Positions 1 through 64,000 of a stretch of DNA of 64,000 nt are shown piece after piece. The DNA is from a virus, in IMG/VR virus record IMGVR_UViG_3300032047_000006, positions 17,441-81,440 of that record. One strand, 5' to 3'. The notes under the pieces were generated by a model. The model searched no databases. It saw only the letters and a program-made list of their open reading frames with translations, and was not told the DNA's origin. How positions within the stretch are numbered: position 1 is the first letter of the stretch; every line of letters starts with the position of its first letter. A program made the translations under genes and the position numbers.

Positions 1-1286
1 CTGGTACTTTACTTGGAAACGCTATTGCCAACCGTGATATCGAATCTTTTAAGAAAATGGTGCCTCTTTCAGGATCTTCAGCTATGAAGCTTTGGGAAGA
101 AATCGTCAGCCAGGTTATAGACGAAGATTTTGACTTATATTCTCAGCCCGAGACTGCCGTTTTGAGTGAAGTTTGGAGAATGATTGATGAAGCACTCGAA
201 ATAGATGCAAAAGACACTCCGAGTGGACAACTCGGCGGTCCAGCGTCTGTTGATATTGATGATGCCAGTGGTGACGATGAACAGGACGCAAATATTATTA
301 AGAAAGGGGGTGATAATTCATCGACTGAAGTCGAGATTGTTACTAAAACTGTTGTTTCTGTCGACGTCACCACTGGTAAAGCTACCGTTGTCAACAAAGT
401 AGAGGAATCTGAGGATTCTTCTAAAGAGATTATGCGTGAAGTCGATGCTAACGCAGACAGAGGCATCATCAACCTAGAAGATGGGCTAGGTATTTCTAGA
501 AATGAGCTTCCTCAAATTAAGTCCGCCGATGTTTCAGAATTTATTGAGTGGTTGGACGGACAAGGGATGGATAGTTTCAGTACTTCATTCCCAGTGGGTG
601 GATTGAAGCCTGTTCAAAAAGAAATTAATTTAGAAAAAGTCTTTTCCATGGCTGAAAAACACCAGGCTGGTGAAATAGATCTTTCTAAAGGTAAGCCCTT
701 AATGACTTCTAGTGACGAATATATTATAGATGGACATCATAGATGGTATGCTCTCCGTGAATTAGATCCAAAGAACGAAATTGATATTATTATGATTGAT
801 GCTTCTGCAAGAAAGCTTATTGAGTTTATGAAAGAGTTTCCAAAGACTTCCTATAAGCAAACTACTGATGAAAACCTTTATGAATCATCTTATGGTAAAG
901 TAGGTGGTGAAAAAGAAGTTGTTAACGTCGGAAAGATGAAAATAGTTATTGATATAGAAAACATGGATCTCGAACCTTCCAAGCATGGAGAAGAAAGAAG
1001 GTTTCGTCACGGAAAAGGTAAAACTATTTCAAAAGATGCTATCTTGCAAGCAGCCGAACGTGGCTTGGGCTTGATTATTCAAGATTATGCGAACGGTGAA
1101 ATATCAAATGGGGAAGCTTTCGTTATTAGGCACAAAGCAAATGCTAAAACACCTGCATTGAATTTGGTTGGTGCTTTAGAAATGAGGAAGGGTCCTGATA
1201 CAATGAAAATTATTACTGTAATGAGAAAAGATGATTTCAAAACCGATAACTTCGGTGGCGGACAACAAAAAACTTATAATATTTGA
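1..1286 (+). CDS. ParB-like domain protein with nuclease-like C-terminus (5' truncated)
   Basis: The frame is open from base 3 with no stop, so the gene probably starts upstream of the window; the first in-window Met is at 57 and residues below count from it. Residues about 55-130 are acidic and low in complexity. Residues about 165-265 resemble a ParB/Srx-type domain, with the signature DGHHRW at 225-230 preceded by a typical 'pLMTSSDEYII' strand. Residues about 295-409 contain KHGEERR (309-315), then a helix and strands ending in IITVMRKDDF. This layout resembles the phage barnase/EndoU/colicin/RelE-like (BECR) nuclease folds, but that assignment rests on pattern only. ParB-like plus BECR-like modules in one chain are known from phage 'polyvalent' proteins, which are thought to enter the cell with the DNA. 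Function here is inferred, not shown. Confidence 0.6.
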   Translation, partial: GTLLGNAIANRDIESFKKMVPLSGSSAMKLWEEIVSQVIDEDFDLYSQPETAVLSEVWRMIDEALEIDAKDTPSGQLGGPASVDIDDASGDDEQDANIIKKGGDNSSTEVEIVTKTVVSVDVTTGKATVVNKVEESEDSSKEIMREVDANADRGIINLEDGLGISRNELPQIKSADVSEFIEWLDGQGMDSFSTSFPVGGLKPVQKEINLEKVFSMAEKHQAGEIDLSKGKPLMTSSDEYIIDGHHRWYALRELDPKNEIDIIMIDASARKLIEFMKEFPKTSYKQTTDENLYESSYGKVGGEKEVVNVGKMKIVIDIENMDLEPSKHGEERRFRHGKGKTISKDAILQAAERGLGLIIQDYANGEISNGEAFVIRHKANAKTPALNLVGALEMRKGPDTMKIITVMRKDDFKTDNFGGGQQKTYNI

Positions 1287-1295
1287 GGGATAAAT

Positions 1296-2039
1296 ATGTT
1301 TGATAGAGAACAAATGATTGAAGAGATTAGAATCAGGGATATGGTGGCAAGAGCCGTCCGTGTTCGTGCGAAGAAATTAAGAGAAAGTATCGCCAAGGAA
1401 GAAAATGAACTTAGGAACATTATCAGAGGATTGATTCAAGAAGCATCTAGCGACAAGGTTCAACATCGTTCTACTGGTATCAACGTTCTAGAAGATCTTC
1501 TTAAAAAGATTATTCCTGTTTTAGAACAAGATTATAAAATGCTCACCACTGATGCCAAACAGAGAAGATCCTTCTCTGCCCACATCGTGACTGCTGTGCA
1601 AAATTCTCTCTCTCCCCTGGATATTACAAAAGCTGCTAATTCAAAAGGCATGATCAGCGTCGACGAAATCTCAGACATCGATGAAATTGAAGTTGTTGTT
1701 GGAGATGACGAAGGCGCATTCATTGATATTGATGCCGACGGTGAAGAAACACCTTTTCAAGATCTAGAGGGCGAGGACAGGACAGGTAACAATTTTGCTC
1801 AAGCAACCTTTGATAAAATAGAGACTCAAATAAAGGATGCTTTCAGTCTTCTTGGAAATGAAGAGGATCAAGAATTATTTAGCACCTATTTGATTACAAA
1901 CATTAAATTATATTTTGATATGTTCGAGGATGAGTTAAAGGATAGCATCGTCGAGCCATCTAATGACGAATACGAAGAAGAAAAGGCTTCTGATGAAGAT
2001 ACTAATGATGAATCTGACACAGAAGAGCTAGAACTATAA
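1296..2039 (+). CDS. Acidic protein of unknown function, possibly head-associated
   Basis: 247 residues, starting after a GAGGG ribosome site 9 bases beyond the preceding stop. I do not recognise a family. The first 50 residues are charged and helical (an Arg/Lys/Glu-rich segment ending in IIRGLIQEA). The middle (about 125-165) is acidic, and the last 30 residues are almost all Asp/Glu/Ser. The N-terminal helix contains LIQE followed by Ala, which fits the (Leu/Ile)-X-Glu cleavage rule of T4-type prohead proteases, so an internal head protein is possible. It is probably co-transcribed with the ParB-like gene upstream. That role is inference only. Confidence 0.6.
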   Translation: MFDREQMIEEIRIRDMVARAVRVRAKKLRESIAKEENELRNIIRGLIQEASSDKVQHRSTGINVLEDLLKKIIPVLEQDYKMLTTDAKQRRSFSAHIVTAVQNSLSPLDITKAANSKGMISVDEISDIDEIEVVVGDDEGAFIDIDADGEETPFQDLEGEDRTGNNFAQATFDKIETQIKDAFSLLGNEEDQELFSTYLITNIKLYFDMFEDELKDSIVEPSNDEYEEEKASDEDTNDESDTEELEL

Positions 2040-2057
2040 CTTTTTCGTTTCTTATGA

Positions 2058-2078
2058 CTATTTACAGATAACTATTTA
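2058..2078 (+). promoter_or_regulatory. Tandem CTATTTA motifs, putative late promoter
   Basis: Two copies of CTATTTA (2058-2064 and 2072-2078) lie in the 59-base gap before the gene at 2099, 14 bases apart. The downstream copy ends 21 bases before the ATG. The same heptamer occurs in five other intergenic gaps at a similar distance, and a gp55-like late sigma factor is encoded at 12674. Promoter function is inferred. Confidence 0.55.
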
Positions 2079-2098
2079 TGAACATGGAGGACATTTAA

Positions 2099-2863
2099 AT
2101 GTCAAAACAGAGAAGAATCAAAAAACTCGTTAAGGGGCACCTTAATTCTAAGGGTCCCGACGGCGTACAGATTTATACAACTGCTCAACAAAAGATTGAT
2201 CGTTTGGCAGTATTGGACGACATCGCTCAAACAAACGCAACGCAATTATTAGAAGCACTAACTGGTACTACTGGTGGAGATAACGATGGCATAGCATTCG
2301 CTGCTGACGCATTCCCATTCGACGCTCGTGAATCGGCTGACGCTGATAATGACGGCATCGGTGACAACCAAGAAATTGTGACAATGTATAAGGCTATTCA
2401 AGCCCTCGCAGCAGACGTTCTAGCCCTGGGCGCTCCAACTACCGCTGCCGCTGCCGCTGCGCTTACACAGCTAGGTATCATGGAAACTCAAGACAAAAAC
2501 AATGGTGATAATGACGAACTATATGATGGCGCAGAAGCCGCATACTTCGCTCAGAAATTAATTGTCGACACCAATAAAGCTACTTCTGATGCTAAGATAG
2601 TCGAGGCTGAAGCTTTACAAGCGGCGATAGAAGCACTTCCGCTTCCCGGTGCCAACGTTACAATCGAGGCACTCGGGGTGCGCTCGATTCATACTGCCGT
2701 CGGGGCGGCACCCGACAGTCTTGCTAAGACTGAAGTTGATCTACTAAAAACCAACGCAGCCGCCGTCGATACACAAGAAGCTCTATTTTCAGATCCCGGT
2801 GTCGCCGGTTACGAGACTCGCCGAGGTGTAACTGTGGATCCTAATGATGATACCCCTGCATAA
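2099..2863 (+). CDS. Ala/Asp-rich protein with a thrombospondin type 3-like calcium repeat
   Basis: 254 residues with a strong GGAGG ribosome site (2086-2090). The sequence is rich in Ala, Asp and Asn. Around residues 67-88 a stretch reads FPFDARESADADNDGIGDNQ, which matches the bacterial thrombospondin type 3 repeat (FPxDxxExxDxDxDGxGDN) that binds calcium through Asp/Asn side chains. Further Asp/Asn clusters (GGDNDG, NNGDNDE) occur nearby. The C-terminal half is Ala-rich and helical. No signal peptide is seen. Position behind tandem CTATTTA motifs and beside head-type genes suggests a virion protein, perhaps surface-exposed and stabilised by seawater-level calcium; this is inference. Confidence 0.6.
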   Translation: MSKQRRIKKLVKGHLNSKGPDGVQIYTTAQQKIDRLAVLDDIAQTNATQLLEALTGTTGGDNDGIAFAADAFPFDARESADADNDGIGDNQEIVTMYKAIQALAADVLALGAPTTAAAAAALTQLGIMETQDKNNGDNDELYDGAEAAYFAQKLIVDTNKATSDAKIVEAEALQAAIEALPLPGANVTIEALGVRSIHTAVGAAPDSLAKTEVDLLKTNAAAVDTQEALFSDPGVAGYETRRGVTVDPNDDTPA

Positions 2864-2874
2864 CAGAGGTTTAG

Positions 2875-3216
2875 TTGCATAACCCCATCCCACGAAAACC
2901 CTACTCGGTTTCAAAGAAATTAAAATCTGAAAACAAGATTAATGACAACTTTGAGATTCAGCTTTCTAGCCTGAGTCTCGAAGAAGTCATTGCTTTGAAA
3001 TTAGAAATCGCCACAAGAGAAACAAAAGGTAAGTTTTTTGGACTCCCTATCTGGCGCAGATTACCCCTGATCATCAAAGACGCCTGTTTAAAAGCTGCTG
3101 TTTCTGCAACCTACACCCGTAGAGAAGCGGCTAGATTCCTCGGAATCTCATATTCACAGATGAAGCTAAACCTTCGTAATTATGGCGTTTATAATTATTT
3201 TAAAAATAAACCTTAA
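2875..3216 (+). CDS. Small helix-turn-helix protein (Fis/NtrC-type HTH)
   Basis: 113 residues, starting at a TTG preceded by AGAGG. The C-terminal part (about 75-108) has the form of a Fis/NtrC-type helix-turn-helix: a helix with TRREAARFLGIS, a turn, then YSQMKLNLRNYG as recognition helix. A basic N-terminus and a central Leu-rich helix (about 30-50) precede it. It may bind DNA as a regulator, or could act as a small terminase-like DNA recognition protein; nothing in the sequence decides this. The gene is followed by a 185-base non-coding gap. Confidence 0.65.
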   Translation: MHNPIPRKPYSVSKKLKSENKINDNFEIQLSSLSLEEVIALKLEIATRETKGKFFGLPIWRRLPLIIKDACLKAAVSATYTRREAARFLGISYSQMKLNLRNYGVYNYFKNKP

Positions 3217-3351
3217 CAACAGAACTTTTCGCATATATATTAGTTAAGTCAGTTACTCACTTCGTTCATAACTTCTCTAAGATTACTTAATATAAAAAGC
3301 TCAAGTCTGAGTCTAAGTAAATAAAAAAGAATCCTACCTTAATGGAGTAGT

Positions 3352-3376
3352 CTATTTAGACTTCTTCTTCTATTTA
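3352..3376 (+). promoter_or_regulatory. Tandem CTATTTA motifs, putative late promoter
   Basis: CTATTTA occurs at 3352-3358 and 3370-3376, 18 bases apart, in the gap 3217-3401. The second copy ends 26 bases before the TTG start at 3402. The rest of this AT-rich gap holds no open reading frame, tRNA or convincing terminator that I can see. Confidence 0.55.
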
Positions 3377-3401
3377 CCTTTAGTAACGTGAGGGTAATAA
3401 A

Positions 3402-4505
3402 TTGGAAATAAGTAAAAATGTAAAGATTGGTATAACTGCTCAATCTGATGAAAATCTATTTGGTAATGGACTGAAACAAAATGTTTGGTTTCTTTACCGT
3501 CTTCTTAAAAATGTCGGATATGACATTCACTTAGTCTCAGAGTCTGATAAACATTATGGAAAGCATTTATTAGGTGTCCCAGTTGAAAGACTAGACACCG
3601 TCTCTATATTAGAGTATAAAGTAATTCTTCAGTGTGCCAATTCTTTGACGGAAACTTGCAGAAAGATACTCAGAGGGCATGGAGGCAAAGTTGGCTCTTG
3701 TGAATATGGAAATAAAGTTCTTATTGATATGGGCACAATGATATATGGTGGTCCAGGTGAGGACGGCTTCACTTTACCAGATGTTGATTTCTATTGGACA
3801 TCACCTCATTTTGCCAGAACTGCTAGTGCCTTATCAGCAATGTCAAAAGCACCAGTAAGTATTTGTCCTTATATATGGTCGCCAGAAGTTATAGTCCAGT
3901 CTTATATGAGAGCAGGCTACAATCCTTACTTCGGTGATCATGTTAATCTTAAAAATGTAGCCATCCTAGAATCTAATCTATACATCGTAAAGACATGTGT
4001 TATCCCAATGCTAATTTCAGAGAAATTATATAATGAGGATAACGAGATGATCGATAATGTCTTTAATGTAGGTGCAGCAAGATTGAAAGAAAAAAATAAC
4101 TTTGTTAGATTCTGTCAAAAGTTTGAGCTTGTAAAGGACAGTAAAATGTCTTTCGAGGGAAGGTGGGCTTTAAATTTCTTGTTACACAAAGGTTATGCTG
4201 GAACAATCGTTTCACATCAGTGGTGTAATGAATTAAATTACCTTCAGCTTGAAGCAATGTTTCTTAATCTTCCTTTTGTACATAATAGTCCTACATTCGA
4301 GGAGCATGGTTATTATTATCCAGACTTTGACGTAGACAAAGGAGCAGAGGCTCTTAAAGAAGCTATTAATGAACATCCAAAGCGTTACTTGGAAGAACGT
4401 CCAAAGAACGAAGAGATGATGTGGAGATACAACCCAAACAATAAAAAGAATGTAGACGGTTACATTGAATTATTAGAAGAGGTAATTCAGACAGACTATT
4501 CTTAG
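3402..4505 (+). CDS. DUF2827-like putative glycosyltransferase
   Basis: 367 residues, starting at TTG 3402 with a GAGGG site just upstream. The N-terminus (KIGITAQSDENLFGNGLKQN, then VWFLYRLLKNVGYDIHLV) closely resembles the start of DUF2827 proteins, which have a GT-B-type glycosyltransferase fold and recur in phages. The C-terminal half keeps a Rossmann-like pattern with the NELNYLQLEAMFLNLPFVHNSP segment (about 278-299), placed like the sugar-nucleotide-binding Glu region of GT4 enzymes. It would transfer a sugar to an unknown acceptor (DNA, virion protein or cell surface). It lies 8 bases before an HNH endonuclease gene and behind tandem CTATTTA motifs. Confidence 0.65.
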   Translation: MEISKNVKIGITAQSDENLFGNGLKQNVWFLYRLLKNVGYDIHLVSESDKHYGKHLLGVPVERLDTVSILEYKVILQCANSLTETCRKILRGHGGKVGSCEYGNKVLIDMGTMIYGGPGEDGFTLPDVDFYWTSPHFARTASALSAMSKAPVSICPYIWSPEVIVQSYMRAGYNPYFGDHVNLKNVAILESNLYIVKTCVIPMLISEKLYNEDNEMIDNVFNVGAARLKEKNNFVRFCQKFELVKDSKMSFEGRWALNFLLHKGYAGTIVSHQWCNELNYLQLEAMFLNLPFVHNSPTFEEHGYYYPDFDVDKGAEALKEAINEHPKRYLEERPKNEEMMWRYNPNNKKNVDGYIELLEEVIQTDYS

Positions 4506-4513
4506 GAGCTATT

Positions 4514-5032
4514 TTGAATAACTGGAGAGTATTAAAATTAGATAGCTCATACCGCCCGATACAGGTTATCTCATGGCAGGAAGCTTTTACTATGGTATTC
4601 CTTGGTAGGGCTACACTCGTGGAGGTAAGAAAAGATGCCTTCGTCCGTTCTGTGGGACAGAAGTTTGAAGTACCGTCAGTTATAGCAATAAACAGATATG
4701 TCAATAAAGCTAGAATTAGTCTAAGGGTTTCCCGTAAAAATGTTTTTTGGAGAGATGGGTACATTTGCCAATATTGCGCAAAGAGATTCCCAAAACTTGA
4801 GTTGACTATAGATCATGTCACACCTAAATGTGCAGGCGGACCGAAGACATGGGAGAATATTGTAGCTGCTTGTAAAAAGTGCAATCAGAAGAAGGGTTCT
4901 AAGCTTCCAAGGGAGGCTGGTATGATACCCCTGAGAGCGCCACAGTCCCCCTCTCCTGCCATGTTCTGTGATTTACCCGATAAGGTTGTGGATGAAACTT
5001 GGAAAAAATATTTAGAGCCATATTCTAACTAA
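4514..5032 (+). CDS. HNH endonuclease
   Basis: 172 residues, TTG start at 4514 with TAGGAG 6 bases upstream. The N-terminus (LKLDSSYRPIQVISWQEAFTM) is typical of the free-standing HNH family common in bacteria and phages. The HNH motif follows: two zinc-binding CxxC pairs (CQYC and CKKC) bracket the catalytic DHVTPKCAGG segment and the Asn-containing TWENIV helix. These enzymes nick or cut DNA; phage members often take part in packaging or act as homing-type nucleases. It sits next to the DUF2827-like gene and runs up to, without overlap, the opposing protease gene. Confidence 0.85.
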   Translation: MNNWRVLKLDSSYRPIQVISWQEAFTMVFLGRATLVEVRKDAFVRSVGQKFEVPSVIAINRYVNKARISLRVSRKNVFWRDGYICQYCAKRFPKLELTIDHVTPKCAGGPKTWENIVAACKKCNQKKGSKLPREAGMIPLRAPQSPSPAMFCDLPDKVVDETWKKYLEPYSN

Positions 5033-5899
5033 TTATTTCTTACCAAATGTGATTCCTTCACCTCTCTTGATGGCTGCAATGGCAGCGGATATTGCATCGC
5101 TTACTTGTTCTCTCGTAGCGCCATAACTTACAGCACTCATACACCCTGGATTAAATACCGGGCAGAATCTGGCATCTATGGAATGTATCATTCCTATTAA
5201 CTCCCCATTCATATTTAAAACAGGAGAACCACTTGAACCTGGAGCAGCAATAATTGTATACATAGAAAATGCCCTACCTTTTACTAACTCAACCTGTCCA
5301 GTATAAAATCCTTCTGTATAATATACTCCACCTCCACTTACGTTTCCTTGAAACACTCCTTTTGGAGCAGCAACATTTAATGTCTTCTGTCCATATTCTG
5401 GCTTTGAACCAAGGGTAAGGGCTTTCCCATTCATAGAGGTTTCTATTACGCAAGTATCAGCAGATATATTTTGTATCCAAGGTGGGTTTTTAACAGGGAA
5501 TGTCTCACCATAGGAATTCACAACTTCCATGCTACCTGTTGCCTTTAAAGTTACTTTATCTTTAAATTTGAGAGTCTCTCTAATATGAATCATCATCCTC
5601 GGATCAAAATCTGAAAATTTATATTCACCATCATCACAAACATGTTGAGCCGTCAGAACAAGAGTTCTAGGGTTTTTAATAAGCGCTTTTTTATTTAGTA
5701 CAATCGCTCCTGATCCAATAGAGTTCATGTCCATCAATTTTTTACACTGTTCAACGCCATCAATTTTCCCACAGACGTCTAGTTTAATGCTCTTTTTTAC
5801 CATTACAAAAGAATCTCTAATTGATGTCGGATGTTGTATATGTTTGGTACAGCCTCCAATTGTTATTAAAAATAAAAATAAAAATAATCTTTGAAACAT
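5033..5899 (-). CDS. Secreted trypsin-like serine protease lipoprotein
   Basis: 288 residues on the minus strand, the only clear minus-strand gene in the window. The first 17 residues form a hydrophobic signal ending in a lipobox, ITIGGC, with Cys17 as the likely lipidation site, so the mature protein should be membrane-anchored outside the cytoplasm. A chymotrypsin/S1-like catalytic triad is visible: His86 in LTAQHVC, Asp148 in SADTCVIE, and Ser223 in APGSSGSPV, the last aligning with the family's GDSGGP motif. Ten or so Cys residues (including 43, 52, 88, 150) suggest disulphides. The ribosome site is TGGAGG. Its targets are unknown; it could act in lysis, in superinfection exclusion, or in processing of envelope proteins. 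Read from the opposite strand, it must have its own promoter. Confidence 0.85.
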   Translation of the reverse strand: MFQRLFLFLFLITIGGCTKHIQHPTSIRDSFVMVKKSIKLDVCGKIDGVEQCKKLMDMNSIGSGAIVLNKKALIKNPRTLVLTAQHVCDDGEYKFSDFDPRMMIHIRETLKFKDKVTLKATGSMEVVNSYGETFPVKNPPWIQNISADTCVIETSMNGKALTLGSKPEYGQKTLNVAAPKGVFQGNVSGGGVYYTEGFYTGQVELVKGRAFSMYTIIAAPGSSGSPVLNMNGELIGMIHSIDARFCPVFNPGCMSAVSYGATREQVSDAISAAIAAIKRGEGITFGKK

Positions 5900-5926
5900 A
5901 TTTCAATCCTCCACGAGCACTTTTTG

Positions 5927-5940
5927 CTTACATATGTAAG
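5927..5940. promoter_or_regulatory. Perfect 14-bp palindrome in divergent gap, candidate operator
   Basis: CTTACATATGTAAG is a perfect inverted repeat in the 98-base gap between the minus-strand protease gene and phoH. It lies 28 bases upstream of the protease start codon, where a repressor or activator dimer could act. I see no clear -35/-10 pair for the protease. Confidence 0.4.
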
Positions 5941-5970
5941 TAGCCAAGGGCGAATAAAAAGAGTTTAAGC

Positions 5971-5977
5971 CTATTTA
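5971..5977 (+). promoter_or_regulatory. CTATTTA motif, putative late promoter of phoH
   Basis: One CTATTTA copy ends 21 bases before the phoH ATG, followed by an AAAGGA ribosome site. Same motif and spacing as at 2072. Confidence 0.5.
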
Positions 5978-5997
5978 CCACTAGAAAGGAACATATA

Positions 5998-7338
5998 ATG
6001 ACTAAGAAAATTTATGTTATCGACACTAGCGTTTATCTAACCGACTTCTCATCCCTCAAGGCATTTGAGGATAACGATGTTATCATACCATTCAAAGTCC
6101 TGGAAGAGATAGATAAGCATAAGAAACGCCAGGATTCCGTCGGCTCAAATGCAAGAAGTATTATTAGAACTCTCGACGAACTGAGACAACTAGGTTCTCT
6201 CCATGAAGGAGTTTCTATGGGTGAAGAATACGGAGTTGTCACAGCAAGAGGACATGATCCAGAACTACTCCCAGCAGATTGGGACAGGGAAGATCCAGAC
6301 AATCAAATCATCGCAACCGCACTCACTGTAAAGAAAGAAAATCCTGATTGCAAGGTAACTCTTGTTTCTCGGGATATTAATCTGAGAGTAAAATGTGATT
6401 CAATAGGATTATTAACGGACGATTATCAAGCATCTCAAGTAATAGAATCTTTAGACGAGATATATTCAGGATATCGAGATATAATTGTTTCCGATAGAAT
6501 GGTTGATGATTTTTATTTAGGAGTGGATACAATTCTGCCTGAGAGTGAGAATTCAGAAGAGCCCCCTATCAACGGTAATGAATGTGTTACTTTAATATCA
6601 GAGATAAGTGATAAAAAAACAGCCTTAGCTAGATTCAAAAATCATTCGACACCGCTCATAAAAATACCTACCAAGCGCAGAGTGTGGGGAATTAAACCAA
6701 GAAACAAAGAGCAATCATATGCGATAGATTTATTGATGGATCCTCAAGTATCGCTTGTAACTCTCGTTGGAAAAGCAGGCTCAGGAAAGACTCTCTGCGC
6801 CATCGCCGCAGGACTTGAGCAATCCGTAGATGATCACCACTTGAGTACACAGAGATCTATCTACACGAGGCTTATCGTCTCACGTCCCGTAGAACCGCTT
6901 GGTAAAGACATTGGATTCCTACCTGGAACAATGGAAGAGAAAATGGCACCCTGGCTTAAACCAATTCAAGATAATTTGAAATTTTTGATGATGGACGACG
7001 CTGTAACGCTACAGGAATATATGGAAATAGGCAAAATAGAGGTTGAAGCACTCACTTATATTAGAGGGCGCTCTATTGCTAATGCCTTTATTATTATTGA
7101 CGAAGCGCAGAACCTTACAAAGCACGAACTCAAAACTATTGTAACTCGTGTTGGCGAAGGAACAAAACTTGTCTTAACCGGCGACGTCGAACAAATTGAT
7201 AATATCTATATCGACGAAAGAACGAATGGGTTGACGTATGCTGTTGAAAAAATGAAATCACATGGAATTACAGGACATGTGACTCTAAAGAAGGGCGAGA
7301 GATCTGCCATCGCAACACTAGCGTCCAAGATATTATAA
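5998..7338 (+). CDS. phoH: PhoH-like ATPase with N-terminal PIN domain
   Basis: 446 residues. The N-terminal 150 or so residues form a PIN-type RNase domain: VIDTS with Asp9, the EEIDKH helix, and a later cluster of acidic residues (DREDPDNQI). The C-terminal part is a PhoH P-loop ATPase with Walker A GKAGSGKT (258-265), Walker B FIIIDEAQN (Asp368), and the sensor stretch KLVLTGDVEQID. This PIN-PhoH order is the PhoH2 architecture known in bacteria, for which RNA helicase and RNase activity has been described. PhoH genes are frequent in marine phages, but their role in infection is unclear. Preceded by a CTATTTA motif and divergent from the protease gene. Confidence 0.92.
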   Translation: MTKKIYVIDTSVYLTDFSSLKAFEDNDVIIPFKVLEEIDKHKKRQDSVGSNARSIIRTLDELRQLGSLHEGVSMGEEYGVVTARGHDPELLPADWDREDPDNQIIATALTVKKENPDCKVTLVSRDINLRVKCDSIGLLTDDYQASQVIESLDEIYSGYRDIIVSDRMVDDFYLGVDTILPESENSEEPPINGNECVTLISEISDKKTALARFKNHSTPLIKIPTKRRVWGIKPRNKEQSYAIDLLMDPQVSLVTLVGKAGSGKTLCAIAAGLEQSVDDHHLSTQRSIYTRLIVSRPVEPLGKDIGFLPGTMEEKMAPWLKPIQDNLKFLMMDDAVTLQEYMEIGKIEVEALTYIRGRSIANAFIIIDEAQNLTKHELKTIVTRVGEGTKLVLTGDVEQIDNIYIDERTNGLTYAVEKMKSHGITGHVTLKKGERSAIATLASKIL

Positions 7339-7339
7339 T

Positions 7340-7368
7340 TTTACATATTAGTAATAGTATGTTATTAT
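7340..7368 (+). promoter_or_regulatory. Sigma70-like promoter
   Basis: TTTACA (7340-7345), a 17-base spacer, then TATTAT (7363-7368), each one mismatch from consensus. It ends 27 bases before the ATG at 7396. An imperfect inverted repeat with TTAC and GTAA arms (7341-7354) overlaps the -35 and spacer. Confidence 0.6.
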
Positions 7369-7395
7369 ACAAGAATCATATAGAAGGGAAAAAAT

Positions 7396-7692
7396 ATGAA
7401 AGATAAAACATTACCAACGGCAGATACAAAAATTATTGAAAATGAGACTTTAGAAAAAGAAGTCGAACTGGATAATCCATTGAAGTCCTGGTTAGTTAAT
7501 TATGTGGGAGAGAAAGTCTCACCTGAAGATGATGTCGTTAGAGTCGAGCACGTTGTGGAAGTGTTAGCTAAAGAGTTCCCAGAATTCTTAATGGTTGTAG
7601 CAGAAGAAAATTGGCTACGAGGATACCGACAGGGTATTGATGATGTGGAAAAGGGGATGTCACTCGCAAAGTCCCAAGGGCACGAGGTATAA
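7396..7692 (+). CDS. Small acidic phage protein of unknown function
   Basis: 98 residues with an AGAAGGG ribosome site, behind a sigma70-like promoter. No family recognised. The C-terminal half is helical and ends with a conserved-looking motif, ENWLRGYRQGIDDVEKG. Its stop codon shares one base with the next start (TAATG), so translation of the two genes is probably coupled. Confidence 0.65.
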   Translation: MKDKTLPTADTKIIENETLEKEVELDNPLKSWLVNYVGEKVSPEDDVVRVEHVVEVLAKEFPEFLMVVAEENWLRGYRQGIDDVEKGMSLAKSQGHEV

Positions 7693-8381
7693 TGTCTTCT
7701 AGTTATATTAAGACTGCACATACAAAGAATTTAACTGAAAGAAAAGAGTTCTTACTGTACGGCAACATAAATATCTTCATAAAGGATCCACTACCAGAGG
7801 ACGTGGGTATGACAAGTGTTATACAGGATATAGAAGATACAATACCCAGGCGTCTTCTCCATGAAGTCGAAACCATAATTATAGGACAATTCTCTGAATT
7901 GAATGACAGAGGCGTCCGAGCCGTATATATGGACGGCGGTATTTATGTTACAAATGAGCAGCCCTCAGAAGAACAACTGTTTGAAGATATTGTCCACGAG
8001 ATCGCACACGCAGTTGAGAAGATGTATGAATACGAATTATATGCGGATAAAAAGATTGAATCAGAATACCTTTCAAAAAAGAAAAGATTCTTAGACACTT
8101 TGACTGCAAATGGGATTAAGGTTCCAAATAGAATCCGAGTCGGTACTGAATATTCTAAAATGTTTGATGAATTTCTATATTACGAACTTGGCTATGAAAA
8201 AGCTACGAATCACACAATAGGATTATTTTTATCACCTTACTCAGCAGTATCTATTTCAGAATATTTCGCAACAGCTTTCGAACACTATTTTGTACAAGAA
8301 GGGCAATCTTTTCTAAAACAATTATGCCCAGTATTATATTCAAAACTTGAATATATTTCTGATGAAGCAGAAGGAGAATAA
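7692..8381 (+). CDS. Putative zinc metallopeptidase (HExxH, lethal factor-like)
   Basis: 229 residues. The zinc-binding helix HEIAH lies at 102-106 (His102, Glu103, His106) within DIVHEIAHAVEKMYEY. A second helix, SISEYFATAFEHYF (187-200), supplies a candidate third zinc ligand (Glu190 or Glu197), the arrangement seen in anthrax lethal factor-like and related peptidases. There is no signal peptide, so it would act in the host cytoplasm or inside the virion. The substrate is unknown. It starts inside the stop codon of the preceding gene and is closely followed by the basic-tail protein. Confidence 0.65.
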   Translation: MSSSYIKTAHTKNLTERKEFLLYGNINIFIKDPLPEDVGMTSVIQDIEDTIPRRLLHEVETIIIGQFSELNDRGVRAVYMDGGIYVTNEQPSEEQLFEDIVHEIAHAVEKMYEYELYADKKIESEYLSKKKRFLDTLTANGIKVPNRIRVGTEYSKMFDEFLYYELGYEKATNHTIGLFLSPYSAVSISEYFATAFEHYFVQEGQSFLKQLCPVLYSKLEYISDEAEGE

Positions 8382-8382
8382 T

Positions 8383-8715
8383 ATGAACACCGTTAGAGAA
8401 AAAATAGAAAATATTAATTTCATTCCTAATAAAAAAAGAATATTTGTAAGTGTGAAGAAAGGCGAGAGCCTTTCGGAATCGATGATTCGAGGATACTTGT
8501 TATCTGAGGGAGTCGACTTAGGTGATACGGTAGCAGTTTCAACCAACACATCGTCTGTATTTATTTTTAAAATAGGAGATGGAATTCCAGTAAAAGGTAC
8601 ACAACCAAAAACAAAAACAACGCCTGCTCCACGCAGAAAGGCTTCAGCCAAGGCTCCAAGAACTAGAAAACCAAGAGCCAAGAAAACCCCCACCAATAGT
8701 GATTCAAATAAATAA
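8383..8715 (+). CDS. Small protein with a basic histone H1-like tail
   Basis: 110 residues when started at ATG 8383, which has an AGGAGA site 7-12 bases upstream; an in-frame ATG at 8347 lies inside the preceding gene and lacks a good site. The first 75 residues may form a compact fold (IFVSVKKGESLSESMIRGYLL). The last 35 are rich in Lys, Arg, Pro and Ala (repeats such as TRKPRAKK), resembling histone H1-type or AlgP-type DNA-binding tails. Non-specific DNA or RNA binding is plausible. Family not recognised. Confidence 0.65.
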   Translation: MNTVREKIENINFIPNKKRIFVSVKKGESLSESMIRGYLLSEGVDLGDTVAVSTNTSSVFIFKIGDGIPVKGTQPKTKTTPAPRRKASAKAPRTRKPRAKKTPTNSDSNK

Positions 8716-8720
8716 AGTAC

Positions 8721-8749
8721 TTGACTAAACCTACTTTTTATGTCATAAT
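8721..8749 (+). promoter_or_regulatory. Strong sigma70-like promoter
   Basis: TTGACT (8721-8726), a 17-base spacer, then CATAAT (8744-8749): five of six matches in each box with ideal spacing. It ends 27 bases before the ATG at 8777 and probably drives the nuclease/glycosyltransferase block. Confidence 0.75.
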
Positions 8750-8776
8750 AAGGTGTAACAAAGGATAGAGGTTTAT

Positions 8777-9550
8777 ATGCAACACGTTTCATTTTCTGCT
8801 TTAAAGAATTGGAATCAATGCCCTTATTATTATAAGATAACTTATGTTGATAAGATAAAGAAGTTCGTGGGAAACCACTACACAGCTTTTGGAACAGCCC
8901 TTCACGAGGTTTGTGAAAAGCGCATTGAAGATGATTCAATAACAAACGAACCAGAAATGTTTGAGCTTGCATTCTTAAAAGAGTTGCAATCCCTTCCAGA
9001 AGAAGTTCGCTCAACTTTTAAAGCCAAAGACATTTCGGATATGAGAGAACAAGGTAAACGCCTATCAACAGTTGCTATCCCTGCTCTTCGTGAACACTTC
9101 GGTGAGTTCGAACTTGTCTCAACAGAAGAAGACATCTATGAGTCCATCGAGGGGTTCGAAGATTATAATTTTAAAGGCTTCATTGATTTAGTAATAAAAA
9201 CTCCCGACGGAAAAATCCATATCATTGACTGGAAGACTTGTTCGTGGGGCTGGAATATGCAACGAAAATCAGATCCAATGACAACTTATCAGCTTACATA
9301 TTATAAACATTATTATGCCCGAAAACACGGAGTCGAAATGAAAGACATCGAGACTCATTTTGGACTTCTTAAAAGAACAGCTAAAAACGATGCCGTGGAA
9401 ATTTTTAGAGTCACATCGGGAGCAAAAAAAGTAGATAATGCTATGAAGCTATTAAACAGAGCCCTCTACAATATTCAGAGTGGTAAATTCATAAAAAATA
9501 AATTATCTTGCAGTAAATGCGAATTCAAGAATACAGCAGAGTGTCCATAG
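8777..9550 (+). CDS. Cas4/RecB-like PD-(D/E)XK nuclease with Fe-S cluster cysteines
   Basis: 257 residues. The N-terminus (SFSALKNWNQCPYYYK) is that of the RecB/Cas4/AddB nuclease family. Active-site residues are visible: His43 in ALHE, Asp137 in GFIDLVI, Asp151 and Lys153 in IIDWKT, and the QxxxY motif (172-176). Four cysteines at 15, 245, 248 and 256 have the one-plus-three arrangement that binds a 4Fe-4S cluster in Cas4 and AddB. It is likely a DNA exonuclease used in phage replication, recombination or host DNA breakdown. No CRISPR genes are nearby, so it is not part of a CRISPR system here. Transcribed from the sigma70-like promoter at 8721. Confidence 0.85.
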   Translation: MQHVSFSALKNWNQCPYYYKITYVDKIKKFVGNHYTAFGTALHEVCEKRIEDDSITNEPEMFELAFLKELQSLPEEVRSTFKAKDISDMREQGKRLSTVAIPALREHFGEFELVSTEEDIYESIEGFEDYNFKGFIDLVIKTPDGKIHIIDWKTCSWGWNMQRKSDPMTTYQLTYYKHYYARKHGVEMKDIETHFGLLKRTAKNDAVEIFRVTSGAKKVDNAMKLLNRALYNIQSGKFIKNKLSCSKCEFKNTAECP

Positions 9551-9558
9551 GAGAACAC

Positions 9559-10809
9559 ATGACAAAGAAAATAAAAATATTAACTCTCAGCGATCACCCA
9601 CTCTTTCATACTGGCGTAGCTATTCAGACAAAACTCTTTATAGAGGCAATGCTTAAAACTGACAAGTTTGAGTTTGTTTCACTAGCTGGAGCAGCAAGAC
9701 ATTCAGATATGTCACCAGTTAAGACTGAGCAGTACGGAGACAGTTGGAAAATATTCCCAGTAAATGGGTACGGAGATCCCGAAACGATGAGATCTGTGAT
9801 GCGTACTGAGCGCCCAGACATCGTCTGGCTGATGACAGATCCAAGATACTGGGATTGGTTGTGGGAAATAGAGGATGAGATAAGAGCCCAGGCACCTATG
9901 GTATATTATCACGTATGGGATAATCACCCTGCACCACATTACAATAAAAAATATTATGACTCTAATGATTTAGTTGTATCTATCTCTAAATTAACTGAAG
10001 ATGTGGTAAATGAGGTGGGAACTAAGGCTACTCATATCAGAATACCACATACCATTGATGCAAGTATTTATAAAATATTTCCAGAGAACGAGGTTCAGGA
10101 ATTTAAAAATGAGCACTTCGGAGCGGACTCTAAATTTTTATTCTTTTGGAATAATAGAAACGCACCTCGAAAAAATGTTACATCTCTATTATGGTGGTTT
10201 AAAGAATTTTTAGATGAAGTCGGTAACGAATCTGCTGCCCTTCTGATTCATACAGATCCTGAAGATCCAGCAGGCACAGACTTGGAAGCAAACTTGAATC
10301 AACTGGGCTTGAATGATGGACAAGTAATGTTATCCCCTTTGAAATACCCAGCAGACAGAATGGCAATGCTTTATAATATTGCTGACTGCACAATTAATAT
10401 TTCTGATGCAGAAGGATTTGGACTCTCAACATTGGAATCACTCGCCTGCGGAACTCCAATAATTGTTAATAATACAGGTGGATTGCAAGAACAAGTGTCT
10501 GACGGCACAAATAAATTCGGAGTTGCTATTGAACCAGCCACTAGGACAATAATTGGCTCACACAAGGTTCCATATATTTATCAAGATCGTGTCGCTAAGA
10601 AAGATTTTGTTGCTGCTTTAAAAGAAATGTATAATTTGTCCGAAGAGGATAGAGTCCGCATGGGGCAACTCGGATATAACCACGTTGTCAAAAATTATAA
10701 TAGTGCTACTTTTTCAAAGAAATGGGAAGAAGCTTTAATAAAACTTAATAAAGAATTAGGCTCGTGGAAGAGTCGTAAGCACCAGAACTGGGAGATTGTT
10801 GAACTATGA
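9559..10809 (+). CDS. GT4-family glycosyltransferase
   Basis: 416 residues from ATG 9559, chosen over the in-frame ATG at 9517 because AGGAGA lies directly upstream and the earlier start would run into the nuclease gene. The N-terminus (KILTLSDHPLFHTGVAIQT) and the C-terminal DAEGFGLSTLESLACGTP segment, followed by IIVNNTGGLQE, are the hallmarks of GT-B fold family 4 enzymes; the two Glu in ExxxxxxxE bind the nucleotide sugar. The acceptor is unknown: modified phage DNA, virion proteins and host surface glycans are all possible. Its stop overlaps the next glycosyltransferase start (ATGA), so the two probably work as a pair. Confidence 0.85.
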   Translation: MTKKIKILTLSDHPLFHTGVAIQTKLFIEAMLKTDKFEFVSLAGAARHSDMSPVKTEQYGDSWKIFPVNGYGDPETMRSVMRTERPDIVWLMTDPRYWDWLWEIEDEIRAQAPMVYYHVWDNHPAPHYNKKYYDSNDLVVSISKLTEDVVNEVGTKATHIRIPHTIDASIYKIFPENEVQEFKNEHFGADSKFLFFWNNRNAPRKNVTSLLWWFKEFLDEVGNESAALLIHTDPEDPAGTDLEANLNQLGLNDGQVMLSPLKYPADRMAMLYNIADCTINISDAEGFGLSTLESLACGTPIIVNNTGGLQEQVSDGTNKFGVAIEPATRTIIGSHKVPYIYQDRVAKKDFVAALKEMYNLSEEDRVRMGQLGYNHVVKNYNSATFSKKWEEALIKLNKELGSWKSRKHQNWEIVEL

Positions 10810-11963
10810 GTAGGAAAATTTTAGTAAGAGGACCAGCGTTATCCCGTTCAGGCTACGGAGAGCATTGCCGATCGGTGTTGAGATCTTTACGCTCAAATGA
10901 TATGAACGATATTTATTTATTGAATGTCGGCTGGGGCGCATCTGGGTGGCTATGTGAAGATAGTGAAGAGAGAGCCTGGATAGATGAGATTATAATGAAA
11001 ACTGCAAAGAAAGTTCACTCCGGCGATTTGGATTTTGATGTATCAATGCAGGTGCAACTCCCAACGGAGTGGCAAGAGTTGTGTAAGAAGAATATTGGAG
11101 TCACGGCAGGCGTTGAAACTACGAGAGCACCGCAATCCTGGACATTGGCATGCAAAGGCATGGACGCAGTGATTGTCCCGTCAGAGCATTCTAGGAAGTG
11201 TTTTGAGTTGGAAGAAGGTATAGAGGTAATAAACTTTCCAGCAAGGAACCTCCGCTCAAAAAAGATAAACGTTGAGTTAGATACAGATTTTAATTTTCTT
11301 ACAGTGGCTCAATGGAACCCAAGAAAAAATTTAGAACAATTGGTTACATCTTTTGTAGAGGAATTTCAAAATGAAGAGGTGGGCATGTTAATGAAGCTCT
11401 CTATCAAGGGTGGTTCTCATATTGACAGAGATCATGTTACTAATCAGATGAAGCGACTACTACAAACACTTCCTCAAGATAGAAAATGTAAAATTCACCT
11501 TCTTCACGGAACTTTATCTGACGAGGAAATGGTTTCTCTTTATAAAAATAAAAACATCTCTGCCTATATTACAACTTCTCACGGAGAAGGTTATGGTTTG
11601 CCTGTATTTGAGGCAGCGCAACACGGAGTTCCTGTTATTGCTCCAAACTGGGGAGGAATTAGAGATTTTTCAAATAACTCTATTGTAGAGATTAATTATG
11701 AAGAGAAAAATCTTGAAAAACATCATTCTTGGGAAGGAGTCTTGGAGGAAACTTCAAGTTGGTGTTTCCCAGACACTAATTCCGTCCGATCTCAAATGCG
11801 TGAAGTTTATAACAATTTATCAAAGTATAAAAAGCAAGCAAAAATTCTTCAAGCTCACATAAAAGAAAACTTTACTGAACAACAAATAAATTTGTGCTAT
11901 AATAGTATTGTAGATAAAGTTCTACAGACAACAAAAGAAGGAGAAGCAAATGAAATTAAGTGA
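10806..11963 (+). CDS. GT4-family glycosyltransferase
   Basis: 385 residues; the start overlaps the preceding stop by four bases (ATGA). The N-terminus (ILVRGPALSRSGYGEHCRSV) has the Gly-rich loop of GT4 enzymes. The C-terminal domain has VAQWNPRKNLEQL and then SHGEGYGLPVFEAAQHGVP followed by VIAPNWGGIRD, the nucleotide-sugar binding region. It is a different enzyme from its upstream neighbour, with low visible identity, so the two may add successive sugars. The 3' end overlaps the next gene by 14 bases. Confidence 0.85.
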   Translation: MSRKILVRGPALSRSGYGEHCRSVLRSLRSNDMNDIYLLNVGWGASGWLCEDSEERAWIDEIIMKTAKKVHSGDLDFDVSMQVQLPTEWQELCKKNIGVTAGVETTRAPQSWTLACKGMDAVIVPSEHSRKCFELEEGIEVINFPARNLRSKKINVELDTDFNFLTVAQWNPRKNLEQLVTSFVEEFQNEEVGMLMKLSIKGGSHIDRDHVTNQMKRLLQTLPQDRKCKIHLLHGTLSDEEMVSLYKNKNISAYITTSHGEGYGLPVFEAAQHGVPVIAPNWGGIRDFSNNSIVEINYEEKNLEKHHSWEGVLEETSSWCFPDTNSVRSQMREVYNNLSKYKKQAKILQAHIKENFTEQQINLCYNSIVDKVLQTTKEGEANEIK

Positions 11964-12153
11964 TCAGGCATTAGGAGCTATTATGATGGCTCTACAGAAG
12001 AGCCTACTTGAACAAACAGATATTGTTCCTGTTTTAAAGTCTATGGACTTTACCAAGGATGAGGAAACCAAGCGTTGGGGAACCAAAGCAGGCGAACTCA
12101 TTGTAACTAACCCACCTACATTCCAACTAAACCAAGCTGATGGCGATACCTAG
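11950..12153 (+). CDS. Small conserved-looking phage protein
   Basis: 67 residues, with GAAGGAG upstream of the ATG inside the end of the glycosyltransferase gene. The sequence is a helix (LGAIMMALQKSLLEQTDIVPVLKSMDF) followed by a short polar tail. The length, ribosome site and end-to-end overlaps on both sides support a real gene. No function can be assigned. Confidence 0.6.
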   Translation: MKLSDQALGAIMMALQKSLLEQTDIVPVLKSMDFTKDEETKRWGTKAGELIVTNPPTFQLNQADGDT

Positions 12154-12407
12154 TGCCCCGCTACCGCTATAGATGCCTTGAGTGTGAGGAATTATCCAAC
12201 ATCACTCATGGAATGTTCGAAGAGCCTGTTGAGTGCCCCCATTGTCATGCTCCCGTAACTGCACTTGTAAAAGTTATTGGAAAAATAAATGTTAAAAAAA
12301 CCACACCAACAAGTTCTTCCGCCGCCTCAAGAGTAAAAGAGTTTATAGAAGATTCAAGAGAGGTGCTTGAACAACAAAAGGCTGAATCGAAGGTTAATCA
12401 TGATTGA
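12153..12407 (+). CDS. FmdB-like zinc ribbon protein
   Basis: 84 residues, starting at GTG 12153, which overlaps the previous stop (TAGTG). The N-terminal PRYRYRCLECEE with Cys8/Cys11 and the second pair Cys28/Cys31 (ECPHC) form an FmdB-type putative regulatory zinc ribbon. The rest is a linker and a helical tail. Such proteins may bind nucleic acid or RNA polymerase, but their role is not established. It lies just upstream of the late sigma factor. Confidence 0.75.
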   Translation: MPRYRYRCLECEELSNITHGMFEEPVECPHCHAPVTALVKVIGKINVKKTTPTSSSAASRVKEFIEDSREVLEQQKAESKVNHD

Positions 12408-12696
12408 ATTAATTATAATTTATTTTTTATTTCCTGCTGCGGTTATATCTAGTGCAATTTTGTCCTGGTATATCAAGAAGCTCCTCATGGTTATTGAAGA
12501 GAATTCCGTAGAAATGAAAGAAAGGTTCAGCGCCTTTCATAATTTTTTAGATGAAACATATAAGATGGATCTATTCTACGGAGAGCCCCGCCTTAATGAG
12601 CTTTTGGAGGTTATAAGAGATTTCGACAATTGGGCATCGGACTTTGAGGGAAGGGTAATTACGGAAGAAGAAAATGACAGAACAACAGAAGATTAA
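12400..12696 (+). CDS. Small membrane-anchored protein
   Basis: 98 residues from ATG 12400 (GAAGG upstream), overlapping the FmdB-like stop; an in-frame TTG at 12367 would add 11 residues. Residues 2-28 form one hydrophobic membrane helix (IELIIIYFLFPAAVISSAIL), followed by a charged helical cytoplasmic part (LLMVIEENSVEMKERF and onward). Family not recognised. It overlaps the sigma factor gene by 23 bases, a sign of co-translation. Confidence 0.65.
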   Translation: MIELIIIYFLFPAAVISSAILSWYIKKLLMVIEENSVEMKERFSAFHNFLDETYKMDLFYGEPRLNELLEVIRDFDNWASDFEGRVITEEENDRTTED

Positions 12697-13432
12697 AAGA
12701 AAAAGACGCAAAAGAACAAAACGACTCTATTTTACGCATGTCCACGAGGAGGCAATAGTTCAATATTGTTCCACGGCAGATCGTGAAGAGAGAGAGAAGC
12801 TCTATCGTGGATTAATTCAACCCGCTATGGATGAAATGGTTGATAAAATTGTTTACACTTACAAATTTACAACATTGCCAAATATTGACGAACTGAGGGC
12901 TGAGTGTAAAATATGGCTAACGACAATCTTAGAAAAATTTGATCCATCGAAAGGCTCAAAAGCGTTTTCTTATTTTTCAGTTATTACCAAGAATTGGTTT
13001 ATACACAAGGTAAAAAAGCACTCAACTCAGCGCCAACGGGAAATACAGTATGACTATATCCCTAGAAGTATTGAAGAAAAATATCTATCTACCGAAAATC
13101 CATTTGAAAAAGCTCTAGAACAAAAACAATTCTGGACTGCACTCTGGGCGGAAATTAGCAAGTGGGGTGAAATGCCCATGAAGCCCACCGAAGAAAGGGT
13201 ATATAAGGCAGTGAAGATACTCTTAGAGCAACCCGATGATATTGAAATTTTTAACAAGAAGGCTATTTATCTATACCTGAGGGAGTTGACTGGTTTAAAC
13301 ACGAAACAGGTTGTAAACAACTTAAATAAGCTAAGAGTCAAATATCGCTCCTTTAAGAAAGATTGGAATGAGGGTAAAATAACCCACATCGAGGAGCCTT
13401 CTAATGTCGAAAAAGAAAAACCAGACTCTTGA
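12674..13432 (+). CDS. gp55: Late transcription sigma factor, T4 gp55-like
   Basis: 252 residues. The region 62-117 has the sigma region 2 pattern of the T4 gp55 family: TYKFTTLPNIDELRAECKIW, then ILEKFDPSKGSKAFSYFSVI, then TKNWFIHKVKKHSTQRQRE, which bind core RNA polymerase and the -10-like late promoter element. The N-terminus is very basic (KIKRKRRKRTKR). The C-terminal half is helical and longer than in T4 gp55 (185 residues). In T4 this factor directs RNA polymerase to late promoters together with gp33 and the sliding clamp. The intergenic CTATTTA motifs in this window are the candidate target. The gene overlaps its neighbours on both sides. Confidence 0.8.
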   Translation: MTEQQKIKRKRRKRTKRLYFTHVHEEAIVQYCSTADREEREKLYRGLIQPAMDEMVDKIVYTYKFTTLPNIDELRAECKIWLTTILEKFDPSKGSKAFSYFSVITKNWFIHKVKKHSTQRQREIQYDYIPRSIEEKYLSTENPFEKALEQKQFWTALWAEISKWGEMPMKPTEERVYKAVKILLEQPDDIEIFNKKAIYLYLRELTGLNTKQVVNNLNKLRVKYRSFKKDWNEGKITHIEEPSNVEKEKPDS

Positions 13433-13721
13433 GGACTTCCTCGGAGAAGCTATAGAAAATATTCGCTCAGACAGAGCAATAACATCCCACCTATTAACAG
13501 AGCTTGTTCAGGAGATGAACAAGCAAAGCTCTATATCCACTATTCAGCAGTGCGGCATGATTGCCTCAAAATATGTGGAAACACTTCAGAGATCAAACGA
13601 ACAACTTGTAAAAATATCTTCTCTTATTCAAAAGAAGGAGGGCAAACAAGATGGGCTCACTTCTGACGAAAAGGAAGAAATATACGATATTTTAAATAGT
13701 TCGAACGAGGAAGAGGAATGA
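13404..13721 (+). CDS. Small acidic helical protein next to the late sigma factor
   Basis: 105 residues; the start lies inside the sigma factor gene with GAGGAG upstream. It is nearly all helical (IENIRSDRAITSHLLTELVQ, and MIASKYVETLQRSNEQLVKI) with a strongly acidic end (SSNEEEE). I do not recognise the family. T4 gp33, the late co-activator, is also about 112 residues and acidic, so a gp33-like role is an option, but no sequence match supports it. The stop overlaps the next start (ATGA). Confidence 0.6.
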   Translation: MSKKKNQTLEDFLGEAIENIRSDRAITSHLLTELVQEMNKQSSISTIQQCGMIASKYVETLQRSNEQLVKISSLIQKKEGKQDGLTSDEKEEIYDILNSSNEEEE

Positions 13722-15100
13722 AAGTTACCGTAAATGGAGAGGAGCGAAAAGTTTCAAATTCTTACGGTGACTTGAATACTTTAACAAGCCCAGACACTTC
13801 AGATTATTATGAATCTGAGAATATGTCAGGCATCGACGCAATAAAGAAAACAGTAATAAGTCATTACTCGAATAGAAAGATACATTCAGGACCATATAAG
13901 GGCATAGTACTTAGGGTTATGGAGGTATCACAAAAGAGGGGATGGTGGGATCTCTTTGCTGGAGATCCATTGGTTTCGTACAAAATAAGAGTTCCTGAGT
14001 TGGATGCCCACCTGCCGGAACCGCAACAACTTGAACCGGAAGAAAACTCTGTTGATTTTAAAATCATAGATTCACACTCTACTTTTATATCGAGATCTAA
14101 AAACGTATCAGAAATGGAGTCAGCCACTCCAGGTGATTTAGTGTGGGTGGATTATGAAAATGGCGAAGCTATTTATTTGGGTTTAATCGATAACAAATCT
14201 GGCGAAGGCTCCGGCGGTTCCGGTGGTTCCGGCGGCGGCGACTATTCCGGCGGCGGAGATGCAGTAAATTTGCCACCAAGCTCTTATAGCTCAAAGGGTG
14301 CTTTTAATCAAGGCGGCGGCTCATCAAGAGTTCTTAATGAGCAATTAAAGATAGTGAGATACGATAAAAAAGATCCTCCCAAAGTTAACAATTGGACTTC
14401 TAGAAAATACAAGACTCCAAAATACTTAAAAGTAAGAGAAGACATGGCAGCAAAAATGACTCATATATATAATATTTGTCACAAACTCGGAGGACATGCA
14501 GTGTTTTACTCTTCATATCGATGGCCAAATGCAGCAAGAAAATCAGGACCAGCAGCATCTTTTCACTTCACTGCTACTGCAAACGATCTACATACATCCA
14601 CGGTGACAATGAGACAGCCACATAAGGAGGATTTTATCCTTGAAGCAGATAATAGATATAAATATAAGAGATTTATTCTGTGGCTAAAAGTTCCAACCCC
14701 AATGTCAATACAGTACGAGGGGAAAACGTGGACAGCGGAGAGGAGAACTTTGAATGCACTAGTTACAAAGCACCGCACTCCAGTGAAGACAAGAAAAATG
14801 ACAGCAGTGGTGGTAAACTTCACAGAGCTTTTTGAGTATTACGGTGCCCAGGGTGTGCCCCCACAAAAGCGAAAGCAATTTTGGGCAACATCAAAATGTT
14901 ATGAGGACGGCGTTTATAGCGAAGCGTGGCATTACGACTTGAGACATGGATTAGGACTAGTCCCGGGCCAGACAACTTGGGAAGATCATCTTGCGACAGT
15001 GGATTGGAAAGGAAGCTTGGGACATAAAGGTGACATCAGAAAAACAAAAATATGGAAAGCTAGAAAAAGACGATGGCGAGGCGGATACTTCGGATTGTGA
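13718..15100 (+). CDS. Baseplate hub/tail spike protein fused to an M15-type peptidoglycan peptidase
   Basis: 460 residues. Residues about 40-155 look like the OB-fold hub domain of T4 gp5: short beta-strands ending in PGDLVWVDYENGEAIYLGLI. A Gly/Ser linker (about 163-185) follows. The rest is a metallopeptidase of the M15 (D-Ala-D-Ala/L-Ala-D-Glu peptidase) type: YSSYRWPN, then SFHFTATANDL with Ser281, His283 and Asp290, and EAWHYD with Glu402 and His405. These match the SxHxxxxAxDL and ExWH zinc/catalytic motifs. T4 gp5 carries a lysozyme between its domains; here peptide cross-links would be cut instead, letting the tail tube cross the cell wall. The gene opens the 35 kb tail/baseplate block. 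Confidence 0.8.
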   Translation: MKVTVNGEERKVSNSYGDLNTLTSPDTSDYYESENMSGIDAIKKTVISHYSNRKIHSGPYKGIVLRVMEVSQKRGWWDLFAGDPLVSYKIRVPELDAHLPEPQQLEPEENSVDFKIIDSHSTFISRSKNVSEMESATPGDLVWVDYENGEAIYLGLIDNKSGEGSGGSGGSGGGDYSGGGDAVNLPPSSYSSKGAFNQGGGSSRVLNEQLKIVRYDKKDPPKVNNWTSRKYKTPKYLKVREDMAAKMTHIYNICHKLGGHAVFYSSYRWPNAARKSGPAASFHFTATANDLHTSTVTMRQPHKEDFILEADNRYKYKRFILWLKVPTPMSIQYEGKTWTAERRTLNALVTKHRTPVKTRKMTAVVVNFTELFEYYGAQGVPPQKRKQFWATSKCYEDGVYSEAWHYDLRHGLGLVPGQTTWEDHLATVDWKGSLGHKGDIRKTKIWKARKRRWRGGYFGL

Positions 15101-15112
15101 CAGGAATTAAAA

Positions 15113-16015
15113 ATGAAAAAGAAATCAATAGATAAAAATAATTTATCCGTTAGTAAGGCAACAGATCAAGAAGATCGTTTGGCAACACTTCGTGACGGCG
15201 CATTTTGCTCTGAACTGACAGAACCTACTCCTACTTTTGTAAAGGCTGCTTGCGAAGCCATATATTCGGGAAAGAACAATAATTATATTGTAATGGGTAG
15301 AGATCGCCCAGGTAAAAGATCTTCAGGTTATGGAGGTTCTGGGGATACCCAGGCTTCAATGATAGACGTAGTTGTGGGAAGAATGTCTTATATTCCAATG
15401 GACGACGTATATGTGGATCCAGATTTTATTAATGATTCTGCAAGAATATATATCTCTCAAAAAACAGATATTGATGCCAACTTTAATATAACAGAAGGAA
15501 ATGTCGGTAATTCAACGGCAAGATCTGCCATTGGCATGAAGGCAGATTCAGTTCGCATTCTTGCAAGGGAAGGGATAAAACTAGTTACAAGAATGGATGA
15601 GACTAATTCTCAAGGAGCTAATATTTCAGACACGGCATATGGGATCGATTTGATAGCAGGTAACGACGGAGATTCCCTCCAGCCGATTCCGAAGGGTACG
15701 AATCTGGTGGCAGCTTTAAAGAAGTTGACATTACACGTCCACAAGCTGAACGGAATTGTCCAAGGACTTATGACATCCCAAGATAAATTAAATAAGGCTT
15801 TAAAAGATCACTGGCATATGTCTCCTTTCAATGGTAAGAGAACCTCATCATCTCCCTCTGTTAAATTGGTAGCAGCGCAAACTATATTGAGGACACTTAA
15901 TAAATCAACAGTATCTCTTAGGCTACATCGCACCAACCTAGAAAACTTCGAAAAACACTATTTAAGTAGTAGTGGGGCACAGTATATAAACAGCACTTAT
16001 AACAAGGTTAATTAA
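15113..16015 (+). CDS. Probable baseplate/spike structural protein
   Basis: 300 residues; it begins 12 bases after the hub gene. The central part (about 55-185) is beta-rich with regular turns: NNYIVMGRDRPGKRSSGYGG, DDVYVDPDFINDSARIYISQ, and RSAIGMKADSVRILAREGIK. Such strands could build a beta-helical or gp5 C-terminal-like spike. The C-terminal 100 residues are helical (KLTLHVHKLNGIVQGLM). I know of no exact function; the location between the hub and gp25 supports a baseplate centre role. The stop is 4 bases from the next start. Confidence 0.6.
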   Translation: MKKKSIDKNNLSVSKATDQEDRLATLRDGAFCSELTEPTPTFVKAACEAIYSGKNNNYIVMGRDRPGKRSSGYGGSGDTQASMIDVVVGRMSYIPMDDVYVDPDFINDSARIYISQKTDIDANFNITEGNVGNSTARSAIGMKADSVRILAREGIKLVTRMDETNSQGANISDTAYGIDLIAGNDGDSLQPIPKGTNLVAALKKLTLHVHKLNGIVQGLMTSQDKLNKALKDHWHMSPFNGKRTSSSPSVKLVAAQTILRTLNKSTVSLRLHRTNLENFEKHYLSSSGAQYINSTYNKVN

Positions 16016-16019
16016 TTTA

Positions 16020-19000
16020 ATGTCTTTCAAATTTACCCAAGAGCATGCAGCGCTTTCGGATCAGATAGCAATGCAGCAACATTCAGAGAGAACAGGGTAC
16101 GATTATGGAAGCTCTAATTATACATTTCTCAGGAACTATGCTGAATCACAGGCTCAGTTTGAGGACTTTGCTCAAACTGGACGCCCGCTAGGGAAATTAA
16201 TCCCTAGAGTGGGCACAATAACTCTAAATGGACTCCAAGCAGAAATAAGCCAGGCAGACATTGATGCCTATTCCGCTGCCCACCCGCAAAACGTCGTCAC
16301 TGGGCAAACAAGAATAAAATATGTAGAAATGCTTCAGGCAGGAAACTCGCCAACAACTTCAAACTCTAGTCCATCAACCGAGCAAGATGAAACTAAAGGT
16401 GCCGCAATCCGCATCAGGGTTATAGAAATTAATACAGGTAAATTTATAAAAAAGGAAGGTTTCAAAACAAACGAAGAGTATCAGAAGTGGGTTGAAGAAT
16501 CTCCAGTTCAAGCAATATCAGCATCCCAGACTGAAGGTTTTGACTATGACGTAACTTTTCCAATACAGCTCGATCAGGAAGAAGCCACGGCAGAAGGCGC
16601 AGCATCACCACCGGCAACTGTTACTCCCTCTTATCCACCAGAACCGTCAGCGCTAACACATAAGGTTAGCGAGATAAGCACTCATGTTCGAACAGAGCCA
16701 AGTTCAACAGCTTCAATTATAGACTCTCTTCTTCTTGAAACGGAAGTTACGGTATATGACGAAAGTGTCGGAAAAAACGGTGATTGGGCAAAAGTATCAA
16801 GAGTATACAGGGGTTCTAGCGAGATCGGCGTCGGATATATATTATCATCGGAACTTGAAAGAAAAGAAGGAATTATACCAGCCCCGATAAATTCAGAAGA
16901 CGATAAATCATTTAGAAAGTCTGAAATAAGTCAAATTTGGACAAGCAAGTCTGATGGCATCCCCTATTATGACTCTTCCGACGCAAAATACAAAGTGTCT
17001 ATCACTACTGATAAAAAAGATGTAAATGTAGGCATTCAAAAAATATACGAAGAGTTCCTACCAAAGGGTGTAGGCTTGATTCTTGATCAAGAGGGAAAGG
17101 AGAATACTGAAGAAATAATAAATTCTTTAATAAATACAGAGTCTTATGATAATATTGCTAGAGCAGAAGAATTCTTTTTAGAGCCACGCTCATCTTCCTT
17201 TGTTAAGATACTTGTCACTGTCCCACATAAGCATCTAAGCTTGCTTGAGGATAAGGATTTAGATAAAGACAACTTTTATACATATCATGAATATGATCTT
17301 GAAAAGTTCAGAGAAAATATATCAAAAATAATAAAGAAAATAGACAAGGTAGGCACATCCGTAAAAAGATTTAAAGGGGAGGTAAAAGAGTTCGACTCGA
17401 AAGAGGAATCGTTAAGAATGTCGATGTTGTACGACAATTTCCGAAATCTTTTAAAATCAAACGATGTAAAATTTGCTCCTGAGCATAAAGGGGAGATCCT
17501 TGCCATCGGATGGGATAGAACAGATAAGGTTATTTTCGTCTCTCACACAGATCCGGAATCAAACGAAATCATCGCAACAAAGGAATATCTTTCATTAAAT
17601 GCAAAAACCGAGATGAGCAGCAGAAGAACCCAGTTTTTACTACAGAATATGAAAGAACTGGTTTCAGAGGGCATAGGCTTACCTTGGAAAGAGTTCTTAG
17701 AGACTCACGTTGGGTTTGATAAAGTAACAATAGTTCCTAAAGCGGATCCTCCAAAGAATTCCAAATCTTCCGAAGCTGAGGGTCCAACGGCGATGACAAG
17801 GGCACAGTTTTTAGCAGAGGAAAAATTCTATCTCAACAAAGAGAGAAGAATTGAGAAGATAAAAGAAAGAATTAAGCAAAGAGATTTCGTTGGAAGTGTA
17901 TCTAAGCAGGACAACTATAAAAAGCTTAAAAAAGAATTGAACTCGCCCCTAGAAGACATCTATGAAAATGTTTTATCTAGAATAGACTTAAAGAGCCTAC
18001 TGGTATCAGCATTACAGTGCGCCCCAATGCATGGACAGTTAGATATTTTAAATCTTCCAGATTTGATAAAAGACATAGACAAAATAATTGACGAGGCAAA
18101 GAAACTATTTCACGAGCTTCCGACAATGTTTTTTGATGTGGATTTCCCAACAGACGACATTTCCGCCTCGTTTGTCAAGGATCTTAAAAACTTTATAACG
18201 GATATGATCACTGCATTAATAGCATCCCTTGTACAATCAGTATTTTCATCATTGATAGATTTCTGTCCAGACGTCTCTGGTAATGAAGATTCGCCGATGG
18301 ATCCTGAAAGGTTGGACTTGTCAGCCCTCCAGGCTGCACTCGATGACATGCTCGGCGATGGCATCAGAGAAAATATAGATGTAGACTCTATGATGAATTT
18401 CATAGAGGATTTGGCATCGATGTTATCGTTGCAAGAGTATTGTGATTTAGTATCTGGAAATCCGAGTGATAAGGCGCTCGACATCGTAATGAATTTAATA
18501 AGGGTTGAATATTGCCACCTGGGATTAGACACCAAGGCTAAAGTAATAGAATTCTTTAAACTATTGGCAGGAACAGGTAAATTTGATATTTGTGATGAAT
18601 TGAATGAAATCCTTCCACCGCCTAGTAGTTTATCTCCAAACGAAGATCCATGTGAACCCGATAATTTACGAAGAAGAATTTTAATAAACAAAGGTATGTC
18701 AGACGAACAGGTTCAGGAGCAAATTAGGCGAGAACGAGAAAGAACTGCAAAGCTCGCACGCCAGTTAATGGACGCCATGGCAGGACAGCCATTTCAAGCT
18801 CCAAACCTATTTTGTCAAAAAGATGCAGAAGGAAATATTATACCAGGCGCAACCCCCTTCATGGACGAGACATTTTCAGTTATGATGAGGGAGACAGTAG
18901 AATCACTCTTCGGTCCAGTGTATACCACCTTTCAGTCAGACGGACAATCCTATTCGGATAGTCTTATGGAAGAGGTGGATGCCACGAGAATAGTGATTAC

Positions 19001-22000
19001 AGGGTATGAGAAGGATGATGATGATAATCCTGTTCTCACGAAACCTATTAAAACAACCGTTGATATAAAGGAGAAAGTACCTGTAAGTTCTCTAAAAAGT
19101 TCTCATGATTCATATCAAATAAATGAGAGTTCGGAAATTAAGATTCCTTTATCATCTCCATCCGCCGAGGCAAGTGAAATATCGGCAATTTTACAAAAGA
19201 ATAAGGATGATAAAGAAGGAATTCTCACAGAAGCCGAGACAATCGTCGAGTCAGCACAACACATGTACGATTCCGTTTCAGAATCCGCCCTCAATAATGC
19301 GAGAGAGTTAGTGAGATGGAACAATTCACAAGTCAAGTTTGCCAAAGAAGCTGTGGAGCAGGCTATAAAAGATGTCAAAGCAGAAAATATCACCAACGAG
19401 GGACTCAACAAAGTTCGAGAAGACACAGGGCAAGAAGGCGGCTTCATCGTGTACAAGACACCACAAGACAGCCCCCAAGTCAAAGCCGCCGAAGCCAAGC
19501 TATCGGATGCTGAACAAAAGGAACAAGAAGCCATCGGCGCATTGGAAAGAGCTGAACGGGCATTGATAGAAGACAGAGAGAGGCTTTTAAGGGAACTCTC
19601 GGAAGCAAAGTCGTCAAGGGATGAGGCACAATCAGATTATGACACCGCCGCAGAGAGTACTGAGCGAATAAAGCAACTGGAGTCTAATCTTGCAGAATTA
19701 AATAAATTTGCGATTTACAAGGAACTCACTCCGAGAGAGGTTGCGGAAAGAGAAGAGGCAGAACGACAACTCCACAGGGATCGACAGTTATTAGCTGAAC
19801 AGCTTCTTTCTCCTCCTCCATCTATAGGACTTCCCAAGGAAGCGGAGTATGTTCCACTTGAAGAAGAGGGTTGTGTCCCAGAGTTTTCACCTATGCCCTC
19901 CCCAACCCAGGGACTTAAAGGTATTTTTCAAGATCGCCCACCAGCACCAGAAGAAACTACGGCTGAACCATCGCAGCCGCTCTACAGTACTGCCCCTCCG
20001 CCTCCTTTTTTGGATGACACTCCATCGGTATATGATGTTGACGTGAGACCAGTCACAGGACAATCAATGCTTATTGGAGGTAAAGAATATTTTACAAAAA
20101 GGAGAGTACCCGAAGATATTATGCAATTCATGTCAACTTCAACAATGGAGGAGAGATATTCTGGAGTGTCTTTCTTTACTCAGCTTCTAAAAGATTCATA
20201 TCCACAGGGTTTTAATGATGAGCAGAAAAAAATTATTCCTATCATATATAAGGATTTGAAACATGAAATAATTGAAAATCTTTTTCGAATAGTTGCAAAA
20301 GGAAAGTATTTTGAGACATATGAGGGCACCGATGCTCTTGGGTATTTTGTAGAACTTATTAACTTAGGTCCAGCCGTTACAGACACTTGCGATCCACATT
20401 TGCTGAAATTAAAAAAACTTGTTGATGAAGTTTTAGAAGAATTTCAAGATGATTTTTGTTTAGACATGGAGGCTGAAAAATCAAACGGAGAAATAAGGAA
20501 GACTCCGCTTGAGGCATCGATGATGAAGGCTTGCGTGAAGGCGACACTCCGAGCATACTTGATAGACAATCTCTCAAGGGGGATATTCACCACAGCCGCC
20601 TTTGCCGAGACAGACTCTTTATTGAACTACAAGATGCTCTATATTATAGATAGAATTTCTGATGAACTCCGCCAGTATGGAGAGGATTATTATATGCTCT
20701 TTATGAAAGAAGTATCAGAATTAGATAAAGATAGGGCACCAGGAGAAACAGTTACGAATTCATTTGCAAGGCTTTTGAAAGGGGAATACAATGAGGTGTC
20801 AAGAGGTTTTCTGGAGGCTATATTTATAGATAGCTCTCAGCAAGCAAGTATAAAAGAAAAATTATTCCTTTCATTACCTTCTCTCACGATGTCGGAAAAT
20901 AAACTCCATATAGATATTGGAGAAACTGAAAAAGATTTAATAATACCCAGCCGAGACTATAATGACAGGAAAACCCTTCAAAACAACCTGGTATGGACAC
21001 ATCAGTATAAAATTGAGGACAAGTATTATTCAAGAGAAGATGCCGAAGAGCTTCAGAACACTTCACAGAAGAAGATTGAAGGGATAAAAACTAGCCTTTG
21101 TTGTCTAATCGAACCCGCCGCCGCCGACATGTTTTTGCTGCCCAATCATAACACTCCTCTGTCTACAGGCGTCAACGGCATGTGGAGAAATGTAGCACCC
21201 GTGTTTGATCAAATTGGAACCCAAGATTTATCAAGGAATGTATATATTCTCCCAATAACATCTTATGGCTGGAACGTTGAAAATAAATCAGGTGAAGATT
21301 TAGAGATACGTTCAATAAGAAAAATGATGAACACAATTAAAATGAGAACTCTTTTTGACTGGGCTTTTCCACTGGAAGATTATCAATCTTTAATTTCATT
21401 ACACGAAATGGCTCAATTATCAACAATACAAAAGGTAAACACCGTGTTCGGAGAGTCTAGAGATGAACTCCACAGTCTATTTTTCTCTGTGTTACCCGAG
21501 TCTGATGATTGGAAGAAAAACCCGAATGCACTGAACAATGTCGGCGGCATGGATAATTTGACAGCAATTTTTGATTATAATTTTGGACTCAAGGGTGTTC
21601 CATGTACAAATTTGAAGTGGAATATGGGATTGGGTGTAGAATGGGGCAACCCCTTTAAAGGACTCAGTCTCACTTTCGCACTCAAGGCGATACTTAACAC
21701 GTCCCTAATGCTATTCAAGGGGCATGTGGAAAGAATGGATCCAAATGTAATCTTGGCTAACCGGCTGTCCTTCTTATCTTCACTAGTGTGTCTAAATATT
21801 CCACCTACGGCATATTCTACACTCTTAATGATCCCATGGCCAGGCAATCCTTATATGCCCAACCAACTGAATGTCCTTTATAATGCTCTTGGGCTCGGAC
21901 TTTTCGATGCTAGTAAACAAGCAGAATCGACAGATAAGAAAAAGGTTAAAAAAGCATTGGAGAATAACGGTTTCGCTATGCCTGAGTATTGCGATGTAAG

Positions 22001-22064
22001 GGAAGAGCAGGAAGAACAAGCTACCACAGCATATTCAGAAGACACACTTCCGAGCTACGAATAA
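16020..22064 (+). CDS. Giant 2014-residue baseplate-region protein with an SH3b-like domain
   Basis: 2014 residues, unusually long for a protein between hub and gp25. Residues about 212-285 match a bacterial SH3 domain: the VRTEPSSTASIIDSLL strand, then the GDWAKVSRVYRG segment and VGYILSSEL. SH3b domains often bind cell wall peptides. Residues 360-1000 are mainly helical with acidic and Cys-containing segments. Residues about 1085-1270 are a long charged coiled coil (KLSDAEQKEQEAIGALERAE, LLRELSEAKSSRDEA). A Pro-rich linker (about 1280-1330) leads to a C-terminal globular region of about 700 residues. No family is recognised for the bulk. It could combine functions split among several T4 hub proteins. 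There is no frameshift. Confidence 0.65.
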   Translation: MSFKFTQEHAALSDQIAMQQHSERTGYDYGSSNYTFLRNYAESQAQFEDFAQTGRPLGKLIPRVGTITLNGLQAEISQADIDAYSAAHPQNVVTGQTRIKYVEMLQAGNSPTTSNSSPSTEQDETKGAAIRIRVIEINTGKFIKKEGFKTNEEYQKWVEESPVQAISASQTEGFDYDVTFPIQLDQEEATAEGAASPPATVTPSYPPEPSALTHKVSEISTHVRTEPSSTASIIDSLLLETEVTVYDESVGKNGDWAKVSRVYRGSSEIGVGYILSSELERKEGIIPAPINSEDDKSFRKSEISQIWTSKSDGIPYYDSSDAKYKVSITTDKKDVNVGIQKIYEEFLPKGVGLILDQEGKENTEEIINSLINTESYDNIARAEEFFLEPRSSSFVKILVTVPHKHLSLLEDKDLDKDNFYTYHEYDLEKFRENISKIIKKIDKVGTSVKRFKGEVKEFDSKEESLRMSMLYDNFRNLLKSNDVKFAPEHKGEILAIGWDRTDKVIFVSHTDPESNEIIATKEYLSLNAKTEMSSRRTQFLLQNMKELVSEGIGLPWKEFLETHVGFDKVTIVPKADPPKNSKSSEAEGPTAMTRAQFLAEEKFYLNKERRIEKIKERIKQRDFVGSVSKQDNYKKLKKELNSPLEDIYENVLSRIDLKSLLVSALQCAPMHGQLDILNLPDLIKDIDKIIDEAKKLFHELPTMFFDVDFPTDDISASFVKDLKNFITDMITALIASLVQSVFSSLIDFCPDVSGNEDSPMDPERLDLSALQAALDDMLGDGIRENIDVDSMMNFIEDLASMLSLQEYCDLVSGNPSDKALDIVMNLIRVEYCHLGLDTKAKVIEFFKLLAGTGKFDICDELNEILPPPSSLSPNEDPCEPDNLRRRILINKGMSDEQVQEQIRRERERTAKLARQLMDAMAGQPFQAPNLFCQKDAEGNIIPGATPFMDETFSVMMRETVESLFGPVYTTFQSDGQSYSDSLMEEVDATRIVITGYEKDDDDNPVLTKPIKTTVDIKEKVPVSSLKSSHDSYQINESSEIKIPLSSPSAEASEISAILQKNKDDKEGILTEAETIVESAQHMYDSVSESALNNARELVRWNNSQVKFAKEAVEQAIKDVKAENITNEGLNKVREDTGQEGGFIVYKTPQDSPQVKAAEAKLSDAEQKEQEAIGALERAERALIEDRERLLRELSEAKSSRDEAQSDYDTAAESTERIKQLESNLAELNKFAIYKELTPREVAEREEAERQLHRDRQLLAEQLLSPPPSIGLPKEAEYVPLEEEGCVPEFSPMPSPTQGLKGIFQDRPPAPEETTAEPSQPLYSTAPPPPFLDDTPSVYDVDVRPVTGQSMLIGGKEYFTKRRVPEDIMQFMSTSTMEERYSGVSFFTQLLKDSYPQGFNDEQKKIIPIIYKDLKHEIIENLFRIVAKGKYFETYEGTDALGYFVELINLGPAVTDTCDPHLLKLKKLVDEVLEEFQDDFCLDMEAEKSNGEIRKTPLEASMMKACVKATLRAYLIDNLSRGIFTTAAFAETDSLLNYKMLYIIDRISDELRQYGEDYYMLFMKEVSELDKDRAPGETVTNSFARLLKGEYNEVSRGFLEAIFIDSSQQASIKEKLFLSLPSLTMSENKLHIDIGETEKDLIIPSRDYNDRKTLQNNLVWTHQYKIEDKYYSREDAEELQNTSQKKIEGIKTSLCCLIEPAAADMFLLPNHNTPLSTGVNGMWRNVAPVFDQIGTQDLSRNVYILPITSYGWNVENKSGEDLEIRSIRKMMNTIKMRTLFDWAFPLEDYQSLISLHEMAQLSTIQKVNTVFGESRDELHSLFFSVLPESDDWKKNPNALNNVGGMDNLTAIFDYNFGLKGVPCTNLKWNMGLGVEWGNPFKGLSLTFALKAILNTSLMLFKGHVERMDPNVILANRLSFLSSLVCLNIPPTAYSTLLMIPWPGNPYMPNQLNVLYNALGLGLFDASKQAESTDKKKVKKALENNGFAMPEYCDVREEQEEQATTAYSEDTLPSYE

Positions 22065-22121
22065 TTAAATACATAAAAAGAACGAGTTAAATCTAATTAT
22101 GTGAGAGAAGGAGATTAATTT

Positions 22122-22520
22122 ATGGCATTCGGGCTATCACCAAAGTTACCACTACTGAGAGATCCACAAGACGGGTATACTCTGAATAAGAGTTATTCTG
22201 AAATGATCATTCAAAATTTAAAAATGTTGATATTAACAATCCAGGGCGAGAGAATAATGGATCCTGAATTTGGAGTAGGTCTTCGTAAGTACCTTTTTAG
22301 AAATAACACACCTTCGGTTCATTCAGAAATAAAATCACAAATAAGAAGTCAAATAGGAAAATATATGCCATTTATAGAAGTGGTGGAAATACAAGTTTCA
22401 GACACCAGTGAGGGTTATTCTGATGTCAACGGCTCTAATTCAATTTCTGTAAAAATGGAATTTATTATCACACCCCTTGAGTCTTATGGCACGTTGGAAA
22501 TAAATGAATCAGTCAACTAA
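22122..22520 (+). CDS. gp25: Baseplate wedge protein gp25-like (GPW/gp25 family)
   Basis: 132 residues, the usual length for T4 gp25. The GPW/gp25 core is clear: SYSEMIIQNLKMLILTIQGE followed by RIMDPEFGVGLRKYLF, with the short acidic EFG turn typical of the family, then IKSQIRSQIGKYMPFIEVV. gp25 nucleates the sheath-proximal face of the baseplate. A GAAGGAG site lies before the ATG. The 57-base gap upstream is AT-rich, with no promoter I would trust. gp6 follows directly, as in T4. Confidence 0.92.
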   Translation: MAFGLSPKLPLLRDPQDGYTLNKSYSEMIIQNLKMLILTIQGERIMDPEFGVGLRKYLFRNNTPSVHSEIKSQIRSQIGKYMPFIEVVEIQVSDTSEGYSDVNGSNSISVKMEFIITPLESYGTLEINESVN

Positions 22521-22544
22521 TTATATTGCCACTGAGGAAGCATA

Positions 22545-24383
22545 ATGAGTAAAAAGAGAACAGTATCTATTAAATATACGAGCAGAGAATTCGATACTAT
22601 CAAGGCAGACTTGGTTGAATATATAAAAAGGTATTACCCAAATTCATATAAAGACTTTAACGAAGCGTCTTTTGGCTCCTTGATGATTGATACTGTGTCT
22701 TATGTCGGAGATATTCTTTCGTTCTACATAGACTATCAAGCGAACGAAACCTACCTCAGTACTGCTACAGAATTCGATAACCTCCTCAAGATAGGAAAAC
22801 AGGCAGGATACAAATTTTCAGGAACACCGTCTTCCGTTGGACTTGCTTCTTTTTATGTAATGGTTCCTGCGACAACATCAGGCATCGGTCCTGACACAAA
22901 ATATATCCCTGTCTTAAAGAAAGGCGCATCAGTGTCGACTAAGTCTGGAAATTCGTTCATACTCAGTCACGATGTTCACTTTGGATCTAATAACAATGAA
23001 ATTAGAGTTGCTAGAGTTGATCCAAATTCAGGTGATCCGACTTATTATGTAATAAAGGCGTTCGGAGAAGTTGTTTCAGGAGTTATAGATACTGAGTTTG
23101 TCACTGTAGGTTCATTCGAGAAGTTTAAAAAAGTAAGGTTGGAATCATTGGATATATCTGAGGTAATTTCTGTCAAAGACGCCGAGGGAAATGAATATTA
23201 TGAAGTAGACTTCCTATCGCAAAATATTATATACAAGGGTGTTACAAACAGAAGCAAAACTCTAGGAAATCAGTCACTTGATTATAATACAGGAGATCAG
23301 TCTTCAGAAATACTGAAGCCCGTAGTTGTTCCACGAAGATTTGTTACCGATCGCTCAAGAAGAAGGACTGAATTAACTTTTGGAGCGTCATCTGATTATA
23401 TTATGCCAAACGATATGATATCAGAACCCCAGTCTACAGTTTTGGAAGTTCACGGAAGAAATTATATACAAGACACCTCGTTTGATCCTACGAATTTGAT
23501 AAAAAGTGATAAGTTTGGAATTAGTCCTTCTGATACCATACTTACGGTAGAGTACAGGAGAAACTCTGCACAAAATGTAAATTGCAGCACTAATCAGTTG
23601 ACACAGACTGGAGACTATGAGATGGAATTTACAGATATTACGACACTCAACAGTGCTCAGATGACATTTATATCTACATCTCTGGAAGTAGACAATGAAG
23701 AGCCTATCATTGGCGATGTGACAATCCCAAATTCTGAAGAACTACGCCACAGGATAATGGGAACATTTCCTACTCAAAACAGAGCGGTAACACAACAAGA
23801 TTATGAATCTTTGATTTACCAAATGCCACCACGTTTCGGAGCAGTTAAGAGATGTCGAGTAATAAGAGACAATGATTCATTAAAGAGAAATATAAACATA
23901 TATATGATTTCGGAAAACGCCTCAGGTACACTTACAGAAGCAAATTCTGTATTAAAAAGGAACGTAAGGACTTGGATCCAAAAGAATAAGATGATAAATG
24001 ATACAGTCGATATTCTTAACGCAAAGGTGGTTAATTTAACTATCGATTTTGTTGCAGTCGCCTCAATCGAGTCCTCCAAGTATGATGTCCTCGCCGCCGC
24101 AAAAACAGCTTTAGCAAGAAGATTCACAAGGCATCCTGACATCGGCGAACCATTCTTCATAACGGACGTTTATAAAGAATTGAGGAAAGTAGACGGCATT
24201 ATTGATGTGTCGGACGTTAAGATAAATCAAAAAAATGGCATGACATCTGAAGGAAATTATTCTACAATAAGATTTGACATTAATAGAGCAATGTCAGCCG
24301 ACGGCAGATATATTGAACTGCCCAAGAATTTGATATACGAATTAAAATATCCAATTTTGGATATTAATGGGGTGATAGTATAA
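22545..24383 (+). CDS. gp6: Baseplate wedge protein gp6-like (baseplate J family)
   Basis: 612 residues, close to T4 gp6 (660). The N-terminus (VSIKYTSREFDTIKADLVEY, then IKRYYPNSYKDFNEASFGSL with MIDTVSYVGDILSFYIDYQA) is the standard start of gp6-like wedge proteins. The C-terminal part carries the J-like segment NRAVTQQDYESLIYQMPP, then RFGAVKRCRVIRDND, and later the RFTRHPDIGEPFFITDVYKE repeat. gp6 forms the ring linking baseplate wedges. It follows gp25 and its stop codon overlaps the next start by one base (TAATG). Confidence 0.9.
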   Translation: MSKKRTVSIKYTSREFDTIKADLVEYIKRYYPNSYKDFNEASFGSLMIDTVSYVGDILSFYIDYQANETYLSTATEFDNLLKIGKQAGYKFSGTPSSVGLASFYVMVPATTSGIGPDTKYIPVLKKGASVSTKSGNSFILSHDVHFGSNNNEIRVARVDPNSGDPTYYVIKAFGEVVSGVIDTEFVTVGSFEKFKKVRLESLDISEVISVKDAEGNEYYEVDFLSQNIIYKGVTNRSKTLGNQSLDYNTGDQSSEILKPVVVPRRFVTDRSRRRTELTFGASSDYIMPNDMISEPQSTVLEVHGRNYIQDTSFDPTNLIKSDKFGISPSDTILTVEYRRNSAQNVNCSTNQLTQTGDYEMEFTDITTLNSAQMTFISTSLEVDNEEPIIGDVTIPNSEELRHRIMGTFPTQNRAVTQQDYESLIYQMPPRFGAVKRCRVIRDNDSLKRNINIYMISENASGTLTEANSVLKRNVRTWIQKNKMINDTVDILNAKVVNLTIDFVAVASIESSKYDVLAAAKTALARRFTRHPDIGEPFFITDVYKELRKVDGIIDVSDVKINQKNGMTSEGNYSTIRFDINRAMSADGRYIELPKNLIYELKYPILDINGVIV

Positions 24384-25789
24384 TGTCTATAAAAAAGTTT
24401 CAAATAACCGCCGACACAACGATATACAATGCCTTCAAAGAAAACCTAAAGGATAGAGGTACAGAGGCGAACACAGGACTTTCGGACTCACTAGAGACTT
24501 TCTTCATATATGGGCAAACTCCAGATCCCAACGCCGCTGCCTCAGACAAGGTGGAAGAAGCCAGAATACTTTTGAAGCCTGATTTCCAAGGAATATTGGA
24601 CACATATACTAATTTCCCATCTGACACTAAATTTATCCTGAGGTTGTTCAATGCCGAACACCCATTCACCCTGCCTAAAAATTTTACATTAAACCTTTTT
24701 TCAATCGTTGATAGTTGGCTTGAAGGTTCGGGGTTAGACATGGAGTCATACAGAGATGTGGGCACTCCAAATTGGTTGAAAAAGGACGCAACCACCACCT
24801 GGGCGACATCTGGTGCAATAGATACATCAACTGCGCCTGTAATCACGTCTCAGACATTTAGTGAAGGTACCGAGGACATGTCACTAGACATAACCTCGTT
24901 CATGCAGGCAAACTGGGCAAACCTATCAGATCACTCTTTCGTGGTTTCCTTTCCGTCTTCAATAACAGACGGTGTAACGCAGACTTTAAATTTTTACACA
25001 AAGAAATTCTTTTCTCGCTCATCAGAATTCTTCTTTAAGCGCCCCGTTGTTGAAGCTAGAAAAGCAAGTTTTACTGGAGACGACAGAGGCAGATTATATA
25101 AGTCTTCACCACTGACTACCAATAACGAACAAAACTTATATTTATATAACACCGTTTCTGGAGTTAGAGAAAATATAACAGGTGACGTTAAATTGGAGCT
25201 ATTTTCAGATTCAACACTGGAGACATCAATCGTTGCAGCAGTTGACGCCACCCGCCCCGATACAGGCGTCTATAAGGCTGTGATCACTGTACCTGACACT
25301 GTTACGGTGGAAACCATATACGAAAAATGGACAGCAGGAGCCACGACTATAAAGACGGGTTCAATAAAGCTTCTAACAAGAGAGCCCGCCACTAATAACT
25401 CTGAAATTAATTATGTAACAGACATCACAAATATCAAGCCCTCCTATGCACCCACGGAGCAGGCAAGATTCAGGATTTACACGAGACAAAAAGATTGGAA
25501 TCCAACTATTTATACAGTAGCGAGCGAAGAATTAGAGAACTTGATTGTTGACAAAATGTATTATAAGATTATTCGTTTAATCGACGGCGAAACTGTCATG
25601 GACTATGGCATCGGCACACTTAATAATAACAAAGAACACACACTCATCTCTTATGACGCTCAAGGTAGTTATTTTGATTTTGATATATCGTCCCTCGAAA
25701 GTGGATATATGTATGGAATCAAATTGATGTTCTCCGTAGCTGGAGAACTAAAGGAACAACCAAATACTTTTAAGTTTAGGGTGGATTGA
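24383..25789 (+). CDS. Baseplate-associated protein with a DNRLRE-like beta-sandwich domain
   Basis: 468 residues. Residues 1-230 follow the DNRLRE pattern found in secreted and surface proteins: an N-terminal strand with 'T.IYNAFKENLKDRGTEANT', a line of small residues with EEARILLKPDF, then LRLFNAE, the IVDSWLEGSGLDME segment, a W near 145, and a closing strand. DNRLRE modules are carbohydrate-binding-like. The remaining 240 residues form further beta-domains (Ig-like segments around 235-335). Its position between gp6 and the giant protein suggests a wedge accessory or short fibre attachment protein. The domain call is by pattern only. Confidence 0.65.
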   Translation: MSIKKFQITADTTIYNAFKENLKDRGTEANTGLSDSLETFFIYGQTPDPNAAASDKVEEARILLKPDFQGILDTYTNFPSDTKFILRLFNAEHPFTLPKNFTLNLFSIVDSWLEGSGLDMESYRDVGTPNWLKKDATTTWATSGAIDTSTAPVITSQTFSEGTEDMSLDITSFMQANWANLSDHSFVVSFPSSITDGVTQTLNFYTKKFFSRSSEFFFKRPVVEARKASFTGDDRGRLYKSSPLTTNNEQNLYLYNTVSGVRENITGDVKLELFSDSTLETSIVAAVDATRPDTGVYKAVITVPDTVTVETIYEKWTAGATTIKTGSIKLLTREPATNNSEINYVTDITNIKPSYAPTEQARFRIYTRQKDWNPTIYTVASEELENLIVDKMYYKIIRLIDGETVMDYGIGTLNNNKEHTLISYDAQGSYFDFDISSLESGYMYGIKLMFSVAGELKEQPNTFKFRVD

Positions 25790-28700
25790 TGAGTACCAAG
25801 GATTTATTCAATAAAAACAATAAAATACTAACAAAATCTGAAGCAAATAAGGTTAAGAAGGATATAGAGTCTTTTGAACTAGTAAACGATATATCAGAAG
25901 CTCGCACATCCCTACGTCCACGTGTTGATTATTCCAAGCCCGAGAATTTTGCAAAATACGGATCTGCGAAGAAATATTACGAAGATTCATTTCAAAGGAT
26001 ACATAGGACATTTCCATACGATGGTTCTAATTCAGAAATCCAGAAATGGTTAAATACATCGACTGGGCTAGACTTATGGATATATGAAAATATCTATCCT
26101 CGCTCCACAGGACATATTAAGTTACTTAATAACCAGTCCGTCACAGCCCAGGGCGGTCCCAATAAACAGCCCGGCATCACCGAAGGCGAGCAGCACGAAC
26201 TGTCAAAACAGTTTCCCTCGAAGCAAGGCAATTCGAATATATGGGATACTTCTGTTTATAGAAATTCAAACTTATATATGGCACCAGCCATTGGCAATAC
26301 GATCGAATTCTGGGCAAAAGTAGATGCCTCAGTTAATTCACCATTTACTGTCTTTAACTTAATAAGTGAAAATCAAGTATCGTCATTAATCTCGATGACA
26401 TATGATCCATCTACAGGGAATGTAACCTATAAATATAAAGATGATGCGGACAACGGCTTTTCATCCAATTCTGTATCCATCCCTGGCTTAATCTCAACTT
26501 CTTGGAATCATATAGCTATATCTTTTCAAAGTGTGAGCGATAAAGTTAATGTTGAAATATATAAAAACGGGCTAAGAATCCACGATGTTTCGGTAGGGGA
26601 TGCAATGACTACTGTATCCCAGTCAGAACTTTTCTTAAATATAAACGGCACATCCAATTCGAACAATTCTGCAAATGGACTTTATATCGACGAATTCAGA
26701 TTTTGGAAGCTCCGAAGAACAGAAGAACAGATCGCCAGACATTGGTTTACTAATGTCTACGGTGGCACAAACACTGACGACAATAAATATAGTACGGAAA
26801 CTAGAAACGTTGATATAGGTGTATATTATAAGTTTAACGAAGGAATAGTTTCTGACGCTACCATCGATGCAACTGTACTAGATTATTCTGGAAGAATTTC
26901 TAACGGCACAATCGTTAACTACACAGAAACAGTAAGATCAACTTTATCCGCCATTGATGAGTCTTCGCATACAACGGAATCGGAGGAAAAAGATCCGATA
27001 ATATATCCATCCCATCCGTCCTATATTTCTTCTCTTGACAGATATTCAAACGCCGGAAACAATTACGATATATCAAACAACGCATCTGTATTTCACACGA
27101 TGCCTGCTTGGATAATTGAGGAAGATGATGAACGGGGCAGTCTGAAAGAGTTGACACAAGTAATAAGTAGTTATTTTGACAACACTCATTTACAAATTCA
27201 GGAATTAACAGAGTTAAAAAAACCAGAATACTATAGTGCCACGTCCCCAGAAGATAGAGCATCTTATCTGGTAAAGACAGGAATCGAATCTTCTGGATTA
27301 ACCATACCAGATCTGTTTACAGAAGCCACAGCTCTAGAGGACATCCTTAGTCGCAACGAGAAAAGTCTCTTTGAAGAGAAGCTTCACGATATAAAGAACA
27401 CGATATATCAAAACATTTACAACAACTTGTCCTATATTTATAAATCTAAGGGAACAGAGAAAGCGTTCAGGAACCTGATAAGATGTTTTGGCATCGATGA
27501 CGAACTTGTTCGTGTTAATTTGTATTCTGACAACACAGATTATCTACTAGAAGATACAAGAAGAGTCGGCTCTACAAAGAAAAATTTTCTTGACTTTAAT
27601 TCGTCTACACGAGATCAGGCATTCGTAGAAACAACACAGGATTCTTTGAATCAATCGTCCACCGTATCATATATCAAGGGCGCAAGAACAAACTGGAAAA
27701 ACCTTTCAGCAACATTTGAAACAGAGCTGATGTTCCCAGGTTATATGGGAACTACACATCCTGAATATGCACCACCAACAAACACAGTTGAAAATATAGC
27801 ATCCATAGGCGTATATTCCTCAGGATATACTTCCACGGAACTGTGGAACCTGACAGCCATTAAGGAAGATAATAACCCTTATTCAAAAAATCTTAAATTC
27901 AGATTAGAGATGGAGGGGCAGACGCTAGATACACCTTATTTCAAAGATGTGTATGGTAATTCAAAGTGGAATGTTGCAGTTAGAGTAAAACCTAAGTCAA
28001 GTCTACCACTCGGCACCCAAGCATCTTCACTGGAATATGGTATTGAGTTGTATTGCCTAAGAACTACAGCCGACACGATAGAAGAGGAGATCTTGGTATC
28101 CGCCACCGTCACCACCTCTGGCTCATATTTAAGTTCTGATAAATATTTGAGGCTAGGAAAGGTTGTCGCTGATACCTCAAAATCTCTGAAGGTATCTTCA
28201 ACATTATTCTGGTATGATTATCTGTCAAACGATGAAATAAAAGCCCACGCATCTGACAGTTCAAATTACGGTAGATTGAATCCTACAGAAAGGGTATATT
28301 CCCACTTAACGACTTTAGAGGGAATTCCACTAACAAGAATGGACACCTTGGCGCTACACTGGGATTTCAACAATATCACAACTAGTGACGGATCCGGACA
28401 AGCTCTCGTTCAAGATCTATCGGAGGGAATTCCATCAACGTCATTGCCGCTAAATAGTAAAGCAATTCAATTCGACGGCGATATCACAGCCGGACAGACA
28501 GATCATGTCTTAGTATCAGACAGTGACGACTTCAGTTTCACATCTGGAGCAGGCACAGATACTCAGTTTTCCATCTCTGCATGGGTATATGTAGACGATA
28601 TCGCCACAGATAACGGACCTTTCGTATCAAAGGCACTTGTGCAGGGAGCAGGAGTTGATATTACAGAATACATCTTTAAACATGTTAACGGTAAGCTAAG

Positions 28701-31700
28701 AACATTCCTGTATAATCCAGACGGCACTGGCAAAAGAATAACGCTGGATTGCAACTCTGCTGTCCTATCGAGCCAAACCTGGCATCATGTTGCCCTGACA
28801 TATGATGCATCAAAGAATTCATCAGGATTATCTTTTTATGTGGACGGAGTAGAAATAGTTGCAACGAATACAAACCTAAATTCAGGCGTATACACAGGAA
28901 TGTCAAGCACTTCGCATCCTCTTATCATCGGCAAGACAGTAAATGATCCTCCCACCGCAGGGCAAGCGTTCGAAGATAAGATGGCAGATGTGTGCATTTT
29001 TAGCAAAGAGCTTTCTTCGGAAGAGGTAGTTGAATTATATAATTCTGGCTCGGTTAAAAACATGGAAGATCACTCTGCTTATGCAGATATAATCTCCTGG
29101 TGGAAGATGGGAGATGATCAGGACACTACTGGTGCCGACGGAATAAAGGATTACGTCGGAACTCACCATGGCACGCTCACAAATGGGGCAACTATCGTAG
29201 ATGAGGTTAATCTTCCTACGGATAATTTAGTATCTGGCAGATTTGGATGGTTCACGGGACTCATTTCAAAGCAAGTGTCCGGGCTCGCTCAATCTTTTAA
29301 CTCTAACGATAATCAAATAATAAATAAGGAATACATATATTCTGCAAAACACAGGACACCTGAGGTAATAAATTCAGAGGATCTTGTACATATAAAGAGA
29401 GACGATGAGGAGCCTTTTACTAGAGATACACGCCCTGTGAGGCACTTCTTTTCAGCTGAAAAGGGAATGTATCAGATTATCAACGACGACATCATTAATT
29501 TATTTGCGACAGTGAAGGAGTTCAATAACCTTATAGGGCAACCTGTGAATAGGTACAGAATGTCCTATAAATCACTCAGAAATTTCAATCAAAAGTATTT
29601 TGAAAAGGTAAAGAATGTTCCAAGTTTGGAGAAGTATGTAGAATACTATAAATGGATTGACTCGTCTATTGGATTGATGCTTCGAGATTTAATTCCCATA
29701 TCCAGTAACTTCTCATCATCTCTGAGAACAATGGTTGAGTCACACGTACTGGAGAGAAATAAATATTGGACTAAATTTCCAACATTGGAAATGTCTGGAA
29801 CGCCACCCGAGGGGCAAATAAGAGGCATTAATGAATTAACATACAATTGGAACCTTGGGCACGCACCATTGCCAGGACAACCAGAATCCGAGTCGTGTGT
29901 TTGGATAGATCAGAGAGTTGAGAGAACGGACGCAATTGTAGCTCATTCTGGTGTCAACGGACTGACTAGCGTCATTGACACAACGAGAGAAATGATCAGG
30001 GGCGTTCAAGCTAGGGTTACGAAGGGATTAGCGAGAGTCGTCGAGCGAAACGGAATTAATGTTGAAGAAACATTGCCAATTCTTCGGGACAACGCAGGTG
30101 CGGTATATGAGGGCAACACCCATACCACACAGGCACTCTCAAAGCCTTATAAGTTTGTAGTTGAAAGCGTAGCAACTATTCACGCAGGCGCAAATTCCAC
30201 GACTACTGGTGATCCAATCGCATTCATTCGATCGGCAACTAAAATAACAACTGGGACTTCTGGAATTATCCTAACCTCCAATGCCGCAACGCCAACATGT
30301 CCATCAGATAGCATTTTGCAAAAAGATAAAAGAAGTCAGGTTATTACAATAACTGATTCCGAGGCAGGCACGTCCTCATCGATGACTGGACTCCGTGGAA
30401 TTTATCCTCATTACAGTTCATCCGCAGGTTCTGAGCTTACCAATATTCACGGCGATACATACGGCGATGACGCAGAGATACCGATGCAGGGTATGTTTAC
30501 AGAGACGCACGTCGGCGGAAACCAGCACAGACACACACATTTTACAGAGCAAACTCCATCGGACAGACCAGAATTTTATTTGAATGATGCAGGCACACTC
30601 AGACACCCACAAGAGGTTAATTCTGATTACCCAGCAGCCCGATATACAAGAGACGAGGTAGCCAAGCGCCCTGTAAATATTAGAAACATCAAGAGCACTA
30701 CCATTAATAATACCCCTCTGGGCAATTACCAAAGAAATTACGAAGTAGTACAAACATCAGGCAGAACCCAGAATAACAGATTCTTTGTAAAGAACGAAGG
30801 AGTCTCCCAAAATTCAGTAAATTCTGCTTTTATTTCTGGCACCGCCGATTTTACTCTCCCTGATAGAACACAGACATCTAGCGGAGCCTCTATCGGAAGG
30901 ACAGAACATGTCTTTGTAGAAAGGTTTTCAGCACCAGGAGATCCGCTCACGTTGTCTCGTGGTTATCTTGATCCATTCGCAGAAGAATACAGTGTGTATA
31001 ATTCAATGAACTTTCGAAATTTAGATGAGAGGTTGGAACATCACAAGAGACTTTACACCCACAGCGGGCTTTATAACGGATCTCAGGGATATGAAGATAC
31101 TACAAACGGAGTCCCTTCAATTCACAAGATAAATAGAAACAGTTATTATCACCCAAGACTTACGCATAATAGTGAATCTGGAAGCTACTTTTGCGAATTT
31201 GATCACGATAATGCATATATATCACATCAGATTCCAAGATCTGATATGCAGTACGCATTCGCCCACGGATCCGTCGATAAGACGGCTTATGAGGGCACTG
31301 AGGTTTTAAATTGTGATGGTGTAACGACACCGGCAAGATTTAGCGGTTATTACGACGATGTGGTTGTTATGAAGGGTGATGAGTTGCACGATGCGCCATA
31401 CTCAGACTATCAAGCAGCAGGCTGGAGATTCATAAGAAATGGAGAAAAGGCAGAAGTAGCTAGAACCAGAAGACAAAACACAATATCGGTATTGGACAGA
31501 GCCCCTGCCACTGTATTCAGGGCGCACACCACATCAAGTCATATTGAGCCAGCCGTTGTGTGGCATAAGCCACTGAGACATGACGTAACTACTTCTGGAG
31601 AAGTTATAGCTCAAATAGATGAAGATAATTTTAGAAATACAGATTCTAGGTTGAATGATCGTCAACTTCGTTTTGCTTTTGCCCTGGGCAACAAGAGAAT

Positions 31701-34700
31701 AACGCACACATATTCTAACAACCTAGAGATATTCTCAAATCCGAATCTTATGAGCAAATTAGACTTGAAGAAGAGTCAAGTACAGTATCTAGACGAGATA
31801 CTTGAAGAGATCCGTCGTGGGGACACCTTATATCAAAAAATCACAATGACTGAGTTAATATATCCAAAAAGACGCAACGTCGGACTTGCTAAAACACGGG
31901 ATCGAAAAATGTTCGACTCCTATAAAGTGTTTTGGAGAGACAAATTTTTTGATAGAGTAAAAAAGAAGAATATTGATACCACCAAGCTTGGATTTAAAAT
32001 ATCAGACGATTTTAGAAAAATGTTCCAGCAACAATACTCTGTTGATTCGATGGACAACTTCTTTTATAAACAGGAACAAGGTGGCACAGAGACAACATTT
32101 CAAACGATAGGAGATTTACAGTCTGTCGGAGAGCAGCGTCACCGATATATGATAACCCGCTCAGACGTAGCACCATTAAATTCCTATGCTGGAAGTAGGA
32201 CAGGATTGGAGGGCTTTAGCACTGTATCTGGTGCAGCCAACCCTCCTTTATACCCGTCTGAAGTAGTACAGAATAAAGCCCCTATACCATCGATACAATT
32301 ATATTATAGTTCACACTCTTTTGCTAAAAAACAGAGCCAAGGGTGGTTAAATAGAAAGCCAAAATTGTCTCAAGCTCCGACGTATGACAATTATTATGAT
32401 TTTTCAGAAGACAACAAGCTCGCCGGACAAAACTATGGAATTGTTTCGGAGTTTCGAGCAAGCGAGCACATGGATAAGTATATCTTCGAGAACGGCGGCG
32501 ACTTCACTGTAAAGAATTATAATTTTCTCACTCTTGACGGCGCATCTCACGACGGAACTACTCATACTAGGACAAGTGGGTTGTCGGACACCGAAACAGC
32601 CGTTTTTTATTCGATCTCACCGAATAATAAGTCCCTTGAAGTTACGTCATATCCGACGAGCACCTCTGATAATTCAATAAGTGCAAATAGGGTTGTGAAT
32701 AACTCTCCAGCTTTTTCAGAGTTTAATAAAATATTTACGCCATCTACAGTCCAGGTGCCGAGCACTTTTGATATATCTAATAGTATAAACACGGAAATAG
32801 AAATAATTCAAGATCCTTCGGCAATAATACCAGTATCTCCGATGATCACGGGTAAATCTGCCGCAGGCATTTTCAACAGAGTCAATACTGACAACGACTT
32901 CTTGGTGATTGAAGTTGATAATTTCTCTTCATCTGCTGAAGCACCCATAGCAGATGACACAGAGATAAAACTAATCTCCTCTGCCGATACCGATTCTGAC
33001 GGACTACCGAATGGATATGTCTCTGATCCCTTTACAATGTCGATATGGGCACAACCAGAGGCATCAAACCAAGTAGGAGACTTCGATGGAATATTCTCAA
33101 TGGGACGAAAGCTTGGCAACGGCTCGGTAAGCGAGAGCATAAACCTTCTTTCAAGATATACTCTTGCAAACGCCCAAAGTGGCTATGGTAATCTCGGACT
33201 TACTTTTGTTGCTTCCACTTCGAATACGGATGGATTTACTACATTCGAATCTGCCCCAGGCGAAGCAGATGAAGTGGGAAATACATGTGCATATACATTT
33301 TTTAAGGCAGATGGATCACCAGCAACCTTAATAGATGAGCAATTTAATCATGTCGTCCTACAGATTATACCACCAGCACTCCGTGTTGCAACAACTCAGC
33401 ATCTTATAAGAATTTGGCTTAATGGGGAACAATTATATGGGGTGCCCGTGTTGGAGCTATTAAGCTCAAGATGGGCGACTCGCCAGGGTCCCGCAATTCA
33501 AAAGGAACTTAATGCTTATAATCCTTGCCCTATTGGCAGGAATACAGCCAGTAGCGGCGATGAGCATCCATGGCTGTTGGACTATGATCACCATACTAAT
33601 GGCGATTCGGGCATTTATGGCATCACTTTCATCAATCGTGTAATCCTTGGTAATGCAAACTTTCATGACTCGATCGATGCTGTAGACAACTTCCCCACCC
33701 CAGGAACTTTTGATAAGAAGTTTCACGGACTTTTGGACGAGTTTAATATTTTCAGAGGTATTTTAAATAGAGAATCGATTAAGCAGTTATATGGAGAAGG
33801 GAAACCGTCTAATACAGCAGAACAAGTATCTGAGTTTTCAGGAAACACTCTCGTTAATTCAGTAGATACTGGCGAATTTTCGTTTCTTCCTCCGTTGGTG
33901 AAGCACGACTATACAAATACGCCCCACCATGATCCTAATGATAATCTTGCGGCTACGATTCAGAATAGATTTCTTGATTATTATAATACAAATACAGACG
34001 ATCAAAACGGTCCAAAAATAGTAAAGTATACCTCTGGCTTCGGTTTAATCATATCCCAAATCGGGCTCGTGGGAACCAAGACGCCTCATAATAGTGTGGT
34101 AGATCCCCCTGGTTCAGCGGGAAATTATTATCGATGGGTTGAGTTGGAAGAATCATTTGAAGAAGACATTAGCGTTGCATATAGTATATATGCAGGCGAT
34201 GCCGCATCGCCCTGGGCAGATCTCAGTGACACACCAGCCAACAGTGAAGTTTTAAGGCTTCAATATAAGTTGGACGACGGTAATTGGACGACATCGTCGA
34301 CTTATTCTGTACAAGACATTTCCAACCCGATAAACACACAAGTCGCAAAAATATCTGATATTTCAGTAGGACAGACACCGGACAACAAGGTGAAGTTGAG
34401 ATGGATTTCAGAGTCATCTAATGTCGTAGGCGATTCACACTGGGGGATAGATAACGTAAGAATTCAATCTATCTCTGAAGGAGTTATTGTCTTGGACAGT
34501 ACCCCAACTTTCGCCCCTATAATAGAGGGAACTTTATTTAAAGAGAATTGGACAGTAGCAATGCAACAGTCCCATTCAGACGAAGCCTCGCTACCAGTCT
34601 GGCATCGAATTGGCATTCCAAGCTATGATAATATAGAAGGCAAATGTGAATCATGGGACGACGAATTTTTTAATTCCTATGTTCACACAAATCATATTCC

Positions 34701-37314
34701 TTTTATTGAAGAGGTTACTCATAAACAATCTTCATTAGGAGTTTGTAATACAACTCAGCGTGTGAGACTCCGTGTGAATGCTAAAAAGAAACTGCTTCCA
34801 TACGAGGGGTTTTACCCGCAAGACAGAACAGTTCAAATAGCAGAACTTTTTGTTAAAAAGATAAAAGATGAAACACCAGGCGAGGAAAAGGCAAATAAAA
34901 ATCAGTCAATTCAGGCGATAATGCAGCACTTTTTCGCACCAGGGATCCTTTATAATTCATTAAAGGCGGGCATTGCTTGCGACTGGGCATCTTTTACTAA
35001 CGAATCGGGACTGGAGCCGTCCTATTATGGAGACACTATTCAGGCAACTAGCAGTAGTGCAGAGGTAGAGTTATATTTAGACTCTCCAGCACCATATTGG
35101 TATCAGGCTAATATGAGCGAGACTACTATGAACCCTCTCTCTTCGATTCAGATTCCGGCTCAAACAGCTCCATCTAGAGTATCAACAAGCCCGATACACA
35201 ACAACAATACTAGCAGTTTGAATAATCTTCTAGGTGCCTCCGCAGTGGATCCTTTGTTTGCTAGTCCACTTGCTAAACACAAATATGTGTATAATTTCAT
35301 GATAGCTCAGAATCCCACAAAAAGGTTACCATTTGAGGCAATACTAGATCCAGTAAATTATCTAAAGTCTACGACTTCTGAAGAAACTCATTCCATCGGA
35401 GCTTATAGCGTAGCGAAAAAGCCAGATCAATATTTTCTCATGACACCTGAGTATTACTCGTTGTCCGGCTCTTTCAGTATTGATATAGTGAATAATCCTG
35501 GTACGGCAGCTTGGCAACAAAATGGTTTAACCAACTATGATAAGTACGTTTACCCTTCTTTTGACGCAAGCCAAATGACAACTGCTGATTCGAGATATGA
35601 AATGGCAATACATAATTTTATGGCAGAGATACCGAGATTTTTCCTAAAGAATAAAACTTTAAATACTTTTACTTCTGATGAAGAAAAAAACTTTAAGAAT
35701 ATGTCATCTGGAACCACATACTATATGGATGTCGTTGTGGGGAAGACAAAGCAGGGATTCTCACCAGTCTATAGTCCGTCAGACTCAGGTGCATCTTATT
35801 TCGGACCGGCAACCAAGTGGAAGGAAGACTTAGATGGTATATCCGATCTTACTGCGGATCCCGCTTATGCGCCATATGTCCCTCCTTATTTCTACGGCTC
35901 ATCGGTAGCGAGAATAAAATTTGTACCACCATTATCAGGAAGCAATAAGTACACTTTGCAGGATATACTTGATAATTCGACAGTGGAGACGGCTTCTGAA
36001 GCTAAGACAACTTTTCAGAGAGAGGCGGGAAATACAGCATTCGAAAATTCACCTTCGTGGGAATCTATGATGCCGGTTTCATCTAGCATTAATTTATTCT
36101 CTACTACAAACAAGAGGCAAGTGGCATTCGCAGCTAACTCAGGCGTCCCACTCACAGTTACGGATTCAACAACCTCCGATAGTTCAGTCTGGGCAATATA
36201 CCCAAGGTTCGAGTGTCCAATTTTGAACTTCTTGTCAGAGGAGAATACCTCAACGAATTCGAACCTTGAAATATTAAATTTCGACAATACTTTACAGGAA
36301 ACTACAACCGCCTCAGGTTTTAGCTATTCGGCGTCTTATTTGGATACGACAAATGATGCTCGCTGGACTAGCGATTACCGTACAGGAGCAGGCTTATGGG
36401 CAGGCATCGGAGAGCAACGCCAGGGCGTAGGAGCATTTCTGACAATAAAGGAAAGTTTTGCAGAAGGTACGGAGAATATAGGTTCTCTAATAGATGTCTG
36501 CGGCTTCCAGCCTGAAACAAGACAATTGGGCGTGATTGCTGATGAACGAGAAATAAAAGAAGCGGTAGTTATGATTCCGTTCTTAGATAAGGCTTTAATT
36601 GAAAATAGATCATCAACCTCTGAGAGTGTACCAACAACACCAGCCTCAGAAGTTCCTGTTACTATAAAAGTTGACGATAGACATTTTATTAGGGTAGATA
36701 GAGCGGAGTATGATGAACAAAAGAGAAGACTTGATGCAGGAATTGATATTGAAAATCCAGCATACGAACTAAAAGATATTCCAGGCAAGTTAGATCAGAA
36801 GTTCATGTCTTCTTCAATTACAAAGATGATAACAGGTATGAGGGAATATAATCTACCCCCTCGATATGATTTTGAGATGTATGAGCAGGCTCCATTCGCA
36901 ATGTATTTCTTTGAGTTTACTCACACTCTGGATAAGGAAGATTTACAGAATATTTGGCAGGGCATGCCTCCCAAGATAGCTAAGAGGATGACACATGATT
37001 TCGTCGAGGTTGAGCATGACATTAACGAGCACGAATTATTCGGACACTTGAACGAGGTTCCAAAAGATATTAGATGGATGGTTTTTAAGGTGAAGAAGAA
37101 GGCGGCACAAAATTATTATGAGTTGACTGCCGACTCTACCGACGATACAAAATTTAAATTCAACTTCGACGTGGGAGAAAAGCCCCCTGAGTATAGTTAT
37201 AACTATCCATACGATTTTTTCACAATGTTAGAGAGAATACAAGTTGAAGCAAAGCCTGAAGTAGTTGGAGATCCTGTCCAACAATTCAAGAAAAAGTACA
37301 GGGACGATAGATAA
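25789..37314 (+). CDS. 3841-residue baseplate/fibre protein with three LamG-like lectin domains
   Basis: The largest gene in the window, starting at ATG 25789 within the previous stop (TGATG). Three concanavalin A/LamG-like beta-sandwich domains are visible. The first is at residues about 165-330 (NTIEFWAKVDAS, then SWNHIAISFQ and YIDEFRFWKLRRTEEQI). The second is at about 855-1110 (FSISAWVYVDD, TWHHVALTYDAS). The third is at about 2400-2690 (PFTMSIWAQPE, FNHVVLQII, LLDEFNIFRGILNRESI). A further jelly-roll-like stretch is at 2770-2895 (HWGIDNVRI). Around 540-590 the segment YKSKGTEKAFRNLIRCFGID is of a type common in phage baseplate proteins. It stands where T4 has gp7 (1032 residues), but I cannot align it to gp7. 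The lectin domains suggest binding of host glycans. Confidence 0.75.
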   Translation: MSTKDLFNKNNKILTKSEANKVKKDIESFELVNDISEARTSLRPRVDYSKPENFAKYGSAKKYYEDSFQRIHRTFPYDGSNSEIQKWLNTSTGLDLWIYENIYPRSTGHIKLLNNQSVTAQGGPNKQPGITEGEQHELSKQFPSKQGNSNIWDTSVYRNSNLYMAPAIGNTIEFWAKVDASVNSPFTVFNLISENQVSSLISMTYDPSTGNVTYKYKDDADNGFSSNSVSIPGLISTSWNHIAISFQSVSDKVNVEIYKNGLRIHDVSVGDAMTTVSQSELFLNINGTSNSNNSANGLYIDEFRFWKLRRTEEQIARHWFTNVYGGTNTDDNKYSTETRNVDIGVYYKFNEGIVSDATIDATVLDYSGRISNGTIVNYTETVRSTLSAIDESSHTTESEEKDPIIYPSHPSYISSLDRYSNAGNNYDISNNASVFHTMPAWIIEEDDERGSLKELTQVISSYFDNTHLQIQELTELKKPEYYSATSPEDRASYLVKTGIESSGLTIPDLFTEATALEDILSRNEKSLFEEKLHDIKNTIYQNIYNNLSYIYKSKGTEKAFRNLIRCFGIDDELVRVNLYSDNTDYLLEDTRRVGSTKKNFLDFNSSTRDQAFVETTQDSLNQSSTVSYIKGARTNWKNLSATFETELMFPGYMGTTHPEYAPPTNTVENIASIGVYSSGYTSTELWNLTAIKEDNNPYSKNLKFRLEMEGQTLDTPYFKDVYGNSKWNVAVRVKPKSSLPLGTQASSLEYGIELYCLRTTADTIEEEILVSATVTTSGSYLSSDKYLRLGKVVADTSKSLKVSSTLFWYDYLSNDEIKAHASDSSNYGRLNPTERVYSHLTTLEGIPLTRMDTLALHWDFNNITTSDGSGQALVQDLSEGIPSTSLPLNSKAIQFDGDITAGQTDHVLVSDSDDFSFTSGAGTDTQFSISAWVYVDDIATDNGPFVSKALVQGAGVDITEYIFKHVNGKLRTFLYNPDGTGKRITLDCNSAVLSSQTWHHVALTYDASKNSSGLSFYVDGVEIVATNTNLNSGVYTGMSSTSHPLIIGKTVNDPPTAGQAFEDKMADVCIFSKELSSEEVVELYNSGSVKNMEDHSAYADIISWWKMGDDQDTTGADGIKDYVGTHHGTLTNGATIVDEVNLPTDNLVSGRFGWFTGLISKQVSGLAQSFNSNDNQIINKEYIYSAKHRTPEVINSEDLVHIKRDDEEPFTRDTRPVRHFFSAEKGMYQIINDDIINLFATVKEFNNLIGQPVNRYRMSYKSLRNFNQKYFEKVKNVPSLEKYVEYYKWIDSSIGLMLRDLIPISSNFSSSLRTMVESHVLERNKYWTKFPTLEMSGTPPEGQIRGINELTYNWNLGHAPLPGQPESESCVWIDQRVERTDAIVAHSGVNGLTSVIDTTREMIRGVQARVTKGLARVVERNGINVEETLPILRDNAGAVYEGNTHTTQALSKPYKFVVESVATIHAGANSTTTGDPIAFIRSATKITTGTSGIILTSNAATPTCPSDSILQKDKRSQVITITDSEAGTSSSMTGLRGIYPHYSSSAGSELTNIHGDTYGDDAEIPMQGMFTETHVGGNQHRHTHFTEQTPSDRPEFYLNDAGTLRHPQEVNSDYPAARYTRDEVAKRPVNIRNIKSTTINNTPLGNYQRNYEVVQTSGRTQNNRFFVKNEGVSQNSVNSAFISGTADFTLPDRTQTSSGASIGRTEHVFVERFSAPGDPLTLSRGYLDPFAEEYSVYNSMNFRNLDERLEHHKRLYTHSGLYNGSQGYEDTTNGVPSIHKINRNSYYHPRLTHNSESGSYFCEFDHDNAYISHQIPRSDMQYAFAHGSVDKTAYEGTEVLNCDGVTTPARFSGYYDDVVVMKGDELHDAPYSDYQAAGWRFIRNGEKAEVARTRRQNTISVLDRAPATVFRAHTTSSHIEPAVVWHKPLRHDVTTSGEVIAQIDEDNFRNTDSRLNDRQLRFAFALGNKRITHTYSNNLEIFSNPNLMSKLDLKKSQVQYLDEILEEIRRGDTLYQKITMTELIYPKRRNVGLAKTRDRKMFDSYKVFWRDKFFDRVKKKNIDTTKLGFKISDDFRKMFQQQYSVDSMDNFFYKQEQGGTETTFQTIGDLQSVGEQRHRYMITRSDVAPLNSYAGSRTGLEGFSTVSGAANPPLYPSEVVQNKAPIPSIQLYYSSHSFAKKQSQGWLNRKPKLSQAPTYDNYYDFSEDNKLAGQNYGIVSEFRASEHMDKYIFENGGDFTVKNYNFLTLDGASHDGTTHTRTSGLSDTETAVFYSISPNNKSLEVTSYPTSTSDNSISANRVVNNSPAFSEFNKIFTPSTVQVPSTFDISNSINTEIEIIQDPSAIIPVSPMITGKSAAGIFNRVNTDNDFLVIEVDNFSSSAEAPIADDTEIKLISSADTDSDGLPNGYVSDPFTMSIWAQPEASNQVGDFDGIFSMGRKLGNGSVSESINLLSRYTLANAQSGYGNLGLTFVASTSNTDGFTTFESAPGEADEVGNTCAYTFFKADGSPATLIDEQFNHVVLQIIPPALRVATTQHLIRIWLNGEQLYGVPVLELLSSRWATRQGPAIQKELNAYNPCPIGRNTASSGDEHPWLLDYDHHTNGDSGIYGITFINRVILGNANFHDSIDAVDNFPTPGTFDKKFHGLLDEFNIFRGILNRESIKQLYGEGKPSNTAEQVSEFSGNTLVNSVDTGEFSFLPPLVKHDYTNTPHHDPNDNLAATIQNRFLDYYNTNTDDQNGPKIVKYTSGFGLIISQIGLVGTKTPHNSVVDPPGSAGNYYRWVELEESFEEDISVAYSIYAGDAASPWADLSDTPANSEVLRLQYKLDDGNWTTSSTYSVQDISNPINTQVAKISDISVGQTPDNKVKLRWISESSNVVGDSHWGIDNVRIQSISEGVIVLDSTPTFAPIIEGTLFKENWTVAMQQSHSDEASLPVWHRIGIPSYDNIEGKCESWDDEFFNSYVHTNHIPFIEEVTHKQSSLGVCNTTQRVRLRVNAKKKLLPYEGFYPQDRTVQIAELFVKKIKDETPGEEKANKNQSIQAIMQHFFAPGILYNSLKAGIACDWASFTNESGLEPSYYGDTIQATSSSAEVELYLDSPAPYWYQANMSETTMNPLSSIQIPAQTAPSRVSTSPIHNNNTSSLNNLLGASAVDPLFASPLAKHKYVYNFMIAQNPTKRLPFEAILDPVNYLKSTTSEETHSIGAYSVAKKPDQYFLMTPEYYSLSGSFSIDIVNNPGTAAWQQNGLTNYDKYVYPSFDASQMTTADSRYEMAIHNFMAEIPRFFLKNKTLNTFTSDEEKNFKNMSSGTTYYMDVVVGKTKQGFSPVYSPSDSGASYFGPATKWKEDLDGISDLTADPAYAPYVPPYFYGSSVARIKFVPPLSGSNKYTLQDILDNSTVETASEAKTTFQREAGNTAFENSPSWESMMPVSSSINLFSTTNKRQVAFAANSGVPLTVTDSTTSDSSVWAIYPRFECPILNFLSEENTSTNSNLEILNFDNTLQETTTASGFSYSASYLDTTNDARWTSDYRTGAGLWAGIGEQRQGVGAFLTIKESFAEGTENIGSLIDVCGFQPETRQLGVIADEREIKEAVVMIPFLDKALIENRSSTSESVPTTPASEVPVTIKVDDRHFIRVDRAEYDEQKRRLDAGIDIENPAYELKDIPGKLDQKFMSSSITKMITGMREYNLPPRYDFEMYEQAPFAMYFFEFTHTLDKEDLQNIWQGMPPKIAKRMTHDFVEVEHDINEHELFGHLNEVPKDIRWMVFKVKKKAAQNYYELTADSTDDTKFKFNFDVGEKPPEYSYNYPYDFFTMLERIQVEAKPEVVGDPVQQFKKKYRDDR

Positions 37315-37316
37315 TT

Positions 37317-38339
37317 ATGTCATTTAAAGATAAGAAAGAAGAAGTATTAGAGATAGAGATGACATCCTTTGGAAAGAGTCTACTCTCAAAGGGCAAGTTC
37401 AAGCCTGCGTTTTATGCATTCTTCGATGACGATATTATGTATGATATAGAATATTCGGCAGATACCGAGAGTCAAAACGAAACACAGGGCAGAATATTAG
37501 AGAAAACTCCGTCACTTGCAGTTCAAACATCTTTTCACAGTATTGAAGACGAGGTAGCAGAGCAGGTTGAGTTAGCTCGAAAAAACGGAACGAAAACTAT
37601 GTCTCAAAACACGGCAGAACGAGAATATGCTCTCCCTATGCCATTGGGAAAATCTCAAGTTTCCTCAAATAGTGTGCCATCGTGGGACATAACGTCATAT
37701 GGGGTGAATTTTTCAAGTAAAGAGAGGGTTCTTCAAGGTGCTCATCCAAATTTGAAGATACCACAATTGGATATAGAAGATATAAAATATTATACATCAA
37801 TTATACAAGAAGACGAAATAAGAGTGGAGTCTGAAACTGGATATAAACCAGGCGACGCCCACGCTGGACACGCATTCCCTGCTAGTGGATTTAATGAAAT
37901 ATTTGACGACGGCAGGGCAATTCAAATCGACGAGAACTATCTTATTTTGGAGATAGACGAGTTAAATACCGAACCCTTGAGAGAAAATTACGACATAGAA
38001 GTGTTCATCGTGGAAGAAGACGATTCTGTGGAAAAATTAATTCCCCTCTCCTTCAAGAAAGAGCATAGCAATATTGTTAACGGAATATACACAGAAGATC
38101 AAAGCCCTCAAGATTCTGAATATAAAGAGTTGGACGAAACCTGCGCCGAATATTACTTTAATGTGTATGTGGACGAAGAAATAAATAAAGACTTGCTGTG
38201 TAAGCTTGGATATAGAACAGATTTTAGCAAGAGAGGTGCAATCCGTGTCACCTGCTCGGACGAGAAAGATGCATCTCAAATGGATAGAGTTTACGATCCA
38301 TTTGGAGAGCCCACAGGACCGTATGGAGATGAATGCTAA
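37317..38339 (+). CDS. Structural protein of the baseplate block
   Basis: 340 residues, starting 3 bases after the giant gene. The N-terminus (MTSFGKSLLSKGKFKPAFYA, followed by FFDDDIMYD) is a compact, conserved-looking segment that I associate with structural proteins of marine T4-like phages. The middle has QVSSNSVPSWDITSYGVNF; the C-terminal third is acidic and beta-rich. The length equals T4 gp8 (334 residues) and so does the map position, but no convincing sequence similarity is visible. The stop overlaps the next gene. Confidence 0.6.
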   Translation: MSFKDKKEEVLEIEMTSFGKSLLSKGKFKPAFYAFFDDDIMYDIEYSADTESQNETQGRILEKTPSLAVQTSFHSIEDEVAEQVELARKNGTKTMSQNTAEREYALPMPLGKSQVSSNSVPSWDITSYGVNFSSKERVLQGAHPNLKIPQLDIEDIKYYTSIIQEDEIRVESETGYKPGDAHAGHAFPASGFNEIFDDGRAIQIDENYLILEIDELNTEPLRENYDIEVFIVEEDDSVEKLIPLSFKKEHSNIVNGIYTEDQSPQDSEYKELDETCAEYYFNVYVDEEINKDLLCKLGYRTDFSKRGAIRVTCSDEKDASQMDRVYDPFGEPTGPYGDEC

Positions 38340-41300
38340 TGGCGCTTACTGAAAAAGAAATTTTAGACTCAATCGTTCCCAATATCGAGATAGACAAGAT
38401 AACATTGGAGTCACCAAAGGATGAAGATTCAGATGGGCTCTTGGTTACTGCAAGTTTTGTAGTATACGATGTTGTTGATAAAGACGATATAAGCATGTTC
38501 TTTGCAGCAGAAGAGTTCGAGAAATACACCAATATTAATATCGAGCGATCATTTGGGCACCACATGCTCAGTCGGAAGCGAAACCACACATCGAGCCTAA
38601 GTGAAGTTTTTACAGAAGAGAACCATTATGAGACAACTCCCTTATCAGATGGGAGAACGTTGAAGAAGTTCAAGTTCACAAGAATATTTAACTTCGATAA
38701 AGCCCCACTAGAACTAGTCATAACGGCACGCTCATATATAAATACGGCACAGATAGAGGAAGATATGGGCTTGACACCCGATACATTCAAGCTCCCACTG
38801 TCGGCATCTATAAAAGAAGAAAAACAAGTTGTGTTGAAAAAAGGGCAGGTAATTTCAACTACCACTTCCTATATTTACTATGACGCAAATGGCAGAGAAA
38901 TAAAGTGGAATGGCACTCGCCACGAGATGCTCGACACCCAGGGCAATGTAATAGGTTATATGACAGGGGCAAATCACACAGAAGAATCATTTGACTTGCA
39001 AGAAAAGGTGGAAAGAAACGACAAAATTCAAGACTTTAGGGCGAGAGGCTCTTTGTCAAGGTTTGAATTTGATAGCTCTAGCCTGATGACTGAATTATCA
39101 AATATCGAACACCAAGCTTTACGCCGTGTATCTGAATTAGAAGCTGAATCAAATAATGTCACGACAGAGTTGTGGACAACAAGAGGTATATCAGGAGATG
39201 CCAGGTTTATGATGGCTCTAGACATAAAAGAATTGATAAGAAAGAAAAGCGAATACCGCCGCTACCACGATTCTTTTAGTCCCGAAGTCTTTGATCAGCT
39301 CGCTTCCAGCGCCGAAGTTAGATATGTGAAGGTGCGAAGAAAGAGGGTAAAGACAACGAGGACTCCGTCAGGGATTCTAGTTTCAGATTTTTCAGATAGA
39401 TCCGAAGATAAAATAATTGTGGAAACTTTTAAAAAACCCAATCAACCTTTCCAGGAAATAAGAAATGAATCCGCAGGAATAAAACAGGTGGACATAGAAC
39501 AAGATGATTTAGTTTTTCTAACAGGCACAGACTTTGAAATGTCAGAGATCACTGACGGGTTATATTCCTATGGCTACGAGATTAGCGTAATTGATCCAAC
39601 AAAGAGTTATATTGAGAACGAAATAATTGAGCTTCAAAGTTATCTAAGTGTGCTGGAATCTTTTTATGAAAAATCCATCTCTCCAAGAAACTACGACAGA
39701 ATGACAAACAGGTATACAAATAAGTATTCGAGAGAAATGCAAGGTATGATGCATGTACAGTTCGATGGTGATGAACTAAGAACAGAAGAGTTCATGAAGG
39801 CTTCAGCTATCAAGTATTTAACAGTATTCCGCATGTTCGCAAGTGAATATTTTAAAAACCCTTCAGCAGCTTGGTCGCTTTCCTCAGGACTATTGGGTAT
39901 AGCAAGATCAACAACGACATCTCCAGAACCAGTTCAATTCCTCATAGATATTTATAATTCTCTCATTAATCGCTTGTCATCGATTGTAGGACTAAAAAGG
40001 AGCACTATCGCAGGCACAGAGAGAGATTCATCGACATATAGTTTTAAATCATCTATGGAGCTTGAGTTGACGTCTTCAAGATTTTACGAAGAGCTAGACT
40101 CACTATTTGACTCGAACGTTCCAAAGAGAAGCGGAGTAGATTATCTTCACGATCCAAGTATTGAATTTGAAGAAGCGAGAGAATTGTCCCAAGAATCACA
40201 AACGATCGGACTTAGAGATATATCAGGAGCCCAGTGGGAGCCACGGCAGAGAGCCGAGATAAGTAGATTCTTTTCGTCAGCCACCCCGGAGATAAGAATT
40301 CCATATATTGCAACTGAGAATAACCCCTTGCCCTTTTCTATGTCAGCAGCAGGCACTGAAGTATTGACACCAACAGTTTTTTTACAAAACTCAAACGTCC
40401 TTCAGAACAATGTAGAGTCACCAGTAATGACTGAGAGAATAACCGAGGTATATGCCCAAGCAATGGATCATGTTTCAGGCATGAGATTGCCAGGAGAACA
40501 GGTACCACCGCTACGGGCATCATCTTCTCCATCAACACCATCATTTGCAAATTTGTTCTCCACATTCAATGTGACGTTTGACAACACGCACCAACTCACA
40601 TCAATATTGGAGCAAAATCCGATATCAGCATCCCTTGAGAAAGTATTCGAATCTTGCCTGACAAAGCAACTCCTCGATGAGATAGATCCTTTGCATGGGT
40701 GGGAGAAAGATTCAGAAACGGGAGAGAGATTAACTACGCCAGAGCCTGATAGAGAAGTTGCCATAGATTTCGATATATCCCGCCATGCCTTCAGGAGAAT
40801 TAGAACTAGCCTATTTAATCAATCAAACGCCCGAAGAGCCGGTATGCCATTGCCCCCCATGCCCCACATCCGTCCTGATCTTGAAGATCCAGGTTATATG
40901 AGAAGCCCCTTCGAAAGATTTAATCTTGCCCCCGAGTCCGCACAAAACTCTTATATTTCAGACGTCCCTGCCGCTCAACAGCAAGAGTACTTTCAATCAT
41001 TGCCTACTCAAATAAAAGCTATATTTGCAGCAACATTGCCAAATCAACAGGAATCAGTCGTTAAGAGTTTTAGATTCCTTGAGAACAACAACACCTCGGG
41101 GCACTATGAAGTTAATCTTGGGTTTATGGCAAGTATTGAATATCTATCCTCTTTCGATCGCATTAGTTCGAAAAAATCAAACCTCTTTTCTGGACAAGCT
41201 AATACCAGTCCAAGAAAGCCGAATCTCAAAAAGCCAAGATGGAGTCCGCTGACTATAGACGCCTATGCTGAAAATAGGGAAAAGAAGCTTATATGTAGAA

Positions 41301-42103
41301 TAAAGAGGGCACATTACGAAGATCTAGGAATAAGAACCAGCGACTTCGGCATACCTATTTATAATGAATATTTTTTGATAACCCCTCCAAGAAATTATAG
41401 ATTACCTGAATCAGCATACCGCAGCGTCGCAACGTCACGAAGACAGCAGCAGACGGAGGATAGAATACTTGCAGAATCACTATCGAGGATAGATACAGAG
41501 CAAGAGGTGACACAAGAGAGAGCTAGGATTCATAGAGAACTGGCACGCCTACGCTCGTTACTGCTTGAGCTTAAATCAGACAGAGAAAGATTTATCATAC
41601 AGAGGGATCAAGCATCAAATTATTTATCCATTCTTCGCCAGAATGTAACGAGCTTTGAAAACAGAAGGGAGATAAGCAGGACAGAGACGGAGCTTGAAAA
41701 TTTTAAAACATTGATTGCAAATATTGAACCAGACATTGAAGAGACGGAAGATATGATTAATGCAATTGAAAGCTCCTTATCAGAAGCTACACTGACATCT
41801 ATTGAAACCTTAGAGGAGTTGTCAGAGCCAGTTCGGGAGCTACAGTCAGAGCGCCAGCGATTGAGAGAAGAGATTGACAGCGAATCGAGAAGCATAGCTC
41901 GTCTTGAGGATTTAAGACGTGAAATATTTAATGATCCAGGTAGTCATGTGCGGAGAGACACCACTTTAAGACTGACAGACGATGCTCAATTTCAATATGA
42001 TTATCACTATTCTGAGATCCGCCGCATCACCGACGAAGAGATTGTTCCCCGTCAACGCCGGGTTTTGGAGATAAGCAGGATACTTGATGATGGAATGGCA
42101 TGA
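38339..42103 (+). CDS. Large structural protein with C-terminal coiled coil
   Basis: 1254 residues from ATG 38339, which sits in the previous stop (TAATG) 10 bases after GGAG; an ATG at 38333 is an alternative but is too close to that site. No family recognised. Residues about 250-330 are helical. Residues 1035-1195 form a long charged coiled coil (ARIHRELARLRSLLLELKSD, LREEIDSESRSIARLEDL). In between lie mixed alpha/beta regions with Pro-rich linkers (PPMPHIRPDLEDPGYM near 840). It is probably a fibre or baseplate-bridging protein. This entry is based on length, position and composition only. Confidence 0.6.
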   Translation: MALTEKEILDSIVPNIEIDKITLESPKDEDSDGLLVTASFVVYDVVDKDDISMFFAAEEFEKYTNINIERSFGHHMLSRKRNHTSSLSEVFTEENHYETTPLSDGRTLKKFKFTRIFNFDKAPLELVITARSYINTAQIEEDMGLTPDTFKLPLSASIKEEKQVVLKKGQVISTTTSYIYYDANGREIKWNGTRHEMLDTQGNVIGYMTGANHTEESFDLQEKVERNDKIQDFRARGSLSRFEFDSSSLMTELSNIEHQALRRVSELEAESNNVTTELWTTRGISGDARFMMALDIKELIRKKSEYRRYHDSFSPEVFDQLASSAEVRYVKVRRKRVKTTRTPSGILVSDFSDRSEDKIIVETFKKPNQPFQEIRNESAGIKQVDIEQDDLVFLTGTDFEMSEITDGLYSYGYEISVIDPTKSYIENEIIELQSYLSVLESFYEKSISPRNYDRMTNRYTNKYSREMQGMMHVQFDGDELRTEEFMKASAIKYLTVFRMFASEYFKNPSAAWSLSSGLLGIARSTTTSPEPVQFLIDIYNSLINRLSSIVGLKRSTIAGTERDSSTYSFKSSMELELTSSRFYEELDSLFDSNVPKRSGVDYLHDPSIEFEEARELSQESQTIGLRDISGAQWEPRQRAEISRFFSSATPEIRIPYIATENNPLPFSMSAAGTEVLTPTVFLQNSNVLQNNVESPVMTERITEVYAQAMDHVSGMRLPGEQVPPLRASSSPSTPSFANLFSTFNVTFDNTHQLTSILEQNPISASLEKVFESCLTKQLLDEIDPLHGWEKDSETGERLTTPEPDREVAIDFDISRHAFRRIRTSLFNQSNARRAGMPLPPMPHIRPDLEDPGYMRSPFERFNLAPESAQNSYISDVPAAQQQEYFQSLPTQIKAIFAATLPNQQESVVKSFRFLENNNTSGHYEVNLGFMASIEYLSSFDRISSKKSNLFSGQANTSPRKPNLKKPRWSPLTIDAYAENREKKLICRIKRAHYEDLGIRTSDFGIPIYNEYFLITPPRNYRLPESAYRSVATSRRQQQTEDRILAESLSRIDTEQEVTQERARIHRELARLRSLLLELKSDRERFIIQRDQASNYLSILRQNVTSFENRREISRTETELENFKTLIANIEPDIEETEDMINAIESSLSEATLTSIETLEELSEPVRELQSERQRLREEIDSESRSIARLEDLRREIFNDPGSHVRRDTTLRLTDDAQFQYDYHYSEIRRITDEEIVPRQRRVLEISRILDDGMA

Positions 42104-42122
42104 GTCTATAATTTTCTTGAAC

Positions 42123-42129
42123 CTATTTA
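42123..42129 (+). promoter_or_regulatory. CTATTTA motif, putative late promoter
   Basis: CTATTTA, followed by TAC, lies in a 57-base gap and ends 32 bases before the ATG at 42161. The reverse complement of this copy reads TATAAATA, the T4 late promoter, so a minus-strand reading cannot be excluded, though no minus-strand gene follows. Confidence 0.5.
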
Positions 42130-42160
42130 TACTTAAAGAATCATCACGGATAAAGGTAAT

Positions 42161-44470
42161 ATGAAGAAGAAAGCCGACAAATCAGCAGACAAATTGTTCG
42201 TCGTAGAGCGAGAAAATTCATCAGCAGAAATAGACGATGGACAGCCACGTGATATGGTTCGACACCTTAACAATTCATATTGGACAAACCTTGATCCAAG
42301 AGCACAGTCAGCCGGTAGGAATGATTTGTATAAGAATTCCTATGGCTCACTCTTTAGAAGCAATTTTTCACCCGAAAACCCGGACGGCATAACTGAGATC
42401 GTGATGACGAAGCATCGTTTTTCTGATAAAACTGCATTCAACAAATCCAAAGCGAAGCTTAATCAATTTCTATCACTACACAACGGCGCAACATTTATGG
42501 ATCATGCTGCTGAGTTTAATGTTTATGAATCGAGTAGTAATGAGCGGGAGAGTGCCATCGGCGTTCTAAATCTCTACGCCACCATCGAGCCAAGTTATAA
42601 TTTTCTATCGGAGAGGTACGAAGACTTGTTGGCAGAACAGGAAGGAATACCAGATCACACCCTTCCGAGTATTTATAACTTTTTATTAAATCAGGATACT
42701 CCCACCGCAGAAATACAGACGATATTAAGCCAAAACGGAAAAATAAAAGTACCATCTCAACCTTCTAGCCCTGAAGGGCAACAATTTGCACCGATAGATT
42801 CATACTATCAACAGTGGGCATTGAATTGGAGAGATTGGCGCAACAGCGGCGCATATAATCAGACTAAGCAAAAGATGAGATCTATATTCTTTACAAAAGA
42901 TGATATGTCAAGATTAAATGATATTGCAAAATATAAGGAATTATTCCCAATGTTTGTGGAGATAGAGTTTAATACTGAGTTTGAGTCAGGGCTCGGAACG
43001 ACACTCTCCGAAACAAAATACACGGAGTCTATAAAGAGTTATATGGAGTTTGAGCCACATGCGAGCACTATAAACACATACGAGGTATCCAAGCTGATAA
43101 ACGATGATGAATTAATAGAAGGCAACGACGTCGCCGCACGTGACAACTCCAGCATTGCACTTGAGACAAGAAAATTTTACGATATTTCAGATCTGTTCGA
43201 AAACTCTTCGAATTTAAACGCTCAAATCGGTAGTAGCCACTATTTCTCAGATAATGTTAGGCAACCATTTTCAGATTATAAAGCTTATTATACTATGATG
43301 GCTATCATAACAAAAGCGAAAACTGAAGCGATTATAAGAAATAACCAAAGAACTTTTGAGGAAATCTTCAACGGAAAGTTGTGCCACTCAGAGACAGTAA
43401 TGTACATCGTTAGGAAATATAACTCATCGGAGGAGTTGATTCAAACGTATCACTTTGCAAATATCGAAGGTATGGATAAGATAAAGTTTATTGATACCCA
43501 GGTGAAATACGAGAAAGAGTATCGATATGACATATCGGCAGTCAAGATAGTACTCGGCGCAGAATATACTTATGAGAGGATCCCTGAAACCGGACTCCAA
43601 CGGGGTACAACCCACCGCCCCCAGCAGCCATCCGATGAGGATATTCGCATAAGGGTTAGGAACAAGCCCTCAACAAAATTAATAGAGATCCCATTGATGA
43701 GTAAAGAAGTTAAGATAATGGACAGCCCACCACTGCCCCCTGCCTTTCTTCCAATACCATTAAAGGGTATCAACAACCGAATGCGCTTTTTCTTAAATTC
43801 CGCCCCCGGCAGAGCGTTTCTTAAACCCCTGCCCCTGACAGAATTAGAGTCGGCTAGAATCGACTTCATAAAGAATGCAAAGGACAATTCAAGTGAAGAG
43901 GTGTATTTTGAAACTGATGATACAGTGGATACATTCTTTATCTATAGGCTAGAGTCACCGCCTTCGTCCTACAAAGACTTCATTACTGGTGGGAAAGAAA
44001 TGAAGATTAAGACGTCACTAGGCGGAACATCTTCAAGCTCGGGAGCTATTGAGGACAAGCTCATTCCTAATAAACGATACTATTATATGGCACGATGCAG
44101 AGACATTCACGAGAATTATTCAAACCCGACAGAAGTATACGAAATCGAATTGGTAGATGACGCAGGTTCAACATACCCTGTAATCCGACAATTCGAGTTT
44201 AAAACTGTCGAAAATAGAACACCAGTTAAACCGGCAAAGAGATTCATACACATATCTCCTACGACATTCCAGTCCACGGTAAACATGGAGAAGTCCAATA
44301 TAGCGTCTGATGATTCTCCAAAGATTAACCAAAACCTCGTTCTCGGCAATGAAGAAGAGTCTCTATGGGGTAAAAAGTTCAAAATAAGACTGACAAGTAA
44401 ATCTACAGGGAAGAAGGTGGATTTTAACTTTACTTTTAGTCACGAGCCAAAGATACAAACAGAAATATAA
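42161..44470 (+). CDS. Structural protein with a fibronectin type III-like segment
   Basis: 769 residues, behind a CTATTTA motif. The N-terminus is basic (MKKKADKSADK). Residues about 590-675 resemble a fibronectin type III or Ig-like fold: VDTFFIYRLESPPSSYKDF, then KLIPNKRYYYMARCRDIHEN and the closing YSNPTEVYEIELV. The C-terminal end (ESLWGKKFKIRLTSKSTGKK) is beta-rich. Fibre or baseplate decoration is likely from its position between the 1254-residue protein and the three related structural genes. Function otherwise unknown. Confidence 0.6.
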   Translation: MKKKADKSADKLFVVERENSSAEIDDGQPRDMVRHLNNSYWTNLDPRAQSAGRNDLYKNSYGSLFRSNFSPENPDGITEIVMTKHRFSDKTAFNKSKAKLNQFLSLHNGATFMDHAAEFNVYESSSNERESAIGVLNLYATIEPSYNFLSERYEDLLAEQEGIPDHTLPSIYNFLLNQDTPTAEIQTILSQNGKIKVPSQPSSPEGQQFAPIDSYYQQWALNWRDWRNSGAYNQTKQKMRSIFFTKDDMSRLNDIAKYKELFPMFVEIEFNTEFESGLGTTLSETKYTESIKSYMEFEPHASTINTYEVSKLINDDELIEGNDVAARDNSSIALETRKFYDISDLFENSSNLNAQIGSSHYFSDNVRQPFSDYKAYYTMMAIITKAKTEAIIRNNQRTFEEIFNGKLCHSETVMYIVRKYNSSEELIQTYHFANIEGMDKIKFIDTQVKYEKEYRYDISAVKIVLGAEYTYERIPETGLQRGTTHRPQQPSDEDIRIRVRNKPSTKLIEIPLMSKEVKIMDSPPLPPAFLPIPLKGINNRMRFFLNSAPGRAFLKPLPLTELESARIDFIKNAKDNSSEEVYFETDDTVDTFFIYRLESPPSSYKDFITGGKEMKIKTSLGGTSSSSGAIEDKLIPNKRYYYMARCRDIHENYSNPTEVYEIELVDDAGSTYPVIRQFEFKTVENRTPVKPAKRFIHISPTTFQSTVNMEKSNIASDDSPKINQNLVLGNEEESLWGKKFKIRLTSKSTGKKVDFNFTFSHEPKIQTEI

Positions 44471-44486
44471 TTTTTTTAGGTTTAAG

Positions 44487-44507
44487 GTTTTATTTCAATA
44501 ATAAAAC
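44487..44507 (+). terminator. AT-rich perfect hairpin, possible weak terminator or mRNA processing site
   Basis: An 8-bp perfect stem (GTTTTATT / AATAAAAC) with a 5-base loop TCAAT lies in the 64-base gap. It has almost no GC and no following U-run, so termination would be weak. Confidence 0.25.
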
Positions 44508-44511
44508 TAAT

Positions 44512-44517
44512 TATAAT
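44512..44517 (+). promoter_or_regulatory. TATAAT -10-like box
   Basis: A perfect TATAAT 17 bases before the ATG at 44535. The region 17 bases upstream (TTTATT) is a poor -35 and overlaps the hairpin. It may be a promoter needing an activator, or chance in AT-rich DNA. Confidence 0.3.
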
Positions 44518-44534
44518 GCGGAGGATAGAACAAA

Positions 44535-45506
44535 ATGGCATTTTTAGACAATTCAGGCGACATCATTCTTGACGCAGTTTTAACTGACACGGGCAGAATG
44601 AGATTAGCAAAAGGCGACGGTTCTTTTAGAGTGGTAAAGTTTGCACTCAGTGATGACGAGATCGACTACGAACTTTTTAACAAATCACATCCTAGTGGTT
44701 CGGCTTATTACGACTTGGAGATCATGCAGACTCCTGTCTTGGAGGCATTTACTAATAATACCTCCACAATGAAGCATAAACTGATGTCAATGCCACAGAC
44801 TAACTTGATATATCTTCCTTCTATGAAACTAAACAATCAGGTAGAAGGTACTAAGTCCGCACAGATTACGTTCCAGGCTGGATCTTCATCAGTCGTCCAA
44901 AACATCGACAACGCCACCGCCGCCGAAGGTGGAATTTTTATGGTTGCAGTCGATAAGAGCACCTATGACGCCACCGGCCCCCAACCTGGGCTGATTGCTG
45001 GATCATTTGAACAAAATCAGCAGGGCAAGTCGATTAGAGTGGATCAGGGCTTGAACACCACGGCTATCTCATCCCAATCACCACTGTCATCCGAATTGAG
45101 AGAGACACAATATATTGTCAGGCTAGACAGCAGATTCCTGTCACTTGCACCAGTTGGCTCTAATGAGCCAGCAAAGGTTTCATTTATTGATGATGATTCA
45201 GTTGCAACATATTACCTCTCTCTCAACACTGATACTGAATATGTGGCGAACATGAGCAGTGACGAGACAGAGAGTGTAATTTCCGGACCAAAGGGAAGTA
45301 ATATTAAGTTTTCTCTCCTGTCATCTTTAGACTTGGAGACGAGTTCACACATGTTTACCACGCTCGGCGGAAGCTCAAGTATGCAGATCACCACTGACGG
45401 CACCGCAAAGAATTACTACTATATCGATACAAATGTGAGAGTTACGGGCGCTACCACAGGAAGCACCGTTGACATTCCTGTTAGATTGATGAAGCACTAT
45501 ACATAA
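44535..45506 (+). CDS. Virion structural protein (tail/fibre region)
   Basis: 323 residues with a GCGGAGG site. The start (MAFLDNSGDIILDAVLTDTG, then RMRLAKGDGSFRVVKFALSD and DEIDYELF) is a segment I associate with structural proteins of marine T4-like phages, where the first 60 residues form a compact attachment domain. The rest is beta-rich and Ser/Thr-rich, ending in VRVTGATTGSTVDIPVRLMK. It is the first of three consecutive genes (44535, 45527, 46739) of similar style, probably proteins of one tail-end complex. Confidence 0.65.
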   Translation: MAFLDNSGDIILDAVLTDTGRMRLAKGDGSFRVVKFALSDDEIDYELFNKSHPSGSAYYDLEIMQTPVLEAFTNNTSTMKHKLMSMPQTNLIYLPSMKLNNQVEGTKSAQITFQAGSSSVVQNIDNATAAEGGIFMVAVDKSTYDATGPQPGLIAGSFEQNQQGKSIRVDQGLNTTAISSQSPLSSELRETQYIVRLDSRFLSLAPVGSNEPAKVSFIDDDSVATYYLSLNTDTEYVANMSSDETESVISGPKGSNIKFSLLSSLDLETSSHMFTTLGGSSSMQITTDGTAKNYYYIDTNVRVTGATTGSTVDIPVRLMKHYT

Positions 45507-45526
45507 TATAAAGAGGATAATATAAA

Positions 45527-46717
45527 ATGGCATCAACATATAAAACGTTTTTAAGTGACGACGTCGCATCAACAAGGACGCTACTGCACGAAGCAATTCC
45601 AATTACGGGATCTATCATCTATGGAACGTATGGCACCCTCGCTGCCAACAATGAGACTCACGTAAAGAAATTTGGACACGGAATGTTTCAGTCAGTATAT
45701 GATTATGCATATCAATCCTCTTCGGCAAATCACATCTTTGATTTAACACACGGACACAATACTGAATATGCTACTCAGGGAGTGACTAGCACTCAATCTG
45801 ACGGAGCCAACTATGACGGTAACGCAAGCCTTGCAAATATAACCTCACACGATTATTTTTCTAAAAGAAAGAATGTGTATAATCAGATGGCACAGATCTT
45901 ATCGGGACATAAAGTGGACGGCTCAATTCGTGACTTTGATAGAGACGGAGATCTCGTGGGCACTGCGGGTAATTATAACGCCCTAATTTTCATGAACTTC
46001 GCCAGGTTGCTAGGAAAAGACGAAATTAAGAAAGGCTCCTTTTCAATAGAGTTGGGCGCAACTACCACATACGATGCAACCCATGCAAACATGCATGCTG
46101 ATGTACTCACCATAACAGACGCACACGCCACTAGTGATTATAAAATAAATTCCCCAGCAGGTGAATATGGAATCTTAAAGGCATCATCCGGCGGCGCTCT
46201 TCATGCCAGTGCAAACGTGAACTGCGGATTGATATATTACCAAGCAGGCATTGTAGCATTAACCCCAGATGTCTTCATGGCATATGCAAACGGAACATAT
46301 AATGAAGGTAAGCTTGATACAGGAGATGCTGGCATCTCAGGGAATGCTGAAATGACAGCTACCCAGGACATCTTAGCCCTCATAAATAATAACACTAATG
46401 AGACTATGGATGAGGTATCTGACGCATTGAGACAAAGAATTAAGAACGTTTCTTTTAGCAACACAACAGAGCTTAATTCAACTATTTATTTCTGTAGAGT
46501 CGGACACAATGACTTTAATTATAGTACAAACCCAACCTATCTTGAGGACAGCAAGATTCGAGTAAAGAACAACTCAACTGATGCTCCTGTGTCTTACATC
46601 ACAACTGTGGGAATGTATTCTTCAGATAACGAGCTTCTCGCTGTAGCAAAGCTCTCGGAACCCCTTCGTAAGGATCCTACAAACGACATCACTCTTCGTG
46701 TCCGCTTAGACTACTAA
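45527..46717 (+). CDS. Virion structural protein with shared C-terminal module
   Basis: 396 residues with an AGAGGA site, 20 bases after the previous gene. The early part includes DYAYQSSSANHIFDLTHGHN. The C-terminal about 75 residues (STNPTYLEDSKIRV, then YITTVGMYSSDNELLAVAKL, EPLRKDP and RVRLDY) match the C-terminus of the next gene's product in order and spacing. Shared ends of this type suggest common docking to the baseplate or trimer ends. The family name is unknown to me. Confidence 0.65.
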   Translation: MASTYKTFLSDDVASTRTLLHEAIPITGSIIYGTYGTLAANNETHVKKFGHGMFQSVYDYAYQSSSANHIFDLTHGHNTEYATQGVTSTQSDGANYDGNASLANITSHDYFSKRKNVYNQMAQILSGHKVDGSIRDFDRDGDLVGTAGNYNALIFMNFARLLGKDEIKKGSFSIELGATTTYDATHANMHADVLTITDAHATSDYKINSPAGEYGILKASSGGALHASANVNCGLIYYQAGIVALTPDVFMAYANGTYNEGKLDTGDAGISGNAEMTATQDILALINNNTNETMDEVSDALRQRIKNVSFSNTTELNSTIYFCRVGHNDFNYSTNPTYLEDSKIRVKNNSTDAPVSYITTVGMYSSDNELLAVAKLSEPLRKDPTNDITLRVRLDY

Positions 46718-46738
46718 GAGTCTAGGAGGTGGGCAATA

Positions 46739-48394
46739 ATGTCTTTATATAGATTCGAGAAAGACGATATTTTTCAGAATAGAATAAAGGCACACCCTCG
46801 TGTACACTTTTTTATAAACAATAGTACAATATATTATAATGATGAAAAGGATGCAATACGTTCTGGTACGGAGACTATAAAGCAAGTCCCTCATGGACAC
46901 TTGAGTCTATATGAGATTAACATCAATAGAACAGAGGGTAATAACGACGAAGGCTTGATCAAACCCTATATAACAAAGCAGGGAACATTAAATAGTTTTT
47001 CTACAGTGTCGACAGAAGACTTCCAGGGGTTTTCATATGGAACTGAAATATCAGGATCATATCCCCTATCTTCCACGATTTCAATAGACTATTATTCCTC
47101 AAGTAATGCTATTCGGCGAAGAATAAACTCCCTAAAGAATACTTTTAATTTTTATAAAACACTCAGTCCTCATTATGCGTTCGAGTCAAGCACTTGGAAT
47201 AAGGGAACTCAAGATATCAAGCTTATATCAATACCTTCAATCTTTTATGGCTCATCTATCAAAAAGGGAAGTGTTAAGTTAAACTTTTATATAACTGGAT
47301 CACTTGCGGCAACACTTGAGGACTCTAACCGAGATGGAGAACTTATTCAGACATTCGGACCGGCAGGCGCTCCATCAACTTCCGAAATAGACTTTAACAG
47401 TTCGTTTTTAGGATTCTATAATGACAGTAGAATAATGCTAGAAGATGCATCAGGGGTAATAAAGACGTTTCTATTTGATTCTAGTAATACCGAGGGCGCT
47501 ACAGGATCCATCGATGGCAGTGGAAATGTTATAGTTCAGATAAACGGCTTCGAAGGTAGCCGTGAAAACATTGCAACAGCATTTTCATCAGCGGTTAATT
47601 TGACAACAAGTCTTCAAATCTCGGCTGCTGATGATAGTAATGGGAACATAACCTTGACTCAAGACATAGCAGGTACCAATGGTGATACAACAATACAAAA
47701 CCCAGACTTTATATCGGGCATAACTATAACTCAGTTTGCCAACGGCGCATCAGGAAATAATGGCGAAGTGGCAGGAGTGGTTCTCTATAATGAAGGCTTT
47801 GTGTCTCTCACGGGCTCGTGGAACCTCGATAATTCCTTCACAGACTATTATTTAGGAAAGTCAGATTCCGGGGTACCAGCCTCATCCCCATCTTGGTTAA
47901 TGTGGGGACAGATGTCTGAAAACATCTTTTCCACGGATAATGAAACAAAAGTAAAAAGTTCAATATATGAATCCACCTCTGGTGCTTTTGAGCCACCACC
48001 ACCAAACGGAAGTTTTTCAGTCTCTTCTTCTTGGGACTTCGAATGTCAGGGAACAAATTTCATCCCCGTAACTACCATGCTCGCTCACGCAAAAAAGGGA
48101 GACTTGAATCATTCGAATAATCCGACTTATGTAGAATTTTCAGACAGAGAGGTGAGCTTATCAGAAGAACATGATGCAGAGAATAAATATTATGAAAAAC
48201 CTGATCGTGAAATAGCAAGCATCGCAAATTCAATACACCCTAACACACAGGCACCCTTTGAAAAGACGACATACATTTCAAAAATAGGCATCTACGACGA
48301 AAACAAGAATCTAATCGCCATCGCCAAACTAGCTACACCAGTTAAAAAAACCGAAACGAGAGAATACACCTTCAAAATGAAAATAGACTTCTAG
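46739..48394 (+). CDS. Virion structural protein with shared C-terminal module
   Basis: 551 residues with an AGGAGG site. The N-terminal region (MSLYRFEKDDIFQNRIKAHP) is followed by Ser/Thr-rich beta structure. Residues about 240-340 resemble an adhesin-like repeat (FEGSRENIATAFSSAVNLTT, then SAADDSNGNITLTQDIAGTN). The C-terminus (SNNPTYVEFSDRE, then TYISKIGIYDENKNLIAIAK, LATPVKK and FKMKIDF) parallels that of the preceding gene. It is the last gene of the tail block before the switch to DNA metabolism genes. Confidence 0.65.
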   Translation: MSLYRFEKDDIFQNRIKAHPRVHFFINNSTIYYNDEKDAIRSGTETIKQVPHGHLSLYEININRTEGNNDEGLIKPYITKQGTLNSFSTVSTEDFQGFSYGTEISGSYPLSSTISIDYYSSSNAIRRRINSLKNTFNFYKTLSPHYAFESSTWNKGTQDIKLISIPSIFYGSSIKKGSVKLNFYITGSLAATLEDSNRDGELIQTFGPAGAPSTSEIDFNSSFLGFYNDSRIMLEDASGVIKTFLFDSSNTEGATGSIDGSGNVIVQINGFEGSRENIATAFSSAVNLTTSLQISAADDSNGNITLTQDIAGTNGDTTIQNPDFISGITITQFANGASGNNGEVAGVVLYNEGFVSLTGSWNLDNSFTDYYLGKSDSGVPASSPSWLMWGQMSENIFSTDNETKVKSSIYESTSGAFEPPPPNGSFSVSSSWDFECQGTNFIPVTTMLAHAKKGDLNHSNNPTYVEFSDREVSLSEEHDAENKYYEKPDREIASIANSIHPNTQAPFEKTTYISKIGIYDENKNLIAIAKLATPVKKTETREYTFKMKIDF

Positions 48395-48406
48395 AAAGGA
48401 AGAACA

Positions 48407-48922
48407 TTGATTTTAGGACTAGACATTTCCACCAGTATTACAGGCATCACTTTACTCGACGATAACGGAGAGGTAAAAGTTATGAATGCTATCGACACAA
48501 GAAAGTATAAAAACTTTTTCCAAAAAGCAGAAGCTGTCAAAAAAGTCTTGACAGATTTATCCAATTCTTATAAAGTAGAAGAGGTGTTTATAGAACAGTC
48601 TCTGCAATCTTTCCGTTCAGGCTTCTCTTCAGCAAAAACGCTTTCAACCCTTTCTCGTTTTAATGGGATAGTAAGTTGGATGTGTTACTCTCTGTGGAAC
48701 CTTGAGCCTCAATACCTTGCAGCCACATCTGCGAGAAAGCTTTGCGGAATAAAGATTCCAAAAGGCGAGAAAGCAAAACCAGTTGTTTTACAATATGTGC
48801 TTGACAACGAGCCTACTTTCGTGGTAGAATATACAAAACACGGAAACCCCAAGCCTGACTCCTTCGACAGAGCAGATAGTTGGGTTATAGCAAAAGCAGG
48901 TTTTTTTCAAAAAACCGCTTGA
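48407..48922 (+). CDS. RuvC-like Holliday junction nuclease
   Basis: 171 residues, TTG start at 48407 with AAGGAAG upstream, typical RuvC length. The RNase H-fold acidic residues are in place: Asp6 in LGLDISTSITG, Glu63 in VFIEQSLQ, and Asp154/Asp157 in SFDRADSWVIAKAG. RuvC-type enzymes cut four-way DNA junctions; in phages this resolves branched DNA before packaging, the role T4 gives to the unrelated gp49. It is followed by a sigma70-like promoter that starts a new transcription unit. Confidence 0.82.
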   Translation: MILGLDISTSITGITLLDDNGEVKVMNAIDTRKYKNFFQKAEAVKKVLTDLSNSYKVEEVFIEQSLQSFRSGFSSAKTLSTLSRFNGIVSWMCYSLWNLEPQYLAATSARKLCGIKIPKGEKAKPVVLQYVLDNEPTFVVEYTKHGNPKPDSFDRADSWVIAKAGFFQKTA

Positions 48923-48947
48923 CTTATCATTTCTATTCTGTTATTGT
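48919..48947 (+). promoter_or_regulatory. Sigma70-like promoter upstream of primase
   Basis: TTGACT (48919-48924, overlapping the ruvC-like stop), a 17-base spacer, and TATTGT (48942-48947). It ends 29 bases before the TTG start of the primase gene. Confidence 0.55.
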
Positions 48948-48976
48948 GTGAGAGAATAAAAGAAGGTTTATAAAAC

Positions 48977-49912
48977 TTGTCGGACAAGATTGCTATTATA
49001 AAAAATGTTTTGGGCAACGGCTATCACTCTGGTGGTGAAACACTATTCTTTTGTCCAAAGTGCAAACACCACAAGAAGAAGTTGTCCGTCAACCTGGAAA
49101 AGAACAAGTTTAAGTGCTGGGTTTGCGATTATCGAGGAAATAACATCCGCCGCCTCGTAAGACGCTTCGGCTCTTTTATGGATCAACAAGCCTGGGCTAA
49201 AATTGACAACACCATAGAGATAGCCTCGTTTGAAGATGTCTTTTCAACAGAGCAGGAAATAGAAGAAAATGTAGAGCAGTCAATAGCTCTTCCAGAAGAG
49301 TTTAAGTCTCTTTGTTCTAACAACCTTTCACTTGCAACAAAGCCTATTCTTCGCTTCCTTTATGAACGAGGTTTGTCCAAAGCAGACATTATAAAGTGGA
49401 AGATAGGTTATTGCCCATCAGGTGAGTATAAAAACAGAATCATCATCCCTTCATTCAACGAGGATGGCGATGTAAGTTATTTTATTGCGAGAACCTACGG
49501 CAACGACTGGATGAAATACAAGAACCCACCTGCTCACCGAAACATTGTTTTCAACGAGCTTTATGTTGACTATGAAGACGACTTGGTTATTGTAGAGGGA
49601 GCCTTTGATGCTATTGTAGCAGGCAATGCAGTTCCTATTCTAGGTTCCTCTTTAAGGGACGATGCAAAGCTATTCCAGAAGATAGTAGAGCACGACACAC
49701 CAGTTTATATAGCCCTCGATCCAGACGTTGAGACAAAGGCGATGAAACTAATAAAAAAAATGTTGACTTTTGATATAGAAGTGTATAAGATAGATATTAT
49801 GCCCTATGGTGACGTAGGCGAAATGACTAAAAGAGAATTCCAAAAGAGAAAGTCGGAAGCACAGCTAATGACGCCCGATACTTTTTTGGAGAGAGCAATT
49901 TTTAGCATCTAA
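48977..49912 (+). CDS. gp61: DNA primase, T4 gp61-like (DnaG type)
   Basis: 311 residues, TTG start with AGAAGG 10 bases upstream. The N-terminal zinc-binding domain has Cys26/Cys29 and Cys47/Cys50 (CPKC and CWVC), typical of DnaG-type primases. A TOPRIM domain follows, with Glu207 in VIVEGAFDAIVAG and the DPD motif in YIALDPDVETKAMK. It would lay down RNA primers for lagging-strand synthesis together with a gp41-like helicase that is not in this window. It is 9 bases upstream of the nuclease/ATPase fusion gene, so the two are probably co-transcribed. Confidence 0.85.
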   Translation: MSDKIAIIKNVLGNGYHSGGETLFFCPKCKHHKKKLSVNLEKNKFKCWVCDYRGNNIRRLVRRFGSFMDQQAWAKIDNTIEIASFEDVFSTEQEIEENVEQSIALPEEFKSLCSNNLSLATKPILRFLYERGLSKADIIKWKIGYCPSGEYKNRIIIPSFNEDGDVSYFIARTYGNDWMKYKNPPAHRNIVFNELYVDYEDDLVIVEGAFDAIVAGNAVPILGSSLRDDAKLFQKIVEHDTPVYIALDPDVETKAMKLIKKMLTFDIEVYKIDIMPYGDVGEMTKREFQKRKSEAQLMTPDTFLERAIFSI

Positions 49913-49921
49913 GGAGAGAAG

Positions 49922-52900
49922 ATGAATAAGAAGAAGAAAGCTTTACGGCTTGCCCACATTAGCGACACCCACATCAGAAACCTAAAATTCCACGAAGACT
50001 ATCGTGCAGTGTTCGAGCATCTCTACGAAATCCTTCGTGAAGAAAAGCCAGACTATATTGTCCATTGTGGAGATGTAGCTCACACAAAGACTCAACTATC
50101 GCCAGAGTTTTTTGAGATGGCTGCAAATTTCTTTGATAAGTTATCGGACATTGCTCCGCTTATTCTTATCGCAGGCAACCACGACGGAAACTTGAAGAAC
50201 AGTAGCCGACAAGACGCCCTAACGCCTATTATCAACGCTCTTGACAAGGATACCATTCACTATCTCAAGAATTCAGGAGAGTTCTCACCTTGTAAAGGCT
50301 TGACGTTCAACGTCCTTTCAGTCTTCGACAGGGACAACTGGGTGGAACCTTCTGACGATAAGTCTATCAACATTGCTCTTTACCACGGAGCTATTGCTGG
50401 CGTTACAACCGACATCGGCTGGGTAATGGATCATGGAGAAGACACAGTAGATATCTTTGAGGGACATGACTATGCTTTCCTTGGAGACATTCACAAGACA
50501 AACCAAATCCTAGACACTGAGGGTAGAGTTCGCTATTGCGGCTCAACGGTTCAACAGAATCACGGCGAGACTAATGATAAAGGTTTTCTTATCTGGGACA
50601 TAAAGGACAAGGACACTTTTGACGTAAGACACCACGTTCTCAAAAACCCACGCCCATTTATGACTATTGAGCTTACAAAGACAGGTAGGCTTCCAAAGAG
50701 TGCCAACCCACCTGCTGGAGCAAGACTTCGCATTGTAACGAACCACTCTATTCCAGTGGAAAAGGTGCGTAAAGCAATAGATGTCGCAAGAACAAAATTT
50801 AAGCCAGAGTCAGTAACTTTTCTTAATAAATCTACAGGCTCCAGGGCAAAGGTGGACATCGGCTCGGATTTTGAAAAACACAACCTCCGTGATGTAGCTG
50901 TTCAAGAAAAACTCATAGGGGAATATCTCAAGGATTATTTATCCACCTCAGACGAGGACAAGAAAGTCTTGAAAGAGGTTATGGAAATTAACAGGAGAGT
51001 TAATTCACAGGCGGAATCAGCAGAGAAAGCTACCCACCGGAATGTAAACTGGTCTCTCAAGACTCTTGAATGGAACAACCTCTTCAACTATGGCGAGGGA
51101 AACAAAGTTGATTTCGCCACCTTGGGAGGAATCATCGGCATCTTCGGAAAGAACTTTTCAGGAAAGTCCTCCATTATTGACAGCCTTCTTTGGGTAATGT
51201 ATAATTCTACTTCCAAGAGAAATAGAAAGTCCGTAGATATTGTAAACCAGAACAAGCAGAACGCTTGGGGCAAGGTAACGATTGAAGTTAACGATAAGCT
51301 TTACACCATTGAGAGGACAGCGGATAAATATGTTAAACGACTCAAGGGAGAGGAAACGGAAGAAGTTAAGACGAATGTAGAGTTTACTGTCTATGATCTC
51401 GCAACAGAAGAGTCCGCACCACTCAATGGTGAGACAAGAAGTCAAACAGATGAAAACATTAGAAAGTTTTTTGGAACACTCGACGATTTTCTCATGACTT
51501 CGTTATCCTCACAATTAGAGTCCCTTGCATTCATTGCCGAAGGCTCGACTCGAAGAAAGGAAATTCTCGCTAAGTTTCTCGACTTGGAAATCTTTGATGC
51601 GAAATACAAAATTGCCAAAGAAGAATCAAGCGATCTCGATGGAAAGATTAGATACCTTCTTGACTCTGTAGGACCTCTTGGGCATGATGTGAGGAAGTTG
51701 GAAACAGAGAAGGAAATAGAAGAGACTACGATACAACTCCGAGAGCAGGAGAATACGTGTAAGGTGTTGACAAAGGAGTTGGAAGAACTCAACCTCAACA
51801 TAATGAGAATTGAAACAAAGTTGGAGTCCACACCTACTCAAAAGGTTGTTGATACTGACAAAGAGAGGGCTAAAGTGAGAAAGCTCTCAAATGACTTGCA
51901 GCTAATTCGTGAAAATAACAAGACTCTGGAAGAAGTCCTAGTAAAGAATGAAGACGTTGTACAGAAGATAAATAATTTCTTGCTTGAATTTAACTATTAT
52001 GATTGGAAAAAGAAAGAGGCAGAGATCGGACAGCTGAACTACCACATTTCCGAAAACGATTCAGAAATAGAGGAGCTTGAAAAGAAGTTGAGAAAAGTCT
52101 CGGAAGATAAGATCTTGCTCCAGCAAGTCCCCTGCGGAGATAAATTCCCAAGCTGCAAATTTATCAAACATGCTTATGATAATGTGGCGAAGGAGCAGTC
52201 CTTACACTCTGAGAGAAGAGATATAGAACGACTCCGTCAAAAATCGATAGATAAGATCGCCAATCTTGACGAAGGCAATGTCGTAAAATATCTAGAGCAA
52301 CATGGGCAGCTTGTTGAAAAGCAGAAGATAAAGCAAGATGAGATCAACAAGTATGAGTTACAGATTGCAAAAAACAGAACAACGATCGTCAGCCTGAGAG
52401 ACTCGAAGAATAAGGCAGAGGAAGATATTCGATTGTTCGAAGAGAATGAGAAGACAATTCTAGAATTTGCCAAGCTCACGACAGAAAGGGTTTGCCTTTT
52501 GGAGGCGAAGAAGAAAAAGAAGAAAGAATTGGCAGAATGCAGCGACTCTTCGATTCGACTGAGCAGGAAGCAAGGGCTTCATGAAAATGCATTGAAAGAA
52601 ATTCAAATACAAGAATTAGATTTGGAGAGATTCCAGAGAGACTTCTCTGCCTATGATCTGTATAAAAAGGCTATGGGCTCCAACGGAGTTTCCTTGGACA
52701 TTATCAAGAAAGAGCTTCCTGTTATCAACGACGAAGTAGCAAAGATTCTTGCTAACGTCGTGAACTTTGAAGTGTTTTTAGAAAATGAAGAAAAACGACT
52801 CAATGTTCTTATCAAGCATCCAAAGTTTGAACCACGTCCCTTAGAGATGGGTTCTGGGGCTGAGAAGGCTATTGCTGCAATGGCTATCCGACTTGCGTTT

Positions 52901-53122
52901 ATGAACGTTTCTTCCCTTCCTATCGGAGATGTTTTTATTCTTGACGAACCAGGCACAGCTTTGGACGAAGAGAACATGGAAGGCTTCATTCGAATTTTGG
53001 ATTTGGTAAAGTCTCATTTTAAAAACGTCATTCTTATTTCACACTTGGATAGTTTGAAAGATTCGGTAGACTTGCAAATAGCCATTGAGAAGAAGGACAA
53101 GTTTGCTTTTGTTAATCAGTAA
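49922..53122 (+). CDS. gp47-gp46: Mre11-Rad50 (gp47-gp46, SbcD-SbcC) single-chain fusion
   Basis: 1066 residues with an uninterrupted frame. Residues about 8-330 are an Mre11/SbcD-type metallophosphoesterase: AHISDTHIR (Asp15, His17), HCGDVAHTK, LIAGNHDG, and the later YHGAIAG and FLGDIH. From about 385 a Rad50/SbcC ATPase starts: WNNLFNYGEGNKVDF, Walker A GKNFSGKSS (409-417). Two coiled-coil arms (about 560-900) flank a hook with Cys738 and Cys745 (CGDKFPSC). The Rad50 half ends with signature GSGAEKAIAA and Walker B VFILDEPGTALDEE (Asp1008). In T4 and in bacteria these are two proteins. The complex resects DNA ends for recombination-dependent replication and helps degrade host DNA. The fusion fixes a 1:1 ratio. 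Confidence 0.9.
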   Translation: MNKKKKALRLAHISDTHIRNLKFHEDYRAVFEHLYEILREEKPDYIVHCGDVAHTKTQLSPEFFEMAANFFDKLSDIAPLILIAGNHDGNLKNSSRQDALTPIINALDKDTIHYLKNSGEFSPCKGLTFNVLSVFDRDNWVEPSDDKSINIALYHGAIAGVTTDIGWVMDHGEDTVDIFEGHDYAFLGDIHKTNQILDTEGRVRYCGSTVQQNHGETNDKGFLIWDIKDKDTFDVRHHVLKNPRPFMTIELTKTGRLPKSANPPAGARLRIVTNHSIPVEKVRKAIDVARTKFKPESVTFLNKSTGSRAKVDIGSDFEKHNLRDVAVQEKLIGEYLKDYLSTSDEDKKVLKEVMEINRRVNSQAESAEKATHRNVNWSLKTLEWNNLFNYGEGNKVDFATLGGIIGIFGKNFSGKSSIIDSLLWVMYNSTSKRNRKSVDIVNQNKQNAWGKVTIEVNDKLYTIERTADKYVKRLKGEETEEVKTNVEFTVYDLATEESAPLNGETRSQTDENIRKFFGTLDDFLMTSLSSQLESLAFIAEGSTRRKEILAKFLDLEIFDAKYKIAKEESSDLDGKIRYLLDSVGPLGHDVRKLETEKEIEETTIQLREQENTCKVLTKELEELNLNIMRIETKLESTPTQKVVDTDKERAKVRKLSNDLQLIRENNKTLEEVLVKNEDVVQKINNFLLEFNYYDWKKKEAEIGQLNYHISENDSEIEELEKKLRKVSEDKILLQQVPCGDKFPSCKFIKHAYDNVAKEQSLHSERRDIERLRQKSIDKIANLDEGNVVKYLEQHGQLVEKQKIKQDEINKYELQIAKNRTTIVSLRDSKNKAEEDIRLFEENEKTILEFAKLTTERVCLLEAKKKKKKELAECSDSSIRLSRKQGLHENALKEIQIQELDLERFQRDFSAYDLYKKAMGSNGVSLDIIKKELPVINDEVAKILANVVNFEVFLENEEKRLNVLIKHPKFEPRPLEMGSGAEKAIAAMAIRLAFMNVSSLPIGDVFILDEPGTALDEENMEGFIRILDLVKSHFKNVILISHLDSLKDSVDLQIAIEKKDKFAFVNQ

Positions 53123-53129
53123 CTATTTA
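53123..53129 (+). promoter_or_regulatory. CTATTTA motif, putative late promoter of lysis-like genes
   Basis: CTATTTA starts one base after the fusion gene's stop codon and ends 31 bases before the ATG at 53161, which has a TGGAGGA site. Confidence 0.5.
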
Positions 53130-53160
53130 CTCTAACTGGCGAAAGCCACTGGAGGATAAA

Positions 53161-53352
53161 ATGATGACACAATTAAAAGCATTTATGGACACCCACGTTG
53201 AAAGGTTTATTTCACGCAAGTTTCTTGCTTGGTTAACAGCCTCGGGCTTGGCTCTTTACGGAGTTCTATCATCAGGTGACTGGACACAGCTTACAATGGT
53301 TTACATTGGTTCACAAGCAGCAGTTGATCTTGTGAAGCAATTAAAGGGATGA
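53161..53352 (+). CDS. Small membrane protein, holin candidate
   Basis: 63 residues (start ATGATG, either Met possible). After a short polar N-terminus, residues 18-38 (FISRKFLAWLTASGLALYGV) form a membrane helix. A second weakly hydrophobic segment (LTMVYIGSQAAVDLV) follows a short turn with GDW, and the end is basic. Size and topology fit small phage holins, and the next two genes look like lysis partners. It lies behind a CTATTTA motif, as expected for late expression. No family match is certain. Confidence 0.55.
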   Translation: MMTQLKAFMDTHVERFISRKFLAWLTASGLALYGVLSSGDWTQLTMVYIGSQAAVDLVKQLKG

Positions 53353-53714
53353 TAAAATTCTGGACATGGCTCAAAGCCAACTGGTGGGTTCCCTTCGCCT
53401 CTGTTGTCGTTATTATCAGCTACTTCGCTGGTAACAGCGGCAAGCAGGGTTTGAAGGACATGCTCCAAGCTCAACGTGACGACTACGAGACTCAACTCAA
53501 AGTCCTACGAGAACAACGAGAGAAAGAAAAAAAGATTTTAGAAAACTATAAAAAAAGCTTGCAACTTCTCCAAGAAAGATATAAAGTAAAAGAAAAAGAA
53601 ATAAAGAAAGCTAACCGAGCAGAACTCAAGAAAACTATTGAGGAAAACGAAGATAAGCCAGTAGAAGAGATTGCTGACGACTTCGCAAAACGTTTCGGTT
53701 TAGAAAAGGTGTAA
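53349..53714 (+). CDS. Membrane-anchored coiled-coil protein, spanin-like
   Basis: 121 residues; the start overlaps the previous stop (ATGA). One N-terminal membrane helix (WWVPFASVVVIISYFAGNSG), then a charged coiled coil of about 85 residues (QLKVLREQREKEKKILENYK and onward). This is the layout of inner-membrane spanins (Rz type), which bridge to the outer membrane in lysis of Gram-negative hosts. No lipoprotein partner (Rz1 type) is evident, so the assignment is tentative. Confidence 0.55.
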   Translation: MIKFWTWLKANWWVPFASVVVIISYFAGNSGKQGLKDMLQAQRDDYETQLKVLREQREKEKKILENYKKSLQLLQERYKVKEKEIKKANRAELKKTIEENEDKPVEEIADDFAKRFGLEKV

Positions 53715-53715
53715 C

Positions 53716-54141
53716 TTGAAACTATTATCTATTTTGCTAACTATTTCCTTGACTTTCCTACCAACCTATGCTATAAGTCAGGAACTAAACATAACAGGGC
53801 TGAATAAGGGCGAGGAAGCCCCCTTCACGGGCATTTTGCTAACAAAAGCAGCACTCGCCAAGATTGAGGCTGACTTGCGCTTAAACGTCCAATTATGCGA
53901 GAATAATTGTAAACTGAAATTAGACGAAAAGGAACTTCTCTACAACAAAGATGTTTCTATTTTAAAAGCAGAGATAGACGGAATAAACCAGTTCGTCCAA
54001 GTCAAGAATAAAAGAATCAATAGGCTGGAAGAAATCATTGACGAGAGTAACAACTCTTGGTTTGTTCCAGTTGTTGCTATTGCTTCTTTTGCACTCGGCG
54101 TTGCTACAACTGTTGGAATAACTTATGCGGTGAATAAATGA
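53716..54141 (+). CDS. Secreted or membrane protein with signal peptide and C-terminal membrane helix
   Basis: 141 residues from TTG 53716 (AAAGGTG upstream). A signal peptide (residues 1-22, LLSILLTISLTFLPTYAISQ) is followed by KGEEAPFTGILLTKAALAKI, a short motif recurring in phage membrane proteins of this type, then two Cys (CENNC) and a coiled coil (about 75-110). A C-terminal membrane helix (VPVVAIASFALGVATTVGIT) ends the chain. It is probably part of the lysis cassette with the two preceding genes. The stop overlaps the next start (ATGA). Confidence 0.6.
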   Translation: MKLLSILLTISLTFLPTYAISQELNITGLNKGEEAPFTGILLTKAALAKIEADLRLNVQLCENNCKLKLDEKELLYNKDVSILKAEIDGINQFVQVKNKRINRLEEIIDESNNSWFVPVVAIASFALGVATTVGITYAVNK

Positions 54142-54530
54142 GTAAAGATAAAGATTGGAATCTTGTAGCCAAGATTGAACAAAAGATAAAAGAGAAATAT
54201 GGCGAAGAAGCCATCAAGTCACCAGCCCAAGGTTGGACAGATGAGCAGGAAGAAGAACATTTAGAAAAGCTCAAAATTGCTGCTACAAAGTCTAGAGAAG
54301 CATCTGATAAGAAAGAGAAAGTAGAAATAGCCGAAGGCGTTTTTGTCACAAAGAAACTACTTATGAAGGGTAGCAATAGAACTTGTCCCGTTTGCGGCGT
54401 TTACTCGTTCAACAAACAGGACGATGTTTACATGAGCAAGTTCCAATGTTGCTTTAAATGTTATATAGATTATGTCGAAAACCGTGAAGACAGATGGAAG
54501 TCTGGCTGGCGTCCAAACAAGGAGAAATAA
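54138..54530 (+). CDS. Zinc-finger protein of unknown function
   Basis: 130 residues; the start overlaps the preceding stop. The N-terminal 75 residues are charged and helical. The C-terminal part has two Cys pairs (CPVC near 94-97 and CFKC near 115-118) in the context TCPVCGVYSF and YIDYVENREDRWKSGWRP, a treble-clef or ribbon-type zinc site. It may bind nucleic acid or assist packaging, given that terminase follows two genes later. The family is not known to me. Confidence 0.65.
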   Translation: MSKDKDWNLVAKIEQKIKEKYGEEAIKSPAQGWTDEQEEEHLEKLKIAATKSREASDKKEKVEIAEGVFVTKKLLMKGSNRTCPVCGVYSFNKQDDVYMSKFQCCFKCYIDYVENREDRWKSGWRPNKEK

Positions 54531-54531
54531 G

Positions 54532-55065
54532 ATGGCTGATGTATTAGAAATCGTTCAGGGAATCTCGCAAGTAATGGCGAACACCTACGATGGCGCTGTT
54601 GATGAAAACGGCGAACCAATCAAAATTGGTTTGAAGCGAGAAGAAGATGTAGCGATTACTGATAAAAGAGTCATGGATGGCTTTAAGATCGCAATGGCTG
54701 GTGATACACTCTTTATTAAGTATCACGGTGAAGTTACAATGAAGGAAGCAAAGGCAAGTGGCTTCGAATCAGAAATGGAGCAAATGATTGCAGACATTTC
54801 TTCTTTCCTCAAGAAAGAATATAAAAAGGTTACAGGCTCTGCCCTCACCTTAAAGAAGTCAGGCGAGATGGACGCTATCGTTCAGACAGTCGGCGCTCAC
54901 AGATGCTGGGTTCAGGCAACTTGCCCTTACACAATTACTTCATTCGGTGAATCAGTTGTTGCAGTTGGTGAACCTTCCGTTGATAATGTCGACGACGCAA
55001 TCAAGAAATGGCTTGAACTTGGAAGAAAAGGCAAAGCCCCTAACGATAAAAGGAAGGACGGATAA
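54532..55065 (+). CDS. Conserved-looking phage protein of unknown function
   Basis: 177 residues from ATG 54532, chosen over the in-frame ATG 54472 because AAGGAGAAA lies just upstream and the earlier start would run deep into the previous gene. The protein is alpha/beta: MKIAMAGDTLFIKY-like strands, then a helix (EMEQMIADISSFLKKEYKKV), then AHRCWVQATCPYTITSFGES. This suggests a small structural or scaffold-type fold. The last 20 residues are basic. The stop overlaps the next start by one base. Confidence 0.6.
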   Translation: MADVLEIVQGISQVMANTYDGAVDENGEPIKIGLKREEDVAITDKRVMDGFKIAMAGDTLFIKYHGEVTMKEAKASGFESEMEQMIADISSFLKKEYKKVTGSALTLKKSGEMDAIVQTVGAHRCWVQATCPYTITSFGESVVAVGEPSVDNVDDAIKKWLELGRKGKAPNDKRKDG

Positions 55066-55274
55066 TGAAGATTTCAAAGGGAAGATTAAAAGAAATCATT
55101 CAAGAAGAAGTTCGACTTCACCAGAATGAAAACATTCAGGAATCCGCCGAAGAACAAATCGAGATGATTCTCAACGATCTTTTCGATAATGGCGTTTCCA
55201 ACGAGGGACTCAAATCATTATTGCTCAAAGTCATCGAAAACATCGATGCAGGTTTCGTAGGCGAACCATCATAA
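55065..55274 (+). CDS. Small helical protein, possibly head-associated
   Basis: 69 residues. The N-terminal MKISKGRLKEIIQEEVRL is an amphipathic helix of the kind that starts several head-associated proteins in marine T4-like phages, and IIQE fits the T4-type prohead protease rule (Leu/Ile)-X-Glu. The rest is an acidic helix (EEQIEMILNDLFDNGV). It lies directly before terminase and might be a capsid cargo or small terminase-like factor; neither is shown. Confidence 0.5.
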   Translation: MKISKGRLKEIIQEEVRLHQNENIQESAEEQIEMILNDLFDNGVSNEGLKSLLLKVIENIDAGFVGEPS

Positions 55275-55291
55275 AGAAAGCACAGGCTTGA

Positions 55292-56869
55292 ATGTCTTAT
55301 CAACTCACCAAGAAAAAAATCCTATCTGAAATCGTCCAATGCGGCAAAGATCCCGTTTACTTTCTAAACAACTATGCAAAGATTTCACACCCAATGCACG
55401 GGTCTATCCCGTTTAGGACTTACGACTTCCAAGATGAGCTTTTAAGAGACTTCAACGATCATCGCTTCAATGTTATCTTAAAAGCACGTCAGTTGGGCAT
55501 CTCAACCGTAACAGCAGGTTATGTTGTTTGGATGATGCTTTTCCACAAAGATAAAAATGTTCTTGTTATGGCTACAAAGTTCGGCACAGCAGCCAACTTG
55601 GTAAAGAAGGTAAAAGCGATAATGAGAAACGTTCCAGAGTGGATGCGAATAGCGAACATCTCTGTGGACAATAGAACTTCTTTCGAGTTATCTAATGGTT
55701 CACAAATCAAAGCAACATCTACCTCATCTGACGCTGGTCGTTCAGAAGCATTATCTCTTCTTGTAATAGACGAAGCGGCACACGTTGAAGGCTTGTCTGA
55801 ATTGTGGACTGGTTTATATCCCACATTGTCTACTGGTGGTAGGTGTATCGCCCTGTCCACGCCTAATGGTGTCGGAAACTGGTTTCACCAAACCTATATA
55901 GATGCCGAAGAATCCAATAACGATTTTCACCCTACCTGTCTTCCATGGGATGTCCACCCAGACAGAGATCAAGACTGGTTCGATAAAGAGACGAGAAATA
56001 TGTCTCGTAGGCAAATCGCACAAGAGTTAGAGTGTAACTTCAATATGTCTGGTGAAACGGTTATTAACACCGAGGACATAGAAAGAATAATGAACGCCGT
56101 ATCGTCACCCTCCCACAAAGCAGGGTTTGATAGAAATTATTATATTTGGGAAGACTTCAACCCAGAGCACTCTTACCTTCTTGTAGCCGACGTCGCCCGT
56201 GGAGACGGTAAGGACTTTTCAGCATTTCAAGTCATAAATGTTACAGAGATGTCCCAAGCAGCAGAATACCAGGGTAAGGTGGATCTAGACACCTATGCTA
56301 TGTTTCTGTCTGACATCGGCAAGTCTTATGGAAATTGTTTACTTGTTGTGGAGAATAATAACGTCGGCTACGCAGTGTTGACTAAGTTGGAAGAGATGGC
56401 ATATCCAAATCTTTATTATTCTATAAAAGCCACACATGAGTACATTGATTCGTCTTCTGCTAGATCTAACAGCAGAGCCGTCCTTGGCTTTACGACATCA
56501 ATGAAAACAAGACCACTAATAATCGCTAAGTTAGAAGAATTTATAAGAAATGATCTAGTTAGCATTGTATCGAATCGTCTTTACAATGAATTAAAGACTT
56601 TTGTTTGGAATAACGGAAAGCCCGAGGCAATGAGAGGTTACAATGATGATCTTGTGATGTCTATGGCGATCGCCTGTTGGGTAAGAGACACTGCTTTGGT
56701 TTTAAATCAGCGAGACGCTGAATATAACAAAGCTCTTCTTGGAGCCATGACTACTTCCAAAACAAAACTTAACACAGCGATATCAGGTATGGTAAACTAT
56801 GGGGAACCTAATGGGGTTCAACAAATGAAAGAAATAATGACCAACTTCCCTGGTCTTTTTAAGGGGTAA
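55292..56869 (+). CDS. gp17: Terminase large subunit, T4 gp17-like
   Basis: 525 residues, somewhat shorter than T4 gp17 (610). The ATPase domain shows the adenine-binding start (YDFQDELLRDFNDHRFNVIL), an atypical Walker A, KARQLGIST, Walker B LLVIDEAAHVEG, and the coupling motif ALSTPNG. The C-terminal RNase H-like nuclease has VADVARGDGKDFSAF with the catalytic Asp and VVENNNVGYAV. It powers DNA packaging and cuts the concatemer. Portal follows 5 bases later, the usual T4-type order apart from the tail genes that sit between them in T4. Confidence 0.95.
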   Translation: MSYQLTKKKILSEIVQCGKDPVYFLNNYAKISHPMHGSIPFRTYDFQDELLRDFNDHRFNVILKARQLGISTVTAGYVVWMMLFHKDKNVLVMATKFGTAANLVKKVKAIMRNVPEWMRIANISVDNRTSFELSNGSQIKATSTSSDAGRSEALSLLVIDEAAHVEGLSELWTGLYPTLSTGGRCIALSTPNGVGNWFHQTYIDAEESNNDFHPTCLPWDVHPDRDQDWFDKETRNMSRRQIAQELECNFNMSGETVINTEDIERIMNAVSSPSHKAGFDRNYYIWEDFNPEHSYLLVADVARGDGKDFSAFQVINVTEMSQAAEYQGKVDLDTYAMFLSDIGKSYGNCLLVVENNNVGYAVLTKLEEMAYPNLYYSIKATHEYIDSSSARSNSRAVLGFTTSMKTRPLIIAKLEEFIRNDLVSIVSNRLYNELKTFVWNNGKPEAMRGYNDDLVMSMAIACWVRDTALVLNQRDAEYNKALLGAMTTSKTKLNTAISGMVNYGEPNGVQQMKEIMTNFPGLFKG

Positions 56870-56874
56870 AATAG

Positions 56875-58776
56875 ATGGCAGACGGCAATATCAAAAACGA
56901 AGAATCAGTACTTTTCAAAAGGCTCACGAGATTGTTCTCAGGACCGATTGTAAATAGGCGACAGCAAAACAGAAGAAAGTTCAAGAGACAGGCATTAGAC
57001 AACTACGCCACTCGTTTCACTTCTGCTTCTGGCAAACAATTCCAAAAGAATCAATACAACCCATTCGAGCAAATAAACTCAGATGCGATGAACAACAGGG
57101 TTCGCAACGAGCGATATGTTGATTTTGATCAGATGGAGTTCGAGCCTATTATCGCATCTTCATTAGACATTTATGCGGACGAGATGACTTATCACAACGA
57201 ACTCAACAACATGATAAACATCGAGTGTCCAAACCAAGAGATTAAGTCTACACTAGAATCTCTTTATAACAACGTTCTAAACGTCGACTTCAACCTTTAT
57301 GGCTGGTGCCGCACAATGTGTAAATATGGAGACTACTTTCTTTATGTTGACATTGACGATAAGATCGGCGTCAAATCATTCATACCGCTTCCTCCTCAAG
57401 AAGTCGAGAGAATGGAGGGCGAAGATCCAACCAACCCTAATTATGTTCAATATCAATGGAATTCTGCTGGGCTTACTTTTGAGAACTGGCAGGTAGCACA
57501 CTTCCGAATTTTAGGCAATGATAAGTATGCCCCTTATGGAACTTCTATTTTAGAACCAGCACGACGCATCTGGCGACAGCTTCATCTTATCGAAGATGCG
57601 ATGATGTCTTATAGAATCACACGCTCACCAGAACGAAGAGTTTTCTATGTTGACGTTGGTAATATCTCTCCTCAAGACGTAGAGCAGTATATGCAAAAAG
57701 TCGTAACAACTATGAAGAAGAATCAAGTTGTTGACGCAAACACTGGACGTGTTGATCTTCGCTACAACCCGCTTTCTATTGACGAAGATTATTTTATTCC
57801 TGTCCGTGGCGGCGAGAGCACAAAGATTGAGTCTCTTCCAGGTGGAACCTACACAGGCGACATCGACGACGTAAAATATTTGAGAGATAAACTCTTTGCA
57901 GCCCTCAAGATCCCTCAGTCTTATCTCTCTCGTTCAGAGGGAGCAGACGAAGACAAAGCAACACTCGCACAAAAAGACATCCGCTTTGCAAGAACTATTC
58001 AAAGGCTTCAACGCTCCGTTATCGCCGAGCTAGAAAAGGTTGGAATTATTCACCTTTACACTCTCGGTTATCGTGGCGAGGACTTGACTAAATTTGGCTT
58101 GAGGCTAAATAATCCTTCACAGATTGCGGCAATGCAGGAATTAGAGCATCTACGTGCCAAGTTTGAAATAGCTTCGGCTGCAACTGAGGGCTACTTTTCA
58201 AAAGCCTGGATTTATAGAAACATTTTTAGAATCACAGAAGAAGAGATCGTTAGAGTGGAAAGGGAGATGTTCCACGATTCCAAGTTCGCAGCAGCAATTG
58301 AAGCAGCAGGCGAAGCGCCAGCCGACGCTGAAGGCGGCGGCGGAGGGTTAGATATGGGTGACGATGAAGGCGGAGACGATTTAGATCTTGATACCGGCGC
58401 AGATGACGCAGGAGGCGATGAGCCAGAATCAGCACTCTTGGCAGCACCAGGTAAGAGAGACGGATACCTCACTCCCGGCGCTAAAGGAAAAGTGTATCAT
58501 CCCGAAAAGGTTGACTCCCGTCCACAAGGCGCTAGGAAAAGATCAACAAAATCTAAGTGGTCAGATGAAACAGCTTCATTCACCCCAAGAAACACCATGC
58601 CCGGCATGTCGGACTTGAAAACACTTTCCCGAGGCATTTATGAGGGTAATGAAACTACTTACACTGACGAAGAAGAAAAATTGCTTCTTGAAGTGAATCA
58701 GGAGCTAACAGATTGGCAAGTTCAGTCGTTAGTAAAAGATCTCGAAAAGAAGAAGAATAAGCAATTAAAAGGATAA
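56875..58776 (+). CDS. gp20: Portal vertex protein, T4 gp20-like
   Basis: 633 residues (T4 gp20: 524). The core reads as a T4-type portal: FDQMEFEPIIASSLDIYADE, SPERRVFYVDVGNISPQDVE, the stem helix MQKVVTTMKKNQVVDANTGR and IPQSYLSRSEG with ATLAQKDIRFARTIQRLQRS. The C-terminal about 150 residues are an extra, with an Ala/Gly/Asp-rich stretch (about 475-520) and a charged end, explaining the greater length. It forms the dodecameric DNA channel at the capsid vertex. Confidence 0.93.
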   Translation: MADGNIKNEESVLFKRLTRLFSGPIVNRRQQNRRKFKRQALDNYATRFTSASGKQFQKNQYNPFEQINSDAMNNRVRNERYVDFDQMEFEPIIASSLDIYADEMTYHNELNNMINIECPNQEIKSTLESLYNNVLNVDFNLYGWCRTMCKYGDYFLYVDIDDKIGVKSFIPLPPQEVERMEGEDPTNPNYVQYQWNSAGLTFENWQVAHFRILGNDKYAPYGTSILEPARRIWRQLHLIEDAMMSYRITRSPERRVFYVDVGNISPQDVEQYMQKVVTTMKKNQVVDANTGRVDLRYNPLSIDEDYFIPVRGGESTKIESLPGGTYTGDIDDVKYLRDKLFAALKIPQSYLSRSEGADEDKATLAQKDIRFARTIQRLQRSVIAELEKVGIIHLYTLGYRGEDLTKFGLRLNNPSQIAAMQELEHLRAKFEIASAATEGYFSKAWIYRNIFRITEEEIVRVEREMFHDSKFAAAIEAAGEAPADAEGGGGGLDMGDDEGGDDLDLDTGADDAGGDEPESALLAAPGKRDGYLTPGAKGKVYHPEKVDSRPQGARKRSTKSKWSDETASFTPRNTMPGMSDLKTLSRGIYEGNETTYTDEEEKLLLEVNQELTDWQVQSLVKDLEKKKNKQLKG

Positions 58777-58784
58777 CAGTATAA

Positions 58785-59615
58785 ATGAAGTTTAAGCATA
58801 ATAAAAAGAGAAACACAGCCTTCCTTTTCGAGGCACTCATAAAGGAGATGGCAAAGTCTGTAGTAGCTAGTGATTCTAATCGACAAACAAAGATAGCTAG
58901 AATCATCAAAAGGCACTTCACGAAACGTGGAGTTCTTTATAAGGACTTACAATCTTATAAGGTTCTTATGGAGTTGAAAGAAGCTGAGTCGGACTTTGCA
59001 AAGAGAATCATCTCAGAAGTTCGCAGGGATAGGGATAGACTAAATACACAGGTTGTCTTCTCGGAGCAGTCCAAGTTGATTAAAAAAATTAACGTTGAAT
59101 TGGGACAAGAAGTTTACTCCAACTTTGTTCCAAACTACAAGACTATGGCTACTATCGGACAGTTGTTCGCCGACAACGTTTCTCCTAACGAGAAAGTTAT
59201 TCTTGAGGACAAGCTTCTTACAGAGATGACGAAGGCAGAAGAAAAGACTGAAAAAGAGATTTTAGAGCACCTTGACTCCATCGCTTATAAGACTTTTACA
59301 AACAAGTTCAATAAAGCTTATGCTGGCAAGCTTCATGAAGAGCAACAACAGATAGTTTCACGATACATCTATTCCGTGTCAGACAATGGAATGTCCCTAA
59401 AATCCTACTTGAATGAAGAAGTTAAGAGACTGAAAGAGAAGGTTCAAGAGTCGCTCGAATTGAAAGAGATAACTGAAGATCCTAACATGACAGAGAAGAC
59501 GGAAGAAGTTTTAAGATTCTTGGAAGAATTAAAGGAGACTAAACTCGACGAGACTGTCATAAAGAAGATTATGCAAATACAGGCGCTAATACGGGAGATT
59601 GAATCAAATGGCTGA
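58785..59615 (+). CDS. Helical protein of the head gene cluster, unknown function
   Basis: 276 residues, 8 bases after portal. The basic N-terminus (KFKHNKKRNTAFLFEALIKE) is followed by almost continuous helix rich in Lys and Glu (VKRLKEKVQESLELKEITED). Placement between portal and prohead protease suits a head assembly or core protein. I know of no characterised homologue. The stop lies inside the next gene's start region. Confidence 0.6.
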   Translation: MKFKHNKKRNTAFLFEALIKEMAKSVVASDSNRQTKIARIIKRHFTKRGVLYKDLQSYKVLMELKEAESDFAKRIISEVRRDRDRLNTQVVFSEQSKLIKKINVELGQEVYSNFVPNYKTMATIGQLFADNVSPNEKVILEDKLLTEMTKAEEKTEKEILEHLDSIAYKTFTNKFNKAYAGKLHEEQQQIVSRYIYSVSDNGMSLKSYLNEEVKRLKEKVQESLELKEITEDPNMTEKTEEVLRFLEELKETKLDETVIKKIMQIQALIREIESNG

Positions 59616-60153
59616 AGAAATAAAGGTTCAGATTGGAAGCACCCCACCACCAGAAAACTCTGTAGAAAATAGTGCCAAAGTCAATATGATACTGCGGAAG
59701 ACACTAGCAGGAGAATATGCAATATATGATCACTTTGACATTGATATTCTCGTGAGTCCTGAAAAGAAGCAGATTCTCTCATTTCCAAAAGAGGACATGT
59801 CCGATGATGTCTACGCAGCGCAAGACAGAATGTTTGAGTTCCTCGGCAAGAAGGGTGTCATTACTAGGGAGTCAGTCCAGTCTGGCAATATTTACGGTTC
59901 AATGCAGGCAGGCTTTCCAGATTCTTCTAATGGCGCTGATCCAGTTCAGGTTGTATTGTACACTCTCGGCAGATTCATTGAGGAAGAAAAGCCATACTAC
60001 TCTCACCAATCAGCACTTGAAGATGAGATAACAAAGCATGAAACTTCCCCAGAAACATCTGACTCCACAGAGCTAGGCGAAGTTCCTCACGAAAAATCGA
60101 AAGGAACGGTAGAAAAGTTCCCAGCGATAAAATCTTATTACAGGGTTTATTAA
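59608..60153 (+). CDS. Head-cluster protein of unknown function
   Basis: 181 residues from ATG 59608, with GGGAG 11 bases upstream; an in-frame TTG at 59599 would add 3 residues. An alpha/beta N-terminal part (KVNMILRKTLAGEYAIYDHF, DIDILVSPEKKQILSFPKED) is followed by an acidic Ser/Thr-rich tail and a conserved-looking end, FPAIKSYYRVY. It overlaps the upstream stop by 8 bases. No function can be assigned. Confidence 0.55.
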   Translation: MAEEIKVQIGSTPPPENSVENSAKVNMILRKTLAGEYAIYDHFDIDILVSPEKKQILSFPKEDMSDDVYAAQDRMFEFLGKKGVITRESVQSGNIYGSMQAGFPDSSNGADPVQVVLYTLGRFIEEEKPYYSHQSALEDEITKHETSPETSDSTELGEVPHEKSKGTVEKFPAIKSYYRVY

Positions 60154-60164
60154 AGGAACGAGAG

Positions 60165-60461
60165 TTGACAAATTTAATCTACTTCATCCTCGCCACCTCC
60201 GGCATTACTCAGATATTAGTTTACGGCAAGATCTTCGATAATATTCGCCCCATCAACGGATGGTTTGGGAAACTCTTCTCTTGCACTATGTGCATGGGCT
60301 TCTGGGCAGGTGTATTTTTATGGAGCGTAAACACATACACCACACTATTTAGTTTTGATTATAGTCCTCTGACTGGCTTCCTTCTTGGTTGCCTAAGTTC
60401 TGGTACTTGTTATATTTTTGATATGATAGTCGGAGACAAGGGGCTAAGAATAGAAAGATAG
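60165..60461 (+). CDS. DUF1360 family membrane protein
   Basis: 98 residues from TTG 60165 with AAGGAACG upstream. Three hydrophobic segments (residues 3-18, 40-55, 70-88) and the central FSCTMCMGFWAGVFLW, with the CxxCxGFW motif, mark the DUF1360 family. These proteins occur in Bacillus (as a spore protein) and in many phages; their function is unknown. The conserved Cys pair may bind metal or be redox-active. It is the only membrane protein in the head cluster. Confidence 0.8.
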   Translation: MTNLIYFILATSGITQILVYGKIFDNIRPINGWFGKLFSCTMCMGFWAGVFLWSVNTYTTLFSFDYSPLTGFLLGCLSSGTCYIFDMIVGDKGLRIER

Positions 60462-60472
60462 AGAGGTTTAAG

Positions 60473-60571
60473 ATGACAAATAAGAGATGGATGTTACAGC
60501 CAGTTCGCAACTGTTGCAAAGGTAGCATATTCACGCAGGGCGAGCCTGCGTTTTATTATTTATGGAGTTAA
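60473..60571 (+). CDS. Possible 32-residue peptide
   Basis: ATG 60473 with AGAGG upstream opens 32 codons ending at TAA just before the protease gene: it starts MTNKRWMLQPVRNC and ends in PAFYYLWS. Two adjacent Cys and a basic N-terminus are the only features. The second half coincides with a terminator-like hairpin, which argues for chance. Confidence 0.3.
   Translation: MTNKRWMLQPVRNCCKGSIFTQGEPAFYYLWS
60533..60561 (+). terminator. Rho-independent terminator-like hairpin before prohead protease
   Basis: A 7-bp perfect stem ACGCAGG / CCTGCGT (60533-60539 and 60545-60551) with loop GCGAG is followed by TTTTATTATTTA. This is the best intrinsic terminator in the window. It lies between DUF1360 and gp21, so it could lower transcription into gp21 unless read through. 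Confidence 0.6.
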
Positions 60572-60574
60572 AAG

Positions 60575-61189
60575 ATGAGCAATAAAGTTCTGCTAAGAGA
60601 ATATTATGAGCTTTGCGAAGGAGGAGTCTGTCAGGATTTCTTAACCGAAAGTGAAAAGAGGGAAGTCGCCGAAGGAAAGGTGATGTATCTCACAGGCATT
60701 ATCCAGAGAGCAAAAGCAAAAAACCAAAATGGTAGAGTCTACCCAAGAGAAGTCTTGGAGAGAGAAGTAGAGAACTATCAAAAAGTGGTAAGAGAGAAAA
60801 GAGCCCTTGGTGAATTAGATCACCCAGAAGACTCTGTTGTAAACTTGAAGAACGTTTCACACCTTATGACTCAAATTTGGTGGGAAGGCGACAACGTAAT
60901 GGGGAAGTGTAAAATCCTCAACACACCTTCAGGGCAGATTCTCCAATCTCTTGTTCAGTCAAACGTTACACTCGGCATTTCCTCAAGAGGAATGGGTTCG
61001 GTTCACGAGGATAGACAGGGCAACACTATTGTTGAAGATGACTTCAACCTTATCTGCTTTGACTTTGTTTCAGATCCTTCTACTATCGGAGCTTTTATGT
61101 CTTTAGCCGAGGGCAAGATTAAAACAACAAACGTCTACACTAAGGCAGACAAGATTAACAGATTACTAAACGACATCGTAAGGGACTAA
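60575..61189 (+). CDS. gp21: Prohead core protease, T4 gp21-like
   Basis: 204 residues, close to T4 gp21 (212). The herpes-type assemblin-like fold is clear: MYLTGIIQRAKAKNQNGRVY, then ELDHPEDSVVNLKNVSHL with the catalytic His, TPSGQILQSLVQSNVTLGIS followed by SRGMGSV with the catalytic Ser, and the later FDFVSDPSTIGAFM. It cleaves scaffold and capsid precursors after (Leu/Ile)-X-Glu sites during head maturation. It sits behind a terminator-like hairpin, so its mRNA level may be tuned. Confidence 0.92.
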   Translation: MSNKVLLREYYELCEGGVCQDFLTESEKREVAEGKVMYLTGIIQRAKAKNQNGRVYPREVLEREVENYQKVVREKRALGELDHPEDSVVNLKNVSHLMTQIWWEGDNVMGKCKILNTPSGQILQSLVQSNVTLGISSRGMGSVHEDRQGNTIVEDDFNLICFDFVSDPSTIGAFMSLAEGKIKTTNVYTKADKINRLLNDIVRD

Positions 61190-61191
61190 AA

Positions 61192-61644
61192 TTGAAGAAA
61201 TCAGAACTAAAGAATATTATCAAGCCTATCGTAGAGGAATGTGTGAAAGACGCACTCTTATCAAGTGGCTTATTGTCTAAAGTTATTTCAGAAGTTATTG
61301 CTGGCGTCCAAGGCGGACTTATGACTGAGACTCGCCAAGTAGCACCTGTCCAACATCAGGAGAAGCCAGCCCCACAACAAACGAATCAAATGAGTCAAGC
61401 CGAAAAAGAAAAGATTTTAGAAAATAAAAAGAAACTTCTTGATGCTATTGGCTCTTCATCTTATAACGGCGTTGACGTATTCGAGGGAACCAAGCCATTA
61501 AGAAAAGGTGGTTCAGCCTCTAAAAGCTCTGGCGGTTACAAGGCATTTGACGGAGTAGATCCTAGTGATCCAGGCGTAAACATCGATGGGCTCACAAGCA
61601 GTCTTGGCAATGTCTGGAAGAAACTAGCAGAAGGCAAAAAGTAA
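61192..61644 (+). CDS. Small head-cluster protein, possibly scaffold or core
   Basis: 150 residues from TTG 61192 (AGGGA upstream), 3 bases after gp21. The N-terminal helix (KKSELKNIIKPIVEECVKDA) resembles the start of the 69-residue protein at 55065. A Gln/Pro-rich linker and a short coiled segment (AEKEKILENKKKLLDAIGSS) follow; the end has Gly/Ser-rich and Asp-rich pieces. Its position behind the protease is that of the T4 scaffold gp22, but it is half that length and not recognisably related. Function open. Confidence 0.55.
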   Translation: MKKSELKNIIKPIVEECVKDALLSSGLLSKVISEVIAGVQGGLMTETRQVAPVQHQEKPAPQQTNQMSQAEKEKILENKKKLLDAIGSSSYNGVDVFEGTKPLRKGGSASKSSGGYKAFDGVDPSDPGVNIDGLTSSLGNVWKKLAEGKK

Positions 61645-61675
61645 AAACCAAAACACTTTACACGAAAGGAATAAA

Positions 61676-61939
61676 ATGAGAGATAAAGGAAAAGGTTTAT
61701 TTGAAGAAAGAATTAGAAGCGGAGAGTCAACGGAAGCATTCGTAAGACGAGCCCTTCGTAAGTTGAAGAAGGAGGGTATCATGAACGACATCAGAGATCC
61801 TTCTCGTGGCACGCCTCTTTGTAGAAACGTGCCAAAGAAATCACTTCGCAAGAAGCATAAGAAAATCGAGGCAGAACGCCGTAGATTTGCTGATGAGGCT
61901 CGCAAGCGAAAACGACAACGACAAAACCAAAATAGATAA
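61676..61939 (+). CDS. bS21-like ribosomal protein
   Basis: 87 residues with a GAAAGGA site. After about 15 residues, ESTEAFVRRALRKLKKEGIM is followed by NDIRDPSRG and a highly basic helix (KKHKKIEAERRRFADEARKR). This matches the plan of bacterial ribosomal protein S21: an N-terminal 'ExxxxALRRFKR' helix, a turn, then a long basic helix (S21 is about 70 residues). Phages, including pelagiphages, are known to carry bS21 genes. S21 sits near the anti-Shine-Dalgarno end of 16S rRNA, so a phage copy could bias initiation toward phage mRNA. It could instead be an unrelated basic protein. Confidence 0.6.
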   Translation: MRDKGKGLFEERIRSGESTEAFVRRALRKLKKEGIMNDIRDPSRGTPLCRNVPKKSLRKKHKKIEAERRRFADEARKRKRQRQNQNR

Positions 61940-61946
61940 CTATTTA
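61940..61946 (+). promoter_or_regulatory. CTATTTA motif, putative late promoter
   Basis: CTATTTA overlaps the end of the bS21-like gap (its first base follows the stop codon) and ends 29 bases before the ATG at 61976, which has a CAGAGGA site. Confidence 0.5.
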
Positions 61947-61975
61947 TTATAGCTTTATAACAGAGGACTTTTACA

Positions 61976-62773
61976 ATGGCAAGAAATTACATCCTTGGTG
62001 GAATGGGAGCAACCCAACTCCAAGCAGGCAAACCCTACTTCAAGAGAATTGTTAGATTCGGCGGTACCGCCAATCTTGACAGAAGCTTTCTCGCAAACAC
62101 GCCCTCACGGGACGGTCTTACTTGTAAGGTTGTCACAGCAGCCGTCGCCAACAAAGGCTCAATTAGCTTTACTACTGCTGGCGGCAATGCTGGCGAAGGC
62201 ACCGCAAACACTGATGGTAAGTCAGTAGACTGGGCGGCAGGTGCTGCGCCTTTTGAAGGTGGAGAACTTCTTATGGTAGAATTTCCAACAACTCTAAGAA
62301 GTGTTGAAATCAACCTAGAAGAAGCATGGACTGGCACAGGCAACGATGATGGCGTGCTTGAGCAAGCCACCAATGGTAAGATCCGAGTCAAAGCCATGCT
62401 AACAGCCCCAGGGCAAAATGTAGCTTTTGATAAGGGAACCCCTGTTCTCGCAAACCCAATTGGTGAAGGAAACTTTATTGAAATCAAGACAGGTGAAACA
62501 GCAACTATCAGTTCTAGAACAAAAGTTGTCTTTCTTCTTATTCAAAAGTTCGCTGGCGACACTATTATTACAAATGCTGCCGCAATGCAAGCGCAAGGCG
62601 CAGGCGGAGATAACGATGCAGTATCAATTTTGATTACTGGCGTACTCGACCATGAACCTACCTCTGGTGGTTCACAAGCTGCAAACGAGCCAAACTCACA
62701 AGTCATCGCTGCCGATGGTACCACCAAAACAGAGTTAAGAAAGATTTGGGGTAAAGGCGACGGCGTAGGTTGA
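61976..62773 (+). CDS. Probable virion protein, beta-rich
   Basis: 265 residues behind a CTATTTA motif. The sequence is rich in Ala, Gly, Thr and Asn and appears all-beta: RNYILGGMGATQLQAGKPYF, then VRFGGTANLDRSFLANTP, and later VEINLEEAWTGTGNDDG. No signal peptide or catalytic motif is seen. Composition and position before two further late genes suggest a decoration or fibre-type virion protein. I do not recognise a family. Confidence 0.6.
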   Translation: MARNYILGGMGATQLQAGKPYFKRIVRFGGTANLDRSFLANTPSRDGLTCKVVTAAVANKGSISFTTAGGNAGEGTANTDGKSVDWAAGAAPFEGGELLMVEFPTTLRSVEINLEEAWTGTGNDDGVLEQATNGKIRVKAMLTAPGQNVAFDKGTPVLANPIGEGNFIEIKTGETATISSRTKVVFLLIQKFAGDTIITNAAAMQAQGAGGDNDAVSILITGVLDHEPTSGGSQAANEPNSQVIAADGTTKTELRKIWGKGDGVG

Positions 62774-62783
62774 GGTAGAATTT

Positions 62784-63107
62784 ATGTCTGGTAAAGGCGG
62801 TTCGGGTGCTAGATCTGGAAAATCCGCAGGTGCAGTCGGAGTCGTTACAAAAGAACGTATCGAAGCCATAGCAGCAGAATCAGCCCTCTTACCAGAGATA
62901 AAGATATTCACCGTCACAGCACTTGCTGGTAGCAACGTATCAACCACTCTCACCCACGATCTCGGTATCGCAGATTATTTAGTTCAAATTATCACATCAG
63001 CAGGCGATAACATTGTCTTGCCTTTTACCCGAACAGAAAACACAGTCGTTTTCTACTTCGGCGACGTCGCCGCTGACACAGATTACACCGTAGTAATTGT
63101 GCAGTAA
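62784..63107 (+). CDS. Small virion-type protein
   Basis: 107 residues with a TGAGGTAG site, 10 bases after the previous gene. The N-terminal 20 residues are Gly/Ser/Lys-rich (GKGGSGARSGKSAGAVG). The C-terminal 65 form a beta-rich domain (PEIKIFTVTALAGSNVSTTL, then YLVQIITSAGDNIVLPFTRT and DTDYTVVIVQ). It looks like a short fibre tip or head decoration domain. Function unknown. Confidence 0.55.
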   Translation: MSGKGGSGARSGKSAGAVGVVTKERIEAIAAESALLPEIKIFTVTALAGSNVSTTLTHDLGIADYLVQIITSAGDNIVLPFTRTENTVVFYFGDVAADTDYTVVIVQ

Positions 63108-63291
63108 AATTATTTTTACCCTCTCAAATCCTTAAACAACAATCCTAAAAAAAACCTATTCTTTATCTTTATTTCGAGCCTAGATAGAGGCAGGTGGGAG
63201 AGGTTTATCCTCTTGTCCATCTTAACTCAAATTTTATAGTGCAGAGTCACGAATACTTGCACATTTAACAATATTTTAGGAGGATAAAATT
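63108..63291. other. Non-coding gap before fibre gene
   Basis: 184 bases without an ORF that I trust. It starts with an AT-rich hairpin (63104-63119, GTAAAA / TTTTAC) and contains a weak 5-bp hairpin AGAGG / CCTCT. It ends with a strong ribosome site, AGGAGG, before TTG 63292. I see no CTATTTA and no good sigma70 pair, so the fibre gene's promoter is unclear. Confidence 0.4.
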
Positions 63292-64000
63292 TTGAGTAGA
63301 ATTAATATTTTAAACGCAACGGCGGAAGACTTTGCAGTCGAAATCGTTGCTTCACAACCCGCATCAGGATCTTCAGGAGATCACGCAGACGGACGTATTG
63401 TCAAGTATTTGACACACTTTTATATCTGGCACGATGCATCAGGCGCTTGGAAGAAGTTCGGCAACTCAACAGATGTTGCTTCGCTTGAGACTCGCTTGTC
63501 GACTCAAGAAGCCGATCAGGCAGCAGCAGAGTCTTCACTCGCTACTATTGACGCTACACTTCAGACAAGAATTTCAACTGAAGAATCTGCTTCAACTTCA
63601 GCAGTTGATTCAGCACAGGTAAGAGCAGAGGCAGCAGAAGGTGTTATCTCAGGCAACCTTTCATCGGAACTTGTCAACAGAGCAGCAGACGTTTCAGCAG
63701 AAGCTTCAAGAGCAGCTTCAGCAGAGGTAGTTCTTTCAACTAACCTTTCTTCGGGCATCGTTGCTCGTGAAGCAGACGTTTCAACTGAAAAGGCAAGAGC
63801 AGAGCTTGCTGAAGGTTCACTTCAGACTCGCCTTGCAGCAGAAGAATCAAATGAGCTTTCAGCAGAAACTTCATTGAACCTTCGTGCTTCAACAGAAGAG
63901 TCCACAAGACTTGCCGCTGATAATTCAGTAGCAGTCACAATTTCATCGGAGGCTTCTACTGCACGTTCAGCAGAGACTTCATTGGAATCTCGTCTTTCAT
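63292..64000 (+). CDS. Repeat-rich coiled-coil fibre-type protein (3' truncated)
   Basis: The frame opens at TTG 63292 (AGGAGG 6 bases upstream) and stays open to the window end, giving at least 236 residues. The first 60 residues form a small domain (RINILNATAEDFAVEIVASQ, then YIWHDASGAWKKFGN). From residue 65 on it is Ala/Ser/Glu-rich with repeats: two 29-residue units (63643-63729 and 63730-63816), then three 18-residue units (63817-63978) of the type SLxTRLxxEExxxLSAET. Periods of 18 and 29 fit sums of 7 and 11, as in trimeric coiled-coil fibres. It is likely a long tail fibre or head fibre. Confidence 0.75.
   Translation, partial: MSRINILNATAEDFAVEIVASQPASGSSGDHADGRIVKYLTHFYIWHDASGAWKKFGNSTDVASLETRLSTQEADQAAAESSLATIDATLQTRISTEESASTSAVDSAQVRAEAAEGVISGNLSSELVNRAADVSAEASRAASAEVVLSTNLSSGIVAREADVSTEKARAELAEGSLQTRLAAEESNELSAETSLNLRASTEESTRLAADNSVAVTISSEASTARSAETSLESRLS
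63643..63978 (+). repeat. Degenerate 87-bp and 54-bp coding repeats
   Basis: Within the fibre gene, two 87-bp units (63643-63729, 63730-63816) share NLSS and ADVS positions. Three 54-bp units (63817-63870, 63871-63924, 63925-63978) share the SLxxR...EES...SAET pattern. A unit of the same type occurs earlier in the gene as SLETRLSTQEADQAAAES. Confidence 0.65.

Follow-up and report, generated by a model that had tools for sequence, protein, structure and literature searches.

In the window analysed here (64,000 nucleotides, bases 17441-81440 of an 81440-base IMG/VR virus record), one uninterrupted gene encodes an Mre11/SbcD nuclease followed by a Rad50/SbcC ATPase. Very probably, this gene is the phage's end-processing nuclease of the SbcCD or gp47-gp46 type, made as a single chain; its activity, the cis arrangement, the dimer and the pathway are what we infer. 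The virus itself is a tailed phage, since terminase, portal, baseplate and PhoH-like genes are found among the neighbouring genes of the window. The gene, its parts and its immediate surroundings are as follows.

48407..48922, + strand: RuvC-like Holliday junction resolvase gene, preceding the primase gene
48977..49912, + strand: DNA primase gene, immediately upstream of the fusion gene
49911..49916, + strand: Shine-Dalgarno-like AAGGAG, separated from the ATG by 5 bases and overlapping the primase gene's stop codon
49922..53122, + strand: Mre11-Rad50 (SbcD-SbcC) fusion gene, 1066 codons plus stop (open frame, Pfam and PHROG matches)
49943..50656, + strand: Mre11/SbcD-like phosphoesterase domain, residues 8 to about 245 (D15xH17, GD51xxH, GN86H87D, H155, GD189IH191)
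50657..50833, + strand: capping-domain-like region, residues 246-304 (predicted structure; assigned by analogy with the matched Mre11/SbcD structures)
50894..51019, + strand: helix-loop-helix, helices 325-336 and 344-366, presumed Rad50-binding element (predicted structure)
51020..51046, + strand: linker of some 9 residues (367-375) that joins the Mre11 part to the first Rad50 strand (predicted structure; selection on junction codons)
51047..51586, + strand: Rad50 N-lobe, residues 376-555 (Pfam, predicted structure, structure match)
51146..51172, + strand: Walker A GKNFSGKSS, residues 409-417 (alignment)
51587..52126, + strand: ascending coiled-coil arm, residues 556-735 (predicted structure)
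52127..52156, + strand: hook loop, residues 736-745, with C738 and C745 as CX6C (alignment, predicted structure)
52157..52753, + strand: descending coiled-coil arm, residues 746-944 (predicted structure)
52754..53119, + strand: Rad50 C-lobe, residues 945-1066, with signature SGAEK, Walker B FILDE and His1041 (alignment, predicted structure)

The initial annotation had read from the letters a 1066-codon frame with the motifs of Mre11/SbcD and then those of Rad50/SbcC, and on this Pfam, PHROG and the motif alignment agree. Pfam places Metallophos at residues 8-191 (5.8e-14) and AAA_23 at 384-624 (1.8e-11), and also matches SMC_N (7.6e-15); PHROG matches SbcD at 2-372 (9e-34) and SbcC at 277-1062 (2.3e-51). 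The whole Mre11/SbcD motif set (DxH, GDxxD, GNH(D/E), H, GHxH) is present, with two substitutions, GDxxH and GDIH. The second half is a bipartite ABC ATPase, in which Walker A, the signature (978-982), Walker B (1005-1009) and the H-loop are arranged around an antiparallel coiled coil; in an alignment of 44 sequences its ATPase residues are conserved. Thus, the Walker motifs, the coiled coils and the hook cysteines noticed earlier are all there, the latter spaced as CX6C. The coiled-coil arms comprise approximately 180-200 residues each, for which we estimate a span of about 27-30 nm from the residue count at 0.15 nm per residue.

The AlphaFold2 monomer model, built with 41 relatives, has a mean pLDDT of 80.8 and a pTM of 0.48, hence the individual domains are fairly reliable whereas their relative placement is not; the loop 305-318 after the capping region is of low confidence. 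Among PDB structures, the top Foldseek matches are Mre11-Rad50 complexes, with Mre11/SbcD chains 3tho_B, 6s6v_B and 4lty and Rad50/SbcC chains 7zr1, 7yzp and 3av0. The model predicts a helix-loop-helix at the C-terminal end of the Mre11 part, as is expected of Mre11/SbcD proteins. The Rad50 half had been supposed to start where the Rad50-binding helices belong; in the model both helices are kept, and Rad50 begins only at about residue 376.

As separate genes are the rule among the cultured phages compared, one could suspect that an assembly or sequencing error had joined two adjacent genes. The relatives speak against this. The IMG/VR scan yielded 313 stretches encoding relatives, and in the best 80 of these 313, all from separate contigs and 46-88% identical to the window's protein, both halves lie in one frame without exception (80/80), so that the proposed search of phage and metagenome sequences for further fusions has answered positively. 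The two closest relatives, L002 and L054 (88% and 75% identical), align with the window's chain without gaps, and codons 320-400, on both sides of the junction, show purifying selection (pN/pS 0.109/0.805 against L002 and 0.152/0.844 against L054). Since independent relatives have the same read-through and selection acts across the junction, an assembly error is refuted, and we give it next to no probability.

The broader set of loci, comprising the best IMG/VR matches, the relatives of the Microcystis phage protein and contigs of metagenome-assembled genomes (MAGs), contains the full fused frame in 102 loci by a strict blastp test, the window's copy included; three further frames (L094, L096, L098) are long enough, with a split blastp match. 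In 76 loci a relative of the primase is situated upstream of the fusion. Ten IMG/VR records of 81-203 kb, among them the window's own and some that are probably partial, have the fused gene as their only SbcC/SbcD-family match, and no separate SbcC or SbcD gene was found there. In addition to its single-frame fusion, the 735-kb phage LR756501 has a gp46-like gene on its own and, at another place, a short SbcD-like match. The long contigs confirm that full-length fusions are regularly present in a large group of tailed phages, where they apparently are the only copy; the authors of the 2011 study discussed below could show full-length fusions for a few long reads only (PMC3175470).

It could also be supposed that an internal start yields a free Rad50 half in addition, the complex then not being strictly 1:1. 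There is an ATG at codon 354 in the window, L002 and L054, preceded in the window by AGAGG, but this AGAGG, just 2 bases from the ATG, is too near to it to make a good start site, and a protein started there would have its N-terminus within the second of the presumed Rad50-binding helices (344-366). We therefore consider a second product very improbable, and treat the gene as encoding a single chain.

Such a chain is not unprecedented. Yoshida, Claverie and Ogata (Virol J 2011) described Mimivirus R555 as an Mre11/Rad50 fusion and found twelve further fusions, with Bacillus phage 0305phi8-36, bacterial plasmids and several eukaryotes among the carriers; homologues of R555 were very abundant in aquatic viral metagenomes, and were argued to be probably phage genes (PMC3175470). 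As that paper covers such fusions, including the abundant ones of aquatic viruses, the window's gene cannot be read as new. The initial annotation held that the two proteins are separate in T4, bacteria and eukaryotes; this stands for T4 and E. coli, but not in general, given the fusions reported in 2011 in Mimivirus, a phage, plasmids and eukaryotes. In the literature searched we found no later paper on such fusions, nor any biochemical work on this clade, which is not proof of absence.

The window's protein is most likely a member of the R555-like group of fusions from aquatic viruses, as judged from its sequence. Like R555, it has Mre11, a capping region, a helix-loop-helix, a short linker and Rad50, in this order and in one frame, which corresponds to the published definition, and its relatives are abundant in viral sequence sets. 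The grouping rests on the two departures reported for the R555 active site, GDxxH as motif II and Asp where Pyrococcus has His206 (PMC3175470), both of which are shared here; the comparison was made through these reported substitutions. R555 differs in its length of 1351 aa and in coming from a virus of amoebae, whereas the present clade consists of tailed phages with proteins mostly of about 1050 aa. In the Thermotoga complex the C-terminus of Mre11 is approximately 28 A from the N-terminus of Rad50, a distance that 9-12 residues would bridge (PMC3175470), and the predicted linker of about 9 residues agrees with this calculation.

A tree built from 44 fused systems and 8 separate ones has all fused rows on the same side of a branch with SH-aLRT 99. 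For the phage clade studied here, this suggests a single origin of the fusion; we go no further than a suggestion, because there are few separate systems and several long branches, and because the fusions do not form one group in the 2011 tree with other taxa (PMC3175470).

The only named isolate recovered with the fusion is Microcystis phage Mel-JY01. Its protein WWT39521.1, annotated only as an AAA domain containing protein, is likewise a single-frame fusion of near-equal length, 28-29% identical along the full chain; its gene adjoins a primase-like gene, but it carries a canonical CXXC hook (KCKHC). T4 gp47/gp46 and the counterparts in cyanophages, Vibrio phages and SPO1-like phages are the same two enzymes, with the nuclease gene first and in a phage recombination context, but as separate genes and with a CXXC hook; T4 in addition has GDxxD and GHxH motifs and a shorter gp46 (560 aa). 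E. coli SbcD and SbcC share the fold and the motif order, but are separate proteins of adjacent genes, with GHxH in the nuclease and longer arms in SbcC (1048 aa). Plasmids gave weak and partial matches only, hence the plasmid fusions of the 2011 study were not recovered as close kin. The four strong matches in bacterial genomes all (4/4) lie in MAG contigs and are taken as phage sequence or mis-binning. One of the loci, L108:5980-8073 on the 2.8-Mb WOR-3 MAG chromosome CP070664.1, has a phage-type fusion (54% identity) followed by a run of N and unrelated sequence, and is probably a mis-join.

By analogy with T4 gp46/gp47 and SbcCD, the fused protein most likely serves in ATP-controlled processing of DNA ends. 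This role is proposed because of the homology, the neighbouring primase and resolvase genes, and a gene of the RecA/UvsX family in most long relatives (5/6, and also in Mel-JY01); no RecA gene was found in the window's own 81-kb record, which is probably partial. Two chains would dimerise through their Mre11 parts and their ATPase heads, and the hook would bring the coiled coils together. This would reproduce the usual M2R2 complex; the helix-loop-helix of each Mre11 part would sit in cis, on the root of the Rad50 coiled coil in its own chain. By closing and opening in an ATP-driven manner, the heads would control whether DNA ends can reach the Mre11 active site, and the recombinogenic ends so made would feed recombination-dependent replication and repair, similarly to T4 gp46/gp47. 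The covalent linkage would fix the 1:1 ratio and make the Mre11-Rad50 contact intramolecular, and the complex, for which two subunits are normally required, would be available as one chain; it may, as the initial annotation proposed, also change assembly and regulation. A role in defence was considered and rejected, the PADLOC matches being weak, partial and mostly over the ATPase.

The active site bears on whether the nuclease is retained. Seven residues (D15, H17, D51, N86, H87, H155, H191) do not vary within the 44 aligned sequences; nearly all of these close motif II with His instead of Asp, and the position of Pyrococcus His206 is occupied by Asp189 in every one (44/44). GDIH was observed in all fused frames scored (102/102), whereas GHxH is found in T4 gp47, E. 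coli SbcD and two cyanophage proteins, and GDLH in a Vibrio phage protein. Since a metal-site His is replaced by Asp in each of these fused frames, the nuclease could be altered. If so, the fused chain might serve mainly for tethering or as a structural bridge, its nuclease being weaker or changed, for which one could also cite the same Asp in R555 (PMC3175470). We regard this as unlikely: the remaining metal-site residues and His87 are invariant, which is not expected of a dead enzyme, and aspartate is itself a common metal ligand. End processing by an active nuclease is hence the reading we keep.

The apex cysteines of the window's protein, C738 and C745, depart from the CXXC zinc hook, a motif described as highly conserved in a recent study (PMC9569753). 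Among 84 dereplicated fusions, 61 have CX6C (the window's included), 20 CXXC and two CX7C, one being ambiguous. The CX6C spacing in three quarters of the sampled family is a lesser novelty of this work. At least 7 changes of hook type are needed on a tree built without the hook columns. As the hook varies among close relatives, we treat the spacing as a departure within the family, dropping the claim of a canonical hook and keeping the ATPase assignment. Tentatively, and with some doubt prevailing, we suggest that the Rad50 hook of the fused family switches in evolution between CXXC and CX6C, and that the latter would then need another way of binding metal or of pairing. In that case hook type would be a variable trait and not a fixed feature of Rad50, and these natural variants would form a set for testing what the zinc hook requires.

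Several loci deviate from the common arrangement. In L066 and L072 long tblastn spans had raised the suspicion of inteins or introns, but the fusion gene is intact in both. Directly after it there is a GIY-YIG/NUMOD3 endonuclease gene (L066:6936-7905, L072:4110-5080), behind which a second copy of the last approximately 60 codons of the fusion, from Walker B onward, is situated; this suggests a homing endonuclease with Walker B DNA as its target, which carried its own 3' end along. In the 484-kb phage LR756508.1 (L082:5665-6579) the fusion gene is split just after GDIHK by an ORF with zinc-finger-like cysteines and a match to a TnsA-like N-terminal nuclease. No Rfam family matched L066, L072 or L082 at E up to 0.1. 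The fusion frame of L105:3304-6544 is broken shortly after GDIHK, near the position of the L082 split, and its two frames share about 11 bases; the break may reflect a frameshift, a split gene or an error.

Elsewhere in the window, ORFs of 3842 and 2014 aa (25786-37314 and 16020-22064) lie near the baseplate gene, and two adjoining glycosyltransferase-like genes (phrog_2170) and a PhoH-like gene are located at 9517-11963 and 5998-7338.
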